NCBI RefSeq assembly: GCF_023221595.1
Contig: NZ_CP096563.1
Location: forward strand, 1 to 64,000
DNA from: Rhodococcus qingshengii JCM 15477
GTDB lineage: Bacteria; Actinomycetota; Actinomycetes; Mycobacteriales; Mycobacteriaceae
Direction: 5' to 3'
DNA length: 64,000 nt
The stretch's first letter is position 1; each line of letters opens with the position of its first letter. The notes beneath the pieces were generated by a model. The model was not told the origin of the DNA. It was given only the letters and a program-made list of their open reading frames with translations, and made no database searches. This document shows, in pieces, positions 1-64,000 of this stretch. The translations under genes were made by a program, and so were the position numbers.

Positions 1-19
1 AAACACGGGAAGGAACCAC

Positions 20-1582
20 GTGAACGACGATCCCAACGCGCTCGCACGGGTCTGGGTCGACGTGGTTGCAGAACTCACGAGTGATGACCCCGGAAGTAAT
101 CTTCCGGCTTTGAGCAGCAAGCAGAAGGCATTTGTCCGTCTGGTGAGGCCTCTCACACTTGCTCAGGGTTTTGCACTCCTCTCGGTTCCATCGCCATTTG
201 CTCAAGAGACGATCGAGCGCGATCTACGCGAGCCGATCCTGCAGGCACTCGGACGCCATCTCGGCGGCCAGGTCGAGGGACTCGGTGTCCGCATTGCACT
301 CGAAGACGATGCCGACGCACCCGCCGAACCGGTCGAGGAGCGCACGGGCAGCCGTCAGTTCGAGTCGGTCAGCTCATCAGGCGCATACCGTCGGCGCAGA
401 TTCACCGAAGGCGACGGCGAACCTTCGGACTCCGAGACTGCCGAGACCGAAGAAGTCGACGACGACCGCGAAGCACTCGCGAGCGTTCACGAATCGTGGC
501 CGTCGTACTTCACGAAGCCGCCCGCTACTCCTTCTGCTTCGGGGTCCGGCGCCAACAGCCTCAATGCGAAGTACACCTTCGACACTTTTGTGATCGGATC
601 GTCCAACCGATTCGCTCATGCCGCTGCCGTCGCGATCGCGGAGGCGCCGGCGCGTGCCTACAACCCCTTGTTCATCTGGGGAGCTTCGGGCCTGGGCAAG
701 ACGCACCTTCTTCACGCCGCCGGCCACTACGCACAGCGACTGTTCCCCGGCATGCGGGTCAAGTACGTCTCGACCGAAGAATTCACCAACGACTTCATCA
801 ACAGTCTTCGTGACGACCGCAAGGTCGCGTTCAAGCGTCGCTACCGGGAAACGGATGTCCTGCTGGTCGACGACATCCAGTTCATCGAAGGCAAGGAAGG
901 TATTCAGGAGGAGTTCTTCCATACCTTCAACACCTTGCACAACGCGAACAAGCAGATCGTCGTTTCCTCGGACCGTCCGCCCAAACAGTTGGCAACCCTC
1001 GAGGAGCGTCTGCGGACGCGCTTCGAATGGGGCCTGATCACCGACGTTCAGCCGCCTGAGCTCGAGACGCGTATCGCGATTCTGAGCAAGAAGGCGAGGA
1101 TGGATCGCCTCGAGGTCCCGCACGACGTCCTCGAGTTGATCGCCAGCCGTATCGAGCGCAACATTCGTGAACTCGAGGGCGCGTTGATCCGCGTCACCGC
1201 TTTTGCCTCGCTCAACCGCCAGCCGTTGGATCTGACGTTGGCCGAGGTGGTCCTGCGCGATCTGATGCCCGATTCGTCGAGCCTCGAGATCAACGCGGCG
1301 ACGATCATGGCGGTGACGGCCGAATACTTCAACATGTCGATCGACGACCTGTGTGGGCCGGGTAAGGCCCGGCCACTCGCTCAGGCCCGCCAGATCTCGA
1401 TGTATTTGTGCCGTGAGCTCACTGATTTGTCCTTGCCGAAGATCGGTCAGACGTTCGGCCGTGACCACACGACGGTCATGTACGCCGACAAGAAGATCCG
1501 TAAGGAAATGACGGAACGCCGCAAGGTGTACGACCAGGTTCAGGAGTTGACCGCAAGGATCAAGCAGCGCTCCAAGCGTTGA
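20..1582 (+). CDS. dnaA: Chromosomal replication initiator DnaA
   Basis: DnaA binds 9-mer DnaA boxes at oriC, forms an ATP-dependent filament and melts the origin. The 520 residues show the usual four regions: an N-terminal interaction domain (about 1-95), a long acidic low-complexity linker (about 96-180), an AAA+ core with Walker A GASGLGKT at 221-228 and Walker B LLVDD at 281-285, and a C-terminal DNA-binding domain carrying the signature [13 protein letters not shown]. The GTG start at 20 follows a GGAAGGA ribosome site. It is the first gene of the window, transcribed toward oriC and dnaN, and is followed by a strong hairpin at 1600-1638. The long acidic linker is typical of actinobacterial DnaA. 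Confidence 0.98.
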
Positions 1583-1599
1583 CCTGCACTTATTTCGAT

Positions 1600-1638
1600 C
1601 GATGCCGCTCGAGGCAGAGGTTCCCTCGAGCGGCATCG
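1600..1638. terminator. 15-bp hairpin after dnaA
   Basis: CGATGCCGCTCGAGG (1600-1614) is followed by 9 nt and then the exact reverse complement CCTCGAGCGGCATCG (1624-1638). There is no T-tract, so it could be a terminator of the actinobacterial U-less kind or an origin structure. Each arm contains a CTCGAG. Confidence 0.6.
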
Positions 1639-1763
1639 GTGTATTCGAAGGGTTCCACGTGCGGTCCCCTCGAGGGCGGTTGTCCACCTCGAGGGACGAC
1701 ACGCCGGAGTCAGACACGCCGATGAGAACAAACTCTTCGTTTCTTGTGAAAAGTATTCACATC

Positions 1764-1804
1764 TGTGGATAAGTGTGTTGATAACTCCGAAAGTCTGTGG
1801 AGTT
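1764..1804. promoter_or_regulatory. DnaA-box cluster in oriC
   Basis: TGTGGATAA (1764-1772) is a perfect box in reverse orientation. TGTTGATAA (1776-1784) and TGTGGAGTT (1796-1804) follow in the same orientation with one and two departures from consensus. Spacing is about one to two helical turns, which suits cooperative DnaA assembly. Confidence 0.75.
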
Positions 1805-2166
1805 CTCGAGGAGGAATCCGAAAACTTTCAGAGAGTGCACAGAGGGGGTCGATTGGTCCTCGAGTCTGTCCTCGAGAAGTGCACAGGCCCTCGAGGGGAC
1901 CTACCAGCGTCGACAACCGTTGCTCCACAGATTGCACAGGACTTATTACTACTACTGAGAATTTCCTAGGAAAAGCTCTTTGAAAATAGTTCTGGGGACA
2001 ACTCCTGTTGAGAACCTCGCCTCAGGCTGCGCTCGCCGCGGCTTCGGCTTTCCACTTGCGCCCTCGAGGGCATACGGTGGGCATCGCTTGGTCTGTGTCA
2101 GACTTCAAGTGAGCTGATGCAGATCCGCAGCAGACGAACATGCCTACCGAGAGGAATAACCCGGCG

Positions 2167-3351
2167 ATGGAGCTTGGAAGCCTGAAGTTTCGCGTTTCCC
2201 GGGAAGAGTTCGCTGATTCAGTAGCGTGGGTTGCTCGTAGCCTGCCCTCGAGGCCGCCCGTGCCGGTTCTCGGCGGAGTTCTTCTCGACGCAACCGAAGC
2301 CGGCCTCACCGTTTCCGGGTTCGACTACGAGGTATCCGCGCAGGTCCGCGTCTCGGCAGATGTCACAACTGCAGGTCAGGCACTCGTCTCCGGTCGCCTC
2401 CTCGCAGATATCACCAAGTCGCTTCCCAACAAGCCGGTCGATGTGACCCTCGAGGGCACTCGCGTGCTCATCTCGTGCGGAAGCGCCAAGTTCTCCCTGC
2501 CCACGATGCCGGTCGAGGACTACCCCCAGCTTCCGACGCTTCCGCAGCAGTCCGGGTCCATTCCCGTCGACCTGTTCTCCGAAGCCATCAGCCAGGTAGC
2601 TGTTGCAGCCGGCAAGGACGACACCCTTCCGATGCTCACGGGTATCCGTGTCGAGATCGAACAGAATTCGATCGTCCTCGCCGCTACCGACCGCTTCCGT
2701 CTCGCCGTACGTGAACTCGAGTGGACTCCGGCCAATCCCGACGTCCAGGCTGCTGTTCTCATCCCGGCCAAGACTTTGTCCGAGTCCGCGAAAACGCTTG
2801 CCGGCAATGCAAATTCGCCGGTCGAGTTGGCTCTCGGCTCCGGTACGACCATCGGAAACGACGGACTCCTCGGCATCGTCAACGACGGACGCCGCACCAC
2901 GACGCGCCTCCTCGACGCCGAGTTCCCGAAGTTCCGTCAGTTGCTGCCTGCTCAGCACACCGCGATGGCAACGGTCGAGGTCACGCCTCTCATCGAAGCC
3001 ATCAAGCGTGTAGCACTCGTCGCCGAGCGTGGCGCACAGGTTCGCATGCAGTTCTCCGCTGACGGCCTGCTCCTCTCTGCGGGTGGCGACGACGCCGGCC
3101 GCGCGGAAGAGACGCTCAACGCGTCGTTCCAGGGCGAAGCACTCACCATTGCGTTCAACCCCGGTTACCTGATCGACGGGTTGAACTCGCTTCACAGCGA
3201 AAACGTTCTGTTCGGCTTCACCACTCCCAGCCGTCCGGCTGTTCTTCGCCCCGCGGCCGAGGAAGAGCCCACGGCAGACGAGTCCGGTAACTTCGCTGCG
3301 CCCTCGAGCGAGTACACGTACCTGCTGATGCCGGTTCGCCTTCCGGGCTGA
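2167..3351 (+). CDS. dnaN: DNA polymerase III beta subunit (sliding clamp)
   Basis: DnaN forms the ring-shaped dimer that tethers DNA polymerase III and other repair factors to DNA. The protein starts [19 protein letters not shown] and ends [12 protein letters not shown]; this closing LMPVRLP segment is characteristic of bacterial clamps. Three repeated clamp folds span the ~394 residues. An in-frame ATG lies 27 bases upstream at 2140, but GAGAGGAA at 2149-2156 is well spaced for the ATG at 2167, which I chose. It sits between oriC and gnd, the usual place. Nothing unusual is seen in the protein. Confidence 0.95.
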
Positions 3352-3395
3352 GTGGAACCCCGCACTTCAGTTCGCGCCTGACCAGGGAGAACAGT

Positions 3396-4304
3396 ATGAA
3401 GATCGGACTCGTAGGTCTCGGCAAGATGGGCTTCAACATGCGTGAGCGCTTGCGCGCGCATGGCCTCGAGGTGATCGGATACGACCCTCGACCGGAAGTC
3501 ACCGATGTCGGGTCACTTGCCGAACTCGCTGCTTCCCTCGAGGGACCTCGAGTCGTCTGGGTGATGGTTCCGGCCGGTGACATCACCCAGAGCACCATTG
3601 CCGAGCTGGCGGATGCCCTCGAGGGTGGCGATCTGGTCATCGACGGTGGGAACTCGCGTTACACCGACGATGCTGTCCATGCCGAGCTTCTGGGCGCCCG
3701 TGGGATCGGTTTCCTCGACTGCGGTGTCTCCGGTGGCATCTGGGGCCGTGAGAACGGATACGGCCTGATGGTGGGCGGATCCGAGCCCGACGTGGCAAAG
3801 GCAATGCCGATCTTCGACGCCCTTCGCCCCGACGGCGACGCTGCAGACGGTTTTGTCCACGCCGGCCCCGTCGGTGCTGGTCATTACGCGAAGATGGTGC
3901 ACAACGGCATCGAATACGGCCTGATGCAGGCGTATGCCGAGGGGTACGAGCTCCTCGAGGCGGAAAGCCTGATCGCGGACGTTCCCGGTGTGCTTCGAGC
4001 CTGGTCGAAGGGAACCGTCGTACGTTCGTGGTTGCTCGATCTGCTTGTCGACGCCCTCGAGGAGGATCCGGAGCTTGCGCAGATCACGGGCTATACCGAG
4101 GATTCCGGTGAGGGCCGCTGGACGGTCGAGGAAGCCATCAAGCACGCTGTCCCCGCTCCCGTCATCTCCGCTGCTCTGTTCGCGAGATTTGCTTCACGAC
4201 AGGATGATTCACCGGCCATGAAGGCGGTGTCGGCCTTGCGCAATCAGTTCGGTGGTCACGCGGTCAAGAGCGCTTCGCCCAAGAATTCGGCTTCTGGAAG
4301 CTAA
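3396..4304 (+). CDS. gnd: 6-phosphogluconate dehydrogenase, decarboxylating (short type)
   Basis: The enzyme oxidatively decarboxylates 6-phosphogluconate to ribulose 5-phosphate in the pentose phosphate pathway. The N-terminus has the dinucleotide fold GLVGLGKMG (residues 4-12), then DGGNSRYTDD and the substrate-binding CGVSGGIWGRENGYGLMVGG region, and later EDSGEGRWTVEEA. At 302 residues it belongs to the short class rather than the ~470-residue class of enteric bacteria. An AGGGAGAA ribosome site precedes the ATG. It ends directly against recF with no gap. Its place between dnaN and recF is common in mycolata. Confidence 0.93.
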   Translation: MKIGLVGLGKMGFNMRERLRAHGLEVIGYDPRPEVTDVGSLAELAASLEGPRVVWVMVPAGDITQSTIAELADALEGGDLVIDGGNSRYTDDAVHAELLGARGIGFLDCGVSGGIWGRENGYGLMVGGSEPDVAKAMPIFDALRPDGDAADGFVHAGPVGAGHYAKMVHNGIEYGLMQAYAEGYELLEAESLIADVPGVLRAWSKGTVVRSWLLDLLVDALEEDPELAQITGYTEDSGEGRWTVEEAIKHAVPAPVISAALFARFASRQDDSPAMKAVSALRNQFGGHAVKSASPKNSASGS

Positions 4305-5534
4305 GTGTTCGTTCGTAGATTTTCGCTGCGGGACTTCCGATCCTGGGATTCGCTGACGCTTGACCTCACGCCGGGAACAACCGTGTTCCTCGGTTCCAAC
4401 GGGCACGGTAAAACGAACGTCCTCGAGTCGCTCGGGTATCTGTCGACGCTGTCCTCTCATCGAGTGTCCACGGACGCACCGATGATCCGCAGCGGTTCCG
4501 CCAGTGCTTTTGCCGGTGCAACGGTGGTCAACAACGGACGCGAACTGACCATCGACGTCGAACTGATCGAGGGAAAGTCCAACCGCGCCAGGATAAATCA
4601 GTCTCCGACGCGTCGTCCGCGGGAAGTGCTGGGGATTCTGCAGTCGGTGATGTTCGCGCCGGAAGACCTGTCGTTGGTTCGCGGAGATCCTGGCGATCGT
4701 CGACGCTATCTCGACGAGTTGTTGACGTCCCGGATACCCCGAATGGCTGCTGTCCGTGCGGATTACGACAAAGTTCTGCGTCAGCGCTCAGCCCTACTCA
4801 AAACTGCCGGTGCGGCTTTGCGTCGCGGTTCTCGTGGTGGCGAGTCCGACAACGTCCTCTCCACCCTCGAGGTGTGGGACGGGCATCTGGCCGCTCACGG
4901 CGCACAATTGTTGGCCGGGCGCCTCGAGTTGGTCCATGATCTGGCGCCCCACCTGGCGGAGTCGTATCGTTCCATCGCACCCGAATCCCGGCCGGCGTCG
5001 ATTCGATACAAGAGCAGTCTGGGGTCCTCGTTGGATCCCGAATTCACCGACCCTGCAAGGATTTCCGGTATCGACGACGTTGCGTACCTCGAGGAGAGAT
5101 TCCATCTCGAGTTGGCACAGATGAGGTCGAAGGAAATCGATCGCGGAGTGTGTCTGGTCGGTCCGCATCGGGACGATCTGGAGCTGATTCTCGGTGACAG
5201 CCCGGCGAAAGGCTTTGCAAGCCATGGTGAATCGTGGTCTTTTGCGCTTTCGCTGCGGCTGGCAGGTTTTGCCCTGTTGCGCGCCGACGGCAGCGACCCG
5301 GTCCTGATGCTCGACGACGTATTCGCGGAGTTGGACCGTCGTCGGCGTCGTGCGCTCGCCACCGTTGCAGCCACCGCCGAACAGGTGCTGATCACGGCCG
5401 CCGTTCCCGAGGATGTACCGGACGAACTCGAGGCGGCCAAGTTCGGCGTCGAAGCCTCCGATACCGGAGACGGTCGGATATCCCGGATAGTGCCCGTAGG
5501 CTCGACGGATCAGGAGGTCGAGTTCGATGACTGA
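4305..5534 (+). CDS. recF: DNA replication and repair protein RecF
   Basis: RecF is an ABC-type ATPase that helps load RecA at gaps and stalled forks. The sequence shows Walker A GSNGHGKT (30-37), an ABC-like signature near [11 protein letters not shown] and Walker [13 protein letters not shown] toward the C-terminus, as in other RecF proteins. Length is 409 residues. The GTG start abuts the stop codon of gnd, implying translational coupling. The 3' end overlaps the next gene by 8 bases. Confidence 0.95.
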
Positions 5535-6072
5535 AGACAGCAGCGCGGCTCCGGAGCCCGAGCTCAAGGGGATCGATCTGGCGCGCCGTGCCCTCGAGGA
5601 GGCACGCGCGACAGCCAAAGCCAACGGCAAGGCCGTCGGGCAGGGGCGCTCGTCGCCCAAATACGGAAGTGGCCGTCCGCGTCGACGCAGCGGTTGGTCC
5701 GGCCCCGGCCCGGATGCGCGGGACCCTCAGCCGTTCGGTGCTCTCACCAGCGCTATCTCCAAATCGCGTGGGTGGTCCCCCAAGGTGTCCGAGGGCACGG
5801 TCCTCGGTCGGTGGCCGCAGGTCGTCGGAGAAGACATCTCCGCGCACGCCGAGCCGATCTCTCTGAAAGAAGGTGTTCTCAGCATCTCCGCCGAGTCGAC
5901 GGCGTGGGCTACCCAGTTGCGCATGATGCAGTCCCAGATTCTGGCCAAGATCGCTGCTGCCGTCGGTGACGGCGTCGTGAAGACACTGCGGATCACCGGT
6001 CCGAGTGCGCCTAGCTGGCGCAAGGGAGAAAGGCATGTGAAAGGCCGCGGACCTCGCGATACGTACGGCTGA
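5527..6072 (+). CDS. dciA: DciA-like DUF721 protein (helicase-loading factor)
   Basis: DUF721/DciA proteins help deliver the replicative helicase DnaB in bacteria lacking DnaC/DnaI. The 181-residue protein has a basic, disordered N-terminal half and a C-terminal fold starting near [26 protein letters not shown], with the [22 protein letters not shown] segment typical of the family. The ATG overlaps the recF end, with AGGAGGT just upstream. It corresponds by position to Rv0004 of M. tuberculosis. The direct role in helicase loading is established for relatives and inferred here. Confidence 0.88.
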
Positions 6073-6078
6073 GGAAAA

Positions 6079-6093
6079 CTCAACCAGGCCCTG
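6079..6093. promoter_or_regulatory. 15-bp palindrome just after dciA
   Basis: AACCAGG-C-CCTGGTT is a perfect palindrome 7 bases after the dciA stop codon. It may be a short terminator stem or an operator for the following operon. No T-tract follows. Confidence 0.4.
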
Positions 6094-6112
6094 GTTCTAC
6101 CTATTACTTCGT

Positions 6113-6142
6113 GTTACAGTTAAAACTCGCTAGTGAGTGAAC
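6113..6142. promoter_or_regulatory. Candidate operator upstream of the diiron/reductase operon
   Basis: ACAGTT...ACTC...GAGT...AACTGT forms a dyad of 30 bp: ACAGTT (6113-6118) pairs with AACTGT (6137-6142) and ACTC pairs with GAGT inside. It lies about 55 bases before the first gene of the operon, where a TetR-type repressor site would be expected. The regulator is not in the neighbourhood. Confidence 0.4.
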
Positions 6143-6196
6143 TGTGTCACAAGGCTGTCGTTCCCCACCGATCGGCAGGCATGAAGGAGTAGCTAG

Positions 6197-7108
6197 ATGT
6201 CGCAGAAGATATCGACACCCGCTTCGTCGTTCGCCGAGCCGGATCACATCCTGTTGCAGGCTCGCAATGTCGAGTTCGACTGGTCCGATCTGCCCATGCA
6301 CTGGATTCCGGGCGATCCGTTCAGCACACACGTTCTCAACGTGCTCCATCTGCTCCTCCCTGCCGGTGAGGAATGGTTTGTCGAGACCTTCAAGGAAGCT
6401 CTTCCCCTCATCGAGGACGAGAAGCTCCGTGAAGACGTCGTCGGATTCATCGGCCAAGAGGCGATGCACTCCAACGCGCACTCGGGCGTCCTGGTCCATC
6501 TCAAGGAGAACGGCCTCGATCCGACGCCGTACACCCAGCAGATGGAATGGACCTTTTCGAAACTGCTCGGACCGCGTCCGATGACAGGACTGCGTGCCGA
6601 GAATCACCTGGTGGAGCGCTTGGCGATCATCGCGGCAATCGAACACATCACGGCTTTTCTCGGCGACTGGGTGCTCAACGCCAAGGGACTCGACAAAGCC
6701 GGTATGCACCCGACCATGCTCGATCTGCTCCGCTGGCACGGTGCCGAGGAGGTAGAACACCGCTCCGTCGCGTACGACGTGATGCGCTACTTCGACAAGC
6801 GCGAGACACGCCGCATCCGAACCCAGATCGTCGTCACGCCGGTACTGGTGTGGCTGTGGATTCGTGGCACCAGGTTCCTGATGCGCAACGATCCCGAACT
6901 TGCCGCTCAGGCCCCCAGCCGTCGACGCCCCCACCTGTCCGATTTCATCGCGGCCGGTAAGCGCGGCACAGTTCCCACGTCGTTCGAGCTGGTCAAGCGG
7001 ATGTCGACCTACTTCAGCAAGTCCTATCACCCCAGTAACGAGGGCTCGACCGCCCAGGCGGTGCAGTACCTGGCGTCGTCACCCGCAGCTCAGGCGGCTG
7101 CACGGTGA
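6197..7108 (+). CDS. PF10118-family ferritin-like metalloprotein (annotated metal-dependent hydrolase)
   Basis: A 303-residue soluble protein of the family usually labelled 'predicted metal-dependent hydrolase' (PF10118). The sequence shows a four-helix di-metal pattern: Glu near 59, E88-A-M-H91, E149, and E185-V-E-H188, that is E / ExxH / E / ExxH as in ferritin-like diiron enzymes. Its stop codon overlaps the start of a ferredoxin-reductase gene, so the two are translationally coupled. That pairing favours an oxygen-activating diiron oxidase or desaturase over a hydrolase. The substrate is unknown. A dyad-symmetric operator candidate lies upstream. Confidence 0.8.
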   Translation: MSQKISTPASSFAEPDHILLQARNVEFDWSDLPMHWIPGDPFSTHVLNVLHLLLPAGEEWFVETFKEALPLIEDEKLREDVVGFIGQEAMHSNAHSGVLVHLKENGLDPTPYTQQMEWTFSKLLGPRPMTGLRAENHLVERLAIIAAIEHITAFLGDWVLNAKGLDKAGMHPTMLDLLRWHGAEEVEHRSVAYDVMRYFDKRETRRIRTQIVVTPVLVWLWIRGTRFLMRNDPELAAQAPSRRRPHLSDFIAAGKRGTVPTSFELVKRMSTYFSKSYHPSNEGSTAQAVQYLASSPAAQAAAR

Positions 7109-8229
7109 TTTCACTCTCGAGGGTCAAGGACGTCATCTCCGGGCACGACGGGTTGCCGCGTTTTCCGGCGCCACCCGATTTGTCCGGAAAGAACCGTCCC
7201 GACCGTGCCATGCGCATCACGGAGTTATTGGCGGACAAGTACCTTCGGGTGTTGACGGCCTACGACTACAACCCCGAGATCGCTGGCCACAACCCCGACA
7301 CGGCCATGAACATGGTGGTCAGTACGCGTGAGGTGGTGGCGACCGACGAGAACGTCGTTCGCCTGCGCTTCGAATCCGCGGACGGCTCACCGATTCCGCC
7401 GTGGCATCCGGGTTCGCACCTGGACTTCCATCTACCTTCGGGTCTGCGGCGTCAGTATTCGCTGTGCGGCGACCCTGCCGACCGCACGGGGTACAGCGTC
7501 GCGGTGCGCCGGATCCCCGACGGCGGTGGCGGTTCCATCGAGATGCACGCTCTCCAGCCCGGTGAGCACGTCACGGTACGCGGACCACGCAACGGCTTCC
7601 CGTTTGTCGGAGAAGGCAGCGCGTTGTTCGTCGCCGGCGGCATCGGTATCACGCCGATCATCGCAATGGTCCGTGCAGCAAGAGAATTGGGGATGGACTG
7701 GTACTTCGTGTACTCGGGCCGCTCCCGTGAATCCATGCCGTTCCTCGACGAGATCGCAACCTGGGATCCCGAGCGTGTCTTCGTGCGCCCGGACGACGAG
7801 TTCGGATTGCCCACCACCACAGACCTTCTCGGACGAGCGCCGGTCGGCGGCGCCGTGTACTGCTGTGGCCCGACGCCGATGCTCGATGCCGTCCGCCGCG
7901 GTTTCCGCGATACACCCTCCACCGCTTTGCATTTCGAGCGGTTCGGGGCTCCGCCGGTGATCGACGGCAAGGAATTCGAAGTGCAGCTTGTCAATTCGGG
8001 TCAGGTACTCGCCGTGCCCGCCGACGAGTCCGCGCTCGACGTCATCAAGAAGGCATTGCCCGGTGTCGGGTACTCGTGTCAGCAGGGTTTCTGCGGAACC
8101 TGTCGTGTGAAGGTGCTCGCGGGTAAACCCGATCACCGCGAAAGGCGTCTGACCGACACCGAACAGGAAACGGAGATGCTCATCTGCGTATCCCGTTCCG
8201 ACGGTGGACGTCTCGTTCTCGATCTCTAG
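7105..8229 (+). CDS. PDR/VanB-type ferredoxin reductase (FMN/FAD, NAD(P)H, 2Fe-2S)
   Basis: A 374-residue electron-transfer protein. After a ~60-residue N-terminal extension comes a flavin-binding RQYSLCGDP region, then the nicotinamide-binding fold (VAGGIGITPIIAMVRAA, YCCGPTPMLDAV) and a C-terminal plant-type 2Fe-2S domain with C325, C330, C333 and C361. This order (flavin - NAD - ferredoxin) is that of phthalate dioxygenase reductase and VanB. The GTG start overlaps the TGA of the preceding metalloprotein (GTGA). It probably supplies electrons to that protein; this is inferred from coupling, not shown. Confidence 0.88.
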   Translation: MISLSRVKDVISGHDGLPRFPAPPDLSGKNRPDRAMRITELLADKYLRVLTAYDYNPEIAGHNPDTAMNMVVSTREVVATDENVVRLRFESADGSPIPPWHPGSHLDFHLPSGLRRQYSLCGDPADRTGYSVAVRRIPDGGGGSIEMHALQPGEHVTVRGPRNGFPFVGEGSALFVAGGIGITPIIAMVRAARELGMDWYFVYSGRSRESMPFLDEIATWDPERVFVRPDDEFGLPTTTDLLGRAPVGGAVYCCGPTPMLDAVRRGFRDTPSTALHFERFGAPPVIDGKEFEVQLVNSGQVLAVPADESALDVIKKALPGVGYSCQQGFCGTCRVKVLAGKPDHRERRLTDTEQETEMLICVSRSDGGRLVLDL

Positions 8230-8257
8230 ATATTTCCCGACTCCGAAGGGTTCGACA

Positions 8258-9181
8258 ATGTCGAAGCACTCTCCTGTCCATGCCGTGACCGCGCGTCGCG
8301 TGACCAACGGTTCCGTCAGCCTGGCCGTGTTCGAGCAGGGCAAGGCGGACGGCGAGACCATCGTCCTGGTGCATGGTTGGCCCGACACCCATGAACTGTG
8401 GAACCGCATCGTGCCTTTGCTGGCAGACGACTTCCGCGTCGTCAGCTACGACAGCCGCGGGGCCGGTGAGAGCACAATCCCCTCGAGGGTGCAGGACTAC
8501 CAACTGAGCGCACTGGCCGGCGATCTTTTTGCCGTCATCGACGCGGTCAGCCCGGGCAAGCCGGTGCACGTCCTCGCGCACGACTGGGGATCCGTCGAAA
8601 CGTGGGAAGCGGTCTGCGAGCCGGGTGCCGAAGAGAAGATCGCGTCGTTCTCGTCCATCTCGGGCCCCAATCTCGATCATCTCGGCAAGTGGATCCGGGC
8701 GAGCGCGTCCAAGCGTCGTTTCCTCGGCCCGGCGGCGCAGGGAATTGCGTCGGCCTACACCGTTCTGTTCCAGATTCCCGGGCTGTGCACCCTTCCGTTG
8801 CGTCTGTGGTTCTCCAAGCACTGGCCGGCATTTCTGGGCTTCTTCGACGGTCTGGACTCCCGTGTGGTCAACACCGCGCCCACCATCGCCGACGACATGG
8901 TGAACGGACTCAAGCTTTATCGCGCTAACATCCGGCCGTCTCTCGGCAAGCCGCGGGATCGGTACACGGACGTGCCTGTTCAGCTCATTCTGAACAAGTA
9001 CGACAAAGCCGTTCGTCCGGTGGGATACGAAGACACCGAAAAATGGGTCTCCGACCTGCAGCGACGTGAAATTGCCGCGGGACACTGGTCACCGTTTTCA
9101 CATCCGGGCGAGGTTGCCGAACATGCGCGGGCATTTATCGCGAGCCTGAGAGAGCGTCGCTCGGAGAAGCAAAGTTCCTAG
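8258..9181 (+). CDS. Alpha/beta hydrolase of the epoxide-hydrolase type
   Basis: The protein has the oxyanion motif HGWP (39-42) and the nucleophile elbow AHDWGS with Asp109 in place of serine, which is the hallmark of epoxide hydrolases and haloalkane dehalogenases. The final catalytic histidine is likely in GHWSPFSHP near residue 280. I chose the ATG at 8258 because GAAGGG lies a few bases before it; an upstream in-frame start at 8204 would overlap the reductase gene. At 307 residues it is a free-standing hydrolase. The third gene of the redox operon, it may act on an oxidised lipid product. Confidence 0.85.
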   Translation: MSKHSPVHAVTARRVTNGSVSLAVFEQGKADGETIVLVHGWPDTHELWNRIVPLLADDFRVVSYDSRGAGESTIPSRVQDYQLSALAGDLFAVIDAVSPGKPVHVLAHDWGSVETWEAVCEPGAEEKIASFSSISGPNLDHLGKWIRASASKRRFLGPAAQGIASAYTVLFQIPGLCTLPLRLWFSKHWPAFLGFFDGLDSRVVNTAPTIADDMVNGLKLYRANIRPSLGKPRDRYTDVPVQLILNKYDKAVRPVGYEDTEKWVSDLQRREIAAGHWSPFSHPGEVAEHARAFIASLRERRSEKQSS

Positions 9182-9256
9182 CGTTTCACCTTCCGGGGAT
9201 CGTAAAAATTCGTCTGCGGCGCAGCCAGGGGTGTCATTGGCCGCTTCTAGTCGGTG

Positions 9257-9268
9257 CTTACCAGTAAG
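9257..9268. promoter_or_regulatory. Inverted repeat in the gyrB upstream region
   Basis: CTTAC-CA-GTAAG is a perfect 5+2+5 dyad 110 bp before gyrB, nested within a larger imperfect dyad (GCCGC..CTAGT near 9240 and ACTAGCGGC near 9281). It could be an operator or a supercoiling-sensitive structure in the gyrase promoter. Confidence 0.35.
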
Positions 9269-9282
9269 ATGGTCAACGGTAA

Positions 9283-11415
<2,133 letters not shown>

Positions 11416-11423
11416 GGCCTGCA

Positions 11424-11474
11424 GCCCTGTGCGCGGTTGAGGAGTCCCCGGACTCCCTTTCCGCGCACAGGGGC
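11424..11474. terminator. Nested hairpin between gyrB and gyrA
   Basis: CCCTGTGCGCGG (11425-11436) pairs with CCGCGCACAGGG (11461-11472), and inside it GGAGTCC (11441-11447) pairs with GGACTCC (11450-11456). The outer 12-bp and inner 7-bp stems are both perfect. The structure lies in the 87-bp gap before gyrA and may attenuate readthrough or stabilise the gyrB message. Confidence 0.65.
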
Positions 11475-11502
11475 TTGCCCCCTCTTTTAAGAAAGTGAGC
11501 TC

Positions 11503-14034
11503 ATGACCGACACCACGTTGCCACCGGACGGTCCACAACACGACCGGATCGAACCGGTCGACATCCAGCAGGAAATGCAGAACAGCTACATCGACTACGC
11601 CATGAGCGTCATCGTCGGTCGCGCTCTGCCGGATGTCCGCGACGGACTCAAGCCGGTGCACCGCCGCGTGCTCTACGCGATGTACGACAACGGATATCGC
11701 CCCGACCGCGGATACGTGAAGTCTGCCCGACCGGTCGCCGAGACCATGGGTAACTACCACCCCCACGGCGACTCCTCGATCTACGACACGTTGGTTCGTA
11801 TGGCCCAGCCGTGGTCGCTGCGTTACCCGCTCGTCGACGGTCAGGGAAACTTCGGCTCCCGCGGCAACGACGGCGCAGCCGCCATGCGTTACACCGAGTG
11901 CAGGCTCACGCCGCTCGCGATGGAAATGCTGCGCGAAATCGACCACGAGACAGTCGATTTCACCCCGAACTACGACGGCAAGACGCAGGAACCGACGGTT
12001 CTGCCCAGCCGTATCCCGAACCTGCTGATCAACGGTTCCAACGGCATCGCCGTCGGTATGGCCACCAACATTCCGCCGCACAACCTGCGTGAAGTTGCCG
12101 AGGCCATCTACTGGGCGCTCGACAACTTCGAAGCGGACGAGGAAGCCACCCTCGCGGCCGTCATGGAGCGCATCAAGGGACCCGACTTCCCCACGCACGG
12201 GCTCATCGTCGGTGGACAGGGCATCCAGGACGCCTACACCACCGGCCGTGGCTCCGTTCGTATGCGCGGCGTCGTCGAGATCGAAGAAGATGCCAAGGGC
12301 CGCACCACAATCGTCATCACCGAGCTGCCCTACCAGGTCAACCCGGACAACCTGATCACCTCCATCGCGGAGCAGGTTCGTGACGCCAAGATCGGTGGCA
12401 TCTCCGACATCCACGACGAGTCCTCGGACCGCGTCGGCATGCGCATCGTCGTCACCGTCAAGCGTGACGCCGTTGCCAAGGTCGTGCTGAACAACCTTTA
12501 CAAGCACACCCAGCTGCAGACCAGCTTCGGCTGCAACATGCTCTCCATCGTCGACGGAGTGCCGCGCACTCTGCGCCTCGACCAGATGATCCGTCTGTAC
12601 ACGGCGCATCAGCTCGAGGTCATCGTTCGTCGTACCAGGTACCTGCTTCGCAAGGCACAGGAGCGCGCCCACATCCTGCGCGGTCTGGTCAAGGCCCTCG
12701 ACGCTCTCGACGAGGTCATCGCCTTGATCCGTGCGTCGCAGACCGTCGACATCGCTCGCGCCGGATTGATGGAACTCCTCGACGTCGACGAGATCCAGGC
12801 CGACGCCATCCTCGGCATGCAGCTGCGTCGTCTGGCCGCCCTCGAGCGTCAGAAGATCGTCGACGAGTTGGCCGAGATCGAACTCGAAATCGCGGACCTC
12901 GAAGACATTCTGGCTCGCCCGGAGCGTCAGCGCGCGATCGTTCGTGACGAGCTCAAGGAAATCGTCGACAAGTACGGCGACGACCGTCGTACCCGCATCA
13001 TCGCCGCCGACGGAGACGTCAACGACGAGGATCTGATCGCCCGCGAAGACGTCGTCGTCACGATCACCGAGACCGGTTACGCCAAGCGCACCAAGACCGA
13101 CCTGTACCGCTCGCAGAAGCGCGGCGGCAAGGGTGTTCAGGGTGCCGGCCTCAAGCAGGACGACATCGTCTCGCACTTCTTCGTCACGTCGACGCACGAC
13201 TGGCTGCTGTTCTTCACCACGAAGGGCCGCGTCTACCGCGCCAAGGCTTACGAACTGCCCGAGGCGAGCCGTACAGCTCGCGGTCAGCACGTTGCCAACC
13301 TGCTGGCATTCCAGCCGGACGAGCGCATTCAGTCCGTCATCCAGATCAAGACGTACGAAGACGCGCCCTACCTGGTGCTCGCCACTCGCAACGGTCTGGT
13401 CAAGAAGTCCAAGCTCACCGACTTCGACTCCAACCGCAGCGGTGGCATCGTCGCCATCAACCTGCGCGGTGAAGACGAACTGGTCGGCGCTGTCCTCTGC
13501 TCCGCCGAAGACGACCTCCTTCTCGTCTCGGCACAGGGCCAGTCGATCCGCTTCTCGGCCACCGACGAGGCACTTCGTCCGATGGGCCGCGCCACTTCCG
13601 GTGTCCAGGGCATGCGTTTCAACGGTGACGACGAGCTGCTCTCGCTCAACGTCGTTCGTGAAGGAACGTTCCTCCTGGTCGCCACCTCGGGCGGTTACTC
13701 CAAGCGAACCGGCATGGAGGATTACCCGGTGCAGGGTCGCGGCGGCAAGGGCGTGCTCACGATTCAGTACGACAAGAAACGTGGCACTCTGGTCGGTGCG
13801 CTCATCGTCGACGACGACGACGAGCTGTACGCGATCACCTCGGGCGGCGGCGTCATCAGGACGGCTGCCAAGCAGGTTCGTAAGGCGGGACGCCAGACCA
13901 AGGGCGTGCGTCTGATGAACCTCGGCGAAGGCGACACACTGCTCGCGATTGCGCGCAACGCCGACGAGCCCGAAGAGCTCGCTGCAGAGACCACCGACAA
14001 CGCAGACAATGCCGATGGAGCTAAGGAGTCCTAG
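11503..14034 (+). CDS. gyrA: DNA gyrase subunit A
   Basis: GyrA is the DNA cleavage and rejoining subunit. The winged-helix breakage domain contains the catalytic Tyr130 in AAAMRYTE, and the quinolone-determining region reads [10 protein letters not shown] (86-95) with serines at 91 and 92 and Asp95. The C-terminal beta-pinwheel has the GyrA-box QKRGGKG. There is no intein interrupting the active-site tyrosine, unlike some mycobacterial gyrA genes. Length 843 residues. The stop codon overlaps the GTG of the following DUF3566 gene. Confidence 0.97.
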
Positions 14035-15428
14035 TGAGCACTCCCAACCAGCCGGGCAGTGACCAGAAGAGCGAAAGCACTTCAGGTTCGACGCCACCGA
14101 AGCCGGAGCAGGCAACTGCTCCGGCGGGGCCGCAGACCTCGAAACCTGCAGCTCCAGCGGACGGCGGACCCAAAGCTTCCGAGGCAGCTCCGGCGCCCAA
14201 GGCACCGGAGCCGCCTCGCGGCCCGTCGGCTCAGAAGCCGGCGGGTGGGGCTTCCGACGCCGCGGGTGCGGCCAAGGGTCAAGCTCCTTCCGCTCCTTCA
14301 GTGGCTCCGGCTGCGCCGGTAACTTCGGCAAAGGGTGACGGTCAGGCTCCGCCGCAACCGGTTGCCAATCAGGCTCGTGGCAGCCAGGCGCCGCCGTGGC
14401 AACGCGGACCCCAGCCGTCGGGTCAGCCGCAGGGGCAGCCAGCTCAGAACCCGGCTGCTCAGAACCCGGCGTCCAAGGCCCCGGCGTCGAAGGCTCAGCC
14501 ACCGCAGAATCAGGCTCCGCAAAGTCAGCCGCAGACCAACATCACGCGCCCAGCCGGCGCTGGTGCTCCTGCGGGTCGACCGGCAGCTCCTGCCGGGGGT
14601 AAGCCGCCTGCGGGTCCGCAGCGTCCTGCCGCGGCCGGCCCGGCGCAGGGTGGTCCGGTGCAGGGTGGTCCGGCCAAAAACCCCGCGCAGGGTGGTGCGC
14701 CGAAGGGACAGCCACAGGCGGGTCGCCCCGCTGCCGGTGCACAGACGGGTCGTCCTGCCGGCAACCCGTCGGCACGTCCCGTCGTGACAGGAACGGCGGC
14801 TGCCGCAGCTTCCGGTGGCGTCGCCGGCGCGGCAGCAGCCAAGGCTGTTGCACCCTCGGGCGCAAATCCCAAGGCTGCAAACGCCACGGTCGCCAATCCC
14901 ACGGTCGCTAATCCGAAAGCAAAAGCCGCCGCGATCGACGGGCCGACTCGGCACATCGATCGCAAGGATCTACCGAAGGACATGCCTGACCTCTCCGAGG
15001 CCAAGCATCCGTTGCCTGCTGCGGTGAAGGGTGAGAAAACTCACGCCGTATCGGCTTCGGTCGTGGACGGTGCGCCGCTGCGCGCAACGGTCCAGATCCG
15101 TCGTATCGACCCGTGGTCCACGCTCAAGATCACATCCGTGATCTCGGTGTCGCTGTTCTTCGTGTGGATGGTGGCCGTCGGACTGCTCTACGTCGTTCTC
15201 GACGGCATGGGCGTCTGGGATCGCCTGAACAACGCGTTCACCGACATCGTTGCCGATGGCGGCTCCGACGGTCTGGTGACGGCCGGCCAGGTCTTCGGCT
15301 ACGCCGCACTGATCGGTATCGCGAACATGGTGCTTTTCACGGCACTCGTCACGATCGGATCGTTCATCTACAACCTCTGCAGCGACCTGGTTGGCGGCGT
15401 AGAGGTAACTCTCGCCGACCGCGACTGA
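14034..15428 (+). CDS. DUF3566 membrane protein with long Pro/Ala/Gln-rich N-terminus
   Basis: The first ~290 residues are low-complexity (Pro, Ala, Gln, Gly, with repeats such as [17 protein letters not shown]), probably disordered and cytoplasmic. The C-terminal ~115 residues form the DUF3566 domain with two membrane segments (near [20 protein letters not shown] and [20 protein letters not shown]). It corresponds by position to Rv0007, immediately after gyrA. Translation is coupled to gyrA through a one-base overlap. The function of DUF3566 is not established; its constant company with gyrase and tRNA genes is a positional fact only. Confidence 0.85.
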
Positions 15429-15503
15429 CCTGCGAAAACATTGCTCCGCCGGGCCCGTTTTGGTGTCAGCGGCCCGGTGGGGTAATCTTTGGAATCGGTT
15501 CAG

Positions 15504-15577
15504 GGGCCTATAGCTCAGGTGGTTAGAGCGCTTTACTGATAATGAAGAGGTCGGAGGTTCAAGTCCTCCTAGGCCCA
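15504..15577 (+). tRNA. ileT: tRNA-Ile(GAT)
   Basis: A 74-base cloverleaf: acceptor GGGCCTA pairs with TAGGCCC, the D-arm contains AGCTCAGGTGGTTAGAGC, the anticodon loop CTGATAA gives GAT, and the T-arm is GGAGGTTCAAGTCCTCC. The discriminator base is A; CCA is not encoded. It lies downstream of gyrA as in other mycolata. Confidence 0.97.
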
Positions 15578-15606
15578 CTCCCATGTGCCGAAGAAGGGTT
15601 GCTGGA

Positions 15607-15717
15607 ATGAAGGTTTTCCTGCTTGTCGGGGCCGGAATTCTGGTAGCTCTCGGGGTCACCAAGCTGATCAAAAGTCAGCGCGGAGACAAGGTTTGGCACG
15701 ATTTGGAAACAGGATAG
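15607..15717 (+). CDS. 36-residue DLW-39-like small membrane protein
   Basis: A very short gene lying between tRNA-Ile and tRNA-Ala. The product starts MKVFLLVGAGILVALG, a single hydrophobic helix, followed by a basic stretch and ends KVWHDLETG. Short proteins of this design, called DLW-39 after a conserved aromatic tail, are found at this place in other actinobacteria; I make the match by size, architecture and position. There is a weak GAAGGGTTGCTGGA leader before the ATG. Function unknown. Confidence 0.6.
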   Translation: MKVFLLVGAGILVALGVTKLIKSQRGDKVWHDLETG

Positions 15718-15753
15718 AACCTAGGTACTCTGACTCCGGTCAGAAAACCGAAC

Positions 15754-15826
15754 GGGGCCTTAGCTCAGTTGGTAGAGCGCTGCCTTTGCAAGGCAGATGT
15801 CAGGAGTTCGAATCTCCTAGGCTCCA
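15754..15826 (+). tRNA. alaT: tRNA-Ala(TGC)
   Basis: A 73-base cloverleaf: acceptor GGGGCCT pairs with AGGCTCC (one G-U), D-arm AGCTCAGTTGGTAGAGC, anticodon loop CTTTGCAAG with TGC, T-arm CAGGAGTTCGAATCTCCT. The discriminator base is A; CCA is not encoded. Confidence 0.97.
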
Positions 15827-15836
15827 CAGTAAGAAA

Positions 15837-15868
15837 ACACCCTCCCGGGATCCGGGAGGGTGTTTTTG
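15837..15868 (+). terminator. Rho-independent terminator after tRNA-Ala
   Basis: ACACCCTCCCGG (15837-15848), loop GAT, then CCGGGAGGGTGT (15852-15863) and a run of T. A strong canonical terminator ending the tRNA transcript. Confidence 0.9.
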
Positions 15869-15919
15869 TATGCCGATGTACCCGATCTCTGCTCGCCCCG
15901 GCCGGTGCCCGACTTGTGT

Positions 15920-16011
15920 GGTTCCACCCCACCCCTTCTTGAGCGAACGGCACTTTCGGCGCACTGGAGGCGATGAACATGCCGTTCGCTCGGAGTGGGG
16001 TGGCCGGAACC
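15920..16011. repeat. 92-bp imperfect inverted repeat (MITE/REP-like)
   Basis: GGTTCC at 15920 and GGAACC at 16011 bound a dyad whose arms share CACCCCA and GAGCGAACGGCA (left arm 15941-15952; right arm TGCCGTTCGCTC at 15980-15991). The central part contains CACTTTCGGCGCACTGGAGG. It is non-coding and sits between the tRNA terminator and the next gene. The motif AGCGAACGGCACTTTC is one I associate with dispersed actinobacterial intergenic repeats; only one copy is seen in this window. Confidence 0.6.
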
Positions 16012-16111
16012 GCGCCCACTATGGACCGTTCGTCCCGAATTCTCCGGAAAGTCTAGTGGTCATAACCAGCCGGGCGTAGCGTGAGGAGAACCCAATTTCA
16101 GGAGGTTCGTA

Positions 16112-17221
16112 GTGCTTCACAACGACATTCCCAGCCACGGTGAAATTGCCGCACTCGCGGAGGTGGAGGGGCCCACCTGCATCACCATCGTGACTCCGAC
16201 TGAAGATGCGCCTCAGGATTACGACAAAGCGCGCATCGCCTTCAAGGACCAGGTCCGCTCGGCACTCGCATCGGTGGAGGATCCGGCCGAGCGCAAGCAG
16301 TTCGAGGCCGAATACGCAGAACTCGACGACGACGACGATTTCTGGCGCTTCCAGTCGCGCTCATTGGTCACGTACGCGACGCCGGACCGTCTGGTGACCT
16401 TCCGCCTCCCCAACCGTCTGCAGGCGCTCGAAACGGTCAGCGATCGGTTCCATCTCAAGCCACTGCTCCGTTCGGTGACGTTCCCCCAGACGGCGTTTGT
16501 TCTCGCTCTGGCAGAGGGTTCGGTGCGACTGATCGAGATCGCCGCCGATCAACCGGCCGACGAGGTTCGTGTTCAGGGAATGCCGAAGAACGCTGCGGAT
16601 CACGCGGGCAAGTCGTCGATCAACAGTCGCACCGAGGCGGGTCGGCTCTCGGGTTCGGACAGCCGAAAGCTGCGCGTCAATCAGTACGCCCGCGCAGTCG
16701 ATCACGAGGTCCGCGGTGTGCTCGCCGGCCGTGACGTCCCCTTGATTCTGGCCGCTGCGGAACCCATCGCGTCGGTGTATCGCTCCGTGAATTCGTACCG
16801 CCACCTGGTCGACAAAACCGTCGAGGGAAACCCCGAAGCCTTGTCGACGCAGGAAGTGGCGGACGGTTCGCGTCCGGCGCTCGACGACTTCCATGCCGAG
16901 CAGCTGGCGGCGGTGCGGGACACCTTCAATGTGCGCACGGAACAAGGTCGCACTCAAACCGACGTCGCCGACGTGGCAACAGCCGCGACGTACGGACAGG
17001 TCGACACCGTTTTCATCGACATAGATTCCGTCGTACCCGGAAGTCTCGATCCCCAGACGGGCGCTCTCACGACCGGTGAGTCGACCAACGGAAGCACCTA
17101 CGGGGTCGTCGACGAGATCGCTCGTCGTGCGCTCCTGACGGGTGCGCGGGTGCTCGCTGTTCGCGCGGAGGACATTCCGGGCGGCGGCGCAGTTGCCGCG
17201 ATTTTGCGCTTCGCCCCGTAA
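16112..17221 (+). CDS. baeRF-type (release-factor-like) protein
   Basis: A 369-residue soluble protein resembling the bacterial family of archaeo-eukaryotic release-factor domain (baeRF) proteins: it opens with an ITIVTPTEDAPQDYDKARIAFKD segment, has a central segment with KLRVNQYARAVDHEVR and a C-terminal eRF1 domain-3-like part that ends with ALLTGARVLAVRAEDIPGGGAVAAI. The family is suspected to act on ribosomes or RNA, but a function has not been shown to my knowledge. The GTG start follows a good AGGAGG at 16100-16105. The inverted repeat at 15920-16011 lies upstream. Confidence 0.65.
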   Translation: MLHNDIPSHGEIAALAEVEGPTCITIVTPTEDAPQDYDKARIAFKDQVRSALASVEDPAERKQFEAEYAELDDDDDFWRFQSRSLVTYATPDRLVTFRLPNRLQALETVSDRFHLKPLLRSVTFPQTAFVLALAEGSVRLIEIAADQPADEVRVQGMPKNAADHAGKSSINSRTEAGRLSGSDSRKLRVNQYARAVDHEVRGVLAGRDVPLILAAAEPIASVYRSVNSYRHLVDKTVEGNPEALSTQEVADGSRPALDDFHAEQLAAVRDTFNVRTEQGRTQTDVADVATAATYGQVDTVFIDIDSVVPGSLDPQTGALTTGESTNGSTYGVVDEIARRALLTGARVLAVRAEDIPGGGAVAAILRFAP

Positions 17222-17283
17222 ACAGACTGGACGCGTGTGCGCCTCGTGACCTGATTCGGGCACGGGGCGCATACGATTCCGGC

Positions 17284-18948
17284 ATGAAACGTGTGTGGGA
17301 ACGGCTGCGCCTCTATTGCAAGACGCTGCACCCGGTCGGGCTTGCCTTTGCTCTGGTCTTCTTCACCTGGTCGATGAGTCCGTCCCTGTTGCCGCGCGCG
17401 TGGTACCTGCAGGGCGTTGCGACGGGCATCTCGCTCGCCATGGGATACGGCGTCGGCGTGACGGTTGCCTGGATGATCCGCAAGTGCGGCGTCGAACCGC
17501 AGTGGTCGGATCGCACCAAGAAGATCGGCTGGCGAATCCTGTTGGTCGCGGCCGTCATTCTGGTGCCGACGTTCTTGGTCCTCGGTTCGTGGTGGCAGCA
17601 GATCGTTCGCGATCTCGTGGAAGCTCCACGCACCAATCAAGCGAATTATCTTCTGGTGCTGATGATTTCGCTCGGAATCTGGTTCATCCTGCTCGAGGCA
17701 GGCCGTGGTCTTCGGTTCACCACCAACAAGCTCACCGCCGTCGCACTACGGTTCGTTCCCCTCGAGGCGGCGAAGGTCGGCAGCTTGATCGTCATCTTCG
17801 CCCTCGGCATCTTCATCGTGAACGGTGCGCTGTACAACGGGCTGATCGCCTTCGCGAACTGGAGTTTCTCCGGTGCGGATCACGAAACACCGGACGGCAT
17901 CGAACAGCCCATGATTGCAGAGCGCAGCGGTTCGCCGATGTCCGCCGAGGCTTGGGATTCTCTCGGCCAGGAGGGGCGCACCTTCATGGGTAGCGGTCCC
18001 ACCGCAGCCGAGATCTCTGCATTGACCGGACGTGAAGCGAAGCAACCGATCCGGGTGTATGCCGGACGTGAATCCTCGGACTCGATCAACGGTGTCGCAC
18101 AGCGGGTCGTCGACGAGTTGGAGCGCACCGGCGGATTCGACCGCGGAACTCTCGCAGTTGTCACGACCACCGGTCGCGGTTGGGTGAACGAGGACGTCGC
18201 GTCGGCGTTCGAGTACGTCGAGGGCGGGGACACGGCGATCGCGTCGATGCAGTACTCGTTCCTTCCGAGTCCGTTGGCCTTCATCGCCGACCGTGAGACG
18301 CCGATGATCGCCGGCCGCGCGCTGTTCAACGCGGTCTACGCCAAGTGGATCGACTTGCCCGTTGAGACGCGACCCGAACTGGTTGTCTTCGGTGAGAGCC
18401 TCGGCTCCTACGGTGGCCAGGCCGCATTCGCCGGCGCTCAGGACATGATGACGCGCGTCGACGGCGCACTGTGGGTCGGAACCCCCAACTTCACTGCTCA
18501 GTGGCAGGAAATCACGGACAGTCGTGACTCGGGCTCACCGGAGATTCTGCCGGTGATCGACGGTGGCCAGGCAATTCGGTTTGCCGGTGATCCGGAAGAT
18601 CTGGAGCTGAAGTCGGACTGGGACGACGATCGCATCGTGTACTGGCAGCACGCCAGCGACCCGATCACGTGGTGGTCCTTCGACCTGCTGCTCAACAAGC
18701 CGGACTGGCTCAAGGAACCGCTGGGTCGCGACGTGGATCCGGGAATGACATGGGTTCCTCTCGTGACCTTCTGGCAGGTCACCCTCGACATGGTCTTCTC
18801 GGCTGACGTCCCGTCCGGGCACGGTCACAATTACGGCGAGGATGCAGCGGACATGTGGGCCAAGATCCTGCACCCCGAGGCCTGGACCTCGGCTGATACC
18901 GACAAGCTTCGTTCGCTGCTGACCACCAATCTGGAGCCCACGAAGTAG
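17284..18948 (+). CDS. Membrane-anchored alpha/beta hydrolase (Abhydrolase_9 type)
   Basis: A 554-residue protein. The first ~200 residues contain four or five membrane helices (starting with HPVGLAFALVFFTWSMSPSLLPR), matching the N-terminal domain that goes with PF10081 hydrolases. The C-terminal catalytic part has the nucleophile elbow GESLGS (Ser372). The family is widespread in mycolic-acid bacteria; substrate unknown, an envelope ester is plausible. It is transcribed with the same orientation as the baeRF gene 62 bases upstream. Confidence 0.8.
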   Translation: MKRVWERLRLYCKTLHPVGLAFALVFFTWSMSPSLLPRAWYLQGVATGISLAMGYGVGVTVAWMIRKCGVEPQWSDRTKKIGWRILLVAAVILVPTFLVLGSWWQQIVRDLVEAPRTNQANYLLVLMISLGIWFILLEAGRGLRFTTNKLTAVALRFVPLEAAKVGSLIVIFALGIFIVNGALYNGLIAFANWSFSGADHETPDGIEQPMIAERSGSPMSAEAWDSLGQEGRTFMGSGPTAAEISALTGREAKQPIRVYAGRESSDSINGVAQRVVDELERTGGFDRGTLAVVTTTGRGWVNEDVASAFEYVEGGDTAIASMQYSFLPSPLAFIADRETPMIAGRALFNAVYAKWIDLPVETRPELVVFGESLGSYGGQAAFAGAQDMMTRVDGALWVGTPNFTAQWQEITDSRDSGSPEILPVIDGGQAIRFAGDPEDLELKSDWDDDRIVYWQHASDPITWWSFDLLLNKPDWLKEPLGRDVDPGMTWVPLVTFWQVTLDMVFSADVPSGHGHNYGEDAADMWAKILHPEAWTSADTDKLRSLLTTNLEPTK

Positions 18949-18985
18949 TCGTAAACGGTTGTAATTCAGCCTGTTAAGGCGAAAA

Positions 18986-19012
18986 CCTCACGAAAAAGTG
19001 TTACGTGAGGTA
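18986..19012. promoter_or_regulatory. Inverted repeat upstream of the secreted lipase
   Basis: ACCTCACG (18986-18993) and CGTGAGGT (19005-19012) form a perfect 8-bp dyad separated by 11 bases, about 65 bases before the lipase start. It looks like an operator for a dimeric regulator. Confidence 0.4.
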
Positions 19013-19075
19013 TGTGTTACTCTGCGTTCGCTGTGTGCCAAGCCACAGCGCAAGCGAACGTGGGGAGATCGAAAC

Positions 19076-20353
19076 GTGAAGAGCAGAGCATGGTGGGCGG
19101 CCGGGGTCTCCGTCGCGGCACTGGTCATGGGTGCTGTGACGGCCCCTGCCGCAACGGCGGAGCCGGCGGATTTCTACACGCCGCCGTCGGAGCTTCCGGC
19201 AGGTGCCAACGGAGATCTCATCAAGAGTGAGCCGTCACCACTGCTGCTGAGCGTGCCCGGATCGAACGGTGCGTGGCCGGCAACCGCCACCAAGATCATG
19301 TACCGAAGCGAGGACGCCAAGGGCGCCCCCGTTGCCGTGACGGGCACCTATCTCGAACCGTCGAACCCGTGGACCGGGCAGGGGGCGCGTCCACTGGTTG
19401 CCGCAGCGGTAGGAACGCATGGGCAGGGCGATCAATGCGCACCATCCAAGCTGTTCAACACCGGTATCGAGTACCAGTTCCCGACGGACGTCATGGTCGG
19501 CTACGAGTCCATCTGGGTGAACACGTTGCTGCTCAACGGCATTGCCGTCGTCGTCACCGATTACGAGGGCCTCGGAACTCCGGGCGATCACACCTACGTC
19601 AACCGTGAAGCCGAAGCACACGCGGTTCTGGACTCAGTGCGAGCCGCTCAGCAACTCCCGAACACGAGCATTCCCGCCGACGGCCCCATCGGACTGTGGG
19701 GTTACTCGCAAGGTGGTGGAGCTGCCGCTGCCGCAACGGAATTGAAGCCGTCATATGCTCCCGAGCTTGATCTCAAGGGCACGTATGCAGGCGCTCCGCC
19801 CGCCGATCTGGCGGCGACGCTGCAGCAGGTCGACGGCACGTTCCTCACCGGAGTGATCGGATACGCGCTCAACGGGATCCTTGCCCAGTACCCCGAGGTT
19901 CAGTCGCTGCTCGACGCCGAGATCAACGATCGCGGCCGACAGATGTTGGCCGCCACCAAGAACCAGTGTGTCGCCGAAAGTGGATTGCAGTTCGGCTTCC
20001 AGCAGTCGTCGAGCTTCACCAATTCCGGTGAATCACTCTCCGCAGTTCTGGCGCGTCTACCCATGGCGCAGGCAATCCTCGACGAGCAGAAGATCGGCAA
20101 GCTGACGCCGGAGTCGCCCGTGCTCATTCAGCATGGCCGCTCCGACGACATCGTTCCGTTCGGCCAGGGACAGCAACTGGCGCGAGACTGGTGCGGCAAG
20201 GGCGCGACGGTGCAGTTCTCCGTCAACGAACTGCCCCCGATCATTCCGGGACTGGCAATCAATCACGCGACGCCGTACCTGGTGGGTACCCCCGAATCCA
20301 TCGGATACATGATCGATCGCTTCAACAATGTCCCGGCGCCGTCCAACTGCTGA
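19076..20353 (+). CDS. Secreted lipase of the LIP family (PF03583)
   Basis: An exported esterase/lipase. From the GTG at 19076 (preceded by GGGGAGATC) the protein begins VKSRAWWAAGVSVAALVMGA and has a signal peptide ending near APAATA. The mature part contains GYSQGG (Ser211), an acid-bearing loop HGRSDDIVPFGQG and a likely catalytic His in INHATP near the end. This is the layout of actinobacterial LIP-family triacylglycerol lipases. An upstream in-frame start at 18998 would put 26 non-signal residues first and is rejected. Terminator follows at 20370-20398. Confidence 0.85.
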   Translation: MKSRAWWAAGVSVAALVMGAVTAPAATAEPADFYTPPSELPAGANGDLIKSEPSPLLLSVPGSNGAWPATATKIMYRSEDAKGAPVAVTGTYLEPSNPWTGQGARPLVAAAVGTHGQGDQCAPSKLFNTGIEYQFPTDVMVGYESIWVNTLLLNGIAVVVTDYEGLGTPGDHTYVNREAEAHAVLDSVRAAQQLPNTSIPADGPIGLWGYSQGGGAAAAATELKPSYAPELDLKGTYAGAPPADLAATLQQVDGTFLTGVIGYALNGILAQYPEVQSLLDAEINDRGRQMLAATKNQCVAESGLQFGFQQSSSFTNSGESLSAVLARLPMAQAILDEQKIGKLTPESPVLIQHGRSDDIVPFGQGQQLARDWCGKGATVQFSVNELPPIIPGLAINHATPYLVGTPESIGYMIDRFNNVPAPSNC

Positions 20354-20369
20354 CGGCCAGGCATCGAAA

Positions 20370-20398
20370 AGCCCCGGAACACAGTGTGTTCCGGGGCT
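20370..20398. terminator. Bidirectional terminator between lipase and cwsA
   Basis: AGCCCCGGAACACA and TGTGTTCCGGGGCT form a near-perfect 14-bp stem with AAAA before it and CTTGT after it. It separates two convergent genes and can serve both. Confidence 0.85.
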
Positions 20399-20410
20399 CT
20401 TGTATGTCGA

Positions 20411-20863
20411 CTACGCGGTCTTCTCGGCCGAGTTCTCCTCGAGGCGCGGGGGTGCGGAAGCGACCGGCGGATGCTCGCGTCGGCGGCTCTTGAAGAACAC
20501 CGCGCCACCGATCACCGCAACACCGGCGATGACGAACACCGTGACGCGCTTGCGGCCGCGAGGCTTCTCGGTGCGTTCCGCGGACTTCGTAGGGATAGCC
20601 TTTGCGCGCTCGACGCCCTTCTTGGCGAGGACTTTGCCCTGACGGCCCAGGAACAACCCGACCTGCCCAGCGCCGCGAGCGACCGACGTGGCGACCACCG
20701 CAGCGATGCGGCGAGCGTTGTCGGCTGCCTCGGACTCTTTGATGCGAGCCGCTGTCTCTTCGAGGTAGGCGGCAGTCTCGTCGAAGGTGTCCTCGACGCG
20801 GGCGCGCGCGTGATCGAAGGTGTCGGGCAACTGCGTGCTGAGGGACTCGGTCACTCGTGTCAT
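20411..20863 (-). CDS. cwsA: CwsA-like cell-wall/division membrane protein
   Basis: About 150 residues. A charged, alpha-helical N-terminal part (residues ~1-95) is followed by a basic stretch, one C-terminal membrane helix (VTVFVIAGVAVIGGAVFF), then RRR and a short Pro-rich tail. CwsA of M. tuberculosis (Rv0008c), which cooperates with CrgA and Wag31 in polar growth and division, has the same build and lies at the same place between alaT and ppiA. The match is by synteny and architecture; primary sequence similarity looks low. I started at the ATG at 20863 (MTRVTESL). Confidence 0.65.
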   Translation of the reverse strand: MTRVTESLSTQLPDTFDHARARVEDTFDETAAYLEETAARIKESEAADNARRIAAVVATSVARGAGQVGLFLGRQGKVLAKKGVERAKAIPTKSAERTEKPRGRKRVTVFVIAGVAVIGGAVFFKSRRREHPPVASAPPRLEENSAEKTA

Positions 20864-20953
20864 GACTTCACTGTGCCATAACAGTGGGGCGAGGACAGGG
20901 AGACTTTTGCGGGGCGACATCCGCGAGAACGCCGGCAATGGCACGATGGTGGT

Positions 20954-21481
20954 GTGACTTCAACTCATCAGACCGCAACCGCAACGCTGCACACGAACCG
21001 CGGCGACATCAAGATCGCTCTGTTCGGCAACCATGCGCCGAAGACCGTCGAGAACTTCGTCGGCCTCGCCGACGGCTCGAAGGAGTACACCACCGCAAAC
21101 GCCGCCGGCACCAAGACCGGCCCGTTCTACGACGGTGCCATCTTCCACCGCGTCATCGACGGCTTCATGATCCAGGGTGGCGACCCCACCGGAACCGGCA
21201 CCGGCGGCCCGGGCTACAAGTTCGGTGACGAGTTCCACCCGGAACTGCAGTTCGACCGCTCCTACCTGCTGGCCATGGCCAACGCAGGCCCGGGAACCAA
21301 CGGCTCGCAGTTCTTCATCACCACCGGCCCGACGCCGCACCTGAACCGTCGCCACACCATCTTCGGTGAGGTTCTCGACGACGATTCCAAGAAGGTTGTC
21401 GACGCTATCTCCTCCACCGCCGTCGATCGTGGCGATCGTCCGGTCGAGCCCGTCGTGATCAACAGCATCACCATCTCCTGA
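20954..21481 (+). CDS. ppiA: Peptidyl-prolyl cis-trans isomerase (cyclophilin)
   Basis: A 175-residue cytoplasmic cyclophilin. Landmarks: [66 protein letters not shown] and HTIFGEV, containing the catalytic arginine (FHRV) and the substrate pocket. It assists folding of proline-containing chains. The GTG start at 20954 was chosen from the usual N-terminus length. It precedes the rhomboid gene by 17 bases and is probably cotranscribed with it. Confidence 0.93.
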
Positions 21482-21498
21482 ACAGGTAAAACAAGCAG

Positions 21499-22443
21499 AT
21501 GACGAACCCCGGTTGGGGCGGCGGTGCGAGTGAGGGCATCCCGCCCCAACCGCGGTGCGTCCGCCATCCAGATCGACCCACCGCACTTTCCTGCAATCGT
21601 TGTGGACGTCCGGCGTGCCCGGACTGCCTCCGCGAGGCGGCGGTGGGATACCAATGTGTTGACTGTGTAGCTGCCGGCCAACGCGATGTCCGCCCCGTTC
21701 GGGGCGTCGCCGGAAACACCGTGAGCCCCGCCCGTGCGATCCCGATCGTGACGTACACCTTGATGGGGCTCAACGTCCTGGCGTTCCTCGCCACCTTCGC
21801 GCAGTCGCGAAGCATCATGAACAATCAGGTCGGCTCGTCGATCTTCGCGAACTGGGCACTCAATCCGGGTCTGGTCGCCAGCGGTGACTGGTTCCGGCTC
21901 ATCGGCTCCGGGTTCTTGCACTTCGGCATCTTGCACCTCGCGGTCAACATGTACGCCCTCTACATCCTGGGGCGCGACACCGAAATCGTGATGGGCCGCT
22001 CCCGGTACGTCGGCATCTACCTGGTTTCGCTCCTCGGCGGTTCCGCCTCGGTGATGGCGTTCCAGCCGGTGTTCTCCTCGCTCACGGCCCTGTCCTGGAC
22101 CGCTGGAGCGTCGGGTGCAATCTTCGGCATCATGGGCGCACAGGCCGTCCTTCTACTGCGTTTGCGTCGAAGCCCGGTCCCGATCATCTCGGTGATCGCG
22201 ATCAATGTGATCATCAGCATTTCGCTGCCCGGGATCTCGTTCTGGGGTCACGCGGGAGGTCTGGTGGCAGGTGCTGCAACGGCCGCTGCCTTCCTGTACG
22301 CCCCACAGTGGTTGGGCGCCGGTGAGAACCGCGTGAAGGCGGTGCGGATCGGCTGGATCGCTTTTGGTGCCGTCACAGTGGTGACGTTGGGAGTCATCGT
22401 GCTCCGCGTCGTCCAACTGCGCGAACAGCTGGGAATCAGCTAG
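21499..22443 (+). CDS. Rhomboid intramembrane serine protease with N-terminal zinc finger
   Basis: Residues ~14-52 carry a B-box-like zinc finger (CVRHPD, CNRCGRPACPDC, CVDC), followed by six or more membrane helices. The catalytic dyad is Ser205 in GASGAIFG and His251 in WGHAGGL. An HFGILHLAVNMYAL segment with the conserved histidines/Asn of helix 2 is present. Rhomboids cut single-span membrane proteins. It follows ppiA closely. Homologues with this zinc finger are usual in mycolata. Confidence 0.9.
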   Translation: MTNPGWGGGASEGIPPQPRCVRHPDRPTALSCNRCGRPACPDCLREAAVGYQCVDCVAAGQRDVRPVRGVAGNTVSPARAIPIVTYTLMGLNVLAFLATFAQSRSIMNNQVGSSIFANWALNPGLVASGDWFRLIGSGFLHFGILHLAVNMYALYILGRDTEIVMGRSRYVGIYLVSLLGGSASVMAFQPVFSSLTALSWTAGASGAIFGIMGAQAVLLLRLRRSPVPIISVIAINVIISISLPGISFWGHAGGLVAGAATAAAFLYAPQWLGAGENRVKAVRIGWIAFGAVTVVTLGVIVLRVVQLREQLGIS

Positions 22444-22474
22444 CAAGAATCCTAGGGCCCAGCCGTTCTATGGA

Positions 22475-23002
22475 TCAGCCGCCGATGATGGACTCGCAGG
22501 CGAATGTGATCTCGAAGCTCGACGTCGCCGTCGGGTTGCCCTTGTCCCGGGCGCCGATTCCCTCGCCCGTCACCACGAAGGTACTGCCGTCCTGCTTGGC
22601 ACTGGCAGATCCGCCGGGCAGGCCTGGTGCGTATCCGGCGGTGTACGGCAGACCGTTCGATCCACCCTCGCTTCCGGCGATTCCAGCAGTCTGAACCGTG
22701 CCGGATTCATCGACGATGGCCGAGACGGTCAACATGCCGTAGGTGGCATTTTCCGCGTCGAGCAGTGTCATAACTGTCCTGCCGCCGTCCTTTGCGCACT
22801 TCGTCTCGAATTTGGCGTCGAGTGTCTTCCCGCCGACGGTGGCCGAGGATGTAGCGGACGAGGCGCCGGCAGCGCTCTTGTCGGAGTTGGTCTTGTCGGA
22901 GTCGCTGCCGCAGGCGGAGGCGAATAGAGCGACCGCCGCGATGGTGGCAGCGACTGCGGTGGAGGACCGGCGGGTCATCGTGGTCCGAACCAACTTCGTC
23001 AT
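22475..23002 (-). CDS. LpqH-like (19-kDa antigen family) lipoprotein
   Basis: A 175-residue exported lipoprotein. N-terminus MTKLVRTTMTRRSSTAVAAT is basic then hydrophobic, followed by the lipobox FASAC with the lipidated cysteine at residue 31. A Ser/Ala/Thr-rich linker leads to a beta-rich domain whose end (GSTFVVTGEGIGARDKGNPTA...FEITFAC) matches the pattern of LpqH of mycobacteria. Two cysteines in the mature domain (in KFETKCAKDG and TFACESI) could form a disulfide. An AAGGAC ribosome site precedes the ATG. Convergent with the rhomboid gene. Confidence 0.75.
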   Translation of the reverse strand: MTKLVRTTMTRRSSTAVAATIAAVALFASACGSDSDKTNSDKSAAGASSATSSATVGGKTLDAKFETKCAKDGGRTVMTLLDAENATYGMLTVSAIVDESGTVQTAGIAGSEGGSNGLPYTAGYAPGLPGGSASAKQDGSTFVVTGEGIGARDKGNPTATSSFEITFACESIIGG

Positions 23003-23306
23003 GTTCTGTCCTTCAAGTCACGCGGTGCGTCCGCACTTGCTCTGGCTGTTTCGCCGACAACACTAGCCAGTGACTTGGTGCTCGTAGCTCTAAACCCCCA
23101 GCTCAGACGGGTTTGTCGCCTTCGACTGTTCAGGGACGTTCGTCGGGCTGCCCGGGATCATCTGTCGGATCTTTGGGAGCAATCGCACATGCAGAGACGG
23201 CTTCTGTAGAGATTGTCCACATAGGTTGGGCTCGGTCGTGCTTCTACTGTGGCTTGAGTCACTTCGTAGATAGCAACGCTGACCTTTTCCGAGGAGTACC
23301 CCTGCA
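23003..23306. other. Divergent intergenic region, lpqH-like gene / MFS gene
   Basis: 304 non-coding bases containing both promoters of divergent genes. I see an AGGAG ribosome site before the MFS start at about 23290 and no clear dyad operator or RNA structure. Confidence 0.5.
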
Positions 23307-24650
23307 ATGACCTCCACCGATAGCACCACCACTGACGGTGGGGTTGCGCCGAGCGAGATCGAAACTCGCGTGGTGAAGAAGGTAGCGCGCCGGCTGATTC
23401 CCTTCCTGATCCTGCTCTATTTCGTGAACTATCTGGATCGTACGAACATCGCTTTCGCCAAGCTCACCATGAGCGCCGACCTCGGTATGACCGAGACGAT
23501 GTTCGGGCTCGCATCCGGACTCTTCTTCGTCGGCTATCTGTTGTTCGAGGTGCCGAGCAACCTGGCCCTGCACCGCTTCGGCGCCCGGCTGTGGATCGCG
23601 CGGATCATGCTCACCTGGGGCATCCTCGCCGCTGCGCTGGCATTCGTGCCCAACGTGGGCAGCCTCTATTTCCTCCGCATTCTGCTGGGAATCGCCGAGG
23701 CCGGCTTCTTCCCCGGAGTTCTTCTCTACCTGACCTTCTGGTTCCCGAAGAAGTACCGCGTACGCCTGATGGGCTTGTTCCTGCTGACACTTCCGCTCTC
23801 GTCGGCGCTCGGTGCCCCGCTCTCGGCGGCCATCATCCAGTACGGCGACGGCCTGTTCGGGTTGGCCGGATGGCGCGTGATGTACCTGATCGAGGGTCTG
23901 CCCGCCGTGATCTTGGCGTTTGTCGTCTGGTTCTACCTCACCGACCGTCCCGCCGACGCGAAGTGGTTGACCCTCGAGGAGCGCACCTGGCTGATGAAGT
24001 CGATGGCCGACGAGGAGAAAGAACTCGGCGACGCCGGTCACCAGTCGGCCGGCAAAACCCTGCGTGATCCCCGCGTCATCGGTTTCGGTCTGGTCTACTT
24101 CGGAATTACATACGGGCTCTACGCTTTGAGCTTCTTCCTGCCCAGCATCGTCGCGGGATTCAAGCAGACGTTCGACACCGATTTCTCGCTCGTCGAGACA
24201 GGCCTGATCGTGGCCGTCCCCTACGCGATCGGCGCTGTCGCGATGGTGCTGTGGAGCCGCCATTCCGACAAGACCGGTGAACGAATGTGGCACGTTGCAG
24301 CCCCGACGCTCCTGGGCGCGGTATCCATTCCGATTGCGCTGTATCTGGATTCACCGTTCACCGTCATGATCGCGGTCTCGCTCACCGCCGTCGGCGTGCT
24401 CTGTGCGCTGCCCGTCTTCTGGTACCTGCCCACCACGTTCCTGACGGGTGCCAGCGCGGCCGCGGGCATCGCCATGATCAACTCGATCGGCAATGCGTCG
24501 GGCTTCGGTGCTCCGTACATCACCGGCTGGCTCACCGATGTGACCGGAAATGCCAAGGCAGGACTGTGGGTGGTGGGCGCCGTGATGCTCTGTGCCGCAA
24601 TCCTTGTGGTGGCGCTGGCAAAGCGATCGAGCAAGCCCGCTCAGATCTGA
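23307..24650 (+). CDS. MFS transporter, anion:cation symporter (ACS) type
   Basis: A 447-residue protein with about 12 membrane helices. The first loop has NYLDRTNIAFAKL, the signature of the ACS branch that carries organic anions such as phthalate, glucarate, hydroxyphenylacetate and similar carboxylates. It lies beside a PucR-type regulator and an FAD-linked 2-hydroxyacid-type oxidase, so an organic acid substrate is likely; identity cannot be told. Its stop codon overlaps the 3' end of the convergent regulator gene by 10 bases. Confidence 0.85.
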   Translation: MTSTDSTTTDGGVAPSEIETRVVKKVARRLIPFLILLYFVNYLDRTNIAFAKLTMSADLGMTETMFGLASGLFFVGYLLFEVPSNLALHRFGARLWIARIMLTWGILAAALAFVPNVGSLYFLRILLGIAEAGFFPGVLLYLTFWFPKKYRVRLMGLFLLTLPLSSALGAPLSAAIIQYGDGLFGLAGWRVMYLIEGLPAVILAFVVWFYLTDRPADAKWLTLEERTWLMKSMADEEKELGDAGHQSAGKTLRDPRVIGFGLVYFGITYGLYALSFFLPSIVAGFKQTFDTDFSLVETGLIVAVPYAIGAVAMVLWSRHSDKTGERMWHVAAPTLLGAVSIPIALYLDSPFTVMIAVSLTAVGVLCALPVFWYLPTTFLTGASAAAGIAMINSIGNASGFGAPYITGWLTDVTGNAKAGLWVVGAVMLCAAILVVALAKRSSKPAQI

Positions 24651-26506
24651 CCGAGTTTCCCCGCACTGGCACGCAGCCGGATCAGGAGCGCAAGATCGAG
24701 CGCCTGGTCCGGCTGACGCCACTGTGTACCGATCAACCTGTCGATCGACTCGAGCCGTTGGTACAGGGTGTTGGCGTGAATCGCGAGCGCGGCGGCGGTC
24801 GCGGAGTGCTTGCAGTTGTGCGACAGGTACGACGCGAGGGTGTCCAATAGCGGAACGCCGCGTCGTTGCTCCTCCTCCAGGAGAGGACCGAGGGCCCGCT
24901 GCGTCAGCGCTTCGAGTTCTTCGCGACCGGTGCGGCTGAGGAGAATTCGGTAGATGCCGAGTGAACTTGCCGGTTCCACGTGGGAGGCCCGACCGAGAGT
25001 CTCGAGGACGTCGACGGTGTGCTGTGCCTCGACATACGCCCGCGCCAGACCTTCCGCTCCCACCGCCGGATCGGCGATTCCGACGGTCGGGTTCTCCGCC
25101 GGCTGAACCCACGCCGTCGCAACTGCTGCCGGTGACATTCCGGGAATCAGTGCGATGACTCGTGAACCATGTTCGGCAACAACGGTTCCTGACGGGAATG
25201 CAATTTCCTCGATACTGCGACGCGCACGGTCGACGGCGTCTGCCGGGCGGGCCACCACGACGGTGTACGAGCGGTCAGGATTGAGCCCGGCCAGGCGGAA
25301 CTGACCGGTGACTTCGGCAGGCGTCGGCGCAGGCCTGGTGATCAGATCGACCAGAAATGCATCGCGTGCTCGGCGGGTGGCTTCCCGGGCTGCCCGTTCG
25401 CCGACCAGTGCCAGCGCAATGGCGGGAGCAGACCTTTCGAGTGCCAATCTCATGGCGGCGGTGGGTTCATGACGCGAGAGTAGGAACAGAACTCCGAGTT
25501 GGTCACCGGCACTGCGCACTTCGGTGGCGAACAGGAACTGCTCACCGACGATCAGCGTCACTTCCTGCTCGCGTCGGTCGGCAGCAAGGATGTCGAAAAC
25601 CCGATGAACGCTCTCGCTCACCCGTTGCAGTCCCGGTGGGATCTCGGATGTTCCGGTCACGAAGAACACCGGCGAACCCGTCGACGCCGAGGTTTCCTCC
25701 ACGAGTTCACGGACTCCACCGCCGCGCAGGACAACTTGTGTGAGCGATCGGTCCCAGGTCAGTGTCTGTTCGAGAAGTGCTGTGCGCTTGGCAAGTTCGG
25801 TGTTCGCGGCGTTCACTTCCGCAACCGTCGCGCGATAGCGTTCGAGAGAGCGGGCATTCTCGATGGCTACCGAGGCATGAGCTGCGAGGGCGGACAGCAA
25901 CGCAACTTCCTCGTTGCCGAATCGACGCTCCTGACGCTTGCACGCGCAGAGGGCACCCAGGATCTTGCCGTTCAAAGTCAGCGGAACGGCCAACAGGCCG
26001 CGCATGTTCTCGGCTCGTGCTGCGTCGTCGGCCGGTCCGATATGTGCAAACGAGGGATCGTTGCGATAGTCGGACGACCAAGCAGGAGAAGAGTTCTCGA
26101 CCACTCGACCGATCAGACCTTCGCGGAAGGGAACCGTGAGGCCGAGCAGTTGGGACGTGTACGCACCGCTCGTGACTTCGATGATCAAGATGTCGTCGTG
26201 AATGAGAGCCAGGTACGAAAGGTCGACCCCGAGTAGTCGTTTGGCCTGATCCACGATCTCCTGCAGGAGGGCGTGGTGATCGTGCATCGTGGTGAGCAGC
26301 GACGCGATGTCGTTGAGTGCCCCGAGTTCGGTGGCGCGCTGTCGGCGCTGAGCCAGGAGACTTCGTAGTTGAAGTGCCGATCGGGCTTCTCGCTCGATTT
26401 CGGCAGCGGCCTCGGGGGCTGACCCAGCGGCCAACTGATCGCGGTGTTCGATCAGTTCCTCGGTGGATGCCTCGGCCAGGAGAAGCTGTAGCCAGTTCTC
26501 GTGCAT
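24641..26506 (-). CDS. GAF-domain PucR/CdaR-type transcriptional regulator
   Basis: A 621-residue cytoplasmic regulator. A GAF sensor domain (about 60-210: LLTTMHDHHALLQEIVDQAKRLLGVDL ... ALSALAAHASVAIENARSLERYRA) is followed by a mid region and the C-terminal PucR helix-turn-helix (LLDTLASYLSHNCKHSATAA, ANTLYQRLESIDRLIG at about 558-605). The family activates or represses adjacent catabolic genes in response to a small ligand. It is flanked by the MFS gene and the FAD oxidase gene and has three 13-bp iterons directly upstream of its start. Confidence 0.85.
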   Translation of the reverse strand: MHENWLQLLLAEASTEELIEHRDQLAAGSAPEAAAEIEREARSALQLRSLLAQRRQRATELGALNDIASLLTTMHDHHALLQEIVDQAKRLLGVDLSYLALIHDDILIIEVTSGAYTSQLLGLTVPFREGLIGRVVENSSPAWSSDYRNDPSFAHIGPADDAARAENMRGLLAVPLTLNGKILGALCACKRQERRFGNEEVALLSALAAHASVAIENARSLERYRATVAEVNAANTELAKRTALLEQTLTWDRSLTQVVLRGGGVRELVEETSASTGSPVFFVTGTSEIPPGLQRVSESVHRVFDILAADRREQEVTLIVGEQFLFATEVRSAGDQLGVLFLLSRHEPTAAMRLALERSAPAIALALVGERAAREATRRARDAFLVDLITRPAPTPAEVTGQFRLAGLNPDRSYTVVVARPADAVDRARRSIEEIAFPSGTVVAEHGSRVIALIPGMSPAAVATAWVQPAENPTVGIADPAVGAEGLARAYVEAQHTVDVLETLGRASHVEPASSLGIYRILLSRTGREELEALTQRALGPLLEEEQRRGVPLLDTLASYLSHNCKHSATAAALAIHANTLYQRLESIDRLIGTQWRQPDQALDLALLIRLRASAGKLGQI

Positions 26507-26516
26507 CCGCGCTCCC

Positions 26517-26555
26517 TTGTCAGACCAACTTGTCAGACCAACTCGTCAGACCAAT
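26517..26555. promoter_or_regulatory. Three tandem 13-bp iterons (TTGTCAGACCAAC)
   Basis: TTGTCAGACCAAC at 26517-26529, the identical copy at 26530-26542, and TCGTCAGACCAAT at 26543-26555. They begin 11 bases upstream of the regulator's start codon and end 91 bases before the FAD oxidase start, in the shared divergent promoter region. A direct-repeat operator for the PucR-type protein or another regulator is likely. Confidence 0.65.
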
Positions 26556-26645
26556 GATGAGTATGGAGAGAATGTCCATACAGTTTCCGGTTTCTCGGAG
26601 TAAATCTACATGGGGTGGTGTAGCGGCCGTCACTATCGTGGAGAC

Positions 26646-28013
26646 ATGACACTCTTCGAGGCGCTCGGCTCGCAGATCGATGCGGATCGACTGATCACCG
26701 ACCCCGACATCATGGCGAGCTACATCCACGACGACGCCGAGTGGGCTCCATACGAGATGCCCGTCGCGGTGGTCCGCCCGCGCACAGCCGAGCAGGTACA
26801 GACAGTTGTGCAGGCGTGCATCGCCCACGGTGCGCCCGTCGTCACGCGCGGCGCCGGCACCGGTCTGTCGGGTGGAGCCAACGCAGTCGCCGGTGGCGTA
26901 GTGATCGCCTTCGACGCGATGAACGCCATCAAGGAGATCAACACCCTCGAGCGTTTGGCCGTGGTCGAACCCGGAGTGGTCAACGATCACCTTCGCGACG
27001 CCTGCGCCGAGCACGGCCTCTGGTATCCACCCGATCCGGCGAGCGCACCCTGGTCGACGATCGGCGGCAACGTCGCGACCAATGCCGGCGGCCTGTGTTG
27101 CGTCAAGTACGGCGTCACCAAGGACTACGTACTGGGCATGCAGGTGGTCACCGGAACCGGTGAGCTGGTTCGGCTCGGGCGTCGAACTGCCAAGGGAGTG
27201 GCTGGGTTTGATCTCTCGGCGCTCATGGTCGGCTCCGAAGGCACTCTCGGGGTGATCACCGAGGTGACCGTCAAGCTTCGTCCTCAGCGCGATCCCGAAC
27301 GCACCATCGTCGGATATTTCGACTCCATCGTTGCTGCGGGCAAGGCCGTCGAGGCCGTCGCCGCAGACGGGCTCACGCCGTCGGCCCTCGAGTTGATCGA
27401 TCGGCAGTGTCTCCTTGCCGTCGATGCCTGGAAGAACATGGGCCTCTCGGCTGACGCCGAGGTGGTCCTGCTCGGCCGCATCGACACACCTGGCGAGATC
27501 GGCGACACCGAAGCCGAGCGAATGTTGGCCTGCTTCAACCGCTCTGGAGCTACCTGGAGCGCCAGATCCACGGACCAGGAGGAAGCCGACGCCCTGTTCT
27601 CCGCCCGGCGTCTGGCATACCCCGCCCTCGAGCGTCTCGGCCCGGTGCTCACCGAGGACATCTGCGTCCCCAAGGCAGCGGTCCCGGAGATGTTGGCGCG
27701 CATCGAGGCCATTTCGGCCCGGCACGACACGCACATCGCGAATATCGCGCACGCGGGTGACGGCAACCTGCACCCGCTGCTGATCACGCCACACGACGAC
27801 GAAGCGGCGCGGAGGCGCGCTCAGGCCGCTTTTGCCGAGATCATCGACAACGCCCTCGAGTTGGGCGGAACCGTCACCGGCGAGCACGGCGTCGGCCTGC
27901 TGAAGATGGGTGGCCTGGCGCAAGAACTGTCACCGGCCGTCGTCGCGATGCATCACGCGATCAAGGGCGCACTCGACCCCCACGGAATCATGAACCCCGG
28001 CAAGGTGATCTGA
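26646..28013 (+). CDS. FAD-linked oxidase, GlcD/D-2-hydroxyacid dehydrogenase type
   Basis: About 455 residues. The N-terminal PCMH-type FAD domain shows VVTRGAGTGLSGGANAVAGG and WSTIGGNVATNAGGLCCVKYG; the C-terminal FAD-oxidase C domain ends with GEHGVGLLKMG and NPGKVI. Members oxidise glycolate, D-lactate or other 2-hydroxyacids. An in-frame ATG at 26610 exists, but the ATG at 26646 (MTLFEALGSQIDADR) fits family length better. Divergent from the PucR regulator; with the MFS gene it suggests uptake and oxidation of a hydroxyacid. Confidence 0.85.
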   Translation: MTLFEALGSQIDADRLITDPDIMASYIHDDAEWAPYEMPVAVVRPRTAEQVQTVVQACIAHGAPVVTRGAGTGLSGGANAVAGGVVIAFDAMNAIKEINTLERLAVVEPGVVNDHLRDACAEHGLWYPPDPASAPWSTIGGNVATNAGGLCCVKYGVTKDYVLGMQVVTGTGELVRLGRRTAKGVAGFDLSALMVGSEGTLGVITEVTVKLRPQRDPERTIVGYFDSIVAAGKAVEAVAADGLTPSALELIDRQCLLAVDAWKNMGLSADAEVVLLGRIDTPGEIGDTEAERMLACFNRSGATWSARSTDQEEADALFSARRLAYPALERLGPVLTEDICVPKAAVPEMLARIEAISARHDTHIANIAHAGDGNLHPLLITPHDDEAARRRAQAAFAEIIDNALELGGTVTGEHGVGLLKMGGLAQELSPAVVAMHHAIKGALDPHGIMNPGKVI

Positions 28014-28135
28014 AAGGCCGGGTGATCTGAAGGCTGGCTCCGTAACCGAATCGGTTTCCGGAGTTACGCCGTCGAAATGACGAGTTCCTACGCTCGAGTT
28101 GAACCGTTTGGCCAACTCGACGTATGGAGTCATGA

Positions 28136-28984
28136 ATGTTCGCTTCCGATTTGACGCTGGCAAGTGTTGTTCCGCGGCGCGTGGAGACGGTCGAGGCCGT
28201 CCGGGCGGCTATCGCTCTCGACGGCGCCGCGGTCTTCGGTGGCCTGCACACCGAGGAAGATGCCATTGCCTTCGCGTCGAAGTTGCTCGGTGAGAAGTGC
28301 ATTCGCGTCGGCCGCCAGTTCGAGGCGAGTGCCAAGAGTCAGGATGCCGAAGCAGCTGTCGTCGACACGCAACCAGTGGACGAACGCGGCCGCAAGCGCT
28401 CGTTCGGTATCTCCGGCGAGCGAATGACCGCCCACAACGACGGTTTCGCGTTCGGCGATTACGCTCCCGATTACCTGTTTCTGTGGTGCAAGCGCCCGGC
28501 GTACCCGAGTGGCGGCGACTCGTTTCTCATCGACGCGGTCAAACTGACCCAATTGCTCGCCTTCGATCCCGCAACAGCGGAGCTGGCCGAATTCTGTTGG
28601 AGCACAGACATCGACCATTCGGAACCGAACTTCCCGCAGAACACATTCGCGCCGATCGCCCGGACGGTGCCGAGTGGACGCAACCAGGTTCGGTATCACC
28701 CATATCTCGCGCCGATCGCCGGCGAATCGGAAGAAGCGCAGTGGCCGCTGGTGAAGCAGTGGAGTGAGGCCGTGATTCACGTGCGAGACAGCGGGCCGAT
28801 GTTCCGTGCCGAAGCCGGCGAGATGATCTGCATCGACAACTACCGGGTGCTTCACGGCCGCGACGGGTACACCGACCCCGGCCGCGAGCTGTACTCGATC
28901 TGGGGATGGTCGAGCGACGCAGTCGCGGTGCCGCAGCAGGCTCTCGACATCGTGCAGCCGGACCTCGCGGCACTGGCCATGTAA
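28136..28984 (+). CDS. TauD/TfdA-type Fe(II)/2-oxoglutarate dioxygenase
   Basis: A 282-residue oxygenase. The iron-binding facial triad is visible as His100-x-Asp102 (HNDG) and His240 (VLHGRDGYTD), with Arg250 as the likely 2-oxoglutarate anchor. Such enzymes hydroxylate or cleave small molecules such as taurine, sulfonates or aromatic ethers. It is the fourth gene of the accessory block and 122 bases downstream of the FAD oxidase gene. Substrate unknown. Confidence 0.8.
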   Translation: MFASDLTLASVVPRRVETVEAVRAAIALDGAAVFGGLHTEEDAIAFASKLLGEKCIRVGRQFEASAKSQDAEAAVVDTQPVDERGRKRSFGISGERMTAHNDGFAFGDYAPDYLFLWCKRPAYPSGGDSFLIDAVKLTQLLAFDPATAELAEFCWSTDIDHSEPNFPQNTFAPIARTVPSGRNQVRYHPYLAPIAGESEEAQWPLVKQWSEAVIHVRDSGPMFRAEAGEMICIDNYRVLHGRDGYTDPGRELYSIWGWSSDAVAVPQQALDIVQPDLAALAM

Positions 28985-28991
28985 CCCGCGC

Positions 28992-29483
28992 TTATTTCTC
29001 GGGCGGCACCAAACCGTGAACGGCGAGCACGTCCAGGACGTCCTCCGGTGATGTGCCGAGATCCCAGCGTCCGAAGATCAACAGCTTCTCCGTGTCGGTG
29101 GGACGGTCGACGATGTCGATCTCGAGCATCGGGACGCGTCGACCCAGACGCGGGTAGCGGACGAGACGGACCCGGTCGATCTGTTCGCGGGTGAACTCGT
29201 GGCGGGCGCGCAGTCGCTGCACCGCGATCGACTTGGTTCCCGCGTCTTCGATCACAGCCAGGCGGGGACGCTGACGCAGGGCGAGTCCGCCCATCACGAA
29301 CAGCCCGATCACCGCGAGGGCGAGCAGGAAGCGCCCGGCAGGTTCCGTGGGCGCGATTATCGAGGCGATCGCGAGGGCAATTCCGCCGCCGAACATCGCG
29401 TAGACAACACCCATCGGAGTGGCCCACGAGATCACCTCCGTGGCGTTGTCACGAGGCTGTGGATGAAATTCATCCTCGAGCAT
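28992..29483 (-). CDS. PH-domain membrane protein (Rv0010c-like)
   Basis: 163 residues. Two adjacent membrane helices (about 28-70, MFGGGIALAIASIIA and FLLALAVIGLFVMGGLAL) are followed by a bacterial PH-like domain (RLRARHEFTREQIDRVRLVRYP ... LLIFGRWDLGTSPEDVLDVL). It occupies the position of Rv0010c, between ppiA and crgA, though the accessory block separates it from ppiA. Its ATG is overlapped by the first of three DnaA boxes. Role unknown. Confidence 0.75.
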   Translation of the reverse strand: MLEDEFHPQPRDNATEVISWATPMGVVYAMFGGGIALAIASIIAPTEPAGRFLLALAVIGLFVMGGLALRQRPRLAVIEDAGTKSIAVQRLRARHEFTREQIDRVRLVRYPRLGRRVPMLEIDIVDRPTDTEKLLIFGRWDLGTSPEDVLDVLAVHGLVPPEK

Positions 29484-29522
29484 GTGGATAACTTCCTAGG
29501 TTGTCCACAGGAGTTATCCACA
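29483..29522. promoter_or_regulatory. Cluster of three perfect DnaA boxes
   Basis: TGTGGATAA (29483-29491, reverse), TTGTCCACA (29501-29509, forward) and TTATCCACA (29514-29522, forward). All three match the DnaA consensus exactly within 40 bp, a denser set of perfect matches than in oriC itself. The first overlaps the start codon of the PH-domain gene, and the cluster lies about 70 bases downstream of the convergently oriented crgA end, so it sits in the PH gene promoter. Confidence 0.8.
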
Positions 29523-29590
29523 ATGGGGATGAATGACACCCATGTAATTGAATGACGGTCACGATCCGGGTCGAATCAGATACTCGCTGG

Positions 29591-29854
29591 TCAGCGCCAT
29601 CTCATGGTCATCACAAGGCCCACAACCATGAAGCCGAAGCCGACGAGGAAGTTATAGTTTCCCAAGTCGTTCATCCACGTGATCGAATCCGCGGCCAAGT
29701 AGTACACAATCAGCCACGCCAGGCCGACGAGCATGAATCCGAGCATCACCGAGACGTACAACGTGCTCGACGGACCCATCTTCACCTTCACCGGAGTGCG
29801 GTTTGCCGGGTTGACTGTGTAGTCGTTCTTCTTACGGACCTTCGACTTGGGCAT
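29591..29854 (-). CDS. crgA: Cell-division protein CrgA
   Basis: An 87-residue protein with a basic N-terminus (MPKSKVRKKNDYTV) and two membrane helices (about 30-53 and 66-84), the exact plan of actinobacterial CrgA. In mycobacteria CrgA stabilises the divisome and recruits peptidoglycan enzymes, and interacts with CwsA and FtsZ. It follows Rv0010c in M. tuberculosis as it does here. Transcribed leftward toward the PH-domain gene, with the DnaA boxes between them. Confidence 0.9.
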   Translation of the reverse strand: MPKSKVRKKNDYTVNPANRTPVKVKMGPSSTLYVSVMLGFMLVGLAWLIVYYLAADSITWMNDLGNYNFLVGFGFMVVGLVMTMRWR

Positions 29855-29956
29855 GACGTCCTCGCTCTACGGTGTGACCTGCATGTGTTACCTACACGCT
29901 AACGTAGCTGTGTCCAGTTGGTCACCGGCCGACCTGCACAATCCGGGAGGAGCCAC

Positions 29957-30670
29957 GTGTCTTCGGGTGAATCTTCACGAACCGTCTGGCACATCGGTGT
30001 ACTTGCCGTCTGCCTGGTAGCCGGTCTGATGGTCGCCACGGCGCAACGATCCGCCGAGGAAAACCAGCTGCAGGTCACCGAAAGCACCAGGCTCTCCGAT
30101 CTGGTCCGCAGCGCCCAGGCCAATGCCGAAAAAGTTTCGGCCGACCGGGACGAACTTGCCGCTCAGCTCGATTCGCTGCAGCAAGACGCGGCTCGGTCCG
30201 ACGCCGGAGTGGCCGCCGCGCTCGGTGACATCAAGAACATCTCCGCCGACGCGGGACTGACGGAGATGACCGGCCCCGGCGTCGTGGTCACGATGACGGA
30301 CGCCCCACGCAACGCCGACGGCAAGTACCCGGTCGACGCCACCCCGGACGACCTCGTCGTGCATCAGCAGGACGTCCAGAGCGTCCTGAACGCACTGTGG
30401 GCGGGCGGTGCCGAAGCGGTGGGCATGCAGGACCAACGGATCATCAGTACGTCGGCGCCGCGGTGCATCGGAAACACTCTTCTTCTTCACGGACGTACCT
30501 ACAGCCCGCCATACGTGATGAGCGCCATCGGTGACGTTGCGCGCCTCGAGGCGGCCCTCGCTGCCGAACCGGGCATTCGGATCTACAAGCAGTACGCGAC
30601 CCGCTTCGGCCTCGGGTACACGCAGGCAACGCCGTCGCAGATCACGGTCCCCGCCTATACCGGCGGATAG
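29957..30670 (+). CDS. DUF881 membrane protein
   Basis: 237 residues. One N-terminal membrane helix (WHIGVLAVCLVAGLMVATA) leads to a coiled coil (about 40-90) and the DUF881 fold containing GPGVVVTMTDAP and a C-terminal LEAALAAEPGIRIYKQYATRFGLGY. I chose GTG at 29957, with GGGAGGAG just upstream, over 29918. Rv0012 is its positional relative. DUF881 proteins accompany division genes in many Gram-positives; their function is not established. Confidence 0.85.
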   Translation: MSSGESSRTVWHIGVLAVCLVAGLMVATAQRSAEENQLQVTESTRLSDLVRSAQANAEKVSADRDELAAQLDSLQQDAARSDAGVAAALGDIKNISADAGLTEMTGPGVVVTMTDAPRNADGKYPVDATPDDLVVHQQDVQSVLNALWAGGAEAVGMQDQRIISTSAPRCIGNTLLLHGRTYSPPYVMSAIGDVARLEAALAAEPGIRIYKQYATRFGLGYTQATPSQITVPAYTGG

Positions 30671-30692
30671 CACGGGCGTTTACCCTGCTCTC

Positions 30693-31358
30693 ATGAGGAT
30701 TCTCGTCGTCGACAACTACGACAGCTTTGTGTTCAACCTGGTGCAGTACCTCGGCCAGCTCGGAACCGAAGCCGTGGTCTGGCGCAACGACGATCCACAA
30801 CTGACGGCCGACCTCGAAGGTGCAGTAGCGCAGTTCGACGGCATTCTCCTGAGCCCGGGCCCCGGAACTCCACAGCGCGCGGGAGCGACTTTGGATCTGG
30901 TGAAGGTCTGTGCCGACACCAAGACCCCGCTGCTCGGCGTCTGCCTCGGACACCAGGCGATCGGTGCGGCTTTCGGCGGAACCGTCGACCGCGCTCCCGA
31001 ACTGCTTCACGGCAAGACGAGTCTGGTGCACCACAAGGACGTCGGCGTCCTGGCCGGACTGCCCGATCCGTTCACCGCTACCCGCTACCACTCGCTGACG
31101 GTTCTCGAGGACACCATTCCCGAGGAACTCGAGGTGACCGCACACACCGAGAGCGGCGTCGTGATGGCGATGCGTCACCGCGAACTGCCGATTCACGGCG
31201 TCCAGTTCCACCCCGAATCCGTCCTCACTCAGGGTGGGCACCGGATGCTCGCGAACTGGCTCGCAGTCTGCGGTGAGGCGCCTCCGGAAGGACTCGTCGC
31301 AGCCCTCGAGGCCGAGGTCGCGTCGGCGCTCGGTGGAGCGCTACCCGCAATTCTCTGA
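30693..31358 (+). CDS. pabA/trpG: Aminodeoxychorismate/anthranilate synthase glutamine amidotransferase subunit
   Basis: A class I glutamine amidotransferase, 221 residues. The catalytic Cys84 lies in LGVCLGHQAIG and the His/Glu pair in HGVQFHPES. It hands ammonia to a chorismate-binding partner for p-aminobenzoate (folate) or anthranilate (tryptophan). No partner gene is nearby. By position it is Rv0013 (trpG), which serves both pathways in mycobacteria. The upstream DUF881 gene is in the same orientation with a 22-base gap. Terminator follows. Confidence 0.9.
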   Translation: MRILVVDNYDSFVFNLVQYLGQLGTEAVVWRNDDPQLTADLEGAVAQFDGILLSPGPGTPQRAGATLDLVKVCADTKTPLLGVCLGHQAIGAAFGGTVDRAPELLHGKTSLVHHKDVGVLAGLPDPFTATRYHSLTVLEDTIPEELEVTAHTESGVVMAMRHRELPIHGVQFHPESVLTQGGHRMLANWLAVCGEAPPEGLVAALEAEVASALGGALPAIL

Positions 31359-31371
31359 CACCTGTCCACAA

Positions 31372-31407
31372 AAAAGTGCCTCCCGGAAATCTCCGGGAGG
31401 CACTTTT
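31372..31407. terminator. Bidirectional terminator between trpG/pabA and pknB
   Basis: AAAAGTGCCTCCCGGA (31372-31387), 4-nt loop, TCCGGGAGGCACTTTT (31392-31407). A perfect 16-bp stem flanked by A and T runs on opposite sides, so it can terminate both convergent transcripts. Confidence 0.9.
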
Positions 31408-31418
31408 ATTCGCTCTCT

Positions 31419-33344
31419 CTAGCGGCCGGGGATTCCGAGCGCTCCGACGCTGACGGTGATGACCGCGTCCTTGGAGATCTCCGAGCCCGGAGGCTGGGTC
31501 TGCGAGACGATCTTGCCCACCATTTCCGGGGTGAGCGTCGTGCTCTGGTTCTGCACCAGCTGCGATGCGGTTCCCGCCCAGCCGGCTGCGCGAAGCGTGC
31601 TCAACGCCTCCGACACCGTCTTGTTGGTCAGATCAGGCATCGCGACCTGGTTGCCGTTGGACACTCGCAGCGTCACGGTCGAACCCTTGGTGGCCGACGT
31701 GCCGCCAGTCGGGTCGGTCGAAACAACCTGTCCCTTCGGCAGACCCGAATCGATCTCCGTGATCTGGACGACGAACCCGGCACCTTCGATGTTGGGCCTC
31801 GCCACCTCTTCACGCTGACCGGTCACATCCGGGACACGAACCTGCTCCGGACCGGTGCCGACGGTGATCGAGACCGCGGAGTCGAGAACAACCGACACTC
31901 CGACGGCAGGATCCTGATTGACGATCTTGTCGACCTCGGCAATGGTCGACGCGGCCTTGCCGATGGTCGGATCAAGTCGGAGTCCGACGGAGTTGAGCTT
32001 CTTCTCGGCGTCGTCCTGGCTCAGGCCGGTCAGGCGCGGGATCGCGACCTGCTCGGGTCCGGTGGACACGTCGATGGTGACGGTGCTGCCCTTCTCGATG
32101 CGCACCCCGGCAACCGGACGCGTCGTGATGACGTTTCCGGCGGCGATCACCTTGTCCGTCTTCTGCTGACGCTCCACTTGGAATCCGGCGTTTGTCAGCG
32201 TCGCCTCGGCGACGTCGGCGGGCTGGTTGGTGAGGTCACCCGGAACGGTCACCATCTCGACCTTCGGCGAGTTCACCCGAATGAGGAAGAACGTCACCAG
32301 ACCGATCACCAGAAGCGCCGCGATGCCCATCAGGGCGTAGCGTCCGCCCTTCTTCTTGGCAGGCGGCTCGGCAGCGCGAGTTGTCCTCGTAGCAACCGGC
32401 TCGACCGGATCAGGCGCAGTGCGGTAGTTCCCGGTGTCGGAGCCGACGGCGCCGAGGATGGTGGTGCGGTCCTCGTCGTTCATCACCATCGGAGCACTCG
32501 GACGCTGACCGCCCAGGACACGTACCAAGTCGCTGCGCATGTCGCCGGCGCTCTGGTAGCGGTTGGCCGGGTTCTTGCTCATCGCCTTGAGAATGATCGA
32601 ATCCAGCTCGCGCGGAATGTCGGGATTGATCTCCGACGGCGTCTGCGGATCTTCACGAACATGCTGGTACGCCACGGCGACCGGTGAATCACCCTTGAAC
32701 GGCGGCTCGCCCGTCAGGATCTCGAACAGCACACAACCGAGCGAGTACACGTCCGAACGCGCGTCGACCTGCTCACCTCGCGCCTGCTCCGGCGAGAGGT
32801 ACTGAGCGGTGCCGATCACGGCGGCCGTCTGCGTCATCGGGCTCGACGCGTCGGAAATGGCACGGGCGATACCGAAGTCCATCACCTTCACGGCGCCGGC
32901 ACGGTTGATCATGATGTTGGCGGGCTTGACGTCGCGGTGCACGATGCCGTTGCGGTGGCTGAAGTCCAAAGCGGCACAGACGTCCGCGATCACTTCCATC
33001 GCCTTGCGCGGAGTCATCGGCCCGGTGCTGCGCACGATGTCACGCAACGTGTCGCCGTCGACGTACTCCATGACGATGTACGGCAGCGGCCCGGCGTCGG
33101 TCTCGGCTTCACCGGTGTCGTAGACGGCCACGATCGCCGGATGGTTCAGCGCTGCAGCGTTCTGCGCCTCACGACGGAACCGCAAGTAGAACGTGGGATC
33201 GCGCGCGAGGTCTGCACGCAGCACCTTGATCGCGACGTCGCGGCTGAGTCGGAGGTCGCGCGCCAGGTGAACCTCGGACATTCCGCCGAAGCCGAGAATC
33301 TCACCCAGCTCGTAGCGGGAGGAGAGATTGCGGGGTGTCGTCAT
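31419..33344 (-). CDS. pknB: Ser/Thr protein kinase PknB with PASTA repeats
   Basis: 641 residues. An intracellular kinase domain (about 12-270) has VAIKVL with the ATP lysine, [10 protein letters not shown] and DFGIARA; an intracellular linker is followed by one membrane helix (near [18 protein letters not shown]) and four PASTA domains outside, which in relatives bind muropeptides/lipid II. PknB is the essential regulator of peptidoglycan synthesis in mycobacteria. Last gene of the leftward operon; its ATG overlaps the pknA stop codon (ATGA). Confidence 0.96.
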
Positions 33345-34699
33345 TGGTCTTGTCCTAGCGGTTCTTCAGCGTCTCCGGGATCCGCCAACGGCTCAGTGGT
33401 CGTTGTGGTCGTCGTTGTCGTCGTGGTGGTGGTTGTGGTCGTCGGAGTTGTTGTGGTCGTGGTCGGCGTTGTCGTGGTGGTTGTCGGCTCGGTCGTGGTT
33501 GTCGTCGGCCGAGTCGTCGTTGTTGTCGGCTCGGTGGTCGTCGTTGTCGGCCGAGTCGTCGTCGTGGTGGGCTTGGTCGTCGTGGTGGTCGGCAACGTCG
33601 TGGACGTGACGACGGGCGGCGTCGGGTCGCTGGGACCATCGGTCGCGATCCAGACTCCGCCGATGATCAACGCCAACAAGATCAATCCGCCACCGGCCCA
33701 CGCCACGGCCTTCTGCCCACTGGTCATTCCGCCGGCTGCCGCGTCGTCCGCAACAGCTGCGCCCGTCACCGGACCCGCGTACGTCGGCGGCATGACCTGC
33801 GTGGCACCCGTCGCCGGCAACGCGCTCGCGGCACCGGTGGCGAGCAGACCGGGTGGCGGTGGACGCCTTCCTGCCCGAACGGCTGCAACGGCGTCGGCGA
33901 ACTCGCCGCCACTGGCGTAGCGGCCGGCCGGATCCTTGGTCAACGTGATGTCGATGAGCTCGCGGATGTTCGGCGGCAGGTCGGCCGGCATCGGTGCCGG
34001 GGTTTCCTGCACGTGCTTCATCGCGACGGTCAGCGCGCCGTCACCGGTGAACGGGCGTCGACCCGAAAGTGCTTCGTATCCGACGATTCCCAGCGAGTAC
34101 ACGTCACTCGCCGCGGTCGCGTCCTGACCGAGAGCCTGCTCGGGCGCGATGTACTGGGCGGTGCCCATCACCATTCCCGTGCGCGTGACAGGAGAGTTCT
34201 CGACGGCCTTGGCGATGCCGAAATCCGTGATCTTCACCTGGCCAGTAGGCGTGATGAGGATATTGCCCGGCTTCACGTCGCGGTGCACGACACCGGCGTC
34301 GTGTGCGACCTGCAGGGCGCGGCCGGTCTGCTCGAGCATGTCGAGGGCATGCGGAACCGCCAGGCGGCCGACGCGTGCCAGGACGGCGTTGAGCGGCTCA
34401 CCGTTGACGAGTTCCATCACCAGGTACGCCGTGGAATCGCCCGAGCTGTCGCGTGTCTCGCCGTAGTCGTAGATTCCGGCGATACCGGGATGGTTGAGCT
34501 GCGCGGTGGTGCGGGCCTCGAAGCGGAAGCGCTCCAAGAACTCCGGATCGGAAGAGAACTCGGACTTGAGTACCTTGACGGCGACGCGACGGTTGAGCCG
34601 GGAGTCGGTGGCTTCCCACACCTGACCCATCCCACCGGTGGCGATGAGACGGATCAATCGGTAACGATCGGCGATCAAAGCGCCGTTGTTCAACGCCAC
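33341..34699 (-). CDS. pknA: Ser/Thr protein kinase PknA with Thr-rich extracellular tail
   Basis: 452 residues. Kinase domain (about 12-270) with [17 protein letters not shown] and DFGIAKA, a Pro/Ala linker, one membrane helix ([18 protein letters not shown]) and a short extracellular part that is almost pure threonine: seven heptads of PTTTTTX type and a terminal run of ~16 Thr. PknA phosphorylates division and wall proteins. The tail is longer than in M. tuberculosis PknA as I recall it and may be O-mannosylated. Overlaps pknB by four bases. Confidence 0.95.
33395..33607. repeat. Tandem repeat encoding the Thr-rich tail of PknA
   Basis: About 213 bp of 21-nt units encoding (T)5-X-P heptads, X being Lys, Arg or Glu, ending in an uninterrupted Thr run. 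On the plus strand this reads as a poly-Val pattern that is not a gene. Slipped-strand variation between strains is likely. Confidence 0.8.
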
Positions 34700-34702
34700 G
34701 GT

Positions 34703-36169
34703 TCAGCCCCCTTGGATTCCGGCTGCGATGACTGCACGACCGATCGGCGCAGCAACCGAGCCACCGGTAGCGGCAAGTCCGCGGTCACCACCGTTCTCGA
34801 CGATGACGGCCACGGCGACCGTCGGATTCTGCGCCGGTGCAAAAGCGATGTACCAGGCGTGCGGCGGAGTTTCCCGCGGGTTCACGCCGTGCTCGGCGGT
34901 ACCGGTCTTGGACGCGATCTGAACGCCGGGGATCTTGCCGTCGCCGCCGGTGAAGTTCTCCGAGCCGATCATCAGATCGGTCAGCGTTGCCGCCACTGCC
35001 GGCGAGATCGCCTGACCCATCGACACCGGTGACGGCGTACTGAGATCGGTCAGATCCGGTGCCTGCAACTGGGAGATCAGGTTGGGCTGCATCCGCACAC
35101 CACCGTTGGCGACGGTCGCGGCGATCACTGCATTCTCGAGCGGGGTCACCGCGACGTCGCGCTGGCCGATGCTGGTCTGGCCGAGAGCCGCGTCGTCGGA
35201 GATGTCGCCGACCGTGCTGTCTGCAACCGGCAGCGGGATCGCGGGAGTGTTGGGTCCGATACCGAAGGCGCTGGCCTCGTCCTTGATGGCGTCGGCGCCG
35301 TCTTTGATGCCCAGTTCGACGAACGCCGTGTTGCACGAGCGCGCAAACGCGTCGCGCAACGACGCCGTCGGGTTGGGGCCGCACGTGCTGCCGTTGTAGT
35401 TCTCGAGGGTCGTGCTGGTGCCGGGCAGCGTGATCTGCGGAGCCGCGGTCAGCTGGTCGTCCGGCGTCGCACCGTTGCCAAGAGCTGCGGCCGTGGTGAG
35501 CACCTTGAACGTCGAGCCGGGTGGGTAGGTCTGCGAGATAGCGCGGTTGACCAACGGATCGTTGGGATCGGCATTGAGCTCGTCCCACGCCTTCGTGGTT
35601 TCGGCGCCGTCGTGGCTGGCAAGCAGGTTCGGGTCGTAGCTCGGAGTGCTGACCATCGTCAGGATGCGTCCGGTGCTCGGCTCGATGGCGACGACGGAAC
35701 CGGTGTAGCCCTTGCTGGTCAGCTGGTCGTAGGCCACCTGCTGCATGGCCGGATTGAGCGTCGTGACGACGTTGCCGCCGCGCGGATCGCGTCCGGACAC
35801 CAGGTCGAAGAAGCGCTGGCTGAACAACCGGTTGTCCGAGCCGTTGAGAATCGGATCCTCGGTGCGCTCGAGGCCGGCGCTGCCGTACTGCATCGAGTAG
35901 AAGCCCGTGACCGGTGCGTACGGGTACGGATTCGGATACTCGCGCAGGTACTTGTACCGGTCGTCGGTGGCGCGGGAGGCGGCAAGCACCTGACCGGAAG
36001 CCGAGATCTGACCTCGCTGGCGTGAGTACTCGTCGAGCAGCACCCGCGAGTTGCGCGGGTCGGCTCGCAGGTCGTCAGCTTTGATGACCTGTACGTACGT
36101 GGCGTTGGCGAGGAGCGCGACGACCATCACCATGACGGCCATCGCGACGCGGCGCAGTGGAGTGTTCAT
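34703..36169 (-). CDS. pbpA: Penicillin-binding protein PbpA (class B transpeptidase)
   Basis: 488 residues with an N-terminal membrane anchor ([21 protein letters not shown]) and a transpeptidase domain. Catalytic motifs: SxxK in [11 protein letters not shown] in [10 protein letters not shown], and KTGTAEHG. It cross-links peptidoglycan during division and elongation, partnered with RodA/FtsW-type polymerases. It is flanked by rodA and pknA; the start codon region overlaps the rodA end (36166-36169) and it lies 3 bases before pknA. Confidence 0.95.
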
Positions 36170-37617
36170 ACGCGCGGCATCATCTCGGTATTGGCGTCAG
36201 CGATTGGGGGCGGACCTTTCTTCTTCGTCACTACCGGCGCACGAGCCGCGTCCGAGATCCGGACGAGGATGGCCAGCAGTAGGTAGTTCGCGAGCAGCGA
36301 CGAGCCGCCGTACGACATGAACGGTGTTGTCAGACCCGTCAGCGGGATCAGCTTGGTGACGCCGCCGACGACAACGAAAATCTGGATCGCGATGGTGAAC
36401 GACAGACCGGCGGCGAGCAGTTTGCCGAAGCTGTCGCGCACTGCCAACGCCGTACGTAGGCCGCGCACGATGAGAAGCAGGAACAGCATCAACACAGCGG
36501 CCAGGCCGATCAAGCCGAGCTCTTCGCCGATCGTCGCGATGATGAAGTCCGTCTTCGCGAACGGAACCTGGTTGGGCCGGCCACTGCCAAGACCTGTTCC
36601 GGCGATACCACCGGTGGCCAGGCCGAACAGCGATTGCGAGATCTGATATCCGGTATTGGCGTAGTCGCCGAGCGGATCGAGCCAGGTGTCGACGCGCACC
36701 CGCACGTGGCCGAACATCTTGTAGGCGAAGAAGAATCCGATGGCGAGCAGTCCGCCGCCGATCACCAGCCAGCCCACACGTTCGGTCGCGATGTAGAGCA
36801 TCACCAGCACGGTGCTGAAAAGCAGCAGCGACGTACCGAGGTCCGTTTCGAAGACGAGCACGCCCACCGAGACGATCCAGGCGAGCAGGATCGGACCGAG
36901 GTCGCGGGCACGCGGAAAGTCCATGCCCAGGAAGTGTTTACCGGCCGAGGTGAACAGGTCGCGCTTGGCGACGAGCACGGAGGCGAAGAAGATGATGAGC
37001 AGGATCTTCGCGAACTCACCTGGCTGAATGCTGAATCCGGGCAGGCGAATCCAGATTTTTGCGCCGTTCACGCTCGAGAACTTCGCCGGCAGGATCGCGG
37101 GAATCGCCAGGAACACCAGGCCTGCGAGGCCGAGTGTGTAGCTGAACCGCGCCATCAGGCGGTAGTCCTTCAAGAACACGAGCAGCAGCACAAAACCGGT
37201 GATCGCCAGTGCAGTCCACATGACCTGCTGGTTCGCATCCGGTGACGGTGCCTCGACGCCGTTGTAGAGCGCTGTCTGTTCGTCGGCGAGGTCGAGTCGG
37301 TGGATGAGCACCAACCCCAGGCCGTTGAGCAGGGCGACGATCGGCAGTAGCAGCGGATCTGCGTACGGCGCATACCGTCGAATTGCCAAGTGCGCGATCA
37401 GGAACAAGCCCGTGTACGCCAGCGCGTACTTGGCCAGATCGAGAGTGATCTTCTGTTCCTGGCTCGCCTCGACGAGCAGAAGCGAGACCGTCGTGATGAT
37501 GACGGCAAAGCCCAGGAGCAGCAGCTCCATGTTTCGACGGGTCGACTGGACCGGCGCCGGGGCAAAACCTCCGGGCGGACTCGGAAAAGCCGTCCCCGCA
37601 GCTGCGTTGGACGACAT
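36166..37617 (-). CDS. rodA: RodA/FtsW-family SEDS peptidoglycan polymerase
   Basis: About 483 residues with 11-12 membrane helices, the SEDS family polymerase that extends glycan strands from lipid II. Motifs include the [21 protein letters not shown] loop and [20 protein letters not shown] at the end. I start at the ATG at 37617 ([11 protein letters not shown]), which overlaps the pstP stop as ATGA; a TTG upstream at 37635 is also open. Coupled to pbpA downstream. Confidence 0.94.
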
Positions 37618-39041
37618 CAGTTGACCGTCCTGCAAGTCTGACCGGGAACTTCGGTCGGCGTAGGCGTAGTCGTGGGTGCTGCCGTCGTCGGCGCAGCAGG
37701 ATCCGCGGGCGGTGCGGGGGGCGGCGTGGTCTCCGGTGCCGGCGGGGGAGTGGGCGTGGCCGTCGTCGTCGGAACCGGCTCACAACGAGGCAGCAGATCG
37801 CCGCCGATGAGACGGATCATCTGGCTCTGCGCATCTTCACGCTTGCCGGACGGCAGCCCGGCGCGCACCTGCTCCTGCGCCGACGGCTGCAGATCCGTCA
37901 CCTCGAGGATGTTGCAGTTGCTGGGAATCGCGTCAGGGGAGACGAGAGTGAGGACGTCGTCGTTGCCGACGCAACCCACCAGATCCGCGTCTTGCAGCGA
38001 GTAACCGAGCACCGAACCGGGGATTCCGCGCAGCACCGTCACGCGGCCGTTGTCTTCGCCGACGTAGTAGTTGTTGCGGATGACGGCGCGGCCGATCACG
38101 GCGCCGACGCCGACCAGTGCGATCAGCACCACGGCGAGGACCACCCACCACAATCGGTTCCGCTTTTTCTTCGGTTCCGGTTCGGGTTGTGAGACAACTC
38201 GCTTGGGCGTCGCGCGCGGCGGACGCATGGCGGCGGCGCGGCCGGCAGCGGTGTTGGGGGGAGGGGAGTCCTCTTCCTCTTCCGTCGACGCGGCGCCCGC
38301 GACGATGGGATGCGACTGGCCGTAGTCGAGGTCGATGACATCGGCGACGACGACGGTGACGTTGTCGGGACCGCCGCTGCGCAGCGCCAATTCGATGAGA
38401 CGGTCGGCGCACTGCTCCTGCGAGCCTTCGCGCATCGTGTTCTCGATGGTCTCGTCACTGACCACGTCGGAGAGGCCGTCGGAGCAGAGCAGGTAACGAT
38501 CGCCGGCGCGGGCTTCGCGCACGGTGAGCGTCGGCTCGATCTCGTTGCCGGTCAACGCCCGCATGATCAGGGATCGCTGCGGGTGCGTGTGTGCCTGTTC
38601 GGCGGTGATCCTGCCCTCGTCGACCAGCGACTGAACGAACGTGTCGTCGCGGGTGATCTGCGTCAGGTGATCGTCGCGCAGCAGGTAGGCGCGCGAGTCG
38701 CCGATGTGCACGAGACCGAGCTTGCTGCCGGAGAAGAGGATCGCGGTGAGCGTGGTGCCCATGCCGTCGAGTTCGGGTTCTTCCTCGACATGATCGGCGA
38801 TGGAATCGTTGCCCTCGCGGGTGGCTGCCTCGAGCTTGCCGAGCAGATCCTCGCCAGGCTCGTCGTCGTCGAGATGCGCCAGAGCGGCAATCATCAACTG
38901 CGACGCGACCTCACCGGCCGCGTGCCCGCCCATACCGTCGGCCAAAGCCAACAGGCGTGCACCGGCGTACACGGAATCTTCGTTGTTGGAGCGCACGAGA
39001 CCGCGGTCGCTGCGCGCCGCGTAGCGGAGAACAAGGGTCAC
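37617..39041 (-). CDS. pstP: Membrane PP2C protein phosphatase PstP
   Basis: 474 residues from a GTG at 39041 that overlaps the fhaB stop (GTGA). The PP2C domain shows [33 protein letters not shown] and [11 protein letters not shown] basic stretch leads to one membrane helix ([19 protein letters not shown]) and an extracellular domain ending in Pro/Thr/Ala repeats. PstP reverses the action of PknA and PknB. An in-frame start further up would run through fhaB and is rejected. Confidence 0.94.
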
Positions 39042-39502
39042 GGGCGTAGCTCGATTACCGTCTTGCCGACGCGAACCGGAGTGCCCAGCGGCACGCGCAC
39101 CGCAGTGGTGACCTTGGCGCGGTCCAGATAGGTGCCATTGGTCGAACCGAGATCCTCGACGTACCAATCAGCGCCGCGCTGCGAGAGCCTCGCATGGCGC
39201 GTCGACGCGTAATCGTCGGTGAGAACGAGCGTCGAATCATCGGCGCGGCCGATCATGACCGGCTGAGAACCCAGGGTGATGCGGGTACCGGCGAGGGCGC
39301 CCTGCGTGACCACCAGATACCGAGGCACCTTCGCCTTGCCCAGTGAGGGCAGGACCTTTCCGGCGCGGGTGTACCGCGGCGGAACCCTGACCCCGGAGCC
39401 GGCATAGATGTCGGAGCGGAGAGTGCGGAGGACTGCCCAGACGAACAGCCACAGTAGGAGCAGGAAGCCCGCCCGTGTGAGTTGCAGAATCAGGCCCTGC
39501 AC
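39038..39502 (-). CDS. fhaB: FHA-domain membrane protein FhaB (FipA)
   Basis: 154 residues, close to the known length of FhaB. A near-N-terminal membrane helix (AGFLLLLWLFVWAVL) is followed by an FHA domain: MIGRADDSTLVLTDDYAS, TRHARLS, DLGSTNGTYL, which binds phosphothreonine. In mycobacteria it recruits division proteins phosphorylated by PknA. The GTG start at 39502 has GAAGGAGGT well placed upstream. Four-base overlap with pstP. Confidence 0.93.
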   Translation of the reverse strand: MQGLILQLTRAGFLLLLWLFVWAVLRTLRSDIYAGSGVRVPPRYTRAGKVLPSLGKAKVPRYLVVTQGALAGTRITLGSQPVMIGRADDSTLVLTDDYASTRHARLSQRGADWYVEDLGSTNGTYLDRAKVTTAVRVPLGTPVRVGKTVIELRP

Positions 39503-39688
39503 GGCTGTCCACCTCCTTCTATGGCTCGAGCCCCGCCGCAGCGGGGTTCGAGCATTGTCGACTGGCAGCATCATAGGGGGCTCTGGGCCCCGAAGATCAC
39601 GATACTGACAGCCGCGTGACGGCGGCGCGCCGACGGACCGCCGAATGTTCGATTGTTATCGGAAAAATCCTGGCGTCCGTTTCTCAGC

Positions 39689-41107
39689 TCAGAGAATGCG
39701 AACCAGAATCTCCGAGTGACCTGCACGAATGATGTCGCCGTCTGCCAGCTGCCAGTCCTGGACCGGTGCTCCGTTGACGGTGGTGCCGTTCGTGGATCCC
39801 AAATCCGACAGCATCGCGGTGCGGCCGTCCCAACGGATGTCGATGTGGCGACGTGAGACGCCGGTGTCCGGGAGGCGGAACTGAGCTTCCTGGCCGCGGC
39901 CGATGACATTGCTGCCGTCGCGAAGCTGGAAGTGGCGTCCGCTGCCGTCCTCGAGCTGCAGGGTTGCCGTCAGGCTCTGGGCCGTCGGTGCGTAACCGCC
40001 CTGCGGCTGGGCGTAGCCCTGCTGCGGGTAGGCCTGCGTCTGCTCGAAGTTGCCGCCCTGCTCGTAGCCGGCCTGCTCGTACGGCTGCTGTGTGTACGCC
40101 TGCTGGTCGTAGCCGCCCTGCTGGTAGCTCTGCTGGTCGTAGCCCGGCTGATCGTAGGACTGGCCGTTGTACGGCTGCTGGTAACCCTGCTGGTCGTAGC
40201 CACCCTGCTGGTAGCCCTGCTGGTCGTACCCACCCTGGTACGCCTGCTGGCCGTAGCCCTGCTGGTCGTACGGCTGCTGCTGGTAACCCTGCTGGTCGTA
40301 GCCGCCGCCCTGCTGGTCATAGCCCTGCTGGTCGTAACCGGCCTGCTCGTACGGCTGCTGCTGGTTCGGGTACGCCTGCTGGTCGTAGCCACCCTGCTGC
40401 TGGTTGTAGCCCTGCTGGTCGTCGCCCGTGCGGTAACCGTCGCCGCGGTCGTAACCGTTCTGGTACGGCGCTTCCTGGCCCTGCGGAGCGGCGTAACCGC
40501 CGTCGTCGTGGGAGTACCCGTTCCGTGCCGGCTGCTGCGGTTCGGGCTGGCGACCCGCCGGTTCGCGGCTTGGTTCGTAGCCTGAGTTCTGCGTCATGGG
40601 GCCGGCTCCTGGTTGTGACGGGACTGGATTGGAAACAGGGGGAACAATCGGTGCGGGTCGCTGAGGCGGCCGTTGTGGAGGCCGCGACGAAACCTGCGGA
40701 ACATGCGACGGCGGCGATGCCTGCTCGGCGTCACCATCCGGGTCGACGGTTCCGCGGGTGCGGAACTGACCGGTGTGGAGCGTAGGCGAAGGCTCGAAGG
40801 TGACCGAGATGTCGCCGTACGTCTGCCAACCCTGATCGCGGATGAAATCCTGCAGGTGTCGGCTGAAAGCTTTGGTCGTCAGTTCGCGATCAGCTGCCAA
40901 CTCTTCGTGATCGGAGTTGTTGATGGTGATCACGTAGTTGTTGGGGGCGAGAAGGATTCCGCCGCCGAGGTGCTCGACGCGGTCACGTGCCTCCTGCTGG
41001 AGCGCCGCCTCTACTTCCTGCGGCACAACACCACCACCGAAGACCCGCGCGAATGCGTCGCCGACAGCTCCTTGGAGCTTTCGTTCGAAACGCTGCACGA
41101 TGCCCAT
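39689..41107 (-). CDS. fhaA: FHA-domain protein FhaA with DUF3662 and Gln/Tyr-rich linker
   Basis: About 472 residues from the ATG at 41107, preceded by GAGGAGG. The N-terminal DUF3662 domain (about 1-120, MGIVQRFERKLQGAVGDAFA) is followed by a Pro-rich part and a ~190-residue linker of GYDQQ/GYQQ repeats, then a C-terminal FHA domain (VIGRGQEAQFRLPDTGVSRR, DLGSTNGTTVN). FhaA binds phosphorylated PknB and the flippase-like MviN in mycobacteria. First gene of the leftward kinase operon. Confidence 0.94.
   Translation of the reverse strand: MGIVQRFERKLQGAVGDAFARVFGGGVVPQEVEAALQQEARDRVEHLGGGILLAPNNYVITINNSDHEELAADRELTTKAFSRHLQDFIRDQGWQTYGDISVTFEPSPTLHTGQFRTRGTVDPDGDAEQASPPSHVPQVSSRPPQRPPQRPAPIVPPVSNPVPSQPGAGPMTQNSGYEPSREPAGRQPEPQQPARNGYSHDDGGYAAPQGQEAPYQNGYDRGDGYRTGDDQQGYNQQQGGYDQQAYPNQQQPYEQAGYDQQGYDQQGGGYDQQGYQQQPYDQQGYGQQAYQGGYDQQGYQQGGYDQQGYQQPYNGQSYDQPGYDQQSYQQGGYDQQAYTQQPYEQAGYEQGGNFEQTQAYPQQGYAQPQGGYAPTAQSLTATLQLEDGSGRHFQLRDGSNVIGRGQEAQFRLPDTGVSRRHIDIRWDGRTAMLSDLGSTNGTTVNGAPVQDWQLADGDIIRAGHSEILVRIL
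39990..40540. repeat. Gln/Tyr/Gly repeat tract within fhaA
   Basis: Irregular 12-21-nt tandem units reading CTGCTGGTCGTA and variants on the plus strand, encoding GYDQQ, GYQQ and AYTQQ repeats. Probably a disordered, phase-separation-prone linker. Its spacing is irregular, so it is not a CRISPR array. Confidence 0.75.
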
Positions 41108-41361
41108 CGGGCCCTCCTCTCGCCTCGCATCTACGACGGCAAAATGCTCGGCAAGTAGCGCCGGCACCGCCTTGTCGCGTGTCGTCCAAACTGCTGTACA
41201 GGTTCCACGGTACTGTCAAATGTCGCTTCGGCAGTACCTGGCCGCTGTTTCAGCATGGTATCGGTTCTGGGCTTTTGGGTGCTCGGTGTTCATCGATTCG
41301 TGCCCTGAACTGCACGAATAGAACTTTCAAAGTTTGTCGTGATAATGTTTCGGCGTTGCTC
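41108..41361. promoter_or_regulatory. Promoter region of the fhaA-pknB operon
   Basis: 254 non-coding bases upstream of fhaA and of the rightward tRNA-Leu. It should hold the promoter of the kinase/cell-wall operon. I see no clear dyad. Confidence 0.45.
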
Positions 41362-41447
41362 GGGCGAGTGGCGGAATGGCAGACGCGCTGGCTTCAGGTG
41401 CCAGTGTCCTTCGGGACGTGGGGGTTCAAGTCCCCCTTCGCCCACCA
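41362..41447 (+). tRNA. tRNA-Leu(CAG)
   Basis: Class II tRNA of 83 bases plus an encoded CCA (41445-41447). Acceptor GGGCGAG pairs with TTCGCCC, the anticodon arm CTGGC-TTCAGGT-GCCAG gives CAG, a variable arm TGTCCTTCGGGACG follows, and the T-arm is GGGGGTTCAAGTCCCCC. It marks the left end of the accessory island. Confidence 0.95.
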
Positions 41448-41451
41448 CAAG

Positions 41452-41492
41452 ACGAGGCCACGAACTCACAAGAGTTGGTGGCCTCGTTTTTT
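41452..41492 (+). terminator. Terminator after tRNA-Leu
   Basis: ACGAGGCCAC with GAACTC pairs with GAGTT and GTGGCCTCGT, followed by TTTTTTG. Strong canonical structure. Confidence 0.9.
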
Positions 41493-41500
41493 GTTGTCGG

Positions 41501-41842
41501 CTATCTGGCCGCAGCCTGAATGAAGCTCAGAACGAAGTCCAATGCGGTGCCCGCAAACGGGTTGCCGACTGGTTGAGGGGTCGCGGCGGGAGTAGTGATC
41601 TGCGGGTTCATCATCCCTGGCGGCAGTGTGCCGGGTGGGAGATTGATGATTGCGTTGATGTCGTAGATGGTGTTGTCGGGGCCGTTGGTCACCGAGAACG
41701 AGATACTGCCGAAGTCGACGACTGGACTATCGGCTGATGCAGTACCAACTGCACTGCCGAAGGTGATCGCGGCAGCGAGCGCGCCGACACCGAGGGCCGC
41801 GGTGGTCCGGGACAAACGAGTAGGCGTTTCGAGTCCATTCAC
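41501..41842 (-). CDS. Small secreted protein of unknown function
   Basis: 113 residues from a GTG at 41842 (AAAGGGAGC upstream). A twin-segment signal peptide (basic NGLETPTRLSR, hydrophobic ALGVGALAAAITFGSAVG, then TASA) is followed by a short mature domain, DSPVVDFGSISFSV..., with a Pro-rich stretch, ending FVLSFIQAAAR. I do not recognise the family. It lies between the tRNA-Leu terminator and the non-coding left part of the island. Confidence 0.6.
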   Translation of the reverse strand: MNGLETPTRLSRTTAALGVGALAAAITFGSAVGTASADSPVVDFGSISFSVTNGPDNTIYDINAIINLPPGTLPPGMMNPQITTPAATPQPVGNPFAGTALDFVLSFIQAAAR

Positions 41843-42437
41843 AGATGTGCTCCCTTTCGTGGTGACAGCATCCGTGCGCGGGATGCGAAGCAGCCAGGAG
41901 ATTGCAACCACTATCGAGGAAGATAACGGACATTCACCCCATGGCGGGGTGGTTCGACACCGATTGCTTGGCCAACGGATCTGAGTCGATTCGCAAGTCG
42001 ACCGAGGCCTGCGCGCGGGTTTTCGCGTGAACGAAGGCCCTGTATCGACTGGTGAACTCCGAATGATCCATCACGGCAAGCTGATTGAACGACTCGTTGG
42101 CTCTGGGCACTAGGTTCGGCGCGGCTACGTCAGGTCTGGGGCTGGCCATGACGTTCCCGGTCATCGCGCGCTCCGATCTGTTGTCCACTTGCGAGAAGTG
42201 CCTTTCCGAACCCTAACGGCAGGGGCTGACTTTCCTGGCCGAATTCTCGGGGTGGCACACGTCGGGCCGTCAGCGCCGGTCAGCACGAGGCTCGGTTCAA
42301 CCGACCGTGCCCGGTCGCGAGCGCTCCACCGAAAAAGGCCGCGCGAATACTCGATAATGTCTACTTATCGTAGTATTCCGGTTTCGGCAACAATGTCGAC
42401 CGCCCGGCGACCCCCGGATTCCCAGAGGGCGAGCATC
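41843..42437. other. 595-bp region without a convincing gene
   Basis: Between the small secreted protein and the uncharacterised 440-residue gene. The only open frame of any length on the minus strand (41934-42188, 84 codons) has no recognisable domain or good ribosome site. The base composition drops here relative to the core genes. It is probably island edge sequence. Confidence 0.4.
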
Positions 42438-43640
42438 TCACTCAACTCGGCCAGTCGGATCTGAATAGTGTGAAGAAATATGCCCCAGCCGATCGAACTC
42501 TTTCCATTTGTCCAGGCATGACCGTGCTCGATCGCGCTCATCCACGTGGACGATCTTCGATTCTTCGAAGCCATATGAATGTGCGAGTTTGGTGAGTAGC
42601 GATTGCTGTGATGACCATATCGCCGCGACATGGAAGATGAGATCGCTCAACTGCAGCGCGAAGATGGCTGTACCGCGATCTGGATCGGGCAGGGATAGTT
42701 GGATCCCAGCTGGAGTCGGGTGGCCGCCTTGTTCGCAATGGCGTCCGTAGTCGCTCCGTCGAAAGTGGTTGCCGTCCCGAGCATAAATCGCCTTCGGACC
42801 CCAGCGAGCTTCTCGTGCATCGCGATCCGATTGAACCCAATCGCCTATTGACCCTGGGTCGTCGTCAAATGCCCACATCAAGTATTCGAATTCAACCAAT
42901 TGACGTGCCAGCGCGGCGGCTGAATAGTAGTTTCGGAGCTCAACAAGGTTGCCAGCACCCTGAGCAAGCTGCTGAGCCGTGATCGCGACATTCGCCACAG
43001 CTACGAAAATCAAACCTTCGGGATTCCCGGTTCTACTCTCCCCTAGTCTGCCTAGTCGAAAAGCCGAACATCGCATTGCATACATAAGTGTGTTCAGTGC
43101 ATCAAGTCGTAACTTCTGGAGTGATTGATCTGACGCCGCTTCCATACTCGCCTTCCTCAACGAATCACTGTCCGACATCTGCAGCCCTGCAGGATCCGTA
43201 CGGCTCTGCTTCGACAGTTGTGCCACGATCTTGTTCGGATGCACCTTCTGTACGACTGCGATCAAGCTAGCAAGCCTGGCTGCGAGGCCTTCAGCGACAG
43301 CCCCAACCGCTTCGGCGTTCGCTTGGACGGCCTGAGGTGCGACAACACCTTCGTTGACCTCCAGTATTAAGCGAACTACGTCGGCAAACTCTTGTGTGTC
43401 GGTGCCTTCTTCTATCCCAAGCGCCGCTTCAGCCATCGCATCTCGTGCATCCTGATCTGACTCTCGTGCGTATATGAGCAGGAGCGTGGCAGTGACCGCA
43501 ACAAGACCATCGGCGCCTCGTTGAATATCCTCGCTCGCGGCTGTCGTGACCAGGCCAGCGAACCGCTCACCCTTGGCCTGCAGATGCCCGGTCAGTAGAC
43601 GGGCCCCGTATGCAACCAATCCGACTTTCGCTCCGTCCAT
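42438..43640 (-). CDS. Uncharacterised island protein (~400 residues)
   Basis: I do not recognise it. From the ATG at 43640 (MDGAKVGLVAYGARLL) it is about 400 residues, mostly alpha-helical, without signal peptide or membrane helices. The second half holds a segment NYYSAAALARQLVEFEYLMWAFDDDP and a histidine/arginine-rich part (RRSDYGRHCEQGGHPTP) that resembles helical HEPN-like or DUF5677-like proteins, a weak guess. Start choice is uncertain: the frame stays open to 43760. No ribosome site stands out. Base composition is lower in GC than the core. Confidence 0.5.
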   Translation of the reverse strand: MDGAKVGLVAYGARLLTGHLQAKGERFAGLVTTAASEDIQRGADGLVAVTATLLLIYARESDQDARDAMAEAALGIEEGTDTQEFADVVRLILEVNEGVVAPQAVQANAEAVGAVAEGLAARLASLIAVVQKVHPNKIVAQLSKQSRTDPAGLQMSDSDSLRKASMEAASDQSLQKLRLDALNTLMYAMRCSAFRLGRLGESRTGNPEGLIFVAVANVAITAQQLAQGAGNLVELRNYYSAAALARQLVEFEYLMWAFDDDPGSIGDWVQSDRDAREARWGPKAIYARDGNHFRRSDYGRHCEQGGHPTPAGIQLSLPDPDRGTAIFALQLSDLIFHVAAIWSSQQSLLTKLAHSYGFEESKIVHVDERDRARSCLDKWKEFDRLGHISSHYSDPTGRVE

Positions 43641-43779
43641 ACCGACCATTCGACCACTCGGTACCGACAGACACCCTCGGCCCTCAGAGTCTGATAGCTC
43701 GCAGATCTTCGCCGAATTGGCGAACGGGACCCTCCGCCACGAATCACAAAGGCTTGCCACGCAACAGGATCGCGAGGGC

Positions 43780-44922
43780 TCACATGGAGGTCGCGGTCAG
43801 TGGCGCCTGGTATTCGGCTCCAACACTTCTCCGGATACACCGAACTCGCGGGCGATCCTGAGCCGAAGCCACAACATCGCGGATTCCGCGAGAACCCAAG
43901 ACCTGCAAACTTCCTGTGCTCTCAATTTCACCGTTTCTGACGGCGATCAGGTGACCCAAAGATTCCATCGCTATGGCAATTTGGAACACGACGACCTCAA
44001 TAGTGGCATCGGGTTGGTACCGACTACTGACGAGTGGACCGACGATTTCCTTCCACCGCTCACCCTCCTCAATCCATCGCTTGACGCCTTTCGCCCCGAT
44101 GTCGTCGAAGGTAGACAAGACCTTGTCCCGTTCCGGAATCGCCTTTGGAGTTTGAGCGTTCCACGTCCCCTCCACACTGTGCGAGAAGTGTTCCAGCGCT
44201 GTCCGACCGGATACTTTTCGATCGGATCGAGGATCGGCATCGTCACGACTGACCTCTTCGACAGCCAGCGCGCAGGGCGACCAGTAGACGACCGTTATCA
44301 AATCTTGGACGAGTTGGTGTGCCCTCAGATGATGGTTCCAATCCGAAAGCTCCGCAGTAGGTGTCTGGATGAACACCTACTCCGTGATTGTGTGAACACC
44401 GTTCGAAAGTAACGAATTCGTGCGGAAATGTGGGAAGAGCGACAACTGGATCCCCGGTCGATAACGACTTTCGGGCTCGACTCAGCTGAGAATGATGCGC
44501 TTTTGATCAACCCTTTTCATCGAATCCACGCTTCGGAGCTGTGACGGCCGGCAGTCCAGTCCACGCAGCAGACCCATGACCTCTGATCGCAGTCCATTCA
44601 CTGTCGAAAAAGCAGAGGCGGTTCGTGGGGCGACGACCGCCGACGATGCGACAACTCGCCCTTTGCCGTGACTTTGATCGACATGCTGACGGAAACGAAA
44701 GTCGCTCAGGACGATGCGATTCGAACCGTCGACGAAGAGAATGCTTCGAGGGATCCGCCTATCTCTGAGCCACTTTTGGCATTCCCCAACCAAGTCGTGA
44801 AATGGAACTTCCAGCGTGATCGCGTTGTCGGTCAATACTAGTTGACCAACGCCGGCAGGATGCTCCGAACCGGGTACGTATATGAAACCCAACCGCCAAG
44901 GTTCGTCGAGCAGGTTCTCCAT
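43780..44922 (-). pseudogene. Broken ApeA-like (abortive-infection) gene
   Basis: Two minus-strand open segments, 44482-44922 (146 codons) and 43780-44376 (198 codons), are in the same frame and separated only by in-frame TGA (44482-44484) and TAG (about 44379) codons. The peptide between them also reads as sensible sequence. The first part starts MENLLDEPWRLGFIYVPGSE with a VGQLVLTDNAITLEV pattern like ApeA N-terminal domains; the second contains DWNHHLRAHQLVQDLITVVYW and ends in a poorly conserved stretch without a clear C-terminal HEPN motif. ApeA proteins are about 430-450 residues, the size of the joined region. A decayed phage-defence gene is the best reading; recognition of the family is by eye. 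Confidence 0.5.
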
Positions 44923-45257
44923 GGAGCCTCCGTCCGCCAGATCGTTAGGTACAACGGTGACACCTGCTTTGCAGACAGACCTCGAAAATGATCAGCGCTA
45001 CTACTTTGGAATGCTTGCCGATCCTCGTCTGTACGGCCGATAGACTTTGTTGGAGGAAGGAATGGCGAAATTTCTATCGAGGAAATTTGCCAGGTCAGAT
45101 GAAAAGTGACACTTGGTTCGGCTGCCCGACTCCGCTTGCGGATCCAGGCACATACCCAAGGTGAACATGTCCGCCTGCGGCCGGTGATCGGATTGTCCAT
45201 TCCGCCATCCGCTCAGGATAGTCCCCAGCTAATATGAGCAGTTGTAGACGAGTACGT
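44923..45257. other. Divergent region upstream of the defence-like operon
   Basis: 335 bases between the ApeA-like remnant and the large helicase gene. No gene is supported; it must contain the operon promoter. No obvious operator dyad was found. Confidence 0.4.
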
Positions 45258-48200
45258 ATGAGGAGTCTTGTGGACGCGTTCGGTGTGCTCGGAAAAGTGT
45301 TGGGCGACTATCAGTCTTTTGTCTCGGGGTTCCTGAATATCAAGGATCCCGAAGTCAAGGCGAAAGTCGAGAGCGAAATCAAGAACGGCCTCCTATGGCC
45401 GGAACCCTGGCTGGCCTTGAACCCCGCTTTCGAACCGGGTGGGACGGTCAGCGAGCTCGTCGACTCCAACGTGCTGCACCCCGCGAATCGCGAGATCTTC
45501 CGCGCCCGCACCGACGGCGACCCATTCGGTCGCGAAATCGCCTTCCACCGGCACCAGAGCGACGCGTTCACCATCGCCCAACGCGACGAGTCGTACGTCC
45601 TGACCACCGGCACAGGCTCAGGTAAATCGATGTCCTACATCGTCCCGATCGTGGACCGGGTACTACGTGAAGGCAGCGGCAAGGGTGTCCGTGCGATCGT
45701 CGTGTATCCGATGAACGCACTGGCCAACAGTCAGCGCGGGGAACTGGAGAAGTTCCTCGGCAGGGACAAACCTAAGGTCACGTTCGGCCGCTACACCGGT
45801 CAAGAAAAGCGCACCGAGCGCGAGGCGATCCTGGCCAGCCCACCCGATATCCTTCTCACCAATTACGTGATGCTCGAACTGATGCTGACCCGTCCGCGGG
45901 AACGATCCGCTTTGATCACGAGTGCCGCGAATCTGTCGTACCTCGTGCTCGACGAACTGCACACCTACCGTGGCCGGCAGGGCGCCGATGTCGCGATGCT
46001 GATTCGTCGCCTGCGTGGAGCGGTAGGAGTGAGTGATCTTCAGTGCATCGGAACCAGCGCCACCCTGGCTGGGCCCGGAACCAGAGCGGAACAGCGTCAG
46101 GAGGTGGCGGAACTCGCCACGAGAATCTTCGGCACCCAGATCCCAGCTGAAAATATCATCGGCGAAACCTTGCGCCGCGCAACAAAAGGCCAGGTAGACA
46201 ACACCGAACTGGCAGCTCGACTCGCTACGCCTGCGCCGACAACCTGGGAAGAATTGCACCGCGATCCGTTGGCGATCTGGACGGAGGAAACCTTCGGTCT
46301 CCGGGAGGACGACGAAGGAAAACTCGCGCGGCAAGTACCGACCCGACTTCAGGCCGCAGCGTCGGCACTGGCCGAGAAGACCGGTGTGGACGTCGCGCTG
46401 TGCGAGGACCGCCTCCGAGAGTTGCTGCTTACGGGATCGAAGGCTCGCGATGACAGCGGCCGACCACTGTTCGCGTTCAAGCTCCACCAGTTCATCGGAA
46501 AGGGCGACACTGCGTACGCCACCCTCGAGCGCCCGGATGCTCGCTATCTGACCACCCAATATCAGCGCAGCGCACCGGAAGGAACCGCAGGTAAGCCCCT
46601 GTTCCCGCTAGCATTTTGCCGCGAGTGCGGCCAGGACTATCTGGTCGTCAACCTCGACAGGGGCGGCGAGAACTTCAGCCCCCGCACCCTAAACGGTGGG
46701 CGCGGCGAGCAGGCTGAGGCAACAGGTCTACTCCTGATCACAGATACACCGTGGCCGGATATGCATGACCCGGCGCTCCGGGAATTGGTTCCGGACGACT
46801 GGGTCATCGAAACCGCCGGCACCCGTACTCTGGACAAGGCTCGGCGCACCCGTCTTCCACGCGGTGTTCGTGTCGATGTGTTCGGAACGATCACCGACGA
46901 CGGACTGACTGCGGCGTTCTTTGAGACGTTGCACTTTTGCCCGAGCTGCAAAACCAGTTACGAAAGCTCGCGCCAGTCCGAGTTCTCCCGGGTATCGAGC
47001 CTGGGCACCGAGGGGCGCGCGAGCGCGGTGACCGTGTTGTCGCAGGCCGTGGTCCGCACGTTGAAGGCGGAAACAGATCTCGACGACGAGGCTCGCAAGT
47101 TCTTGGCATTTTCGGATAACCGGCAGGACACGAGCCTGCAGGCAGGGCACTTCAACGATTTCGTCTCGGTGGGCATGATTCGATCCGCCCTGTACCGGGC
47201 GGCACGTGATCAGCAGGAGAAGTATCCGGACGAGCCGCTGACCGACGAAGATCTGGGGCCACGGGTGGTCAAGGTTCTCGGCGGAACTCCCGCCGACTTC
47301 GCGAAAAACCCCGACGTGGAATACGCGGCGAAAAAGAAAGTCGCCAGCGCCCTGCGCGATTCGGTTGCATATCGGATGTGGGCGGATCTGCAGCGGGGCT
47401 GGCGCATCACCATGCCGAACCTCGAGCAGACCGGCCAGCTGCGCCTCTCGTACGCGGGTATCGACGAGCTCGCTGCCGATGAGCCGAAATGGGCGGATTT
47501 GGGCCAGCCGCTGGCCGGTGCGGAACCGGCGACCCGTCTTCAGCTCATGGGGGTATTGCTCGATGAGCTGCGTCGCCATATCTGCATCGAATCGGACTAC
47601 CTCACCGAGGAGCGGTACGACAGCATCAAGCGGGCGAGCCAGGAATGGCTCCGTCCGCCGTGGGCGTTGACCGATGAAACCGGTATCTACGCCGGAACCG
47701 CATACCCGGGCAGCAGACCCAAATTTGTTGCCGGTACCGGCGCGGACCTGCATATTTCCGGTCTCGGCAATTACGGTCGGTGGCTTCGCCGACCGGACCG
47801 CTTCCCCTTGCACGATCACCCGCTCAAACCTGCGGACGCCGATACGTTGATTTCGAGCCTGCTCGCCCTGATGGCTAGGGTGGGGATCTTGGCGAAGATC
47901 GTCGAGAAGAACCGTCCCGTCGGATACCGTGTGCATGCGGGCATCATCGAATGGCATGCCGGGGACGGTGAGTACCGCGCCCCAGACCCGATCCGCGGAA
48001 ACCAGACGCAGGGCCGGGTCAACCCCTTCTTCCGCCGTTTCTACGCCGAAACAGCCTCCGGTCTCGTCGGCCTCGAGGCACGCGAGCACACCGCGCAGGT
48101 CACCGCCGAGCTCCGCCAGGACCGGGAGGACCGGTTCAGCGATGCCGCGTTGCCGGTGCTGTACTGCTCACCGACGATGGAACTCGGCGTCGACATCAAG

Positions 48201-50423
48201 AGCCTGAACGTGGTGGGGATGCGTAACGTCCCCCCGACGCCCGCCAACTACGCGCAACGCTCCGGGCGCGCAGGCCGGAGCGGTCAGCCTGCCGTCGTCC
48301 TGACCTACTGCTCCACCGGCAACGCGCATGACGCCTACTACTTCGGGCGCAGCCAGGACATGGTCGCGGGCGCCGTGGCCCCGCCGCGGCTCGAACTGGG
48401 AAACCAGGACCTCGTCCGCGCGCATGCACATGCCATCTGGCTGGTGATCTGCGATCTGGATCTGAAATCCAGCATGGTCGATCTTCTCGAGGTCGATGCA
48501 GCCGGACAGCCGCTGCGCGATGAGGTGCGCTCCAAGATCGACTCGACAACCCATGCCGCCCGCGCCGTCGCCGCTATCAGTGCGGTGTTGACCGCTACTA
48601 CTGAGGTCACCAGCGCCCCGTGGTGGAGCGATGACTGGATCGAGGAGACCGTCAAACGTGCACCTATCCGGTTCGATCGGGCTGCGGACCGCTGGCGGGG
48701 TCTCTACCGTGAATCTTTGGTCGAACTCGACAGCGCCAACGACATCCTCAAGAACATTGGGGCTTCGGAGCCTTCGAAACGGCAAGCCCGCGGGCGGATC
48801 TCCGAGGCACGCGCTGCCCTCGACTTGCTCAAAGGTCAGATCGACGACGTCAACCAGGGCGACTTCTACACCTACCGCTACTTCGCCTCGGAAGGGTTCC
48901 TACCAGGCTATTCGTTCCCCCGCCTGCCGTTGTCGGCGTTCATTCCCGCCGAACGCAGAACCAAGAACGGGCAGGGCGACTACGTGCAACGGCCCCGATT
49001 CCTCGCGATCAGCGAGTTCGGGCCAGGCGCGTTCATCTACCACGAGGGCGCCCGCTACGAGGTCAACCGAGTAAGCCTGCCCGCCCGCGAGGACGGGAGC
49101 GGTGTGAGCATCACCGAGATTAAACGATGCGAATCCTGCGGCTATCTGCATGACCTGAACGGGCCCACCAGCTACGAGGTGTGCGATCACTGCGGCTCCG
49201 CTTCCCTGCTGACGCTGAGCCGGATGATGCGGCTCCTCGCGGTCAAAACCCGGCGCCGCGACCGGATCAGCGCCGACGAGGAAGAGCGGCAACGCGCCGG
49301 CCACGAGATCGTCACCTCGATCCGATTCGAACCCCATGGCGAACGTGCTGGTCAGCTCACCAGCACGCTGACCGCCGGCGGCGACACCTTGGCCACCATG
49401 ACCTACGGGGACACCGCGTTGATCCGCCGCATGAACGTGGGTTTGCGTCGCCGCAAAGACAAAGACATCAAAGGTCACCTGCTCGATACCGTCGAAGGTA
49501 AATGGGCGCGCGAAGCCGACCTCGCCAAAAATGACGGGGCATCCGACACGACTGGCGGTGATCGTGTCCAGCGTGTCGTCCCGTACGTCGAGGACCACCG
49601 CAATGCGCTGCTCATGCACCTCTCGGCCACTATTCCGGACGAACAGCGGATGGCAGCGATGTATGCGCTCAAACGAGCCGTCGAGGCCGTATTCCAGCTT
49701 GAAAGCAACGAACTCGCCGTCGAACCGATGCCCGGCGGCTCCACCCCAGACGCCTGGTCGCGGCTGCTGTTCTTCGAAGCCGCCGAGGGCGGTGCCGGCG
49801 TACTTCGGCGCCTCGCCACCGAAGAGCAGCAGATGCACGCAGTCGCCCGCAAAGCAATGGAAATCCTGCACTACGACCCCGACACCGGTAAGGACCTCGG
49901 CAAAGCGAAACATGCCGCCGAAGCCTGCGCCCAGGCCTGCTACGACTGCCTACTGTCCTACGGCAATCAATGGGACCACCAACTGCTCGACCGGCACTGC
50001 GTGATCGAACTGCTCGGGCAGTTGGCAACCGCAACTCTGGTAGTCGGCGGCGGCGGCGAGGAACGCACCGACCGATTGACCCGCCTCGAAGAACCCAGCA
50101 ACAGCCTCGAAAAACAATTCCTGCGGTTCCTCGAAGAACACGGCTACCGCCTACCCGATACCGCGCAACAACTTGTCGACGGCTACTACGTCCGACCGGA
50201 TTTCGCGTTCCACACCGACGGCGGCGACGTCGCGATCTTCGTGGACGGGCCGATCCACGATTCCGATCATCAGAGCGAGAAAGACGAGCAAGCACGCATG
50301 AAGCTCGAAGACGAAGCAGGCTGGCTGGTACTGCGCTTCCACCACGCAGACGCAGAAGGCGGATGGCGTGAGACAGTCTCTCGTCATCCCTCCGTATTCG
50401 GGCAGGGCAGGGCAGGCGCATGA
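45258..50423 (+). CDS. Large DEAD/DEAH helicase with DUF1998/MZB region and C-terminal nuclease-like segment
   Basis: About 1721 residues. The N-terminal helicase has Walker A TGTGSGKS (about 117-124), DELH (about 232-235) and SAT (about 267-269); the second RecA fold has YAQRSGRAGR (around DNA 48250). Zinc-type pairs occur at FCRECGQD, CPSCKTSY and CESCGYLH...CDHCG. A DUF1998/MZB element reads CAQACYDCLLSYGNQWDH near DNA 49930. The last ~110 residues (RPDFAFHT, VAIFVDGPIHDS, WLVLRF) look like a PD-(D/E)XK/DUF559-type nuclease. It resembles DruE or a DrmA-DrmB fusion. Start uncertain: GTG at 45270, with GAGGAG close upstream, is the alternative. Overlaps the next gene by four bases. Confidence 0.85.
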   Translation: MRSLVDAFGVLGKVLGDYQSFVSGFLNIKDPEVKAKVESEIKNGLLWPEPWLALNPAFEPGGTVSELVDSNVLHPANREIFRARTDGDPFGREIAFHRHQSDAFTIAQRDESYVLTTGTGSGKSMSYIVPIVDRVLREGSGKGVRAIVVYPMNALANSQRGELEKFLGRDKPKVTFGRYTGQEKRTEREAILASPPDILLTNYVMLELMLTRPRERSALITSAANLSYLVLDELHTYRGRQGADVAMLIRRLRGAVGVSDLQCIGTSATLAGPGTRAEQRQEVAELATRIFGTQIPAENIIGETLRRATKGQVDNTELAARLATPAPTTWEELHRDPLAIWTEETFGLREDDEGKLARQVPTRLQAAASALAEKTGVDVALCEDRLRELLLTGSKARDDSGRPLFAFKLHQFIGKGDTAYATLERPDARYLTTQYQRSAPEGTAGKPLFPLAFCRECGQDYLVVNLDRGGENFSPRTLNGGRGEQAEATGLLLITDTPWPDMHDPALRELVPDDWVIETAGTRTLDKARRTRLPRGVRVDVFGTITDDGLTAAFFETLHFCPSCKTSYESSRQSEFSRVSSLGTEGRASAVTVLSQAVVRTLKAETDLDDEARKFLAFSDNRQDTSLQAGHFNDFVSVGMIRSALYRAARDQQEKYPDEPLTDEDLGPRVVKVLGGTPADFAKNPDVEYAAKKKVASALRDSVAYRMWADLQRGWRITMPNLEQTGQLRLSYAGIDELAADEPKWADLGQPLAGAEPATRLQLMGVLLDELRRHICIESDYLTEERYDSIKRASQEWLRPPWALTDETGIYAGTAYPGSRPKFVAGTGADLHISGLGNYGRWLRRPDRFPLHDHPLKPADADTLISSLLALMARVGILAKIVEKNRPVGYRVHAGIIEWHAGDGEYRAPDPIRGNQTQGRVNPFFRRFYAETASGLVGLEAREHTAQVTAELRQDREDRFSDAALPVLYCSPTMELGVDIKSLNVVGMRNVPPTPANYAQRSGRAGRSGQPAVVLTYCSTGNAHDAYYFGRSQDMVAGAVAPPRLELGNQDLVRAHAHAIWLVICDLDLKSSMVDLLEVDAAGQPLRDEVRSKIDSTTHAARAVAAISAVLTATTEVTSAPWWSDDWIEETVKRAPIRFDRAADRWRGLYRESLVELDSANDILKNIGASEPSKRQARGRISEARAALDLLKGQIDDVNQGDFYTYRYFASEGFLPGYSFPRLPLSAFIPAERRTKNGQGDYVQRPRFLAISEFGPGAFIYHEGARYEVNRVSLPAREDGSGVSITEIKRCESCGYLHDLNGPTSYEVCDHCGSASLLTLSRMMRLLAVKTRRRDRISADEEERQRAGHEIVTSIRFEPHGERAGQLTSTLTAGGDTLATMTYGDTALIRRMNVGLRRRKDKDIKGHLLDTVEGKWAREADLAKNDGASDTTGGDRVQRVVPYVEDHRNALLMHLSATIPDEQRMAAMYALKRAVEAVFQLESNELAVEPMPGGSTPDAWSRLLFFEAAEGGAGVLRRLATEEQQMHAVARKAMEILHYDPDTGKDLGKAKHAAEACAQACYDCLLSYGNQWDHQLLDRHCVIELLGQLATATLVVGGGGEERTDRLTRLEEPSNSLEKQFLRFLEEHGYRLPDTAQQLVDGYYVRPDFAFHTDGGDVAIFVDGPIHDSDHQSEKDEQARMKLEDEAGWLVLRFHHADAEGGWRETVSRHPSVFGQGRAGA

Positions 50424-53281
50424 CCGTCACCGACTTCCCTCCCGGAACCCTCATCAACGCCCGCGGCCGCGACTGGCTCGTCCTCCCCGGAGCAACTGAG
50501 GGAACGATCCTCGCCCGACCCCTCGGCGGACGCGACGACGAAACAACCCTGCTGCTACCGCAATTCGACGATCCGAAAGCGGCAGTCTTCGACGCCCCCA
50601 CAGTCGAGGATCGTGGTGACGCTGCCCGCGCCCGACTGCTCCGGGATGCTCTACGGCTCTCCTTCCGCGTCACCTCGGGTCCATTCCGATCGTTCGCTCA
50701 GCTGGCCGTCACCCCCCGCAACTACCAGCTCGTGCCGCTGATGATGGCCACCGCACAGGACACGACCCGACTGCTCATCGCAGACGGTGTCGGTGTCGGC
50801 AAGACCGTCGAAGCCGGACTGATCGCCGCGGAACTTCTCGCGACCGGCGACGCACAGCGCCTCGTGGTTCTCTGCTCCCCGCAGCTCGCCCCCCAATGGC
50901 AGGCGGAACTGCGCAGCAAGTTCGGGATCAACGCCGAGCTGCTGCTGCCCTCGACGGTGAACCGACTCAAGGTGCCGTGGGGTTCGACCGTCTACGAGCA
51001 CTACCCGTACCTGATCATCTCCACCGACTTCATCAAACAGCGCAGCCGCCGCGACGAATTCGCATTGAAGTGCCCCGAACTGGTCATCGTCGACGAAGCT
51101 CACACCTGCATCGCGCCGAGTACTGCCGGGTCGAGTCAGGCCCACCAGCGGTACACGTTGCTCCGTAAACTCGCCGACGACCCCACCCGGCATTTGTTGC
51201 TGCTCACCGCTACCCCGCACAGCGGGGACGACGGGGCCTGGCAATCGCTTGTCGGGTTGCTCGACAACAGGCTCGGGGAGCTCCCCGCCGATCTGTCCGG
51301 ACCCCATCGTGACGAGGACCGGAAACTGCTCGCTCAGTTTCTCATCCAGCGTCAACGCGCCGACATCCGCGAATATTTGGACGAGGACACCCCCTTTCCG
51401 AAGCGAGAACGAGCCGAGGAAAGCTACAAGCTGACCCCCGAATATCGGGCCCTGTTCGACAAGGTCATGCGCTTCGCCCGCGAACAAGTCTCCGATCCGT
51501 CGCTGAACACGGTGCGTCAACGTGTGCGGTGGTGGTCCGCGATCGCACTGCTGCGCTCGATCGCCTCGAGTCCCGCAGCTGCCGAGCAGACCCTGCTCAA
51601 CCGCTCCGAACTCAGCGCCAGCGAAACGAAGGAAGACGCGGACTCCATCGCCGCCCCCCGCGTCCTCGATGTGGACCTCGACGACGCCGTCGAAGGCGAC
51701 GACACCGCCCTCGGCGCCGATACCTTCGACAGTGACGGACCGGACGGGTCGGCCCGCCGTCGACTGCGCGAATTCGCCGCCATCGCAAAGTCATTGAAGG
51801 GCGTCAAGGGTGATGCGAAGCTCAAACGCCTGATCGTGCTTCTGACGGAACTCCTCGTCGAGGGCTATCACCCGATCGTCTTCTGCCGATACATCCCCAC
51901 TGCCGAATACCTGGCCGAACACCTCGGCGCGGCATTGACGAAAAAACACCGCACCCTGCGAGTCGAATCGGTCACCGGCAACCTGCCTCCGGAAGAGCGG
52001 CAAGCGCGGGTCTCCGAGCTCACCGCTCACGACGGACCCAGGCTGCTGATCGCCACCGACTGCCTCTCCGAGGGAGTGAACCTGCAAGACGGATTCACAG
52101 CAGTGGTGCACTACGACCTCGCGTGGAACCCCACCCGACACGAACAACGCGAAGGCCGCGTCGACCGATTCGGTCAACGCGCCGATGTCGTCCGCGCGAT
52201 CACCTACTACGGCGTCGACAACGGCATCGACGGAGTGGTACTCGACGTCCTGATCCGCCGGCACGAACGTATCCGCCGCAGCACCGGGGTGTCGGTGCCG
52301 ATCCCAGTCGACTCGACCACCGTCATGACCGCGATTTGGGAGTCTCTCCTGTTGCGCGGCAACGAGACCGACCAACTCACTTTGGATTTGGGGTCAGCCA
52401 CCTCGAGTGCGGTCACCGATGCCGTGGACATGCAGTGGATCGATGCTGCGGAACGTGAGAAGGTATCCCGCTCACGGTTCCGGCAGGCATCCCTGAGCCC
52501 CGATGCTGTCGCCGAGACACTCGCCGACGTCCGACGCTCCCTCGGCGGCCCCGCCGACGCCGAAGTGTTCGTCCGTGACGCCCTGACCTTGCTCTCCGGG
52601 CAGCTGAGCGAGACCGCCGACGGGTTCTCTGCCCGCATCGACACCCTTCCGCCGGCGGTCCGCGAACAACTACCCCCCTCGAAGAAGCCGATCCTGCAGT
52701 TCCACCGGTCCTTCCCGGTCCCGGCCGGCGATCACGTGCTGAGTCGCACTGACCCGACCGTCGAATCCATCGCACGCTACGTCCTCGACGCGGCTCTCGA
52801 TCCCGAATTGCCCCCCACCCAGCGGCCCGCCCGCCGAGCCGGCGTCATCCGCACCACCAGTGTCGAGAAGGTCACGACACTGCTCGTCGTCCGATTCCGG
52901 CTCGAACTGATCATCCCCGGGGCCAAGACCACGATCACCCAGGTCGCCGAGGACGCCCAGTTCCTGGCCTTCACCAACAGTGGCGACACCCTGTCCTGGC
53001 TCGAGGAATCCGCCGTCGAAAACCTGCTTGCCGCACGCCCCACCGGAAACGTCGCGGACGAGCTCGCCCGCACCCAACTCGACCGAGTTCTGGGCCGCCT
53101 CGACGGCACCGTCGGCCACCTGACCAACCGAGGCGAGGCAATCGCTGCCGCCGCCGTGGCGGATCACCGCAAGGTACGTAAGAGCAGCAAAACCGGGATC
53201 AAGGGGCTACGAGCACGACTACTCCCACCCCCGGACGTCCTCGGCGTCTACGTCTACCTCCCCGATCGGAGCGCATCGTGA
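50420..53281 (+). CDS. SNF2-family helicase resembling DrmD
   Basis: 953 residues. A short N-terminal SH3-like part (FPPGTLINARGRDWLV) leads to a SNF2 ATPase: Walker A GVGVGKT (123-129), DEAH (225-228), LTATPHSGDDGAW, then the second fold with FCRYIPTAEYLAEHL, ATDCLSEGVNLQ and HEQREGRVDRFGQ. A C-terminal ~350 residues has no clear catalytic motif. This is the plan of DISARM DrmD. Start ATG overlaps the previous stop (ATGA) and its stop overlaps the next start (GTGA), so the genes are translated as a unit. Likely remodels or scans DNA for the methylase partner. Confidence 0.85.
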   Translation: MTVTDFPPGTLINARGRDWLVLPGATEGTILARPLGGRDDETTLLLPQFDDPKAAVFDAPTVEDRGDAARARLLRDALRLSFRVTSGPFRSFAQLAVTPRNYQLVPLMMATAQDTTRLLIADGVGVGKTVEAGLIAAELLATGDAQRLVVLCSPQLAPQWQAELRSKFGINAELLLPSTVNRLKVPWGSTVYEHYPYLIISTDFIKQRSRRDEFALKCPELVIVDEAHTCIAPSTAGSSQAHQRYTLLRKLADDPTRHLLLLTATPHSGDDGAWQSLVGLLDNRLGELPADLSGPHRDEDRKLLAQFLIQRQRADIREYLDEDTPFPKRERAEESYKLTPEYRALFDKVMRFAREQVSDPSLNTVRQRVRWWSAIALLRSIASSPAAAEQTLLNRSELSASETKEDADSIAAPRVLDVDLDDAVEGDDTALGADTFDSDGPDGSARRRLREFAAIAKSLKGVKGDAKLKRLIVLLTELLVEGYHPIVFCRYIPTAEYLAEHLGAALTKKHRTLRVESVTGNLPPEERQARVSELTAHDGPRLLIATDCLSEGVNLQDGFTAVVHYDLAWNPTRHEQREGRVDRFGQRADVVRAITYYGVDNGIDGVVLDVLIRRHERIRRSTGVSVPIPVDSTTVMTAIWESLLLRGNETDQLTLDLGSATSSAVTDAVDMQWIDAAEREKVSRSRFRQASLSPDAVAETLADVRRSLGGPADAEVFVRDALTLLSGQLSETADGFSARIDTLPPAVREQLPPSKKPILQFHRSFPVPAGDHVLSRTDPTVESIARYVLDAALDPELPPTQRPARRAGVIRTTSVEKVTTLLVVRFRLELIIPGAKTTITQVAEDAQFLAFTNSGDTLSWLEESAVENLLAARPTGNVADELARTQLDRVLGRLDGTVGHLTNRGEAIAAAAVADHRKVRKSSKTGIKGLRARLLPPPDVLGVYVYLPDRSAS

Positions 53282-56200
53282 GTGGGCTGTCCGCCTTCAA
53301 ATCCGTACGGACCGTCGGCACCGTCCTGCCGAGCGAGGCACTCACTCGGGCCGTTGACCTGCGCATGCCAGGCCAGAAGGCCGCCGACTACCAACTCCCA
53401 CCCGGAATGGCAGTCAATGCGGCCATCGCCCGCGGCTGGGAGGCGATGCTCGCAGCCCACCGCGAGTGGACCCAGTCACTCGATCGTCTGCCACCGGGAG
53501 ATCCGGCGACCAAACTCACCCGCGAGAAGTGGATGCTCCCGCTGCTCTACGAACTCGGGTGGGGACGCCCCGAGGTGGTCGGCGGCGGTCTCGACGTGGA
53601 ACCCGGGCTCGGGGAAACTGCTCCACCGCACTTCCCGATATCCCACCGCCTGACCTGGCCCAACTCCACACAACCCACAGTGTGGGTGCCGTTGCACCTG
53701 CTGGGTGCCGGTGTCTCGCTCGACAGCAGAACCGAGGGTGTGACCGCGAGGGCACCCCAGTCGATGGTGCAGGACTACCTCAACCGCGAGGACCGCGCAT
53801 TGTGGGCAGTGCTGTCCAACGGTCGATCGCTGCGACTGCTGCGCGACGCATCGACACTGGCCAAACAGTCCTACGTCGAGTTCGACCTCGACGACATCTT
53901 CACCAATCAGCGCTACGCAGATTTCCGGCTTCTCTTCCTCACCGCTCACGCGAGCAGATTCGCCCCACTCTTCGAAAGTCCCGCAACGGAACTGGCCGAG
54001 AGTGACATCGAACCTGCGGACTCCGGGCTCAAACCAGAGGACTGCTGGCTCGAAACCTGGCGCACCACCGCGATCGAAGACGGCGCTCGGGCACTACTCA
54101 CCCTTCAGCAAGGCGTCGCGACCGCATTGCAACACCTCGGAACAGGCTTCGTGAGCCACCCGGCGAACACTGCACTCCGCGACACCCTCGCGCACGCCCA
54201 GGACGCCGACCGCGACCTGCACCGCGCACTACTGCGCATCGCTTACCGGCTCATCGTCCTGTTCGTCGCCGAAGACCGGGACCTACTCCACACCCTGTCC
54301 ACCGAATCCGATGCCCGTGTGCTTTACACCGAGCACTTTTCCACAGCACGATTGCGCCGCATGGCCAGCACACGGGGCGGTAGCCGCCACACCGATCTGT
54401 GGGAAGCACACCAAATCGTCACCGACGCCCTCTCCGGCGAAGGGCTACCGGTACTCGGGCTGAACGGATTGGGCGCGACTCTGTTCGCGCGCGAGAACCT
54501 CAGCGTGCTCGGAGGCGCGAAACTACCCAACAACAGTTTCCTGGCCGCCATCAAAGCTTTGGCCGAGATCGACGACCCGGCAACAGGTACCCCACGGCCG
54601 GTCGACTACCGCAACCTCGACAGCGAAGAACTCGGCGGAATGTACGAGGGGTTGCTGGCTTTCACTCCCCGCTACGACGCCGCGGCCCGTACATTCAGCC
54701 TCGAGATCGCCGCCGGTAACGACCGCAAGAAGTCCGGCTCCTACTACACCCCTTCCGATCTCATCGCACTCGTCCTCGACGAGGCACTCAACCCGCTGAT
54801 CGACGAAGCCATGCGCACACCCGACCCGGAAGCGGCGCTACTTGCTCTCACCGTCGTGGACCCGGCAGTAGGCTCAGGCCATTTCGTTGTCGCCGCGGCC
54901 CGCCGTCTGGCCGCAGCCGTCGCCACGGTGCGCACAGGAGACACCGAACCCAACCCGATCGACCTACGGGCCGCCACCGCCGATGTCATCGAACGCTGCA
55001 TCTACGGTGTCGACCTCAACGATCTCGCCATCGAGATCACCAAAGTCGCCCTCTGGCTCGAAGCCTTCGACGCACAGCGGCCCTTCCCGTTCCTCGACGC
55101 ACACTTCAAGGTCGGCAACGCACTCCTCGGCACCACCCCGGAACTGTTGCGCCACAACATCCCCGACACAGCATTCACTGCTCTCGGCGACGACGACAAA
55201 CAATGGACCAGCAAACTCAAAGCCCGCAACAAAGCCGAACGCGCCGCGAACGAGGACCAGCTGACCTTCAGCTTCGGGCCGGAAACCTTGAACGTCGAGA
55301 CCACGAAGTTCACCAAAGCAGCACGCGAAGCTGACACCGGCCGCGCCGCCGACCTCAGGCGAATGCGGGCCCGAGCCGATGCATGGCGCACTCTCGAAGC
55401 AGACCCCGACCTTGTTGCTGCGAAACTAGCAGCCGACGCCTGGTGTGCCGCATTCGTTCAACCCAAGACGAAAACGGTGGGACCGCAACCGGAGAACTTC
55501 GCGTCCTCCGGGCAGGGCATCACCCACAACACTCTCCGGAACATCGTCGAAAACCCTGACGTCGTTCCCGAAACTATCGTCCCATCGGTGCGGAAGCTTG
55601 CTCGCCAATACCGTTTCTTCCACTGGCACCTAGAATTCCCCGGGATCTTCACCGTCCCCGACGACGGCACCGCAGCCGACCCAGAAACGGGTTGGACCGG
55701 CGGGTTTTCTTGCGTCGTCGGCAACCCGCCGTGGGAACGCGTGAAGATCCAGGACAAGGAATTCTTCACCAACATCGGCCGTATCGATATTGCCGACTCG
55801 AAGACAGCGGCCCTCCGCAAGAAGATGATCGACGCGCTCGCCGAACAAGACCCAAACCTGCACCAGGCCTACCATGATGTGCTCCGGCAATCCGACGGCA
55901 CCACTCACCTCCTATTGCGTGGTGGACGCTACCCGCTTACAGGTCAAGGCGACGTCAATACCTATAGCGTGTTCGCCGAAACTATGCGCACCATCACCGC
56001 GCCCGACGGGACCGCCGGAGTCATCACTCCCACCGGACTCGCCACCGACAAGACAACCGCACCCTTCTTCTCCGACACGCTCAGCAGTGAACGGCTCCTT
56101 GCGTTTTATGATTTCGAGAACGAAGCAAAGATCTTCGCTGGTGTGCACAATCAGTTTCGGTTCGCCATCACGGCAATGTCCGGCAGCAGACGCACAGCAG

Positions 56201-57390
56201 CACGTGCCAGGTTCGCCTTCTATACTCGCTACCTGTCTGACGTGGCTGCCAGGCGCTTCGACCTTTCGCCTAGCGAGGTGAAACTGTTGAATCCCAATAC
56301 AGGAACTGTTCCAATTTTCCGCACCCGTATCGACGCCGACATCACCCTCGGCATCTACCGCCGTCACCCCGCGCTCATCCGAGACGACGCACCCGACGGA
56401 AACCCCTGGGGCCTGAGCTTCACGCGACTCTTCGACATGGCTAACGACTCGGGACTGTTCCACCAGCCGGAGGACCTGGCCGACGCAGAATTCAACGGAT
56501 GGTCCTACGAACGAGATGACCGTGAGTATGTGCCCCTGTACGAGGCGAAAATGCTCAGCCACTTCGACCACCGCTTCTCCACCTACCGCGATGCAACCCA
56601 GGCCAATTTAAATAAAGGAACCCTGCCGCGGCTGGATGACGACCAGCATCAGGACCCTAGCCTCGAGCCCCTCGCCCGTTATTGGATAGACAGACCCAAA
56701 GTCGCAGAGGCGCTTCACGAGAAATGGGACCGGCAGTGGTTGCTCGGCTGGCGCGACATTACCAACGCAAGTAATCAGCGCACGTTCGTTCCCTCAGCGC
56801 TCCCGGCTTCTGCGGTGGGTGATAAGTTTCTGCTGGCTTTCCCTAAGAACAGTGCGCATGGCCCGCTACTTCACACAGTGTGGTCAACCCTCGCTTTTGA
56901 CTACGTTGCGAGGCAGAAGATCAGTGGAACCGGGATGAAGTACTTCATCGTCAAACAGCTCGCATGCCCTACCCCGTCCATCTTCGAGGAACGCGCTGCT
57001 TGGCAATCGGAAAGGTCTCTCGCTGCGTGGGTTACCCCATACATTCTCGAACTGTCGTATGCATCATGGCGCATACGGCCCTACGCGCAGGAGATGGGCG
57101 ACAACGGCGCACCGTTCCACTGGGATCCCGAGCGCCGATCATTGCTCCGGGCTGACCTTGACGCGGCATTCCTCCACGTCTACGGCCTCACCCGATCAGA
57201 ATCTGAGCACGTTCTCGACTCATTCCCCGTTGTCCGTAAATACGAGGAGCGCGATCACGGCGAATACCGCACCCGTCGTTTAGTCCTGGAAGCCTACGAC
57301 CGAATGGCGACCGCGATCGCCCGAGGCGGAACAGGTTGGGAATCGTTGGCCGAGGTTCCGGCAGGAGAAGGGCCTCGCCATGCCGGATGA
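53278..57390 (+). CDS. Large class I adenine-specific DNA methylase (Eco57I/DrmMI type)
   Basis: 1370 residues. The N-terminal ~500 residues include segments common to type I/IIG enzymes (LSNGRSLRLLRD, YVEFDLDDIF, ADFRLLFLTAHASRF) but no visible ExK nuclease motif. The methylase core starts at KKSGSYYTPSDL, with motif I DPAVGSGHF (528-536) and motif IV NPPW (816-819), so it should methylate N6 of adenine. The remainder is likely the recognition part. Part of the last third is AT-richer (for example around DNA 56610). Relatives are DrmMI of DISARM and PglX of BREX. Coupled to both neighbours. Confidence 0.88.
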   Translation: MSGLSAFKSVRTVGTVLPSEALTRAVDLRMPGQKAADYQLPPGMAVNAAIARGWEAMLAAHREWTQSLDRLPPGDPATKLTREKWMLPLLYELGWGRPEVVGGGLDVEPGLGETAPPHFPISHRLTWPNSTQPTVWVPLHLLGAGVSLDSRTEGVTARAPQSMVQDYLNREDRALWAVLSNGRSLRLLRDASTLAKQSYVEFDLDDIFTNQRYADFRLLFLTAHASRFAPLFESPATELAESDIEPADSGLKPEDCWLETWRTTAIEDGARALLTLQQGVATALQHLGTGFVSHPANTALRDTLAHAQDADRDLHRALLRIAYRLIVLFVAEDRDLLHTLSTESDARVLYTEHFSTARLRRMASTRGGSRHTDLWEAHQIVTDALSGEGLPVLGLNGLGATLFARENLSVLGGAKLPNNSFLAAIKALAEIDDPATGTPRPVDYRNLDSEELGGMYEGLLAFTPRYDAAARTFSLEIAAGNDRKKSGSYYTPSDLIALVLDEALNPLIDEAMRTPDPEAALLALTVVDPAVGSGHFVVAAARRLAAAVATVRTGDTEPNPIDLRAATADVIERCIYGVDLNDLAIEITKVALWLEAFDAQRPFPFLDAHFKVGNALLGTTPELLRHNIPDTAFTALGDDDKQWTSKLKARNKAERAANEDQLTFSFGPETLNVETTKFTKAAREADTGRAADLRRMRARADAWRTLEADPDLVAAKLAADAWCAAFVQPKTKTVGPQPENFASSGQGITHNTLRNIVENPDVVPETIVPSVRKLARQYRFFHWHLEFPGIFTVPDDGTAADPETGWTGGFSCVVGNPPWERVKIQDKEFFTNIGRIDIADSKTAALRKKMIDALAEQDPNLHQAYHDVLRQSDGTTHLLLRGGRYPLTGQGDVNTYSVFAETMRTITAPDGTAGVITPTGLATDKTTAPFFSDTLSSERLLAFYDFENEAKIFAGVHNQFRFAITAMSGSRRTAARARFAFYTRYLSDVAARRFDLSPSEVKLLNPNTGTVPIFRTRIDADITLGIYRRHPALIRDDAPDGNPWGLSFTRLFDMANDSGLFHQPEDLADAEFNGWSYERDDREYVPLYEAKMLSHFDHRFSTYRDATQANLNKGTLPRLDDDQHQDPSLEPLARYWIDRPKVAEALHEKWDRQWLLGWRDITNASNQRTFVPSALPASAVGDKFLLAFPKNSAHGPLLHTVWSTLAFDYVARQKISGTGMKYFIVKQLACPTPSIFEERAAWQSERSLAAWVTPYILELSYASWRIRPYAQEMGDNGAPFHWDPERRSLLRADLDAAFLHVYGLTRSESEHVLDSFPVVRKYEERDHGEYRTRRLVLEAYDRMATAIARGGTGWESLAEVPAGEGPRHAG

Positions 57391-59665
57391 ACAGGTACCT
57401 CAGGCGAGCGGAACCGCGCCGGAACTTGAGGTCGCATCTTCAGAAACTGGCCCCTCGAGTAGCAGGCCGCAGGGGCATCGAAGCCCAGGCATCATCGAGG
57501 AACTCCTCACCGCGATCCTGATAGACGGAGCCGATACCCATCCTGCTGTTTTGGTGGCAGATGGGCCGGAAGCCACGACGATTGAATCGCCCACACCCGA
57601 GGGATGGCCAATGCGATTGGTGCCCAACATGATCGAACTAGCAGCCTCAGCTAGCGAGGAACTCCAGGCAAGGCCCGTTGTACTGATCCCGCCGTGGGAA
57701 CGGGGTCAGCGGAACGGACAATACGATTCTTATGAGCAGGTCCTTCTGGACTGCGATCCAAGTCATGCAGAGTTTCCGCTAATAACTCTGATTCCGGCCG
57801 CCTGCCTCGATTCCCAACGCGGTGAATCCTTTCGAGAGCAACTGTTCACGCGATGGCATCCCACGGTGATCGCCTACGTCAAGGGTGGGATCGAAGGCGT
57901 ACACCGCCAGTTCGAGACTGCCATCCTGGTCTTGAGGAGACCCGAAGATGCAGCTGGTCCGGTGCGACTATTTGAAACGCCAAGACGACCAACGATGGAG
58001 TCTTCCGACGTAATCGAAGACTTTCGGCGACTCCTACGGATGAAAGGCGGTAGTCGGGACTTCGGCTACGTCCTTCAATCCGCCCCGGACAGTGGCGCAG
58101 GACTGGGCTTCCGGCGCAATGACCCCAGGATCGCAGCACGCAGGAAGCAACTAGCGGACTTCGGACAAGCAACTCGGCTCGATGAGGTATTTGAGATTCG
58201 CCCGCTCGGTATCAATCAAACGATGGCGAAAGCTCATCAGGTTGACCGCAACTTCGAGGGTGCGACCCGAATCCTGACAGGACGTGATATTCAGCGCGGC
58301 GGCCGAATCGCATTCGGCGACGAAGCATCGCTATGGTCGTCGGTAGAGTCAGAAGCGCGACTCAGAGCGGGCGATATCGTGATGCGTGCACTGCATATAC
58401 CTACCGTCCGTCCAGGTTTGGTGTGGGCCAGAGTCACCAAAGAAGACCTTCCGGTGGCGAGCAGCCACACCGTTCTCGTCCTTCGGCCTCGCGAAATGGT
58501 TGAGCCTGTCGTCGAGGACTTCATACTTCGGTTCTTGTCTTCGAGGCAGGCCACTGAACTTATTGACTTCAGGACAGCTGGGCTGTATCTGAATCGTAAT
58601 GATGTAGGCGCACTGCAGGTTCCGATCCCTGATGAGTCAATGCGCACGGCCCTTGAGTCGGTGCAGTATGCGCGTGATCGCGCGGGGGAATGGCAATCAG
58701 AGGCCAGTGAATTGCTTGATTCGATCTTCGACGAGGATACGGCCGCTGTATCGAAGAACCGAGTTTTGCGCGCGAGCCGAACCGTGCGGTGGCGTATCGA
58801 TGCCGCAGAAGCGATAAACGATTTCGGACACCAAATACGGACACGATTCCCGCATCCTGTCGCATATCGCTGGCGAGTTGCCGAAGCTCTGTTATCGACA
58901 GGACCTAATGCCGACGGCTACCGCGCAGTCCTCGAAGCGGCAGAGGTACTCCTTGCCTACACAGCAAATGTGGCGCTCGCGCTGGCCCACGCAGCAGGAA
59001 TCACTGCCGGTTCCATCGATGGGATTCGAAAAAAGCTTACCGCGGGCCAAGGCCCGGGGATGGGTGACTGGGTCGCTGTCCTGAATGAGATCACTGGAAA
59101 AGGGTTTACCGCACTCGATGAGCGATTCGGTATCCCAGAGATTCGTGAGTTCTTCGCGCACTCCGACGTTCGCGATGCGCAGCGCTGGCTCAGCGCACGA
59201 CGCAACGACGAAGCCCATCATCGCCGCGTCGATTCCATTGATCTACCTCAGGTGTGTGAGCGAGCAGTCCAGGAACTGCTGATTCTCATGCGAGCTGCGG
59301 AATTCATTGCCGACCTCCCGTTACTGCTGATCGTCTCCACCCAATGGGATTCGTTGGCGAGTAAAGGAACTGCTAGTTACCGCCAGTTGACGGGGGACCA
59401 CACCGTTGTACGGCAACAGACGATGAAGGTTACGGACTCGGTAATTGAGAAGGGAAGCTTGTATATTCGGGATTCTGACCATCGACTTCACCTCATGAGA
59501 CCGCATCTTATCGGCCGAGAATGCCCCACATGTCGAGACCTTTCAATCTTCCACATAGACAAGATTAATGGCGGGATTGCGGTGCTAAAGAGCCTTGAGC
59601 ACGGGCATACCGTCGAGGATGCTGATCTACTTGAATCTCTAGCATTGGTGGGATTCGTCGCATAG
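57380..59665 (+). CDS. Decayed methylase + HsdS-like recognition region + HEPN-like protein
   Basis: 761 residues, fourth gene of the operon. Residues ~95-190 look like a methylase C-part without catalysis (VVLIPPWERG, LITLIPAACLDSQRGESFRE, FETAILVLRR). Residues ~255-420 resemble a HsdS target-recognition domain (LTGRDIQRGG, LRAGDIVMRAL, LYLNRNDVGALQVPIPDE). Residues ~520-640 form a helical block with RNDEAH (R608-x4-H613), a HEPN-type motif. The tail has CPTC (715-718) and His-rich ends. It overlaps the methylase gene by 11 bases. Lower GC than genes 1-3. Role inferred: specificity factor and possibly an RNase effector. Confidence 0.7.
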   Translation: MPDEQVPQASGTAPELEVASSETGPSSSRPQGHRSPGIIEELLTAILIDGADTHPAVLVADGPEATTIESPTPEGWPMRLVPNMIELAASASEELQARPVVLIPPWERGQRNGQYDSYEQVLLDCDPSHAEFPLITLIPAACLDSQRGESFREQLFTRWHPTVIAYVKGGIEGVHRQFETAILVLRRPEDAAGPVRLFETPRRPTMESSDVIEDFRRLLRMKGGSRDFGYVLQSAPDSGAGLGFRRNDPRIAARRKQLADFGQATRLDEVFEIRPLGINQTMAKAHQVDRNFEGATRILTGRDIQRGGRIAFGDEASLWSSVESEARLRAGDIVMRALHIPTVRPGLVWARVTKEDLPVASSHTVLVLRPREMVEPVVEDFILRFLSSRQATELIDFRTAGLYLNRNDVGALQVPIPDESMRTALESVQYARDRAGEWQSEASELLDSIFDEDTAAVSKNRVLRASRTVRWRIDAAEAINDFGHQIRTRFPHPVAYRWRVAEALLSTGPNADGYRAVLEAAEVLLAYTANVALALAHAAGITAGSIDGIRKKLTAGQGPGMGDWVAVLNEITGKGFTALDERFGIPEIREFFAHSDVRDAQRWLSARRNDEAHHRRVDSIDLPQVCERAVQELLILMRAAEFIADLPLLLIVSTQWDSLASKGTASYRQLTGDHTVVRQQTMKVTDSVIEKGSLYIRDSDHRLHLMRPHLIGRECPTCRDLSIFHIDKINGGIAVLKSLEHGHTVEDADLLESLALVGFVA

Positions 59666-60011
59666 AGGTGCACGTTCGGCGGCGAATGAGGGATGGTATT
59701 GAGCTCCGTCGGCTCGCCACCCGTTAACAGAGACGGATCGGTTGTCGACATTGTGTCCTCGACCTGACGAGTACGATCTACCTACGCGCTGCTGGTGCAC
59801 AGAGTCGATCGGCGAGGTCGGATCGATCCACGGGCGGGAGCTCTCGGGCCCCCTTGGCATCCGTGCGGCGTAGTCGATTTTGGCGCCGGTCGGTCATCAA
59901 CTTTGCCGATTGAAAGTGACTAGAAGCAGCCCGCGAACAATCTCTCAGCCACATTAAGGTGAATACACAGGATTCGTATGTGTCCGAAATGTCGTCCCCA
60001 TCGGGGACGCC
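59666..60011. other. 346-bp region at the right end of the island
   Basis: No gene is supported. It holds a short hairpin at 59993-60009 (CGTCCCC-ATC-GGGGACG), a possible terminator for the two convergent transcripts. No copy of the tRNA-Leu 3' end is seen here. Confidence 0.45.
59993..60009. terminator. Short hairpin between island operon and oxidoreductase gene
   Basis: CGTCCCC (59993-59999), loop ATC, GGGGACG (60003-60009), three bases before the stop codon of the leftward gene. No T-tract. Confidence 0.35.
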
Positions 60012-61451
60012 TCAACCCCGCGCCTTCAGCGCCGCCCGCGCAGCATTGAACCCACCCATCCCGTGGACCCCGCCGCCCGGGGGAGTTGCGGACGAGCAGA
60101 GGTACACGCCCGGGGCGCCGGTGGCATAGGGGTCCAGCCCGAACCGGGGGCGCGCGATGATCTGCCGCGCAGTGTTCGCCCCAGCGGAGATGTCGCCACC
60201 CACGTAGTTGGGGTTGTACGCCTGCATCTGCGGCACATTGCGCACGTGGACGCCCACGATCCGGTCCCGGAACCCCGGCGCAAAGCGCTCGATCTGACGG
60301 GTGATCGCTTCTGTGGCGTCACCCGGATATCCGTGCGGCACATGCGCATACGCCCACACGGGATGGATGTCTCCGACGGAACGGGAGGGGTCGGCCAAGA
60401 ATTGCTGGCCCAACAGAATGAAGGGCTTGTCCGGCATCTGACCCCGCACGGTCTGGCGTTCGACAGCAGCAGTTTGCGAAATCGTCCCGGACAGATGCAG
60501 GGTGCCGGCCTTGCGGGCGTGCGGATTCGTCCACGGCACGACGCTTCCGTCGGAATCACCACGCACGGCGTAGTCGACCTTGTAGGCGGCGGTGCCGTAG
60601 CGGAATTTGCGGTAGGCCCGGGCAATGCGGTCGGGCTGCCGGCCGTCGAGCAGGCGCCCGGCCGCATCGGGGGCGATGTCGAGCATGACGATGTCGTAGT
60701 CGGCGATCTGGGAGTAGTTGGTGACCCAGTTCCCGGTTTCGATGGTGCCACCGAGGCTGCGCAGAATCGACGCGAGCGCCGCAGCAATTGATCCTGAACC
60801 ACCCTGCGCCACAGGCCAACCGTGAGCATGAGCGGCCGCAGTGAGCATCGAGCCGACAGCACTGGAGAGTGGAAGGGTCAGCGTCCCGAACATGTGCGCC
60901 GCGACGCCACCGAACAGTGCCCGCGCCTGTGGGGTCTTGAACATCCGAGCGAAACCCGTCGCGGGAAGCAGAGCACCTGTCCCGAAACGGGCGAGCATCA
61001 GCGGGTGCTTCGGGAGATGCACGATCGGCTTGAAGACGTCTTGCACCAACTCGTCGAAGTTCTCGGCGAGGTATCCGAAGACGTCGAGCCAGCGCTTGCC
61101 GTCGACACCCAGTCCCTCAGCGGTCCGGTTGATGTCGCGCCACAGAACCCCGGCGGTGCCGTCGTCGAGTGGATGGACCAGATCGATCTCGGGCCACAGC
61201 CACGTCAGGCCATGTTTGGCGAGCCCGAATTCGCGGTCGAGGGCCTTGAAGTAAGGAGAAGCCAAAGCGGTGGGATGGAAGGCGGAGCAATCGTCGTGGA
61301 CGAGTCCGTCGACTATGTATTCGCTACTGCGGGTGCCACCGCCGATCTTGTCCGCACCCTCGATGACATGGACGTCGATTCCGGCGCGGGCGAGTTCGAT
61401 CGCCGCCGCGAGACCGTTGGGACCACTGCCTACCACTACTGCTGTTGTCAT
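60012..61451 (-). CDS. FAD-dependent phytoene-desaturase-like oxidoreductase
   Basis: 479 residues from the ATG at 61451 (MTTAVVVGSGPNGLAAA). The N-terminus is the FAD-binding fold (GSGPNG at 8-13, then a DVHVIEGADKIGGGTRSSE segment); the C-terminus ends GVYLCSSATPPGGGVHGMGGFNAARAAL, typical of CrtI/phytoene dehydrogenase-related oxidoreductases. No carotenoid genes are adjacent, so the substrate is unknown. A TTG/ATG start further up (61520) is open but lacks family support. Divergent from gltB. High GC returns here, marking the end of the island. Confidence 0.8.
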   Translation of the reverse strand: MTTAVVVGSGPNGLAAAIELARAGIDVHVIEGADKIGGGTRSSEYIVDGLVHDDCSAFHPTALASPYFKALDREFGLAKHGLTWLWPEIDLVHPLDDGTAGVLWRDINRTAEGLGVDGKRWLDVFGYLAENFDELVQDVFKPIVHLPKHPLMLARFGTGALLPATGFARMFKTPQARALFGGVAAHMFGTLTLPLSSAVGSMLTAAAHAHGWPVAQGGSGSIAAALASILRSLGGTIETGNWVTNYSQIADYDIVMLDIAPDAAGRLLDGRQPDRIARAYRKFRYGTAAYKVDYAVRGDSDGSVVPWTNPHARKAGTLHLSGTISQTAAVERQTVRGQMPDKPFILLGQQFLADPSRSVGDIHPVWAYAHVPHGYPGDATEAITRQIERFAPGFRDRIVGVHVRNVPQMQAYNPNYVGGDISAGANTARQIIARPRFGLDPYATGAPGVYLCSSATPPGGGVHGMGGFNAARAALKARG

Positions 61452-62007
61452 TTGCTCTTCGCCACCCGTCTTCTCAAGGGTGAGCCTACGGAAATTACAG
61501 CGATGGCATTCTGCGAGCAAACAATTCAGGCCTAGACCTTGGTTGATCGATCAACTTTTGTTACAGTTCGAGGCGCACTGGCCGCAGCTGATTTTCATCG
61601 CTGCGGCCAGTTGTTGCATTCATCGCCCATCGCGCCTGTTTCCTGCGGATTCGGTATCCTGTGAATCGGAACTTCTCTGCACAGACGCAGCTCCGAAATC
61701 TGTCGAGGGGCCTTCTGGCTCCCTGCATCGCCGCAGTTCAGAGCAATTATAGGGCTACCTTAGTTGCGCCCGTGCCGGGGTTCTGAATTATCGTTTTCGT
61801 TACACGGTTGACTCACAAAAGTTTCAACCGACCGAAGACTCACGTCGCCGGGTGCCAGAACGCACACCATCGCGTCTGCGCAGGGCGGCTACTTCGGTGG
61901 TACCGAACACATCGTCGTGTCGGTGCTTTGAAGGACTTGCATTGCAAGTTGATGGCCATCAGCGCTGCTGGTCGTCGGTGCATCTTTATGGCATACGAAG
62001 GCTGGGT
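61452..62007. other. Intergenic region upstream of gltB
   Basis: 556 non-coding bases containing the promoters of the oxidoreductase (leftward) and gltB (rightward). A hairpin is formed by ACTGGCCGCAG (61577-61587) and CTGCGGCCAGT (61601-61611). An AT-richer part at 61780-61830 precedes gltB and could carry nitrogen-control sites; I could not identify one with confidence. Confidence 0.45.
61577..61611. terminator. 11-bp hairpin in the gltB upstream region
   Basis: ACTGGCCGCAG and CTGCGGCCAGT pair across 13 bases, with a further short pairing inside. Whether it is a terminator, attenuator or operator is not clear. Confidence 0.35.
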
Positions 62008-64000
62008 ATGAAGCAACTTCCAGGCCCCCAGGGCCTCTATCACCCGTCCAATGAGCACGACTCCTGTGGAGTCGCATTTGTTGTCGACATGCATGGTCGC
62101 CGCAGCAGGGACATCGTCGAAAAGGCGATCACCGCTCTGGTCAACCTCGAGCATCGCGGCGCTGCCGGATCAGAACCCAACACGGGTGACGGTGCGGGCA
62201 TTCTGCTGCAGGTTCCCGACAAGTTCTTCCGAGCTGTCGTGGACTTCGCGCTGCCCGCCGAAGGCGCGTACGCAACCGGTATCGCATTCCTCCCGCAGGG
62301 CGACGCCGATGCACACGAGGCTGCTGCTGCAGTCGAGAAGATCGTCGTCGAAGAGGGCCTGAAGGTTCTCGGCTGGCGCGAGGTCGGAACCGACGACTCC
62401 TCGCTGGGCGCACTGGCGCGCGACGCGATGCCGACGTTCCGTCAGATCTTCATCGGCTCCGAGGGTGACAAGTACACCGGCATGGATCTCGAGCGTCGTG
62501 CATACGTGGTGCGTAAGCGCACCGAGCACGAACTCGGCTCCGAAGGCGCCGGCAAGGGTGGCCCGGGTAGCGAGACCGTGTACTTCCCCAGCCTGTCCGG
62601 CCAGACGTTCGTCTACAAGGGCATGCTCACCACCCCGCAGCTCAAGGGTTTCTACCTCGACCTGCAGGACGATCGTGTCGAGAGCGCACTGGGCCTGGTC
62701 CACTCGCGCTTCTCCACCAACACGTTCCCGTCGTGGCCGCTGGCGCACCCGTTCCGCCGGGTCGCTCACAACGGTGAGATCAACACCGTCACCGGCAACG
62801 AGAACTGGATGCGCGCTCGCGAGTCCCTGATCGACAGTGACGTCTTCGGTGGCCGCGAGAACCTGGACAAGATCTTCCCGATCTGCACCCAGGGCGCCAG
62901 TGACACCGCTCGTTTCGACGAGGTGCTCGAGATGCTGCACCTCGCCGGTCGCAGCCTGCCGCACGCAGTTCTCATGATGATCCCCGAAGCCTGGGAGAAG
63001 CACGAGAGCATGGACCCCGCTCGTCGGGCGTTCTACGAGTACCACTCGGCTCTCATGGAGCCCTGGGACGGACCGGCGTCGGTGTGCTTCACCGACGGCA
63101 CCGTCATCGGCGCCGTGCTGGACCGCAACGGTCTGCGTCCGTCGCGTCTGTGGATCACCGAAGACGGCCTCGTCGTCATGGCGTCGGAGGTCGGCGTCCT
63201 GCCGATCGATCCGTCCACCGTTGTCCGCAAGGTCCGCCTCCAGCCCGGCCGCATGTTCCTCGTGGACACCGCGCAGGGCCGGGTCATCAGCGACGAGGAA
63301 CTGAAGAACGAACTCGCTGCCGAGCACCCGTACCAGCAGTGGATCGACGAAGGTCTGATCCACATGGACGACCTGCCGGACCGTCCGTACACGTACATGT
63401 CGCACGAGCGCGTCGTCCTGCGTCAGCAGCTCTTCGGTTTCACCAACGAAGAGGTCAACCTGCTGGTCAAGCCGATGGCTCTCTCCGGTGCCGAGGCACT
63501 GGGCTCGATGGGTACCGACACTCCGATCGCCGTGCTCTCGTCACGTCCCCGGATGCTGTTCGACTACTTCTCGCAGCTCTTCGCTCAGGTCACCAACCCG
63601 CCTCTCGACGCGATCCGTGAAGAGGTTGTCACCAGCCTCGGCGCGACCATCGGCCCCGAGGGTGACCTGCTGCACCCGAATGCGGACTCCTGCAAGCAGA
63701 TTGCGCTCCCGCAGCCGATCCTGCACAACGACGACCTGTCGAAGCTCGTTCACGTCAACGACGACGGCGAATTCCCGGGCTTCCGCAGCGTCGTGATCCG
63801 CGGCCTGTACCCCGTCAAGGAAGGCGGCGACGGTATCCGTCGTGCGCTCGAGGGCATCAAGTACCAGGTCTCGCAGGCAATCGAGGGTGGCGCACGCATC
63901 GTCGTGCTCTCGGACCGTGAGTCCACCGAGGACTACGCGCCGATCCCGTCGCTGCTCCTCACCTCGGCCGTGCACCACCACCTGGTTCGTGAGAAGTCGC
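62008..64000 (+). CDS. gltB: Glutamate synthase large subunit (5' part, runs off the window)
   Basis: An open frame with no stop to the window end; 664 codons are present of about 1500. The ATG at 62008 gives [20 protein letters not shown], with the class II amidotransferase nucleophile Cys20 exposed after removal of a short propeptide. Visible glutaminase landmarks include [20 protein letters not shown] and [16 protein letters not shown]. The enzyme transfers glutamine amide nitrogen to 2-oxoglutarate, giving two glutamates, with GltD as partner. The C-terminal FMN and Fe-S parts lie outside this window. Confidence 0.93.

Follow-up and report, generated by a model that had tools for sequence, protein, structure and literature searches.

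The question raised by this locus is whether four overlapping genes in a variable island of Rhodococcus qingshengii constitute an anti-phage system of their own or a described system to which a further gene has been added. The window, meaning the whole 64,000-nucleotide stretch of strain JCM 15477 that was analysed (NZ_CP096563.1, positions 1 to 64,000), contains the features collected in Table 1. An earlier note had proposed the four genes as an undescribed anti-phage system. Their ORF coordinates agree with the arrangement claimed there: all four genes are intact, and successive genes overlap by 4, 4 and 11 bases. The resemblance to a defence operon is also borne out; three of the four genes correspond to a described anti-phage system. 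On balance, genes 1 to 3 probably form an ARMADA Type I system and gene 4 a separately acquired accessory that is coupled to it.

Table 1. Coordinates of the four-gene operon and of the features around it in the window
Feature	Position	Strand	Basis or remark
tRNA-Leu (CAG)	41362..41447	+	ARAGORN; just outside island left border
Variable island	41970..59980		Four close relatives have other cargo in its place
Two ORFs (198 and 440 aa)	42438..44376	-	Upstream ORF (43780-44376) with weak ApeA N-terminal match
Gene 1, longest ORF	45234-50423	+	1729 aa
Gene 1, YprA-family (ArmC-like) helicase	45258..50423	+	Likelier start, 1721 aa; SF2 core, MrfA Zn-binding/DUF1998, C-terminal PD-(D/E)xK
Gene 2, BrxHII/RapA-like SF2 helicase (ArmA-like; DrmD-resembling)	50420..53281	+	953 aa; PADLOC, NCBIfam and ArmA matches
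Gene 3, PglX/DrmMI-like N6-adenine DNA methylase (ArmB-like)	53278..57390	+	1370 aa; motifs, Pfam, PADLOC
Gene 4	57380..59665	+	761 aa; eroded N6-methylase fold, recognition domain, helical linker, HEPN-like domain, C-terminal beta domain

Gene 1 was expected to encode a DEAD/DEAH-DUF1998 helicase of about 1720 residues. From its likelier start, preferred because most relatives align only from about codon 11-14, it does combine DEAD/DEAH, Helicase_C and MrfA Zn-binding (DUF1998) domains in a single chain (PF00270, PF00271 and PF09369, all above the Pfam cut-off). The PADLOC DruE3 match (358 bits) agrees with its description as a DruE-like protein carrying the zinc module in the same chain. Conservation was counted in the best 80 of 420 matched loci, chosen by similarity to gene 2 and so leaning to the window's lineage; the ORFs picked for genes 1, 2 and 3 came from 75, 37 and 67 of these loci, respectively. 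Walker A and B motifs are present in 75 of 75 gene 1 relatives picked from these best 80 of 420, as are the zinc Cys pairs 462/465, 569/572, 1299/1302 and 1317/1320, and gene 1 thereby displays the inserted CxxC zinc modules of ARMADA Type I YprA. At about residues 1625-1725 (numbered on the 1729-residue ORF starting at 45234) lies a C-terminal PD-(D/E)xK domain, in which P1641, D1642, D1656 and D1671 are kept in 66-74 of 75 relatives (best 80 of 420 loci). This domain is matched by MTES_1575 in 30 of 37 relatives and by DUF559 in 27 of 37 (E ≤ 0.1); in the window protein the two models give E-values of 0.0006 and 0.0007, both below the model cut-offs. The Vsr model matches it in only 4 of 37. 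Among PDB sequences, no credible match came from a profile of the nuclease domain or from one of residues 285-940, the YprA middle region.

By domain call gene 2 is a DrmD/DpdE-like SF2 helicase. It matches PADLOC model PDLC02853 with 868 bits over residues 6-952, and the DpdE label of that model looks wrong. The PADLOC DrmD model gives 263 bits, the NCBIfam DrmD model 291 bits (under its cut-off of 610), the NCBIfam DpdE model 166 bits (cut-off 500) and ArmA of E. coli ATCC 8739 132 bits. A Dpd system was rejected on that DpdE score and on finding no 7-deazaguanine gene among the nine ORFs (42.4-63.4 kb) that the profile scans covered. Gene 3 is called as an Eco57I/N6-methylase of DrmMI/type IIG-like kind, with motif I DPAVGSG at residue 528 and motif IV NPPW at 816, the latter kept in 67 of 67 relatives picked from the best 80 of 420 loci. 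It matches PF07669 (E 1.2e-17), PADLOC DrmMI (179 bits) and E. coli ATCC 8739 ArmB (109 bits). The library matches of both genes agree with their earlier designation as DrmD-like and DrmMI/PglX-like.

In the ARMADA Type I system of Bell et al. (bioRxiv preprint, Sept 2025; PMC12458937), a YprA helicase, a BrxHII/RapA-like helicase and a PglX-like methylase follow one another in that order. According to the available text of the preprint, the YprA protein carries DUF1998 and a C-terminal nuclease in its chain, and has a BrxA-like helical domain after RecA1, the nuclease is described as Vsr type and predicted active, and the system is abundant in Actinomycetota. The window shares with this account the gene order and a YprA protein with fused DUF1998, inserted zinc modules and a C-terminal PD-(D/E)xK domain. 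Among the best 80 of 420 loci, the order YprA, helicase, methylase holds in all 75 that contain the three genes; the remaining five lack one gene, the methylase in four and gene 1 in one. With best E-values to library families of between 1e-17 and 1e-261 for genes 1 to 3, these matches and the constant order in 75 of 75 loci argue that the operon is not a chance assembly. The same constant order, the homology to ArmC, ArmA and ArmB, the zinc Cys pairs and the DUF559/MTES_1575-like nuclease domain favour placing genes 1 to 3 with ARMADA Type I. The proposal of an undescribed system gives way for these genes, which have the published order and parts; gene 4 is a fourth overlapping gene that the available text of PMC12458937 does not mention for Type I. 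A match of all four proteins to one described system, which the earlier note regarded as fatal to its proposal, was found for three of them, gene 4 excepted. The related Type II system of E. coli (ArmA-B-C-D) has helicases and a methylase homologous to genes 1 to 3; it differs in gene order and in ending with ArmD, a UvrD helicase with a RelE-like part, which is missing from the window.

Turning to gene 4, the protein apparently joins a DNA-reading portion to a likely RNA-cutting domain. Structure comparison indicates a methylase-like fold at about residues 31-228, apparently an eroded N6-methylase, followed at about 261-405 by a single target-recognition domain (HsdS-type by sequence and fold) and a long helix. 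A HEPN-like helical domain with R608-N-x3-H613 comes next, and the C-terminal beta domain contains C715xxC718 and H743. The description of gene 4 as HsdS-like with a HEPN-like part was thus apt, given the weak HsdS-type recognition match and the R-N-x3-H motif. Weak HsdS-type models in PADLOC are its only library matches, no family match was obtained from NCBIfam, Pfam or PHROGs, and the protein looks new. Kinship with other neighbour families was rejected after profile comparison with seven clusters (top probability 2.4%). Gene 4 was also rejected as an active N6-adenine methylase: N, D or S precedes PPW in none of the eight aligned sequences having the methylase-like domain (six read I/F/M/V-PPW and two have no PPW), and the G-rich motif I is absent at the aligned place, leaving neither (N/D/S)PP(Y/F/W) nor a SAM-binding motif.

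The R-N-x3-H motif, which fits the Rx4-6H pattern of HEPN RNases, occurs in the window protein and in all 12 sequences that make up alignment A2, down to 20% identity. These 12 gene 4 sequences were chosen; A2 omits L083-L088, which are six distant relatives, L094, which is near-identical to L092, one interrupted copy (L105/L109), one broken copy (L082/L116) and the small partial matches L101, L107 and L108. A wider alignment of 21 rows, with one gene present twice and nine rows beyond A2, has R-N-x3-H in 16 rows and K-N-x3-H in the other five (L084-L088), the H being kept in all 21. The full-length model of gene 4 is weak (pLDDT 60, alignment of four sequences). Foldseek with the C-terminal model returned mostly ribosomal proteins among the matches listed and no recognised HEPN among the best 50 listed; the VIA-align rows following 2jpu are unrelated helical bundles and barrels.

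Each half of this architecture has a counterpart elsewhere. DndH has been described as an eroded methylase, a recognition domain and a nuclease acting as a reading head (PMC10853773), and gene 4 can be read in the same way as an eroded adenine methylase, recognition domain and nuclease in one chain. The likeness is one of description and not of sequence, and where gene 4 has its HEPN-like domain, DndH carries a DNase together with an ATPase. The recognition domain also resembles that of HsdS/Esub1, but gene 4 has only one and carries methylase-like and HEPN-like parts in the same chain. There is precedent, too, for HEPN RNases backing up R-M and BREX-type systems (PMC3710099, PMC12839542). Together with the recognition domain, the methylase-like fold, its eroded motif and R-N-x3-H, the DndH and HEPN precedents suggest that gene 4 may be a DNA-reading back-up RNase.

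The best reading of the locus is that gene 4 is a docked, separately acquired DNA-reading protein, predicted to be an RNase, that serves as a back-up effector of ARMADA Type I. Among the points in its favour is the precedent of E. coli ARMADA Type II, which according to the available text of PMC12458937 protects against phage without signs of cell death and loses protection on changes to Walker A and NPPW. Another is that the slot which follows the methylase varies in content. In 66 of the best 80 of 420 loci, those where the methylase is near-complete and 5 kb or more lie downstream of it (view of 5-6 kb), this slot holds a same-strand ArmD-like gene in 28, McrB in 28, GmrSD in 10, gene 4 in one and none of these in 18. 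The categories overlap, and two of the 28 McrB matches, along with several to ArmD, are partial because the stretch ends within them. The L018 locus, where gene 4 is adjacent, lies outside this count since it has less than 5 kb downstream.

All four products are given predicted activities here, and gene 4 is presumed to work with the core instead of beside it. The PglX-like methylase would mark self DNA at a sequence that it reads itself, and the two helicases would engage unmarked foreign or replicating DNA, the YprA helicase travelling along it while its C-terminal PD-(D/E)xK domain cuts. The eroded methylase fold and single recognition domain of gene 4 may bind, but not methylate, a DNA sequence, and such binding, or failure of the core, could release the HEPN-type RNase as a back-up that halts translation or kills the cell. 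HEPN RNases act as dimers, so the site read by two gene 4 recognition domains would consist of two parts. A wider reading is tentative: gene 4 may found an undescribed family of DNA-sequence-reading RNases, in which recognition of a DNA site triggers RNA cleavage, and ARMADA Type I cores may possess a variable effector slot for the gene 4 family, an ArmD-like helicase, McrBC or GmrSD. The change from R to K in L084-L088 lowers its odds.

How gene 4 is distributed bears on whether it is coupled to the core at all. It was rejected as a constant fourth component, because a relative is near the core in only 3 of the best 80 of 420 loci (downstream twice, upstream once), it is missing from one very similar core, and it occurs elsewhere without the core. 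The order that was to be sought in other genomes is accordingly constant for genes 1 to 3, with gene 4 joining in just those three loci. One possibility, less probable than coupling though a serious one, is that an unrelated single-gene defence system has landed alongside an ARMADA Type I core, with gene 4 sensing phage DNA and cleaving RNA alone. Its independence would explain why two genomes (G707 and G488) have members of the family and no match to a Type I YprA, why short forms reside on Streptomyces plasmids, why its GC3 is lower than its neighbour's, and why 11 compared contexts of gene 4 relatives contain no kept partner gene, barring one pair of near-identical plasmids and single matches here and there. 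It fits less well with the 11-base overlap and the AGGAG upstream of the gene 4 start in the window, or with L018, where the gene 4 match starts where the methylase match ends. Proximity to the core in 3 of the best 80 of 420 loci also contrasts with 4 of 401 family genomes having a full-length copy, those of the window and L018 counted; the genome samples surveyed overlap one another. No gene 4 relatives were found in viral contigs, by sequence or by alignment.

It is unlikely that gene 4 is instead an extra specificity subunit that widens the sites marked or restricted by the ARMADA methylase, its HEPN-like part being a mere dimer scaffold. Such a subunit would have an HsdS-like recognition domain with a long helix after it, the eroded motifs would make it need a partner enzyme, and the five distant relatives with K for R are in keeping with a scaffold. 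A scaffold would need neither the R-N-x3-H found throughout A2 nor the H of all 21 rows; some genomes that lack the core have relatives, and most cores (best 80 of 420 loci) have no such gene. A new system distinct from ARMADA, DISARM and Druantia, with gene 4 as essential component, draws on the lack of NCBIfam, Pfam and PHROGs matches to gene 4 and its weak HsdS-type PADLOC models; it is very improbable given the published Type I order and parts of genes 1 to 3 and a core on the Rhodococcus plasmid pCP1 that is 98/98/96% identical to the window core and has no gene 4.

The partners of DruE in Druantia are DruA-D, DruM/F/G or DruH. As improbable as a new system is a DISARM or Druantia variant, for all that DruE ranks first in the library for gene 1, DrmMI does so for gene 3, and DrmD comes second for gene 2. 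DISARM class 1 (drmD, drmMI, drmA, drmB, drmC) has DrmD- and DrmMI-like proteins in common with the window but was rejected: a single gene carries the DrmA and DrmB parts, DrmD stays at 291 bits against 610, and, as the earlier note had observed, DrmC is absent, with no PLD match among the nine ORFs scanned. Druantia shares the large YprA-family helicase, and gene 1 is about as similar to DruE3 (168 bits) as to ArmC of E. coli ATCC 8739 (175 bits); it was rejected because the nine scanned ORFs include no type-specific partner, and the window has a methylase and a second helicase. The mixture itself is a defining trait of ARMADA in the available text of PMC12458937.

Cores so similar without gene 4 (pCP1, 96-98%) and with it (the window; L018, whose gene 1 is 91% identical) offer a natural comparison for the contribution of the accessory. 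Type I cores are of added interest since the experiments in the available text of PMC12458937 concern Type II in E. coli. If the reading of an effector slot is true, one ARMADA Type I core can take different second lines of defence. According to the available text of PMC3710099, the fusion partners of R-M-linked HEPN domains are nucleases, helicases and ATPases and not methylases; should gene 4 cut RNA when it reads DNA, it would bear on that statement as a protein that keeps the methylase fold and has lost the catalytic motif.

The surroundings of the operon were examined as well. No direct repeats of at least 15 bases were found at the two island borders, nor was any empty site, each of the four close relatives having other cargo there. 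By blastn the left border falls at window position 41968-41969 in three relatives and at 42378 in the fourth, and the right border at 59979-59981 in all four. Exchange of cargo between the same borders points to a defence hot spot, and the tRNA said to lie beside the island was located. The claim of a broken ApeA-like neighbour stands in part: the upstream ORF does match ApeA_NTD1 (PF18862), but weakly (E 0.0017, below the Pfam cut-off). With no further match to either ORF in PADLOC, Pfam, NCBIfam or PHROGs, the pair is possibly a decayed defence gene.

An earlier note had proposed that four overlapping genes at this locus make up an undescribed anti-phage system. The arrangement is borne out by the open reading frames (ORFs) of the window, where the genes overlap successively by 4, 4 and 11 bases, while the novelty must be confined to one of them. 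Genes 1 to 3, the core encoding a YprA-family helicase, a BrxHII/RapA-like helicase and a PglX/DrmMI-like adenine methylase, are an already described system, ARMADA Type I. What stands is the family of gene 4, a protein with recognition and HEPN-like domains, which has no family in Pfam, NCBIfam or PHROGs and gave nothing in the libraries searched beyond weak HsdS-type matches, as from PADLOC. The family was likewise not met in the passages of the literature searched, an absence that does not prove it unpublished. The four-gene form is a variant of a described core carrying an accessory.

According to the available passages of PMC12458937, ARMADA Type I is defined by genes that generally run in the order YprA helicase, BrxHII-like helicase, PglX-like methylase. 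The definition further includes a DUF1998 module in fused form, additional zinc modules and a nuclease of Vsr type at the C-terminus. The core is filed here as Type I, judging from its gene order, parts and zinc modules. Among the best 80 of 420 loci related to gene 2, which were fetched for comparison, the order is identical in all 75 that show the three genes. Matches to the ARMADA Type II system of E. coli ATCC 8739 are detectable (ArmC 175, ArmA 132 and ArmB 109 bits), and the Druantia III protein DruE, encoded in the same E. coli island, scores 168 bits against gene 1. Gene 1 contains DEAD, Helicase_C and MrfA zinc-binding domains, followed by a C-terminal domain resembling the PD-(D/E)xK families MTES_1575 and DUF559; its top match is to DruE models (358 bits, partial alignment). 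For gene 2, an SF2 helicase, the best PADLOC model is labelled DpdE (868 bits), with DrmD next (263), and the NCBI DpdE model scores far under its cut-off; PADLOC 2.0.0 would probably give such helicases the wrong name DpdE. Gene 3 encodes an adenine methylase that carries the motifs DPAVGSG and NPPW. The catalytic motifs of all three proteins are intact and kept among the relatives compared, which came from 75 of the 80 loci for gene 1, 37 for gene 2 and 67 for gene 3.

Coordinates of features in the window and in fetched loci
Feature	Locus	Coordinates	Strand	Remark
Variable island	window	41970-59980		
Two adjacent ORFs	window	42438-44376	-	one with weak ApeA N-terminal match; 440-aa ORF matches nothing
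Genes 1-4	window	45258-59665	+	
Gene 2	window	50420-53281	+	covered full length by PADLOC model PDLC02853 (labelled DpdE), 868 bits
Gene 4	window	57380-59665	+	
ARMADA Type I-like core	L097 (D. radiodurans R1 plasmid pMP1)	14829-19855		McrBC next; methylase annotated in two pieces, with a match in a third stretch as well
Gene 4 relative	L114	7778-12478		broken by IS21-like insertion
Region noted: OLD/AriA-like ATPase and NB-ARC protein, with gene 4 relative between them	L110 (genome G707)	7222-9252 and 14854-17052		

The slot behind the methylase was surveyed, in overlapping categories, in the 66 loci where the methylase is nearly complete and followed by 5 kb or more. An ArmD-like gene lies downstream on the same strand in 28, all found by E. 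coli ArmD itself, and the ArmD-like UvrD helicases behind Type I cores (such as L006, L015 and L037) align to it nearly end to end. McrB occurs in 28 loci, McrC in 25, a GmrSD protein in 10 (directly behind the ArmD-like gene in 9) and gene 4 in one; 18 have none of these. Within the portions of the sources available, McrBC has been tied to a DISARM-like cassette (PMC12458937, PMC11090510), and ArmD is described for ARMADA Type II, with no mention found of ArmD-like genes following Type I cores (PMC12458937).

Relatives of gene 4 lie near the core in only three of those best 80 of 420 loci: adjoining it in L018 (74% over most of the length, frameshift-split), 1.5 kb downstream in L022 (40%) and immediately upstream of gene 1 in L037 (38%). 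The R. qingshengii plasmid pCP1 carries a core 98/98/96% identical to that of the window without gene 4, as does the L001 stretch at 91/94/85%. Plasmid pCP1 is typed as mobilizable, and gene 2 is annotated there as two overlapping genes. Among 401 family genomes, 4 hold a full-length relative, counting the window's own and G653, which from positions is the L018 genome. Besides the window's own, the class sample (394 genomes) holds one full-length relative (G981) and one interrupted copy; the phylum sample (396 genomes) holds seven other matches, each limited to the C-terminal part. No ARMADA core was seen in the stretches fetched around four relatives (L110, L111, L112 and L091). The gene 1 search gave no more than general helicase matches in genomes G707 and G488, and in G981 a full Type I YprA on a contig other than that of the gene 4 relative. 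Across 11 gene 4 contexts no kept partner gene is seen, since what neighbors share comes down to IS21 transposases, several genes of a near-identical plasmid pair (L092/L094) and weaker single matches (L093/L094, L093/L114, L114/L116). In 4 of 4 loci, gene 4 has a lower GC3 than the methylase beside it. Given its rarity near the core, its core-free copies, the lack of a kept partner and its lower GC3, the best reading of gene 4 is a mobile unit, joined to this core in the line to which the window and L018 belong; in L022 and L037, where it occupies other positions, it probably docked separately. Its surroundings in L110 look like another defense island. Distant relatives in genomes of one other family (L083-L088) have the C-terminal half alone in common, with K-N-x3-H replacing R-N-x3-H in five of six.

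By analogy with the Type II experiments in E. coli, as far as the available text of PMC12458937 describes them, and from its domains, the core probably acts like restriction-modification (R-M). Gene 3 would methylate self DNA, the two helicases would engage unmarked DNA, and the predicted nuclease domain of gene 1 would then cut it. Gene 4 most likely reads DNA sequence through an inactive methylase fold and its recognition domain, and would respond by cleaving RNA as a putative HEPN RNase. In its DNA-reading part it resembles DndH, whose eroded methylase and recognition domains are proposed, in the part of PMC10853773 available, to bind without modifying. The sections at hand of PMC3710099 and PMC12839542 propose that the HEPN proteins accompanying R-M and BREX-type systems cleave RNA. 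According to the former, the fusion partners of R-M-linked HEPN domains are nucleases, helicases and ATPases, not methylases, a rule that gene 4 would break, retaining just the methylase fold.

The island itself is a defense hot spot, flanked by tRNA-Leu(CAG) on one side and a crtO-like oxidoreductase gene on the other, in agreement with the tRNA-side location first suggested. In four close relatives (L132-L135), with a flank identity of 96-98%, similarity to the window runs as far as 41969 (42378 in one of them) and picks up again at 59980. No direct repeats of 15 or more bases were found at the borders, and none of the seven ORFs scanned in the island was recognized as an integrase. The intervening DNA of the relatives, 7.5 to 15.2 kb, is other than that of the window; short border stretches aside, the four inserts have little in common mutually and nothing found in common with the window's. 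Among their scanned ORFs are Type I R-M genes (two relatives), a PDC-S37/Hhe protein alongside a restriction enzyme and a methylase (one relative), and a caspase-like protein together with a TIR protein (one relative).
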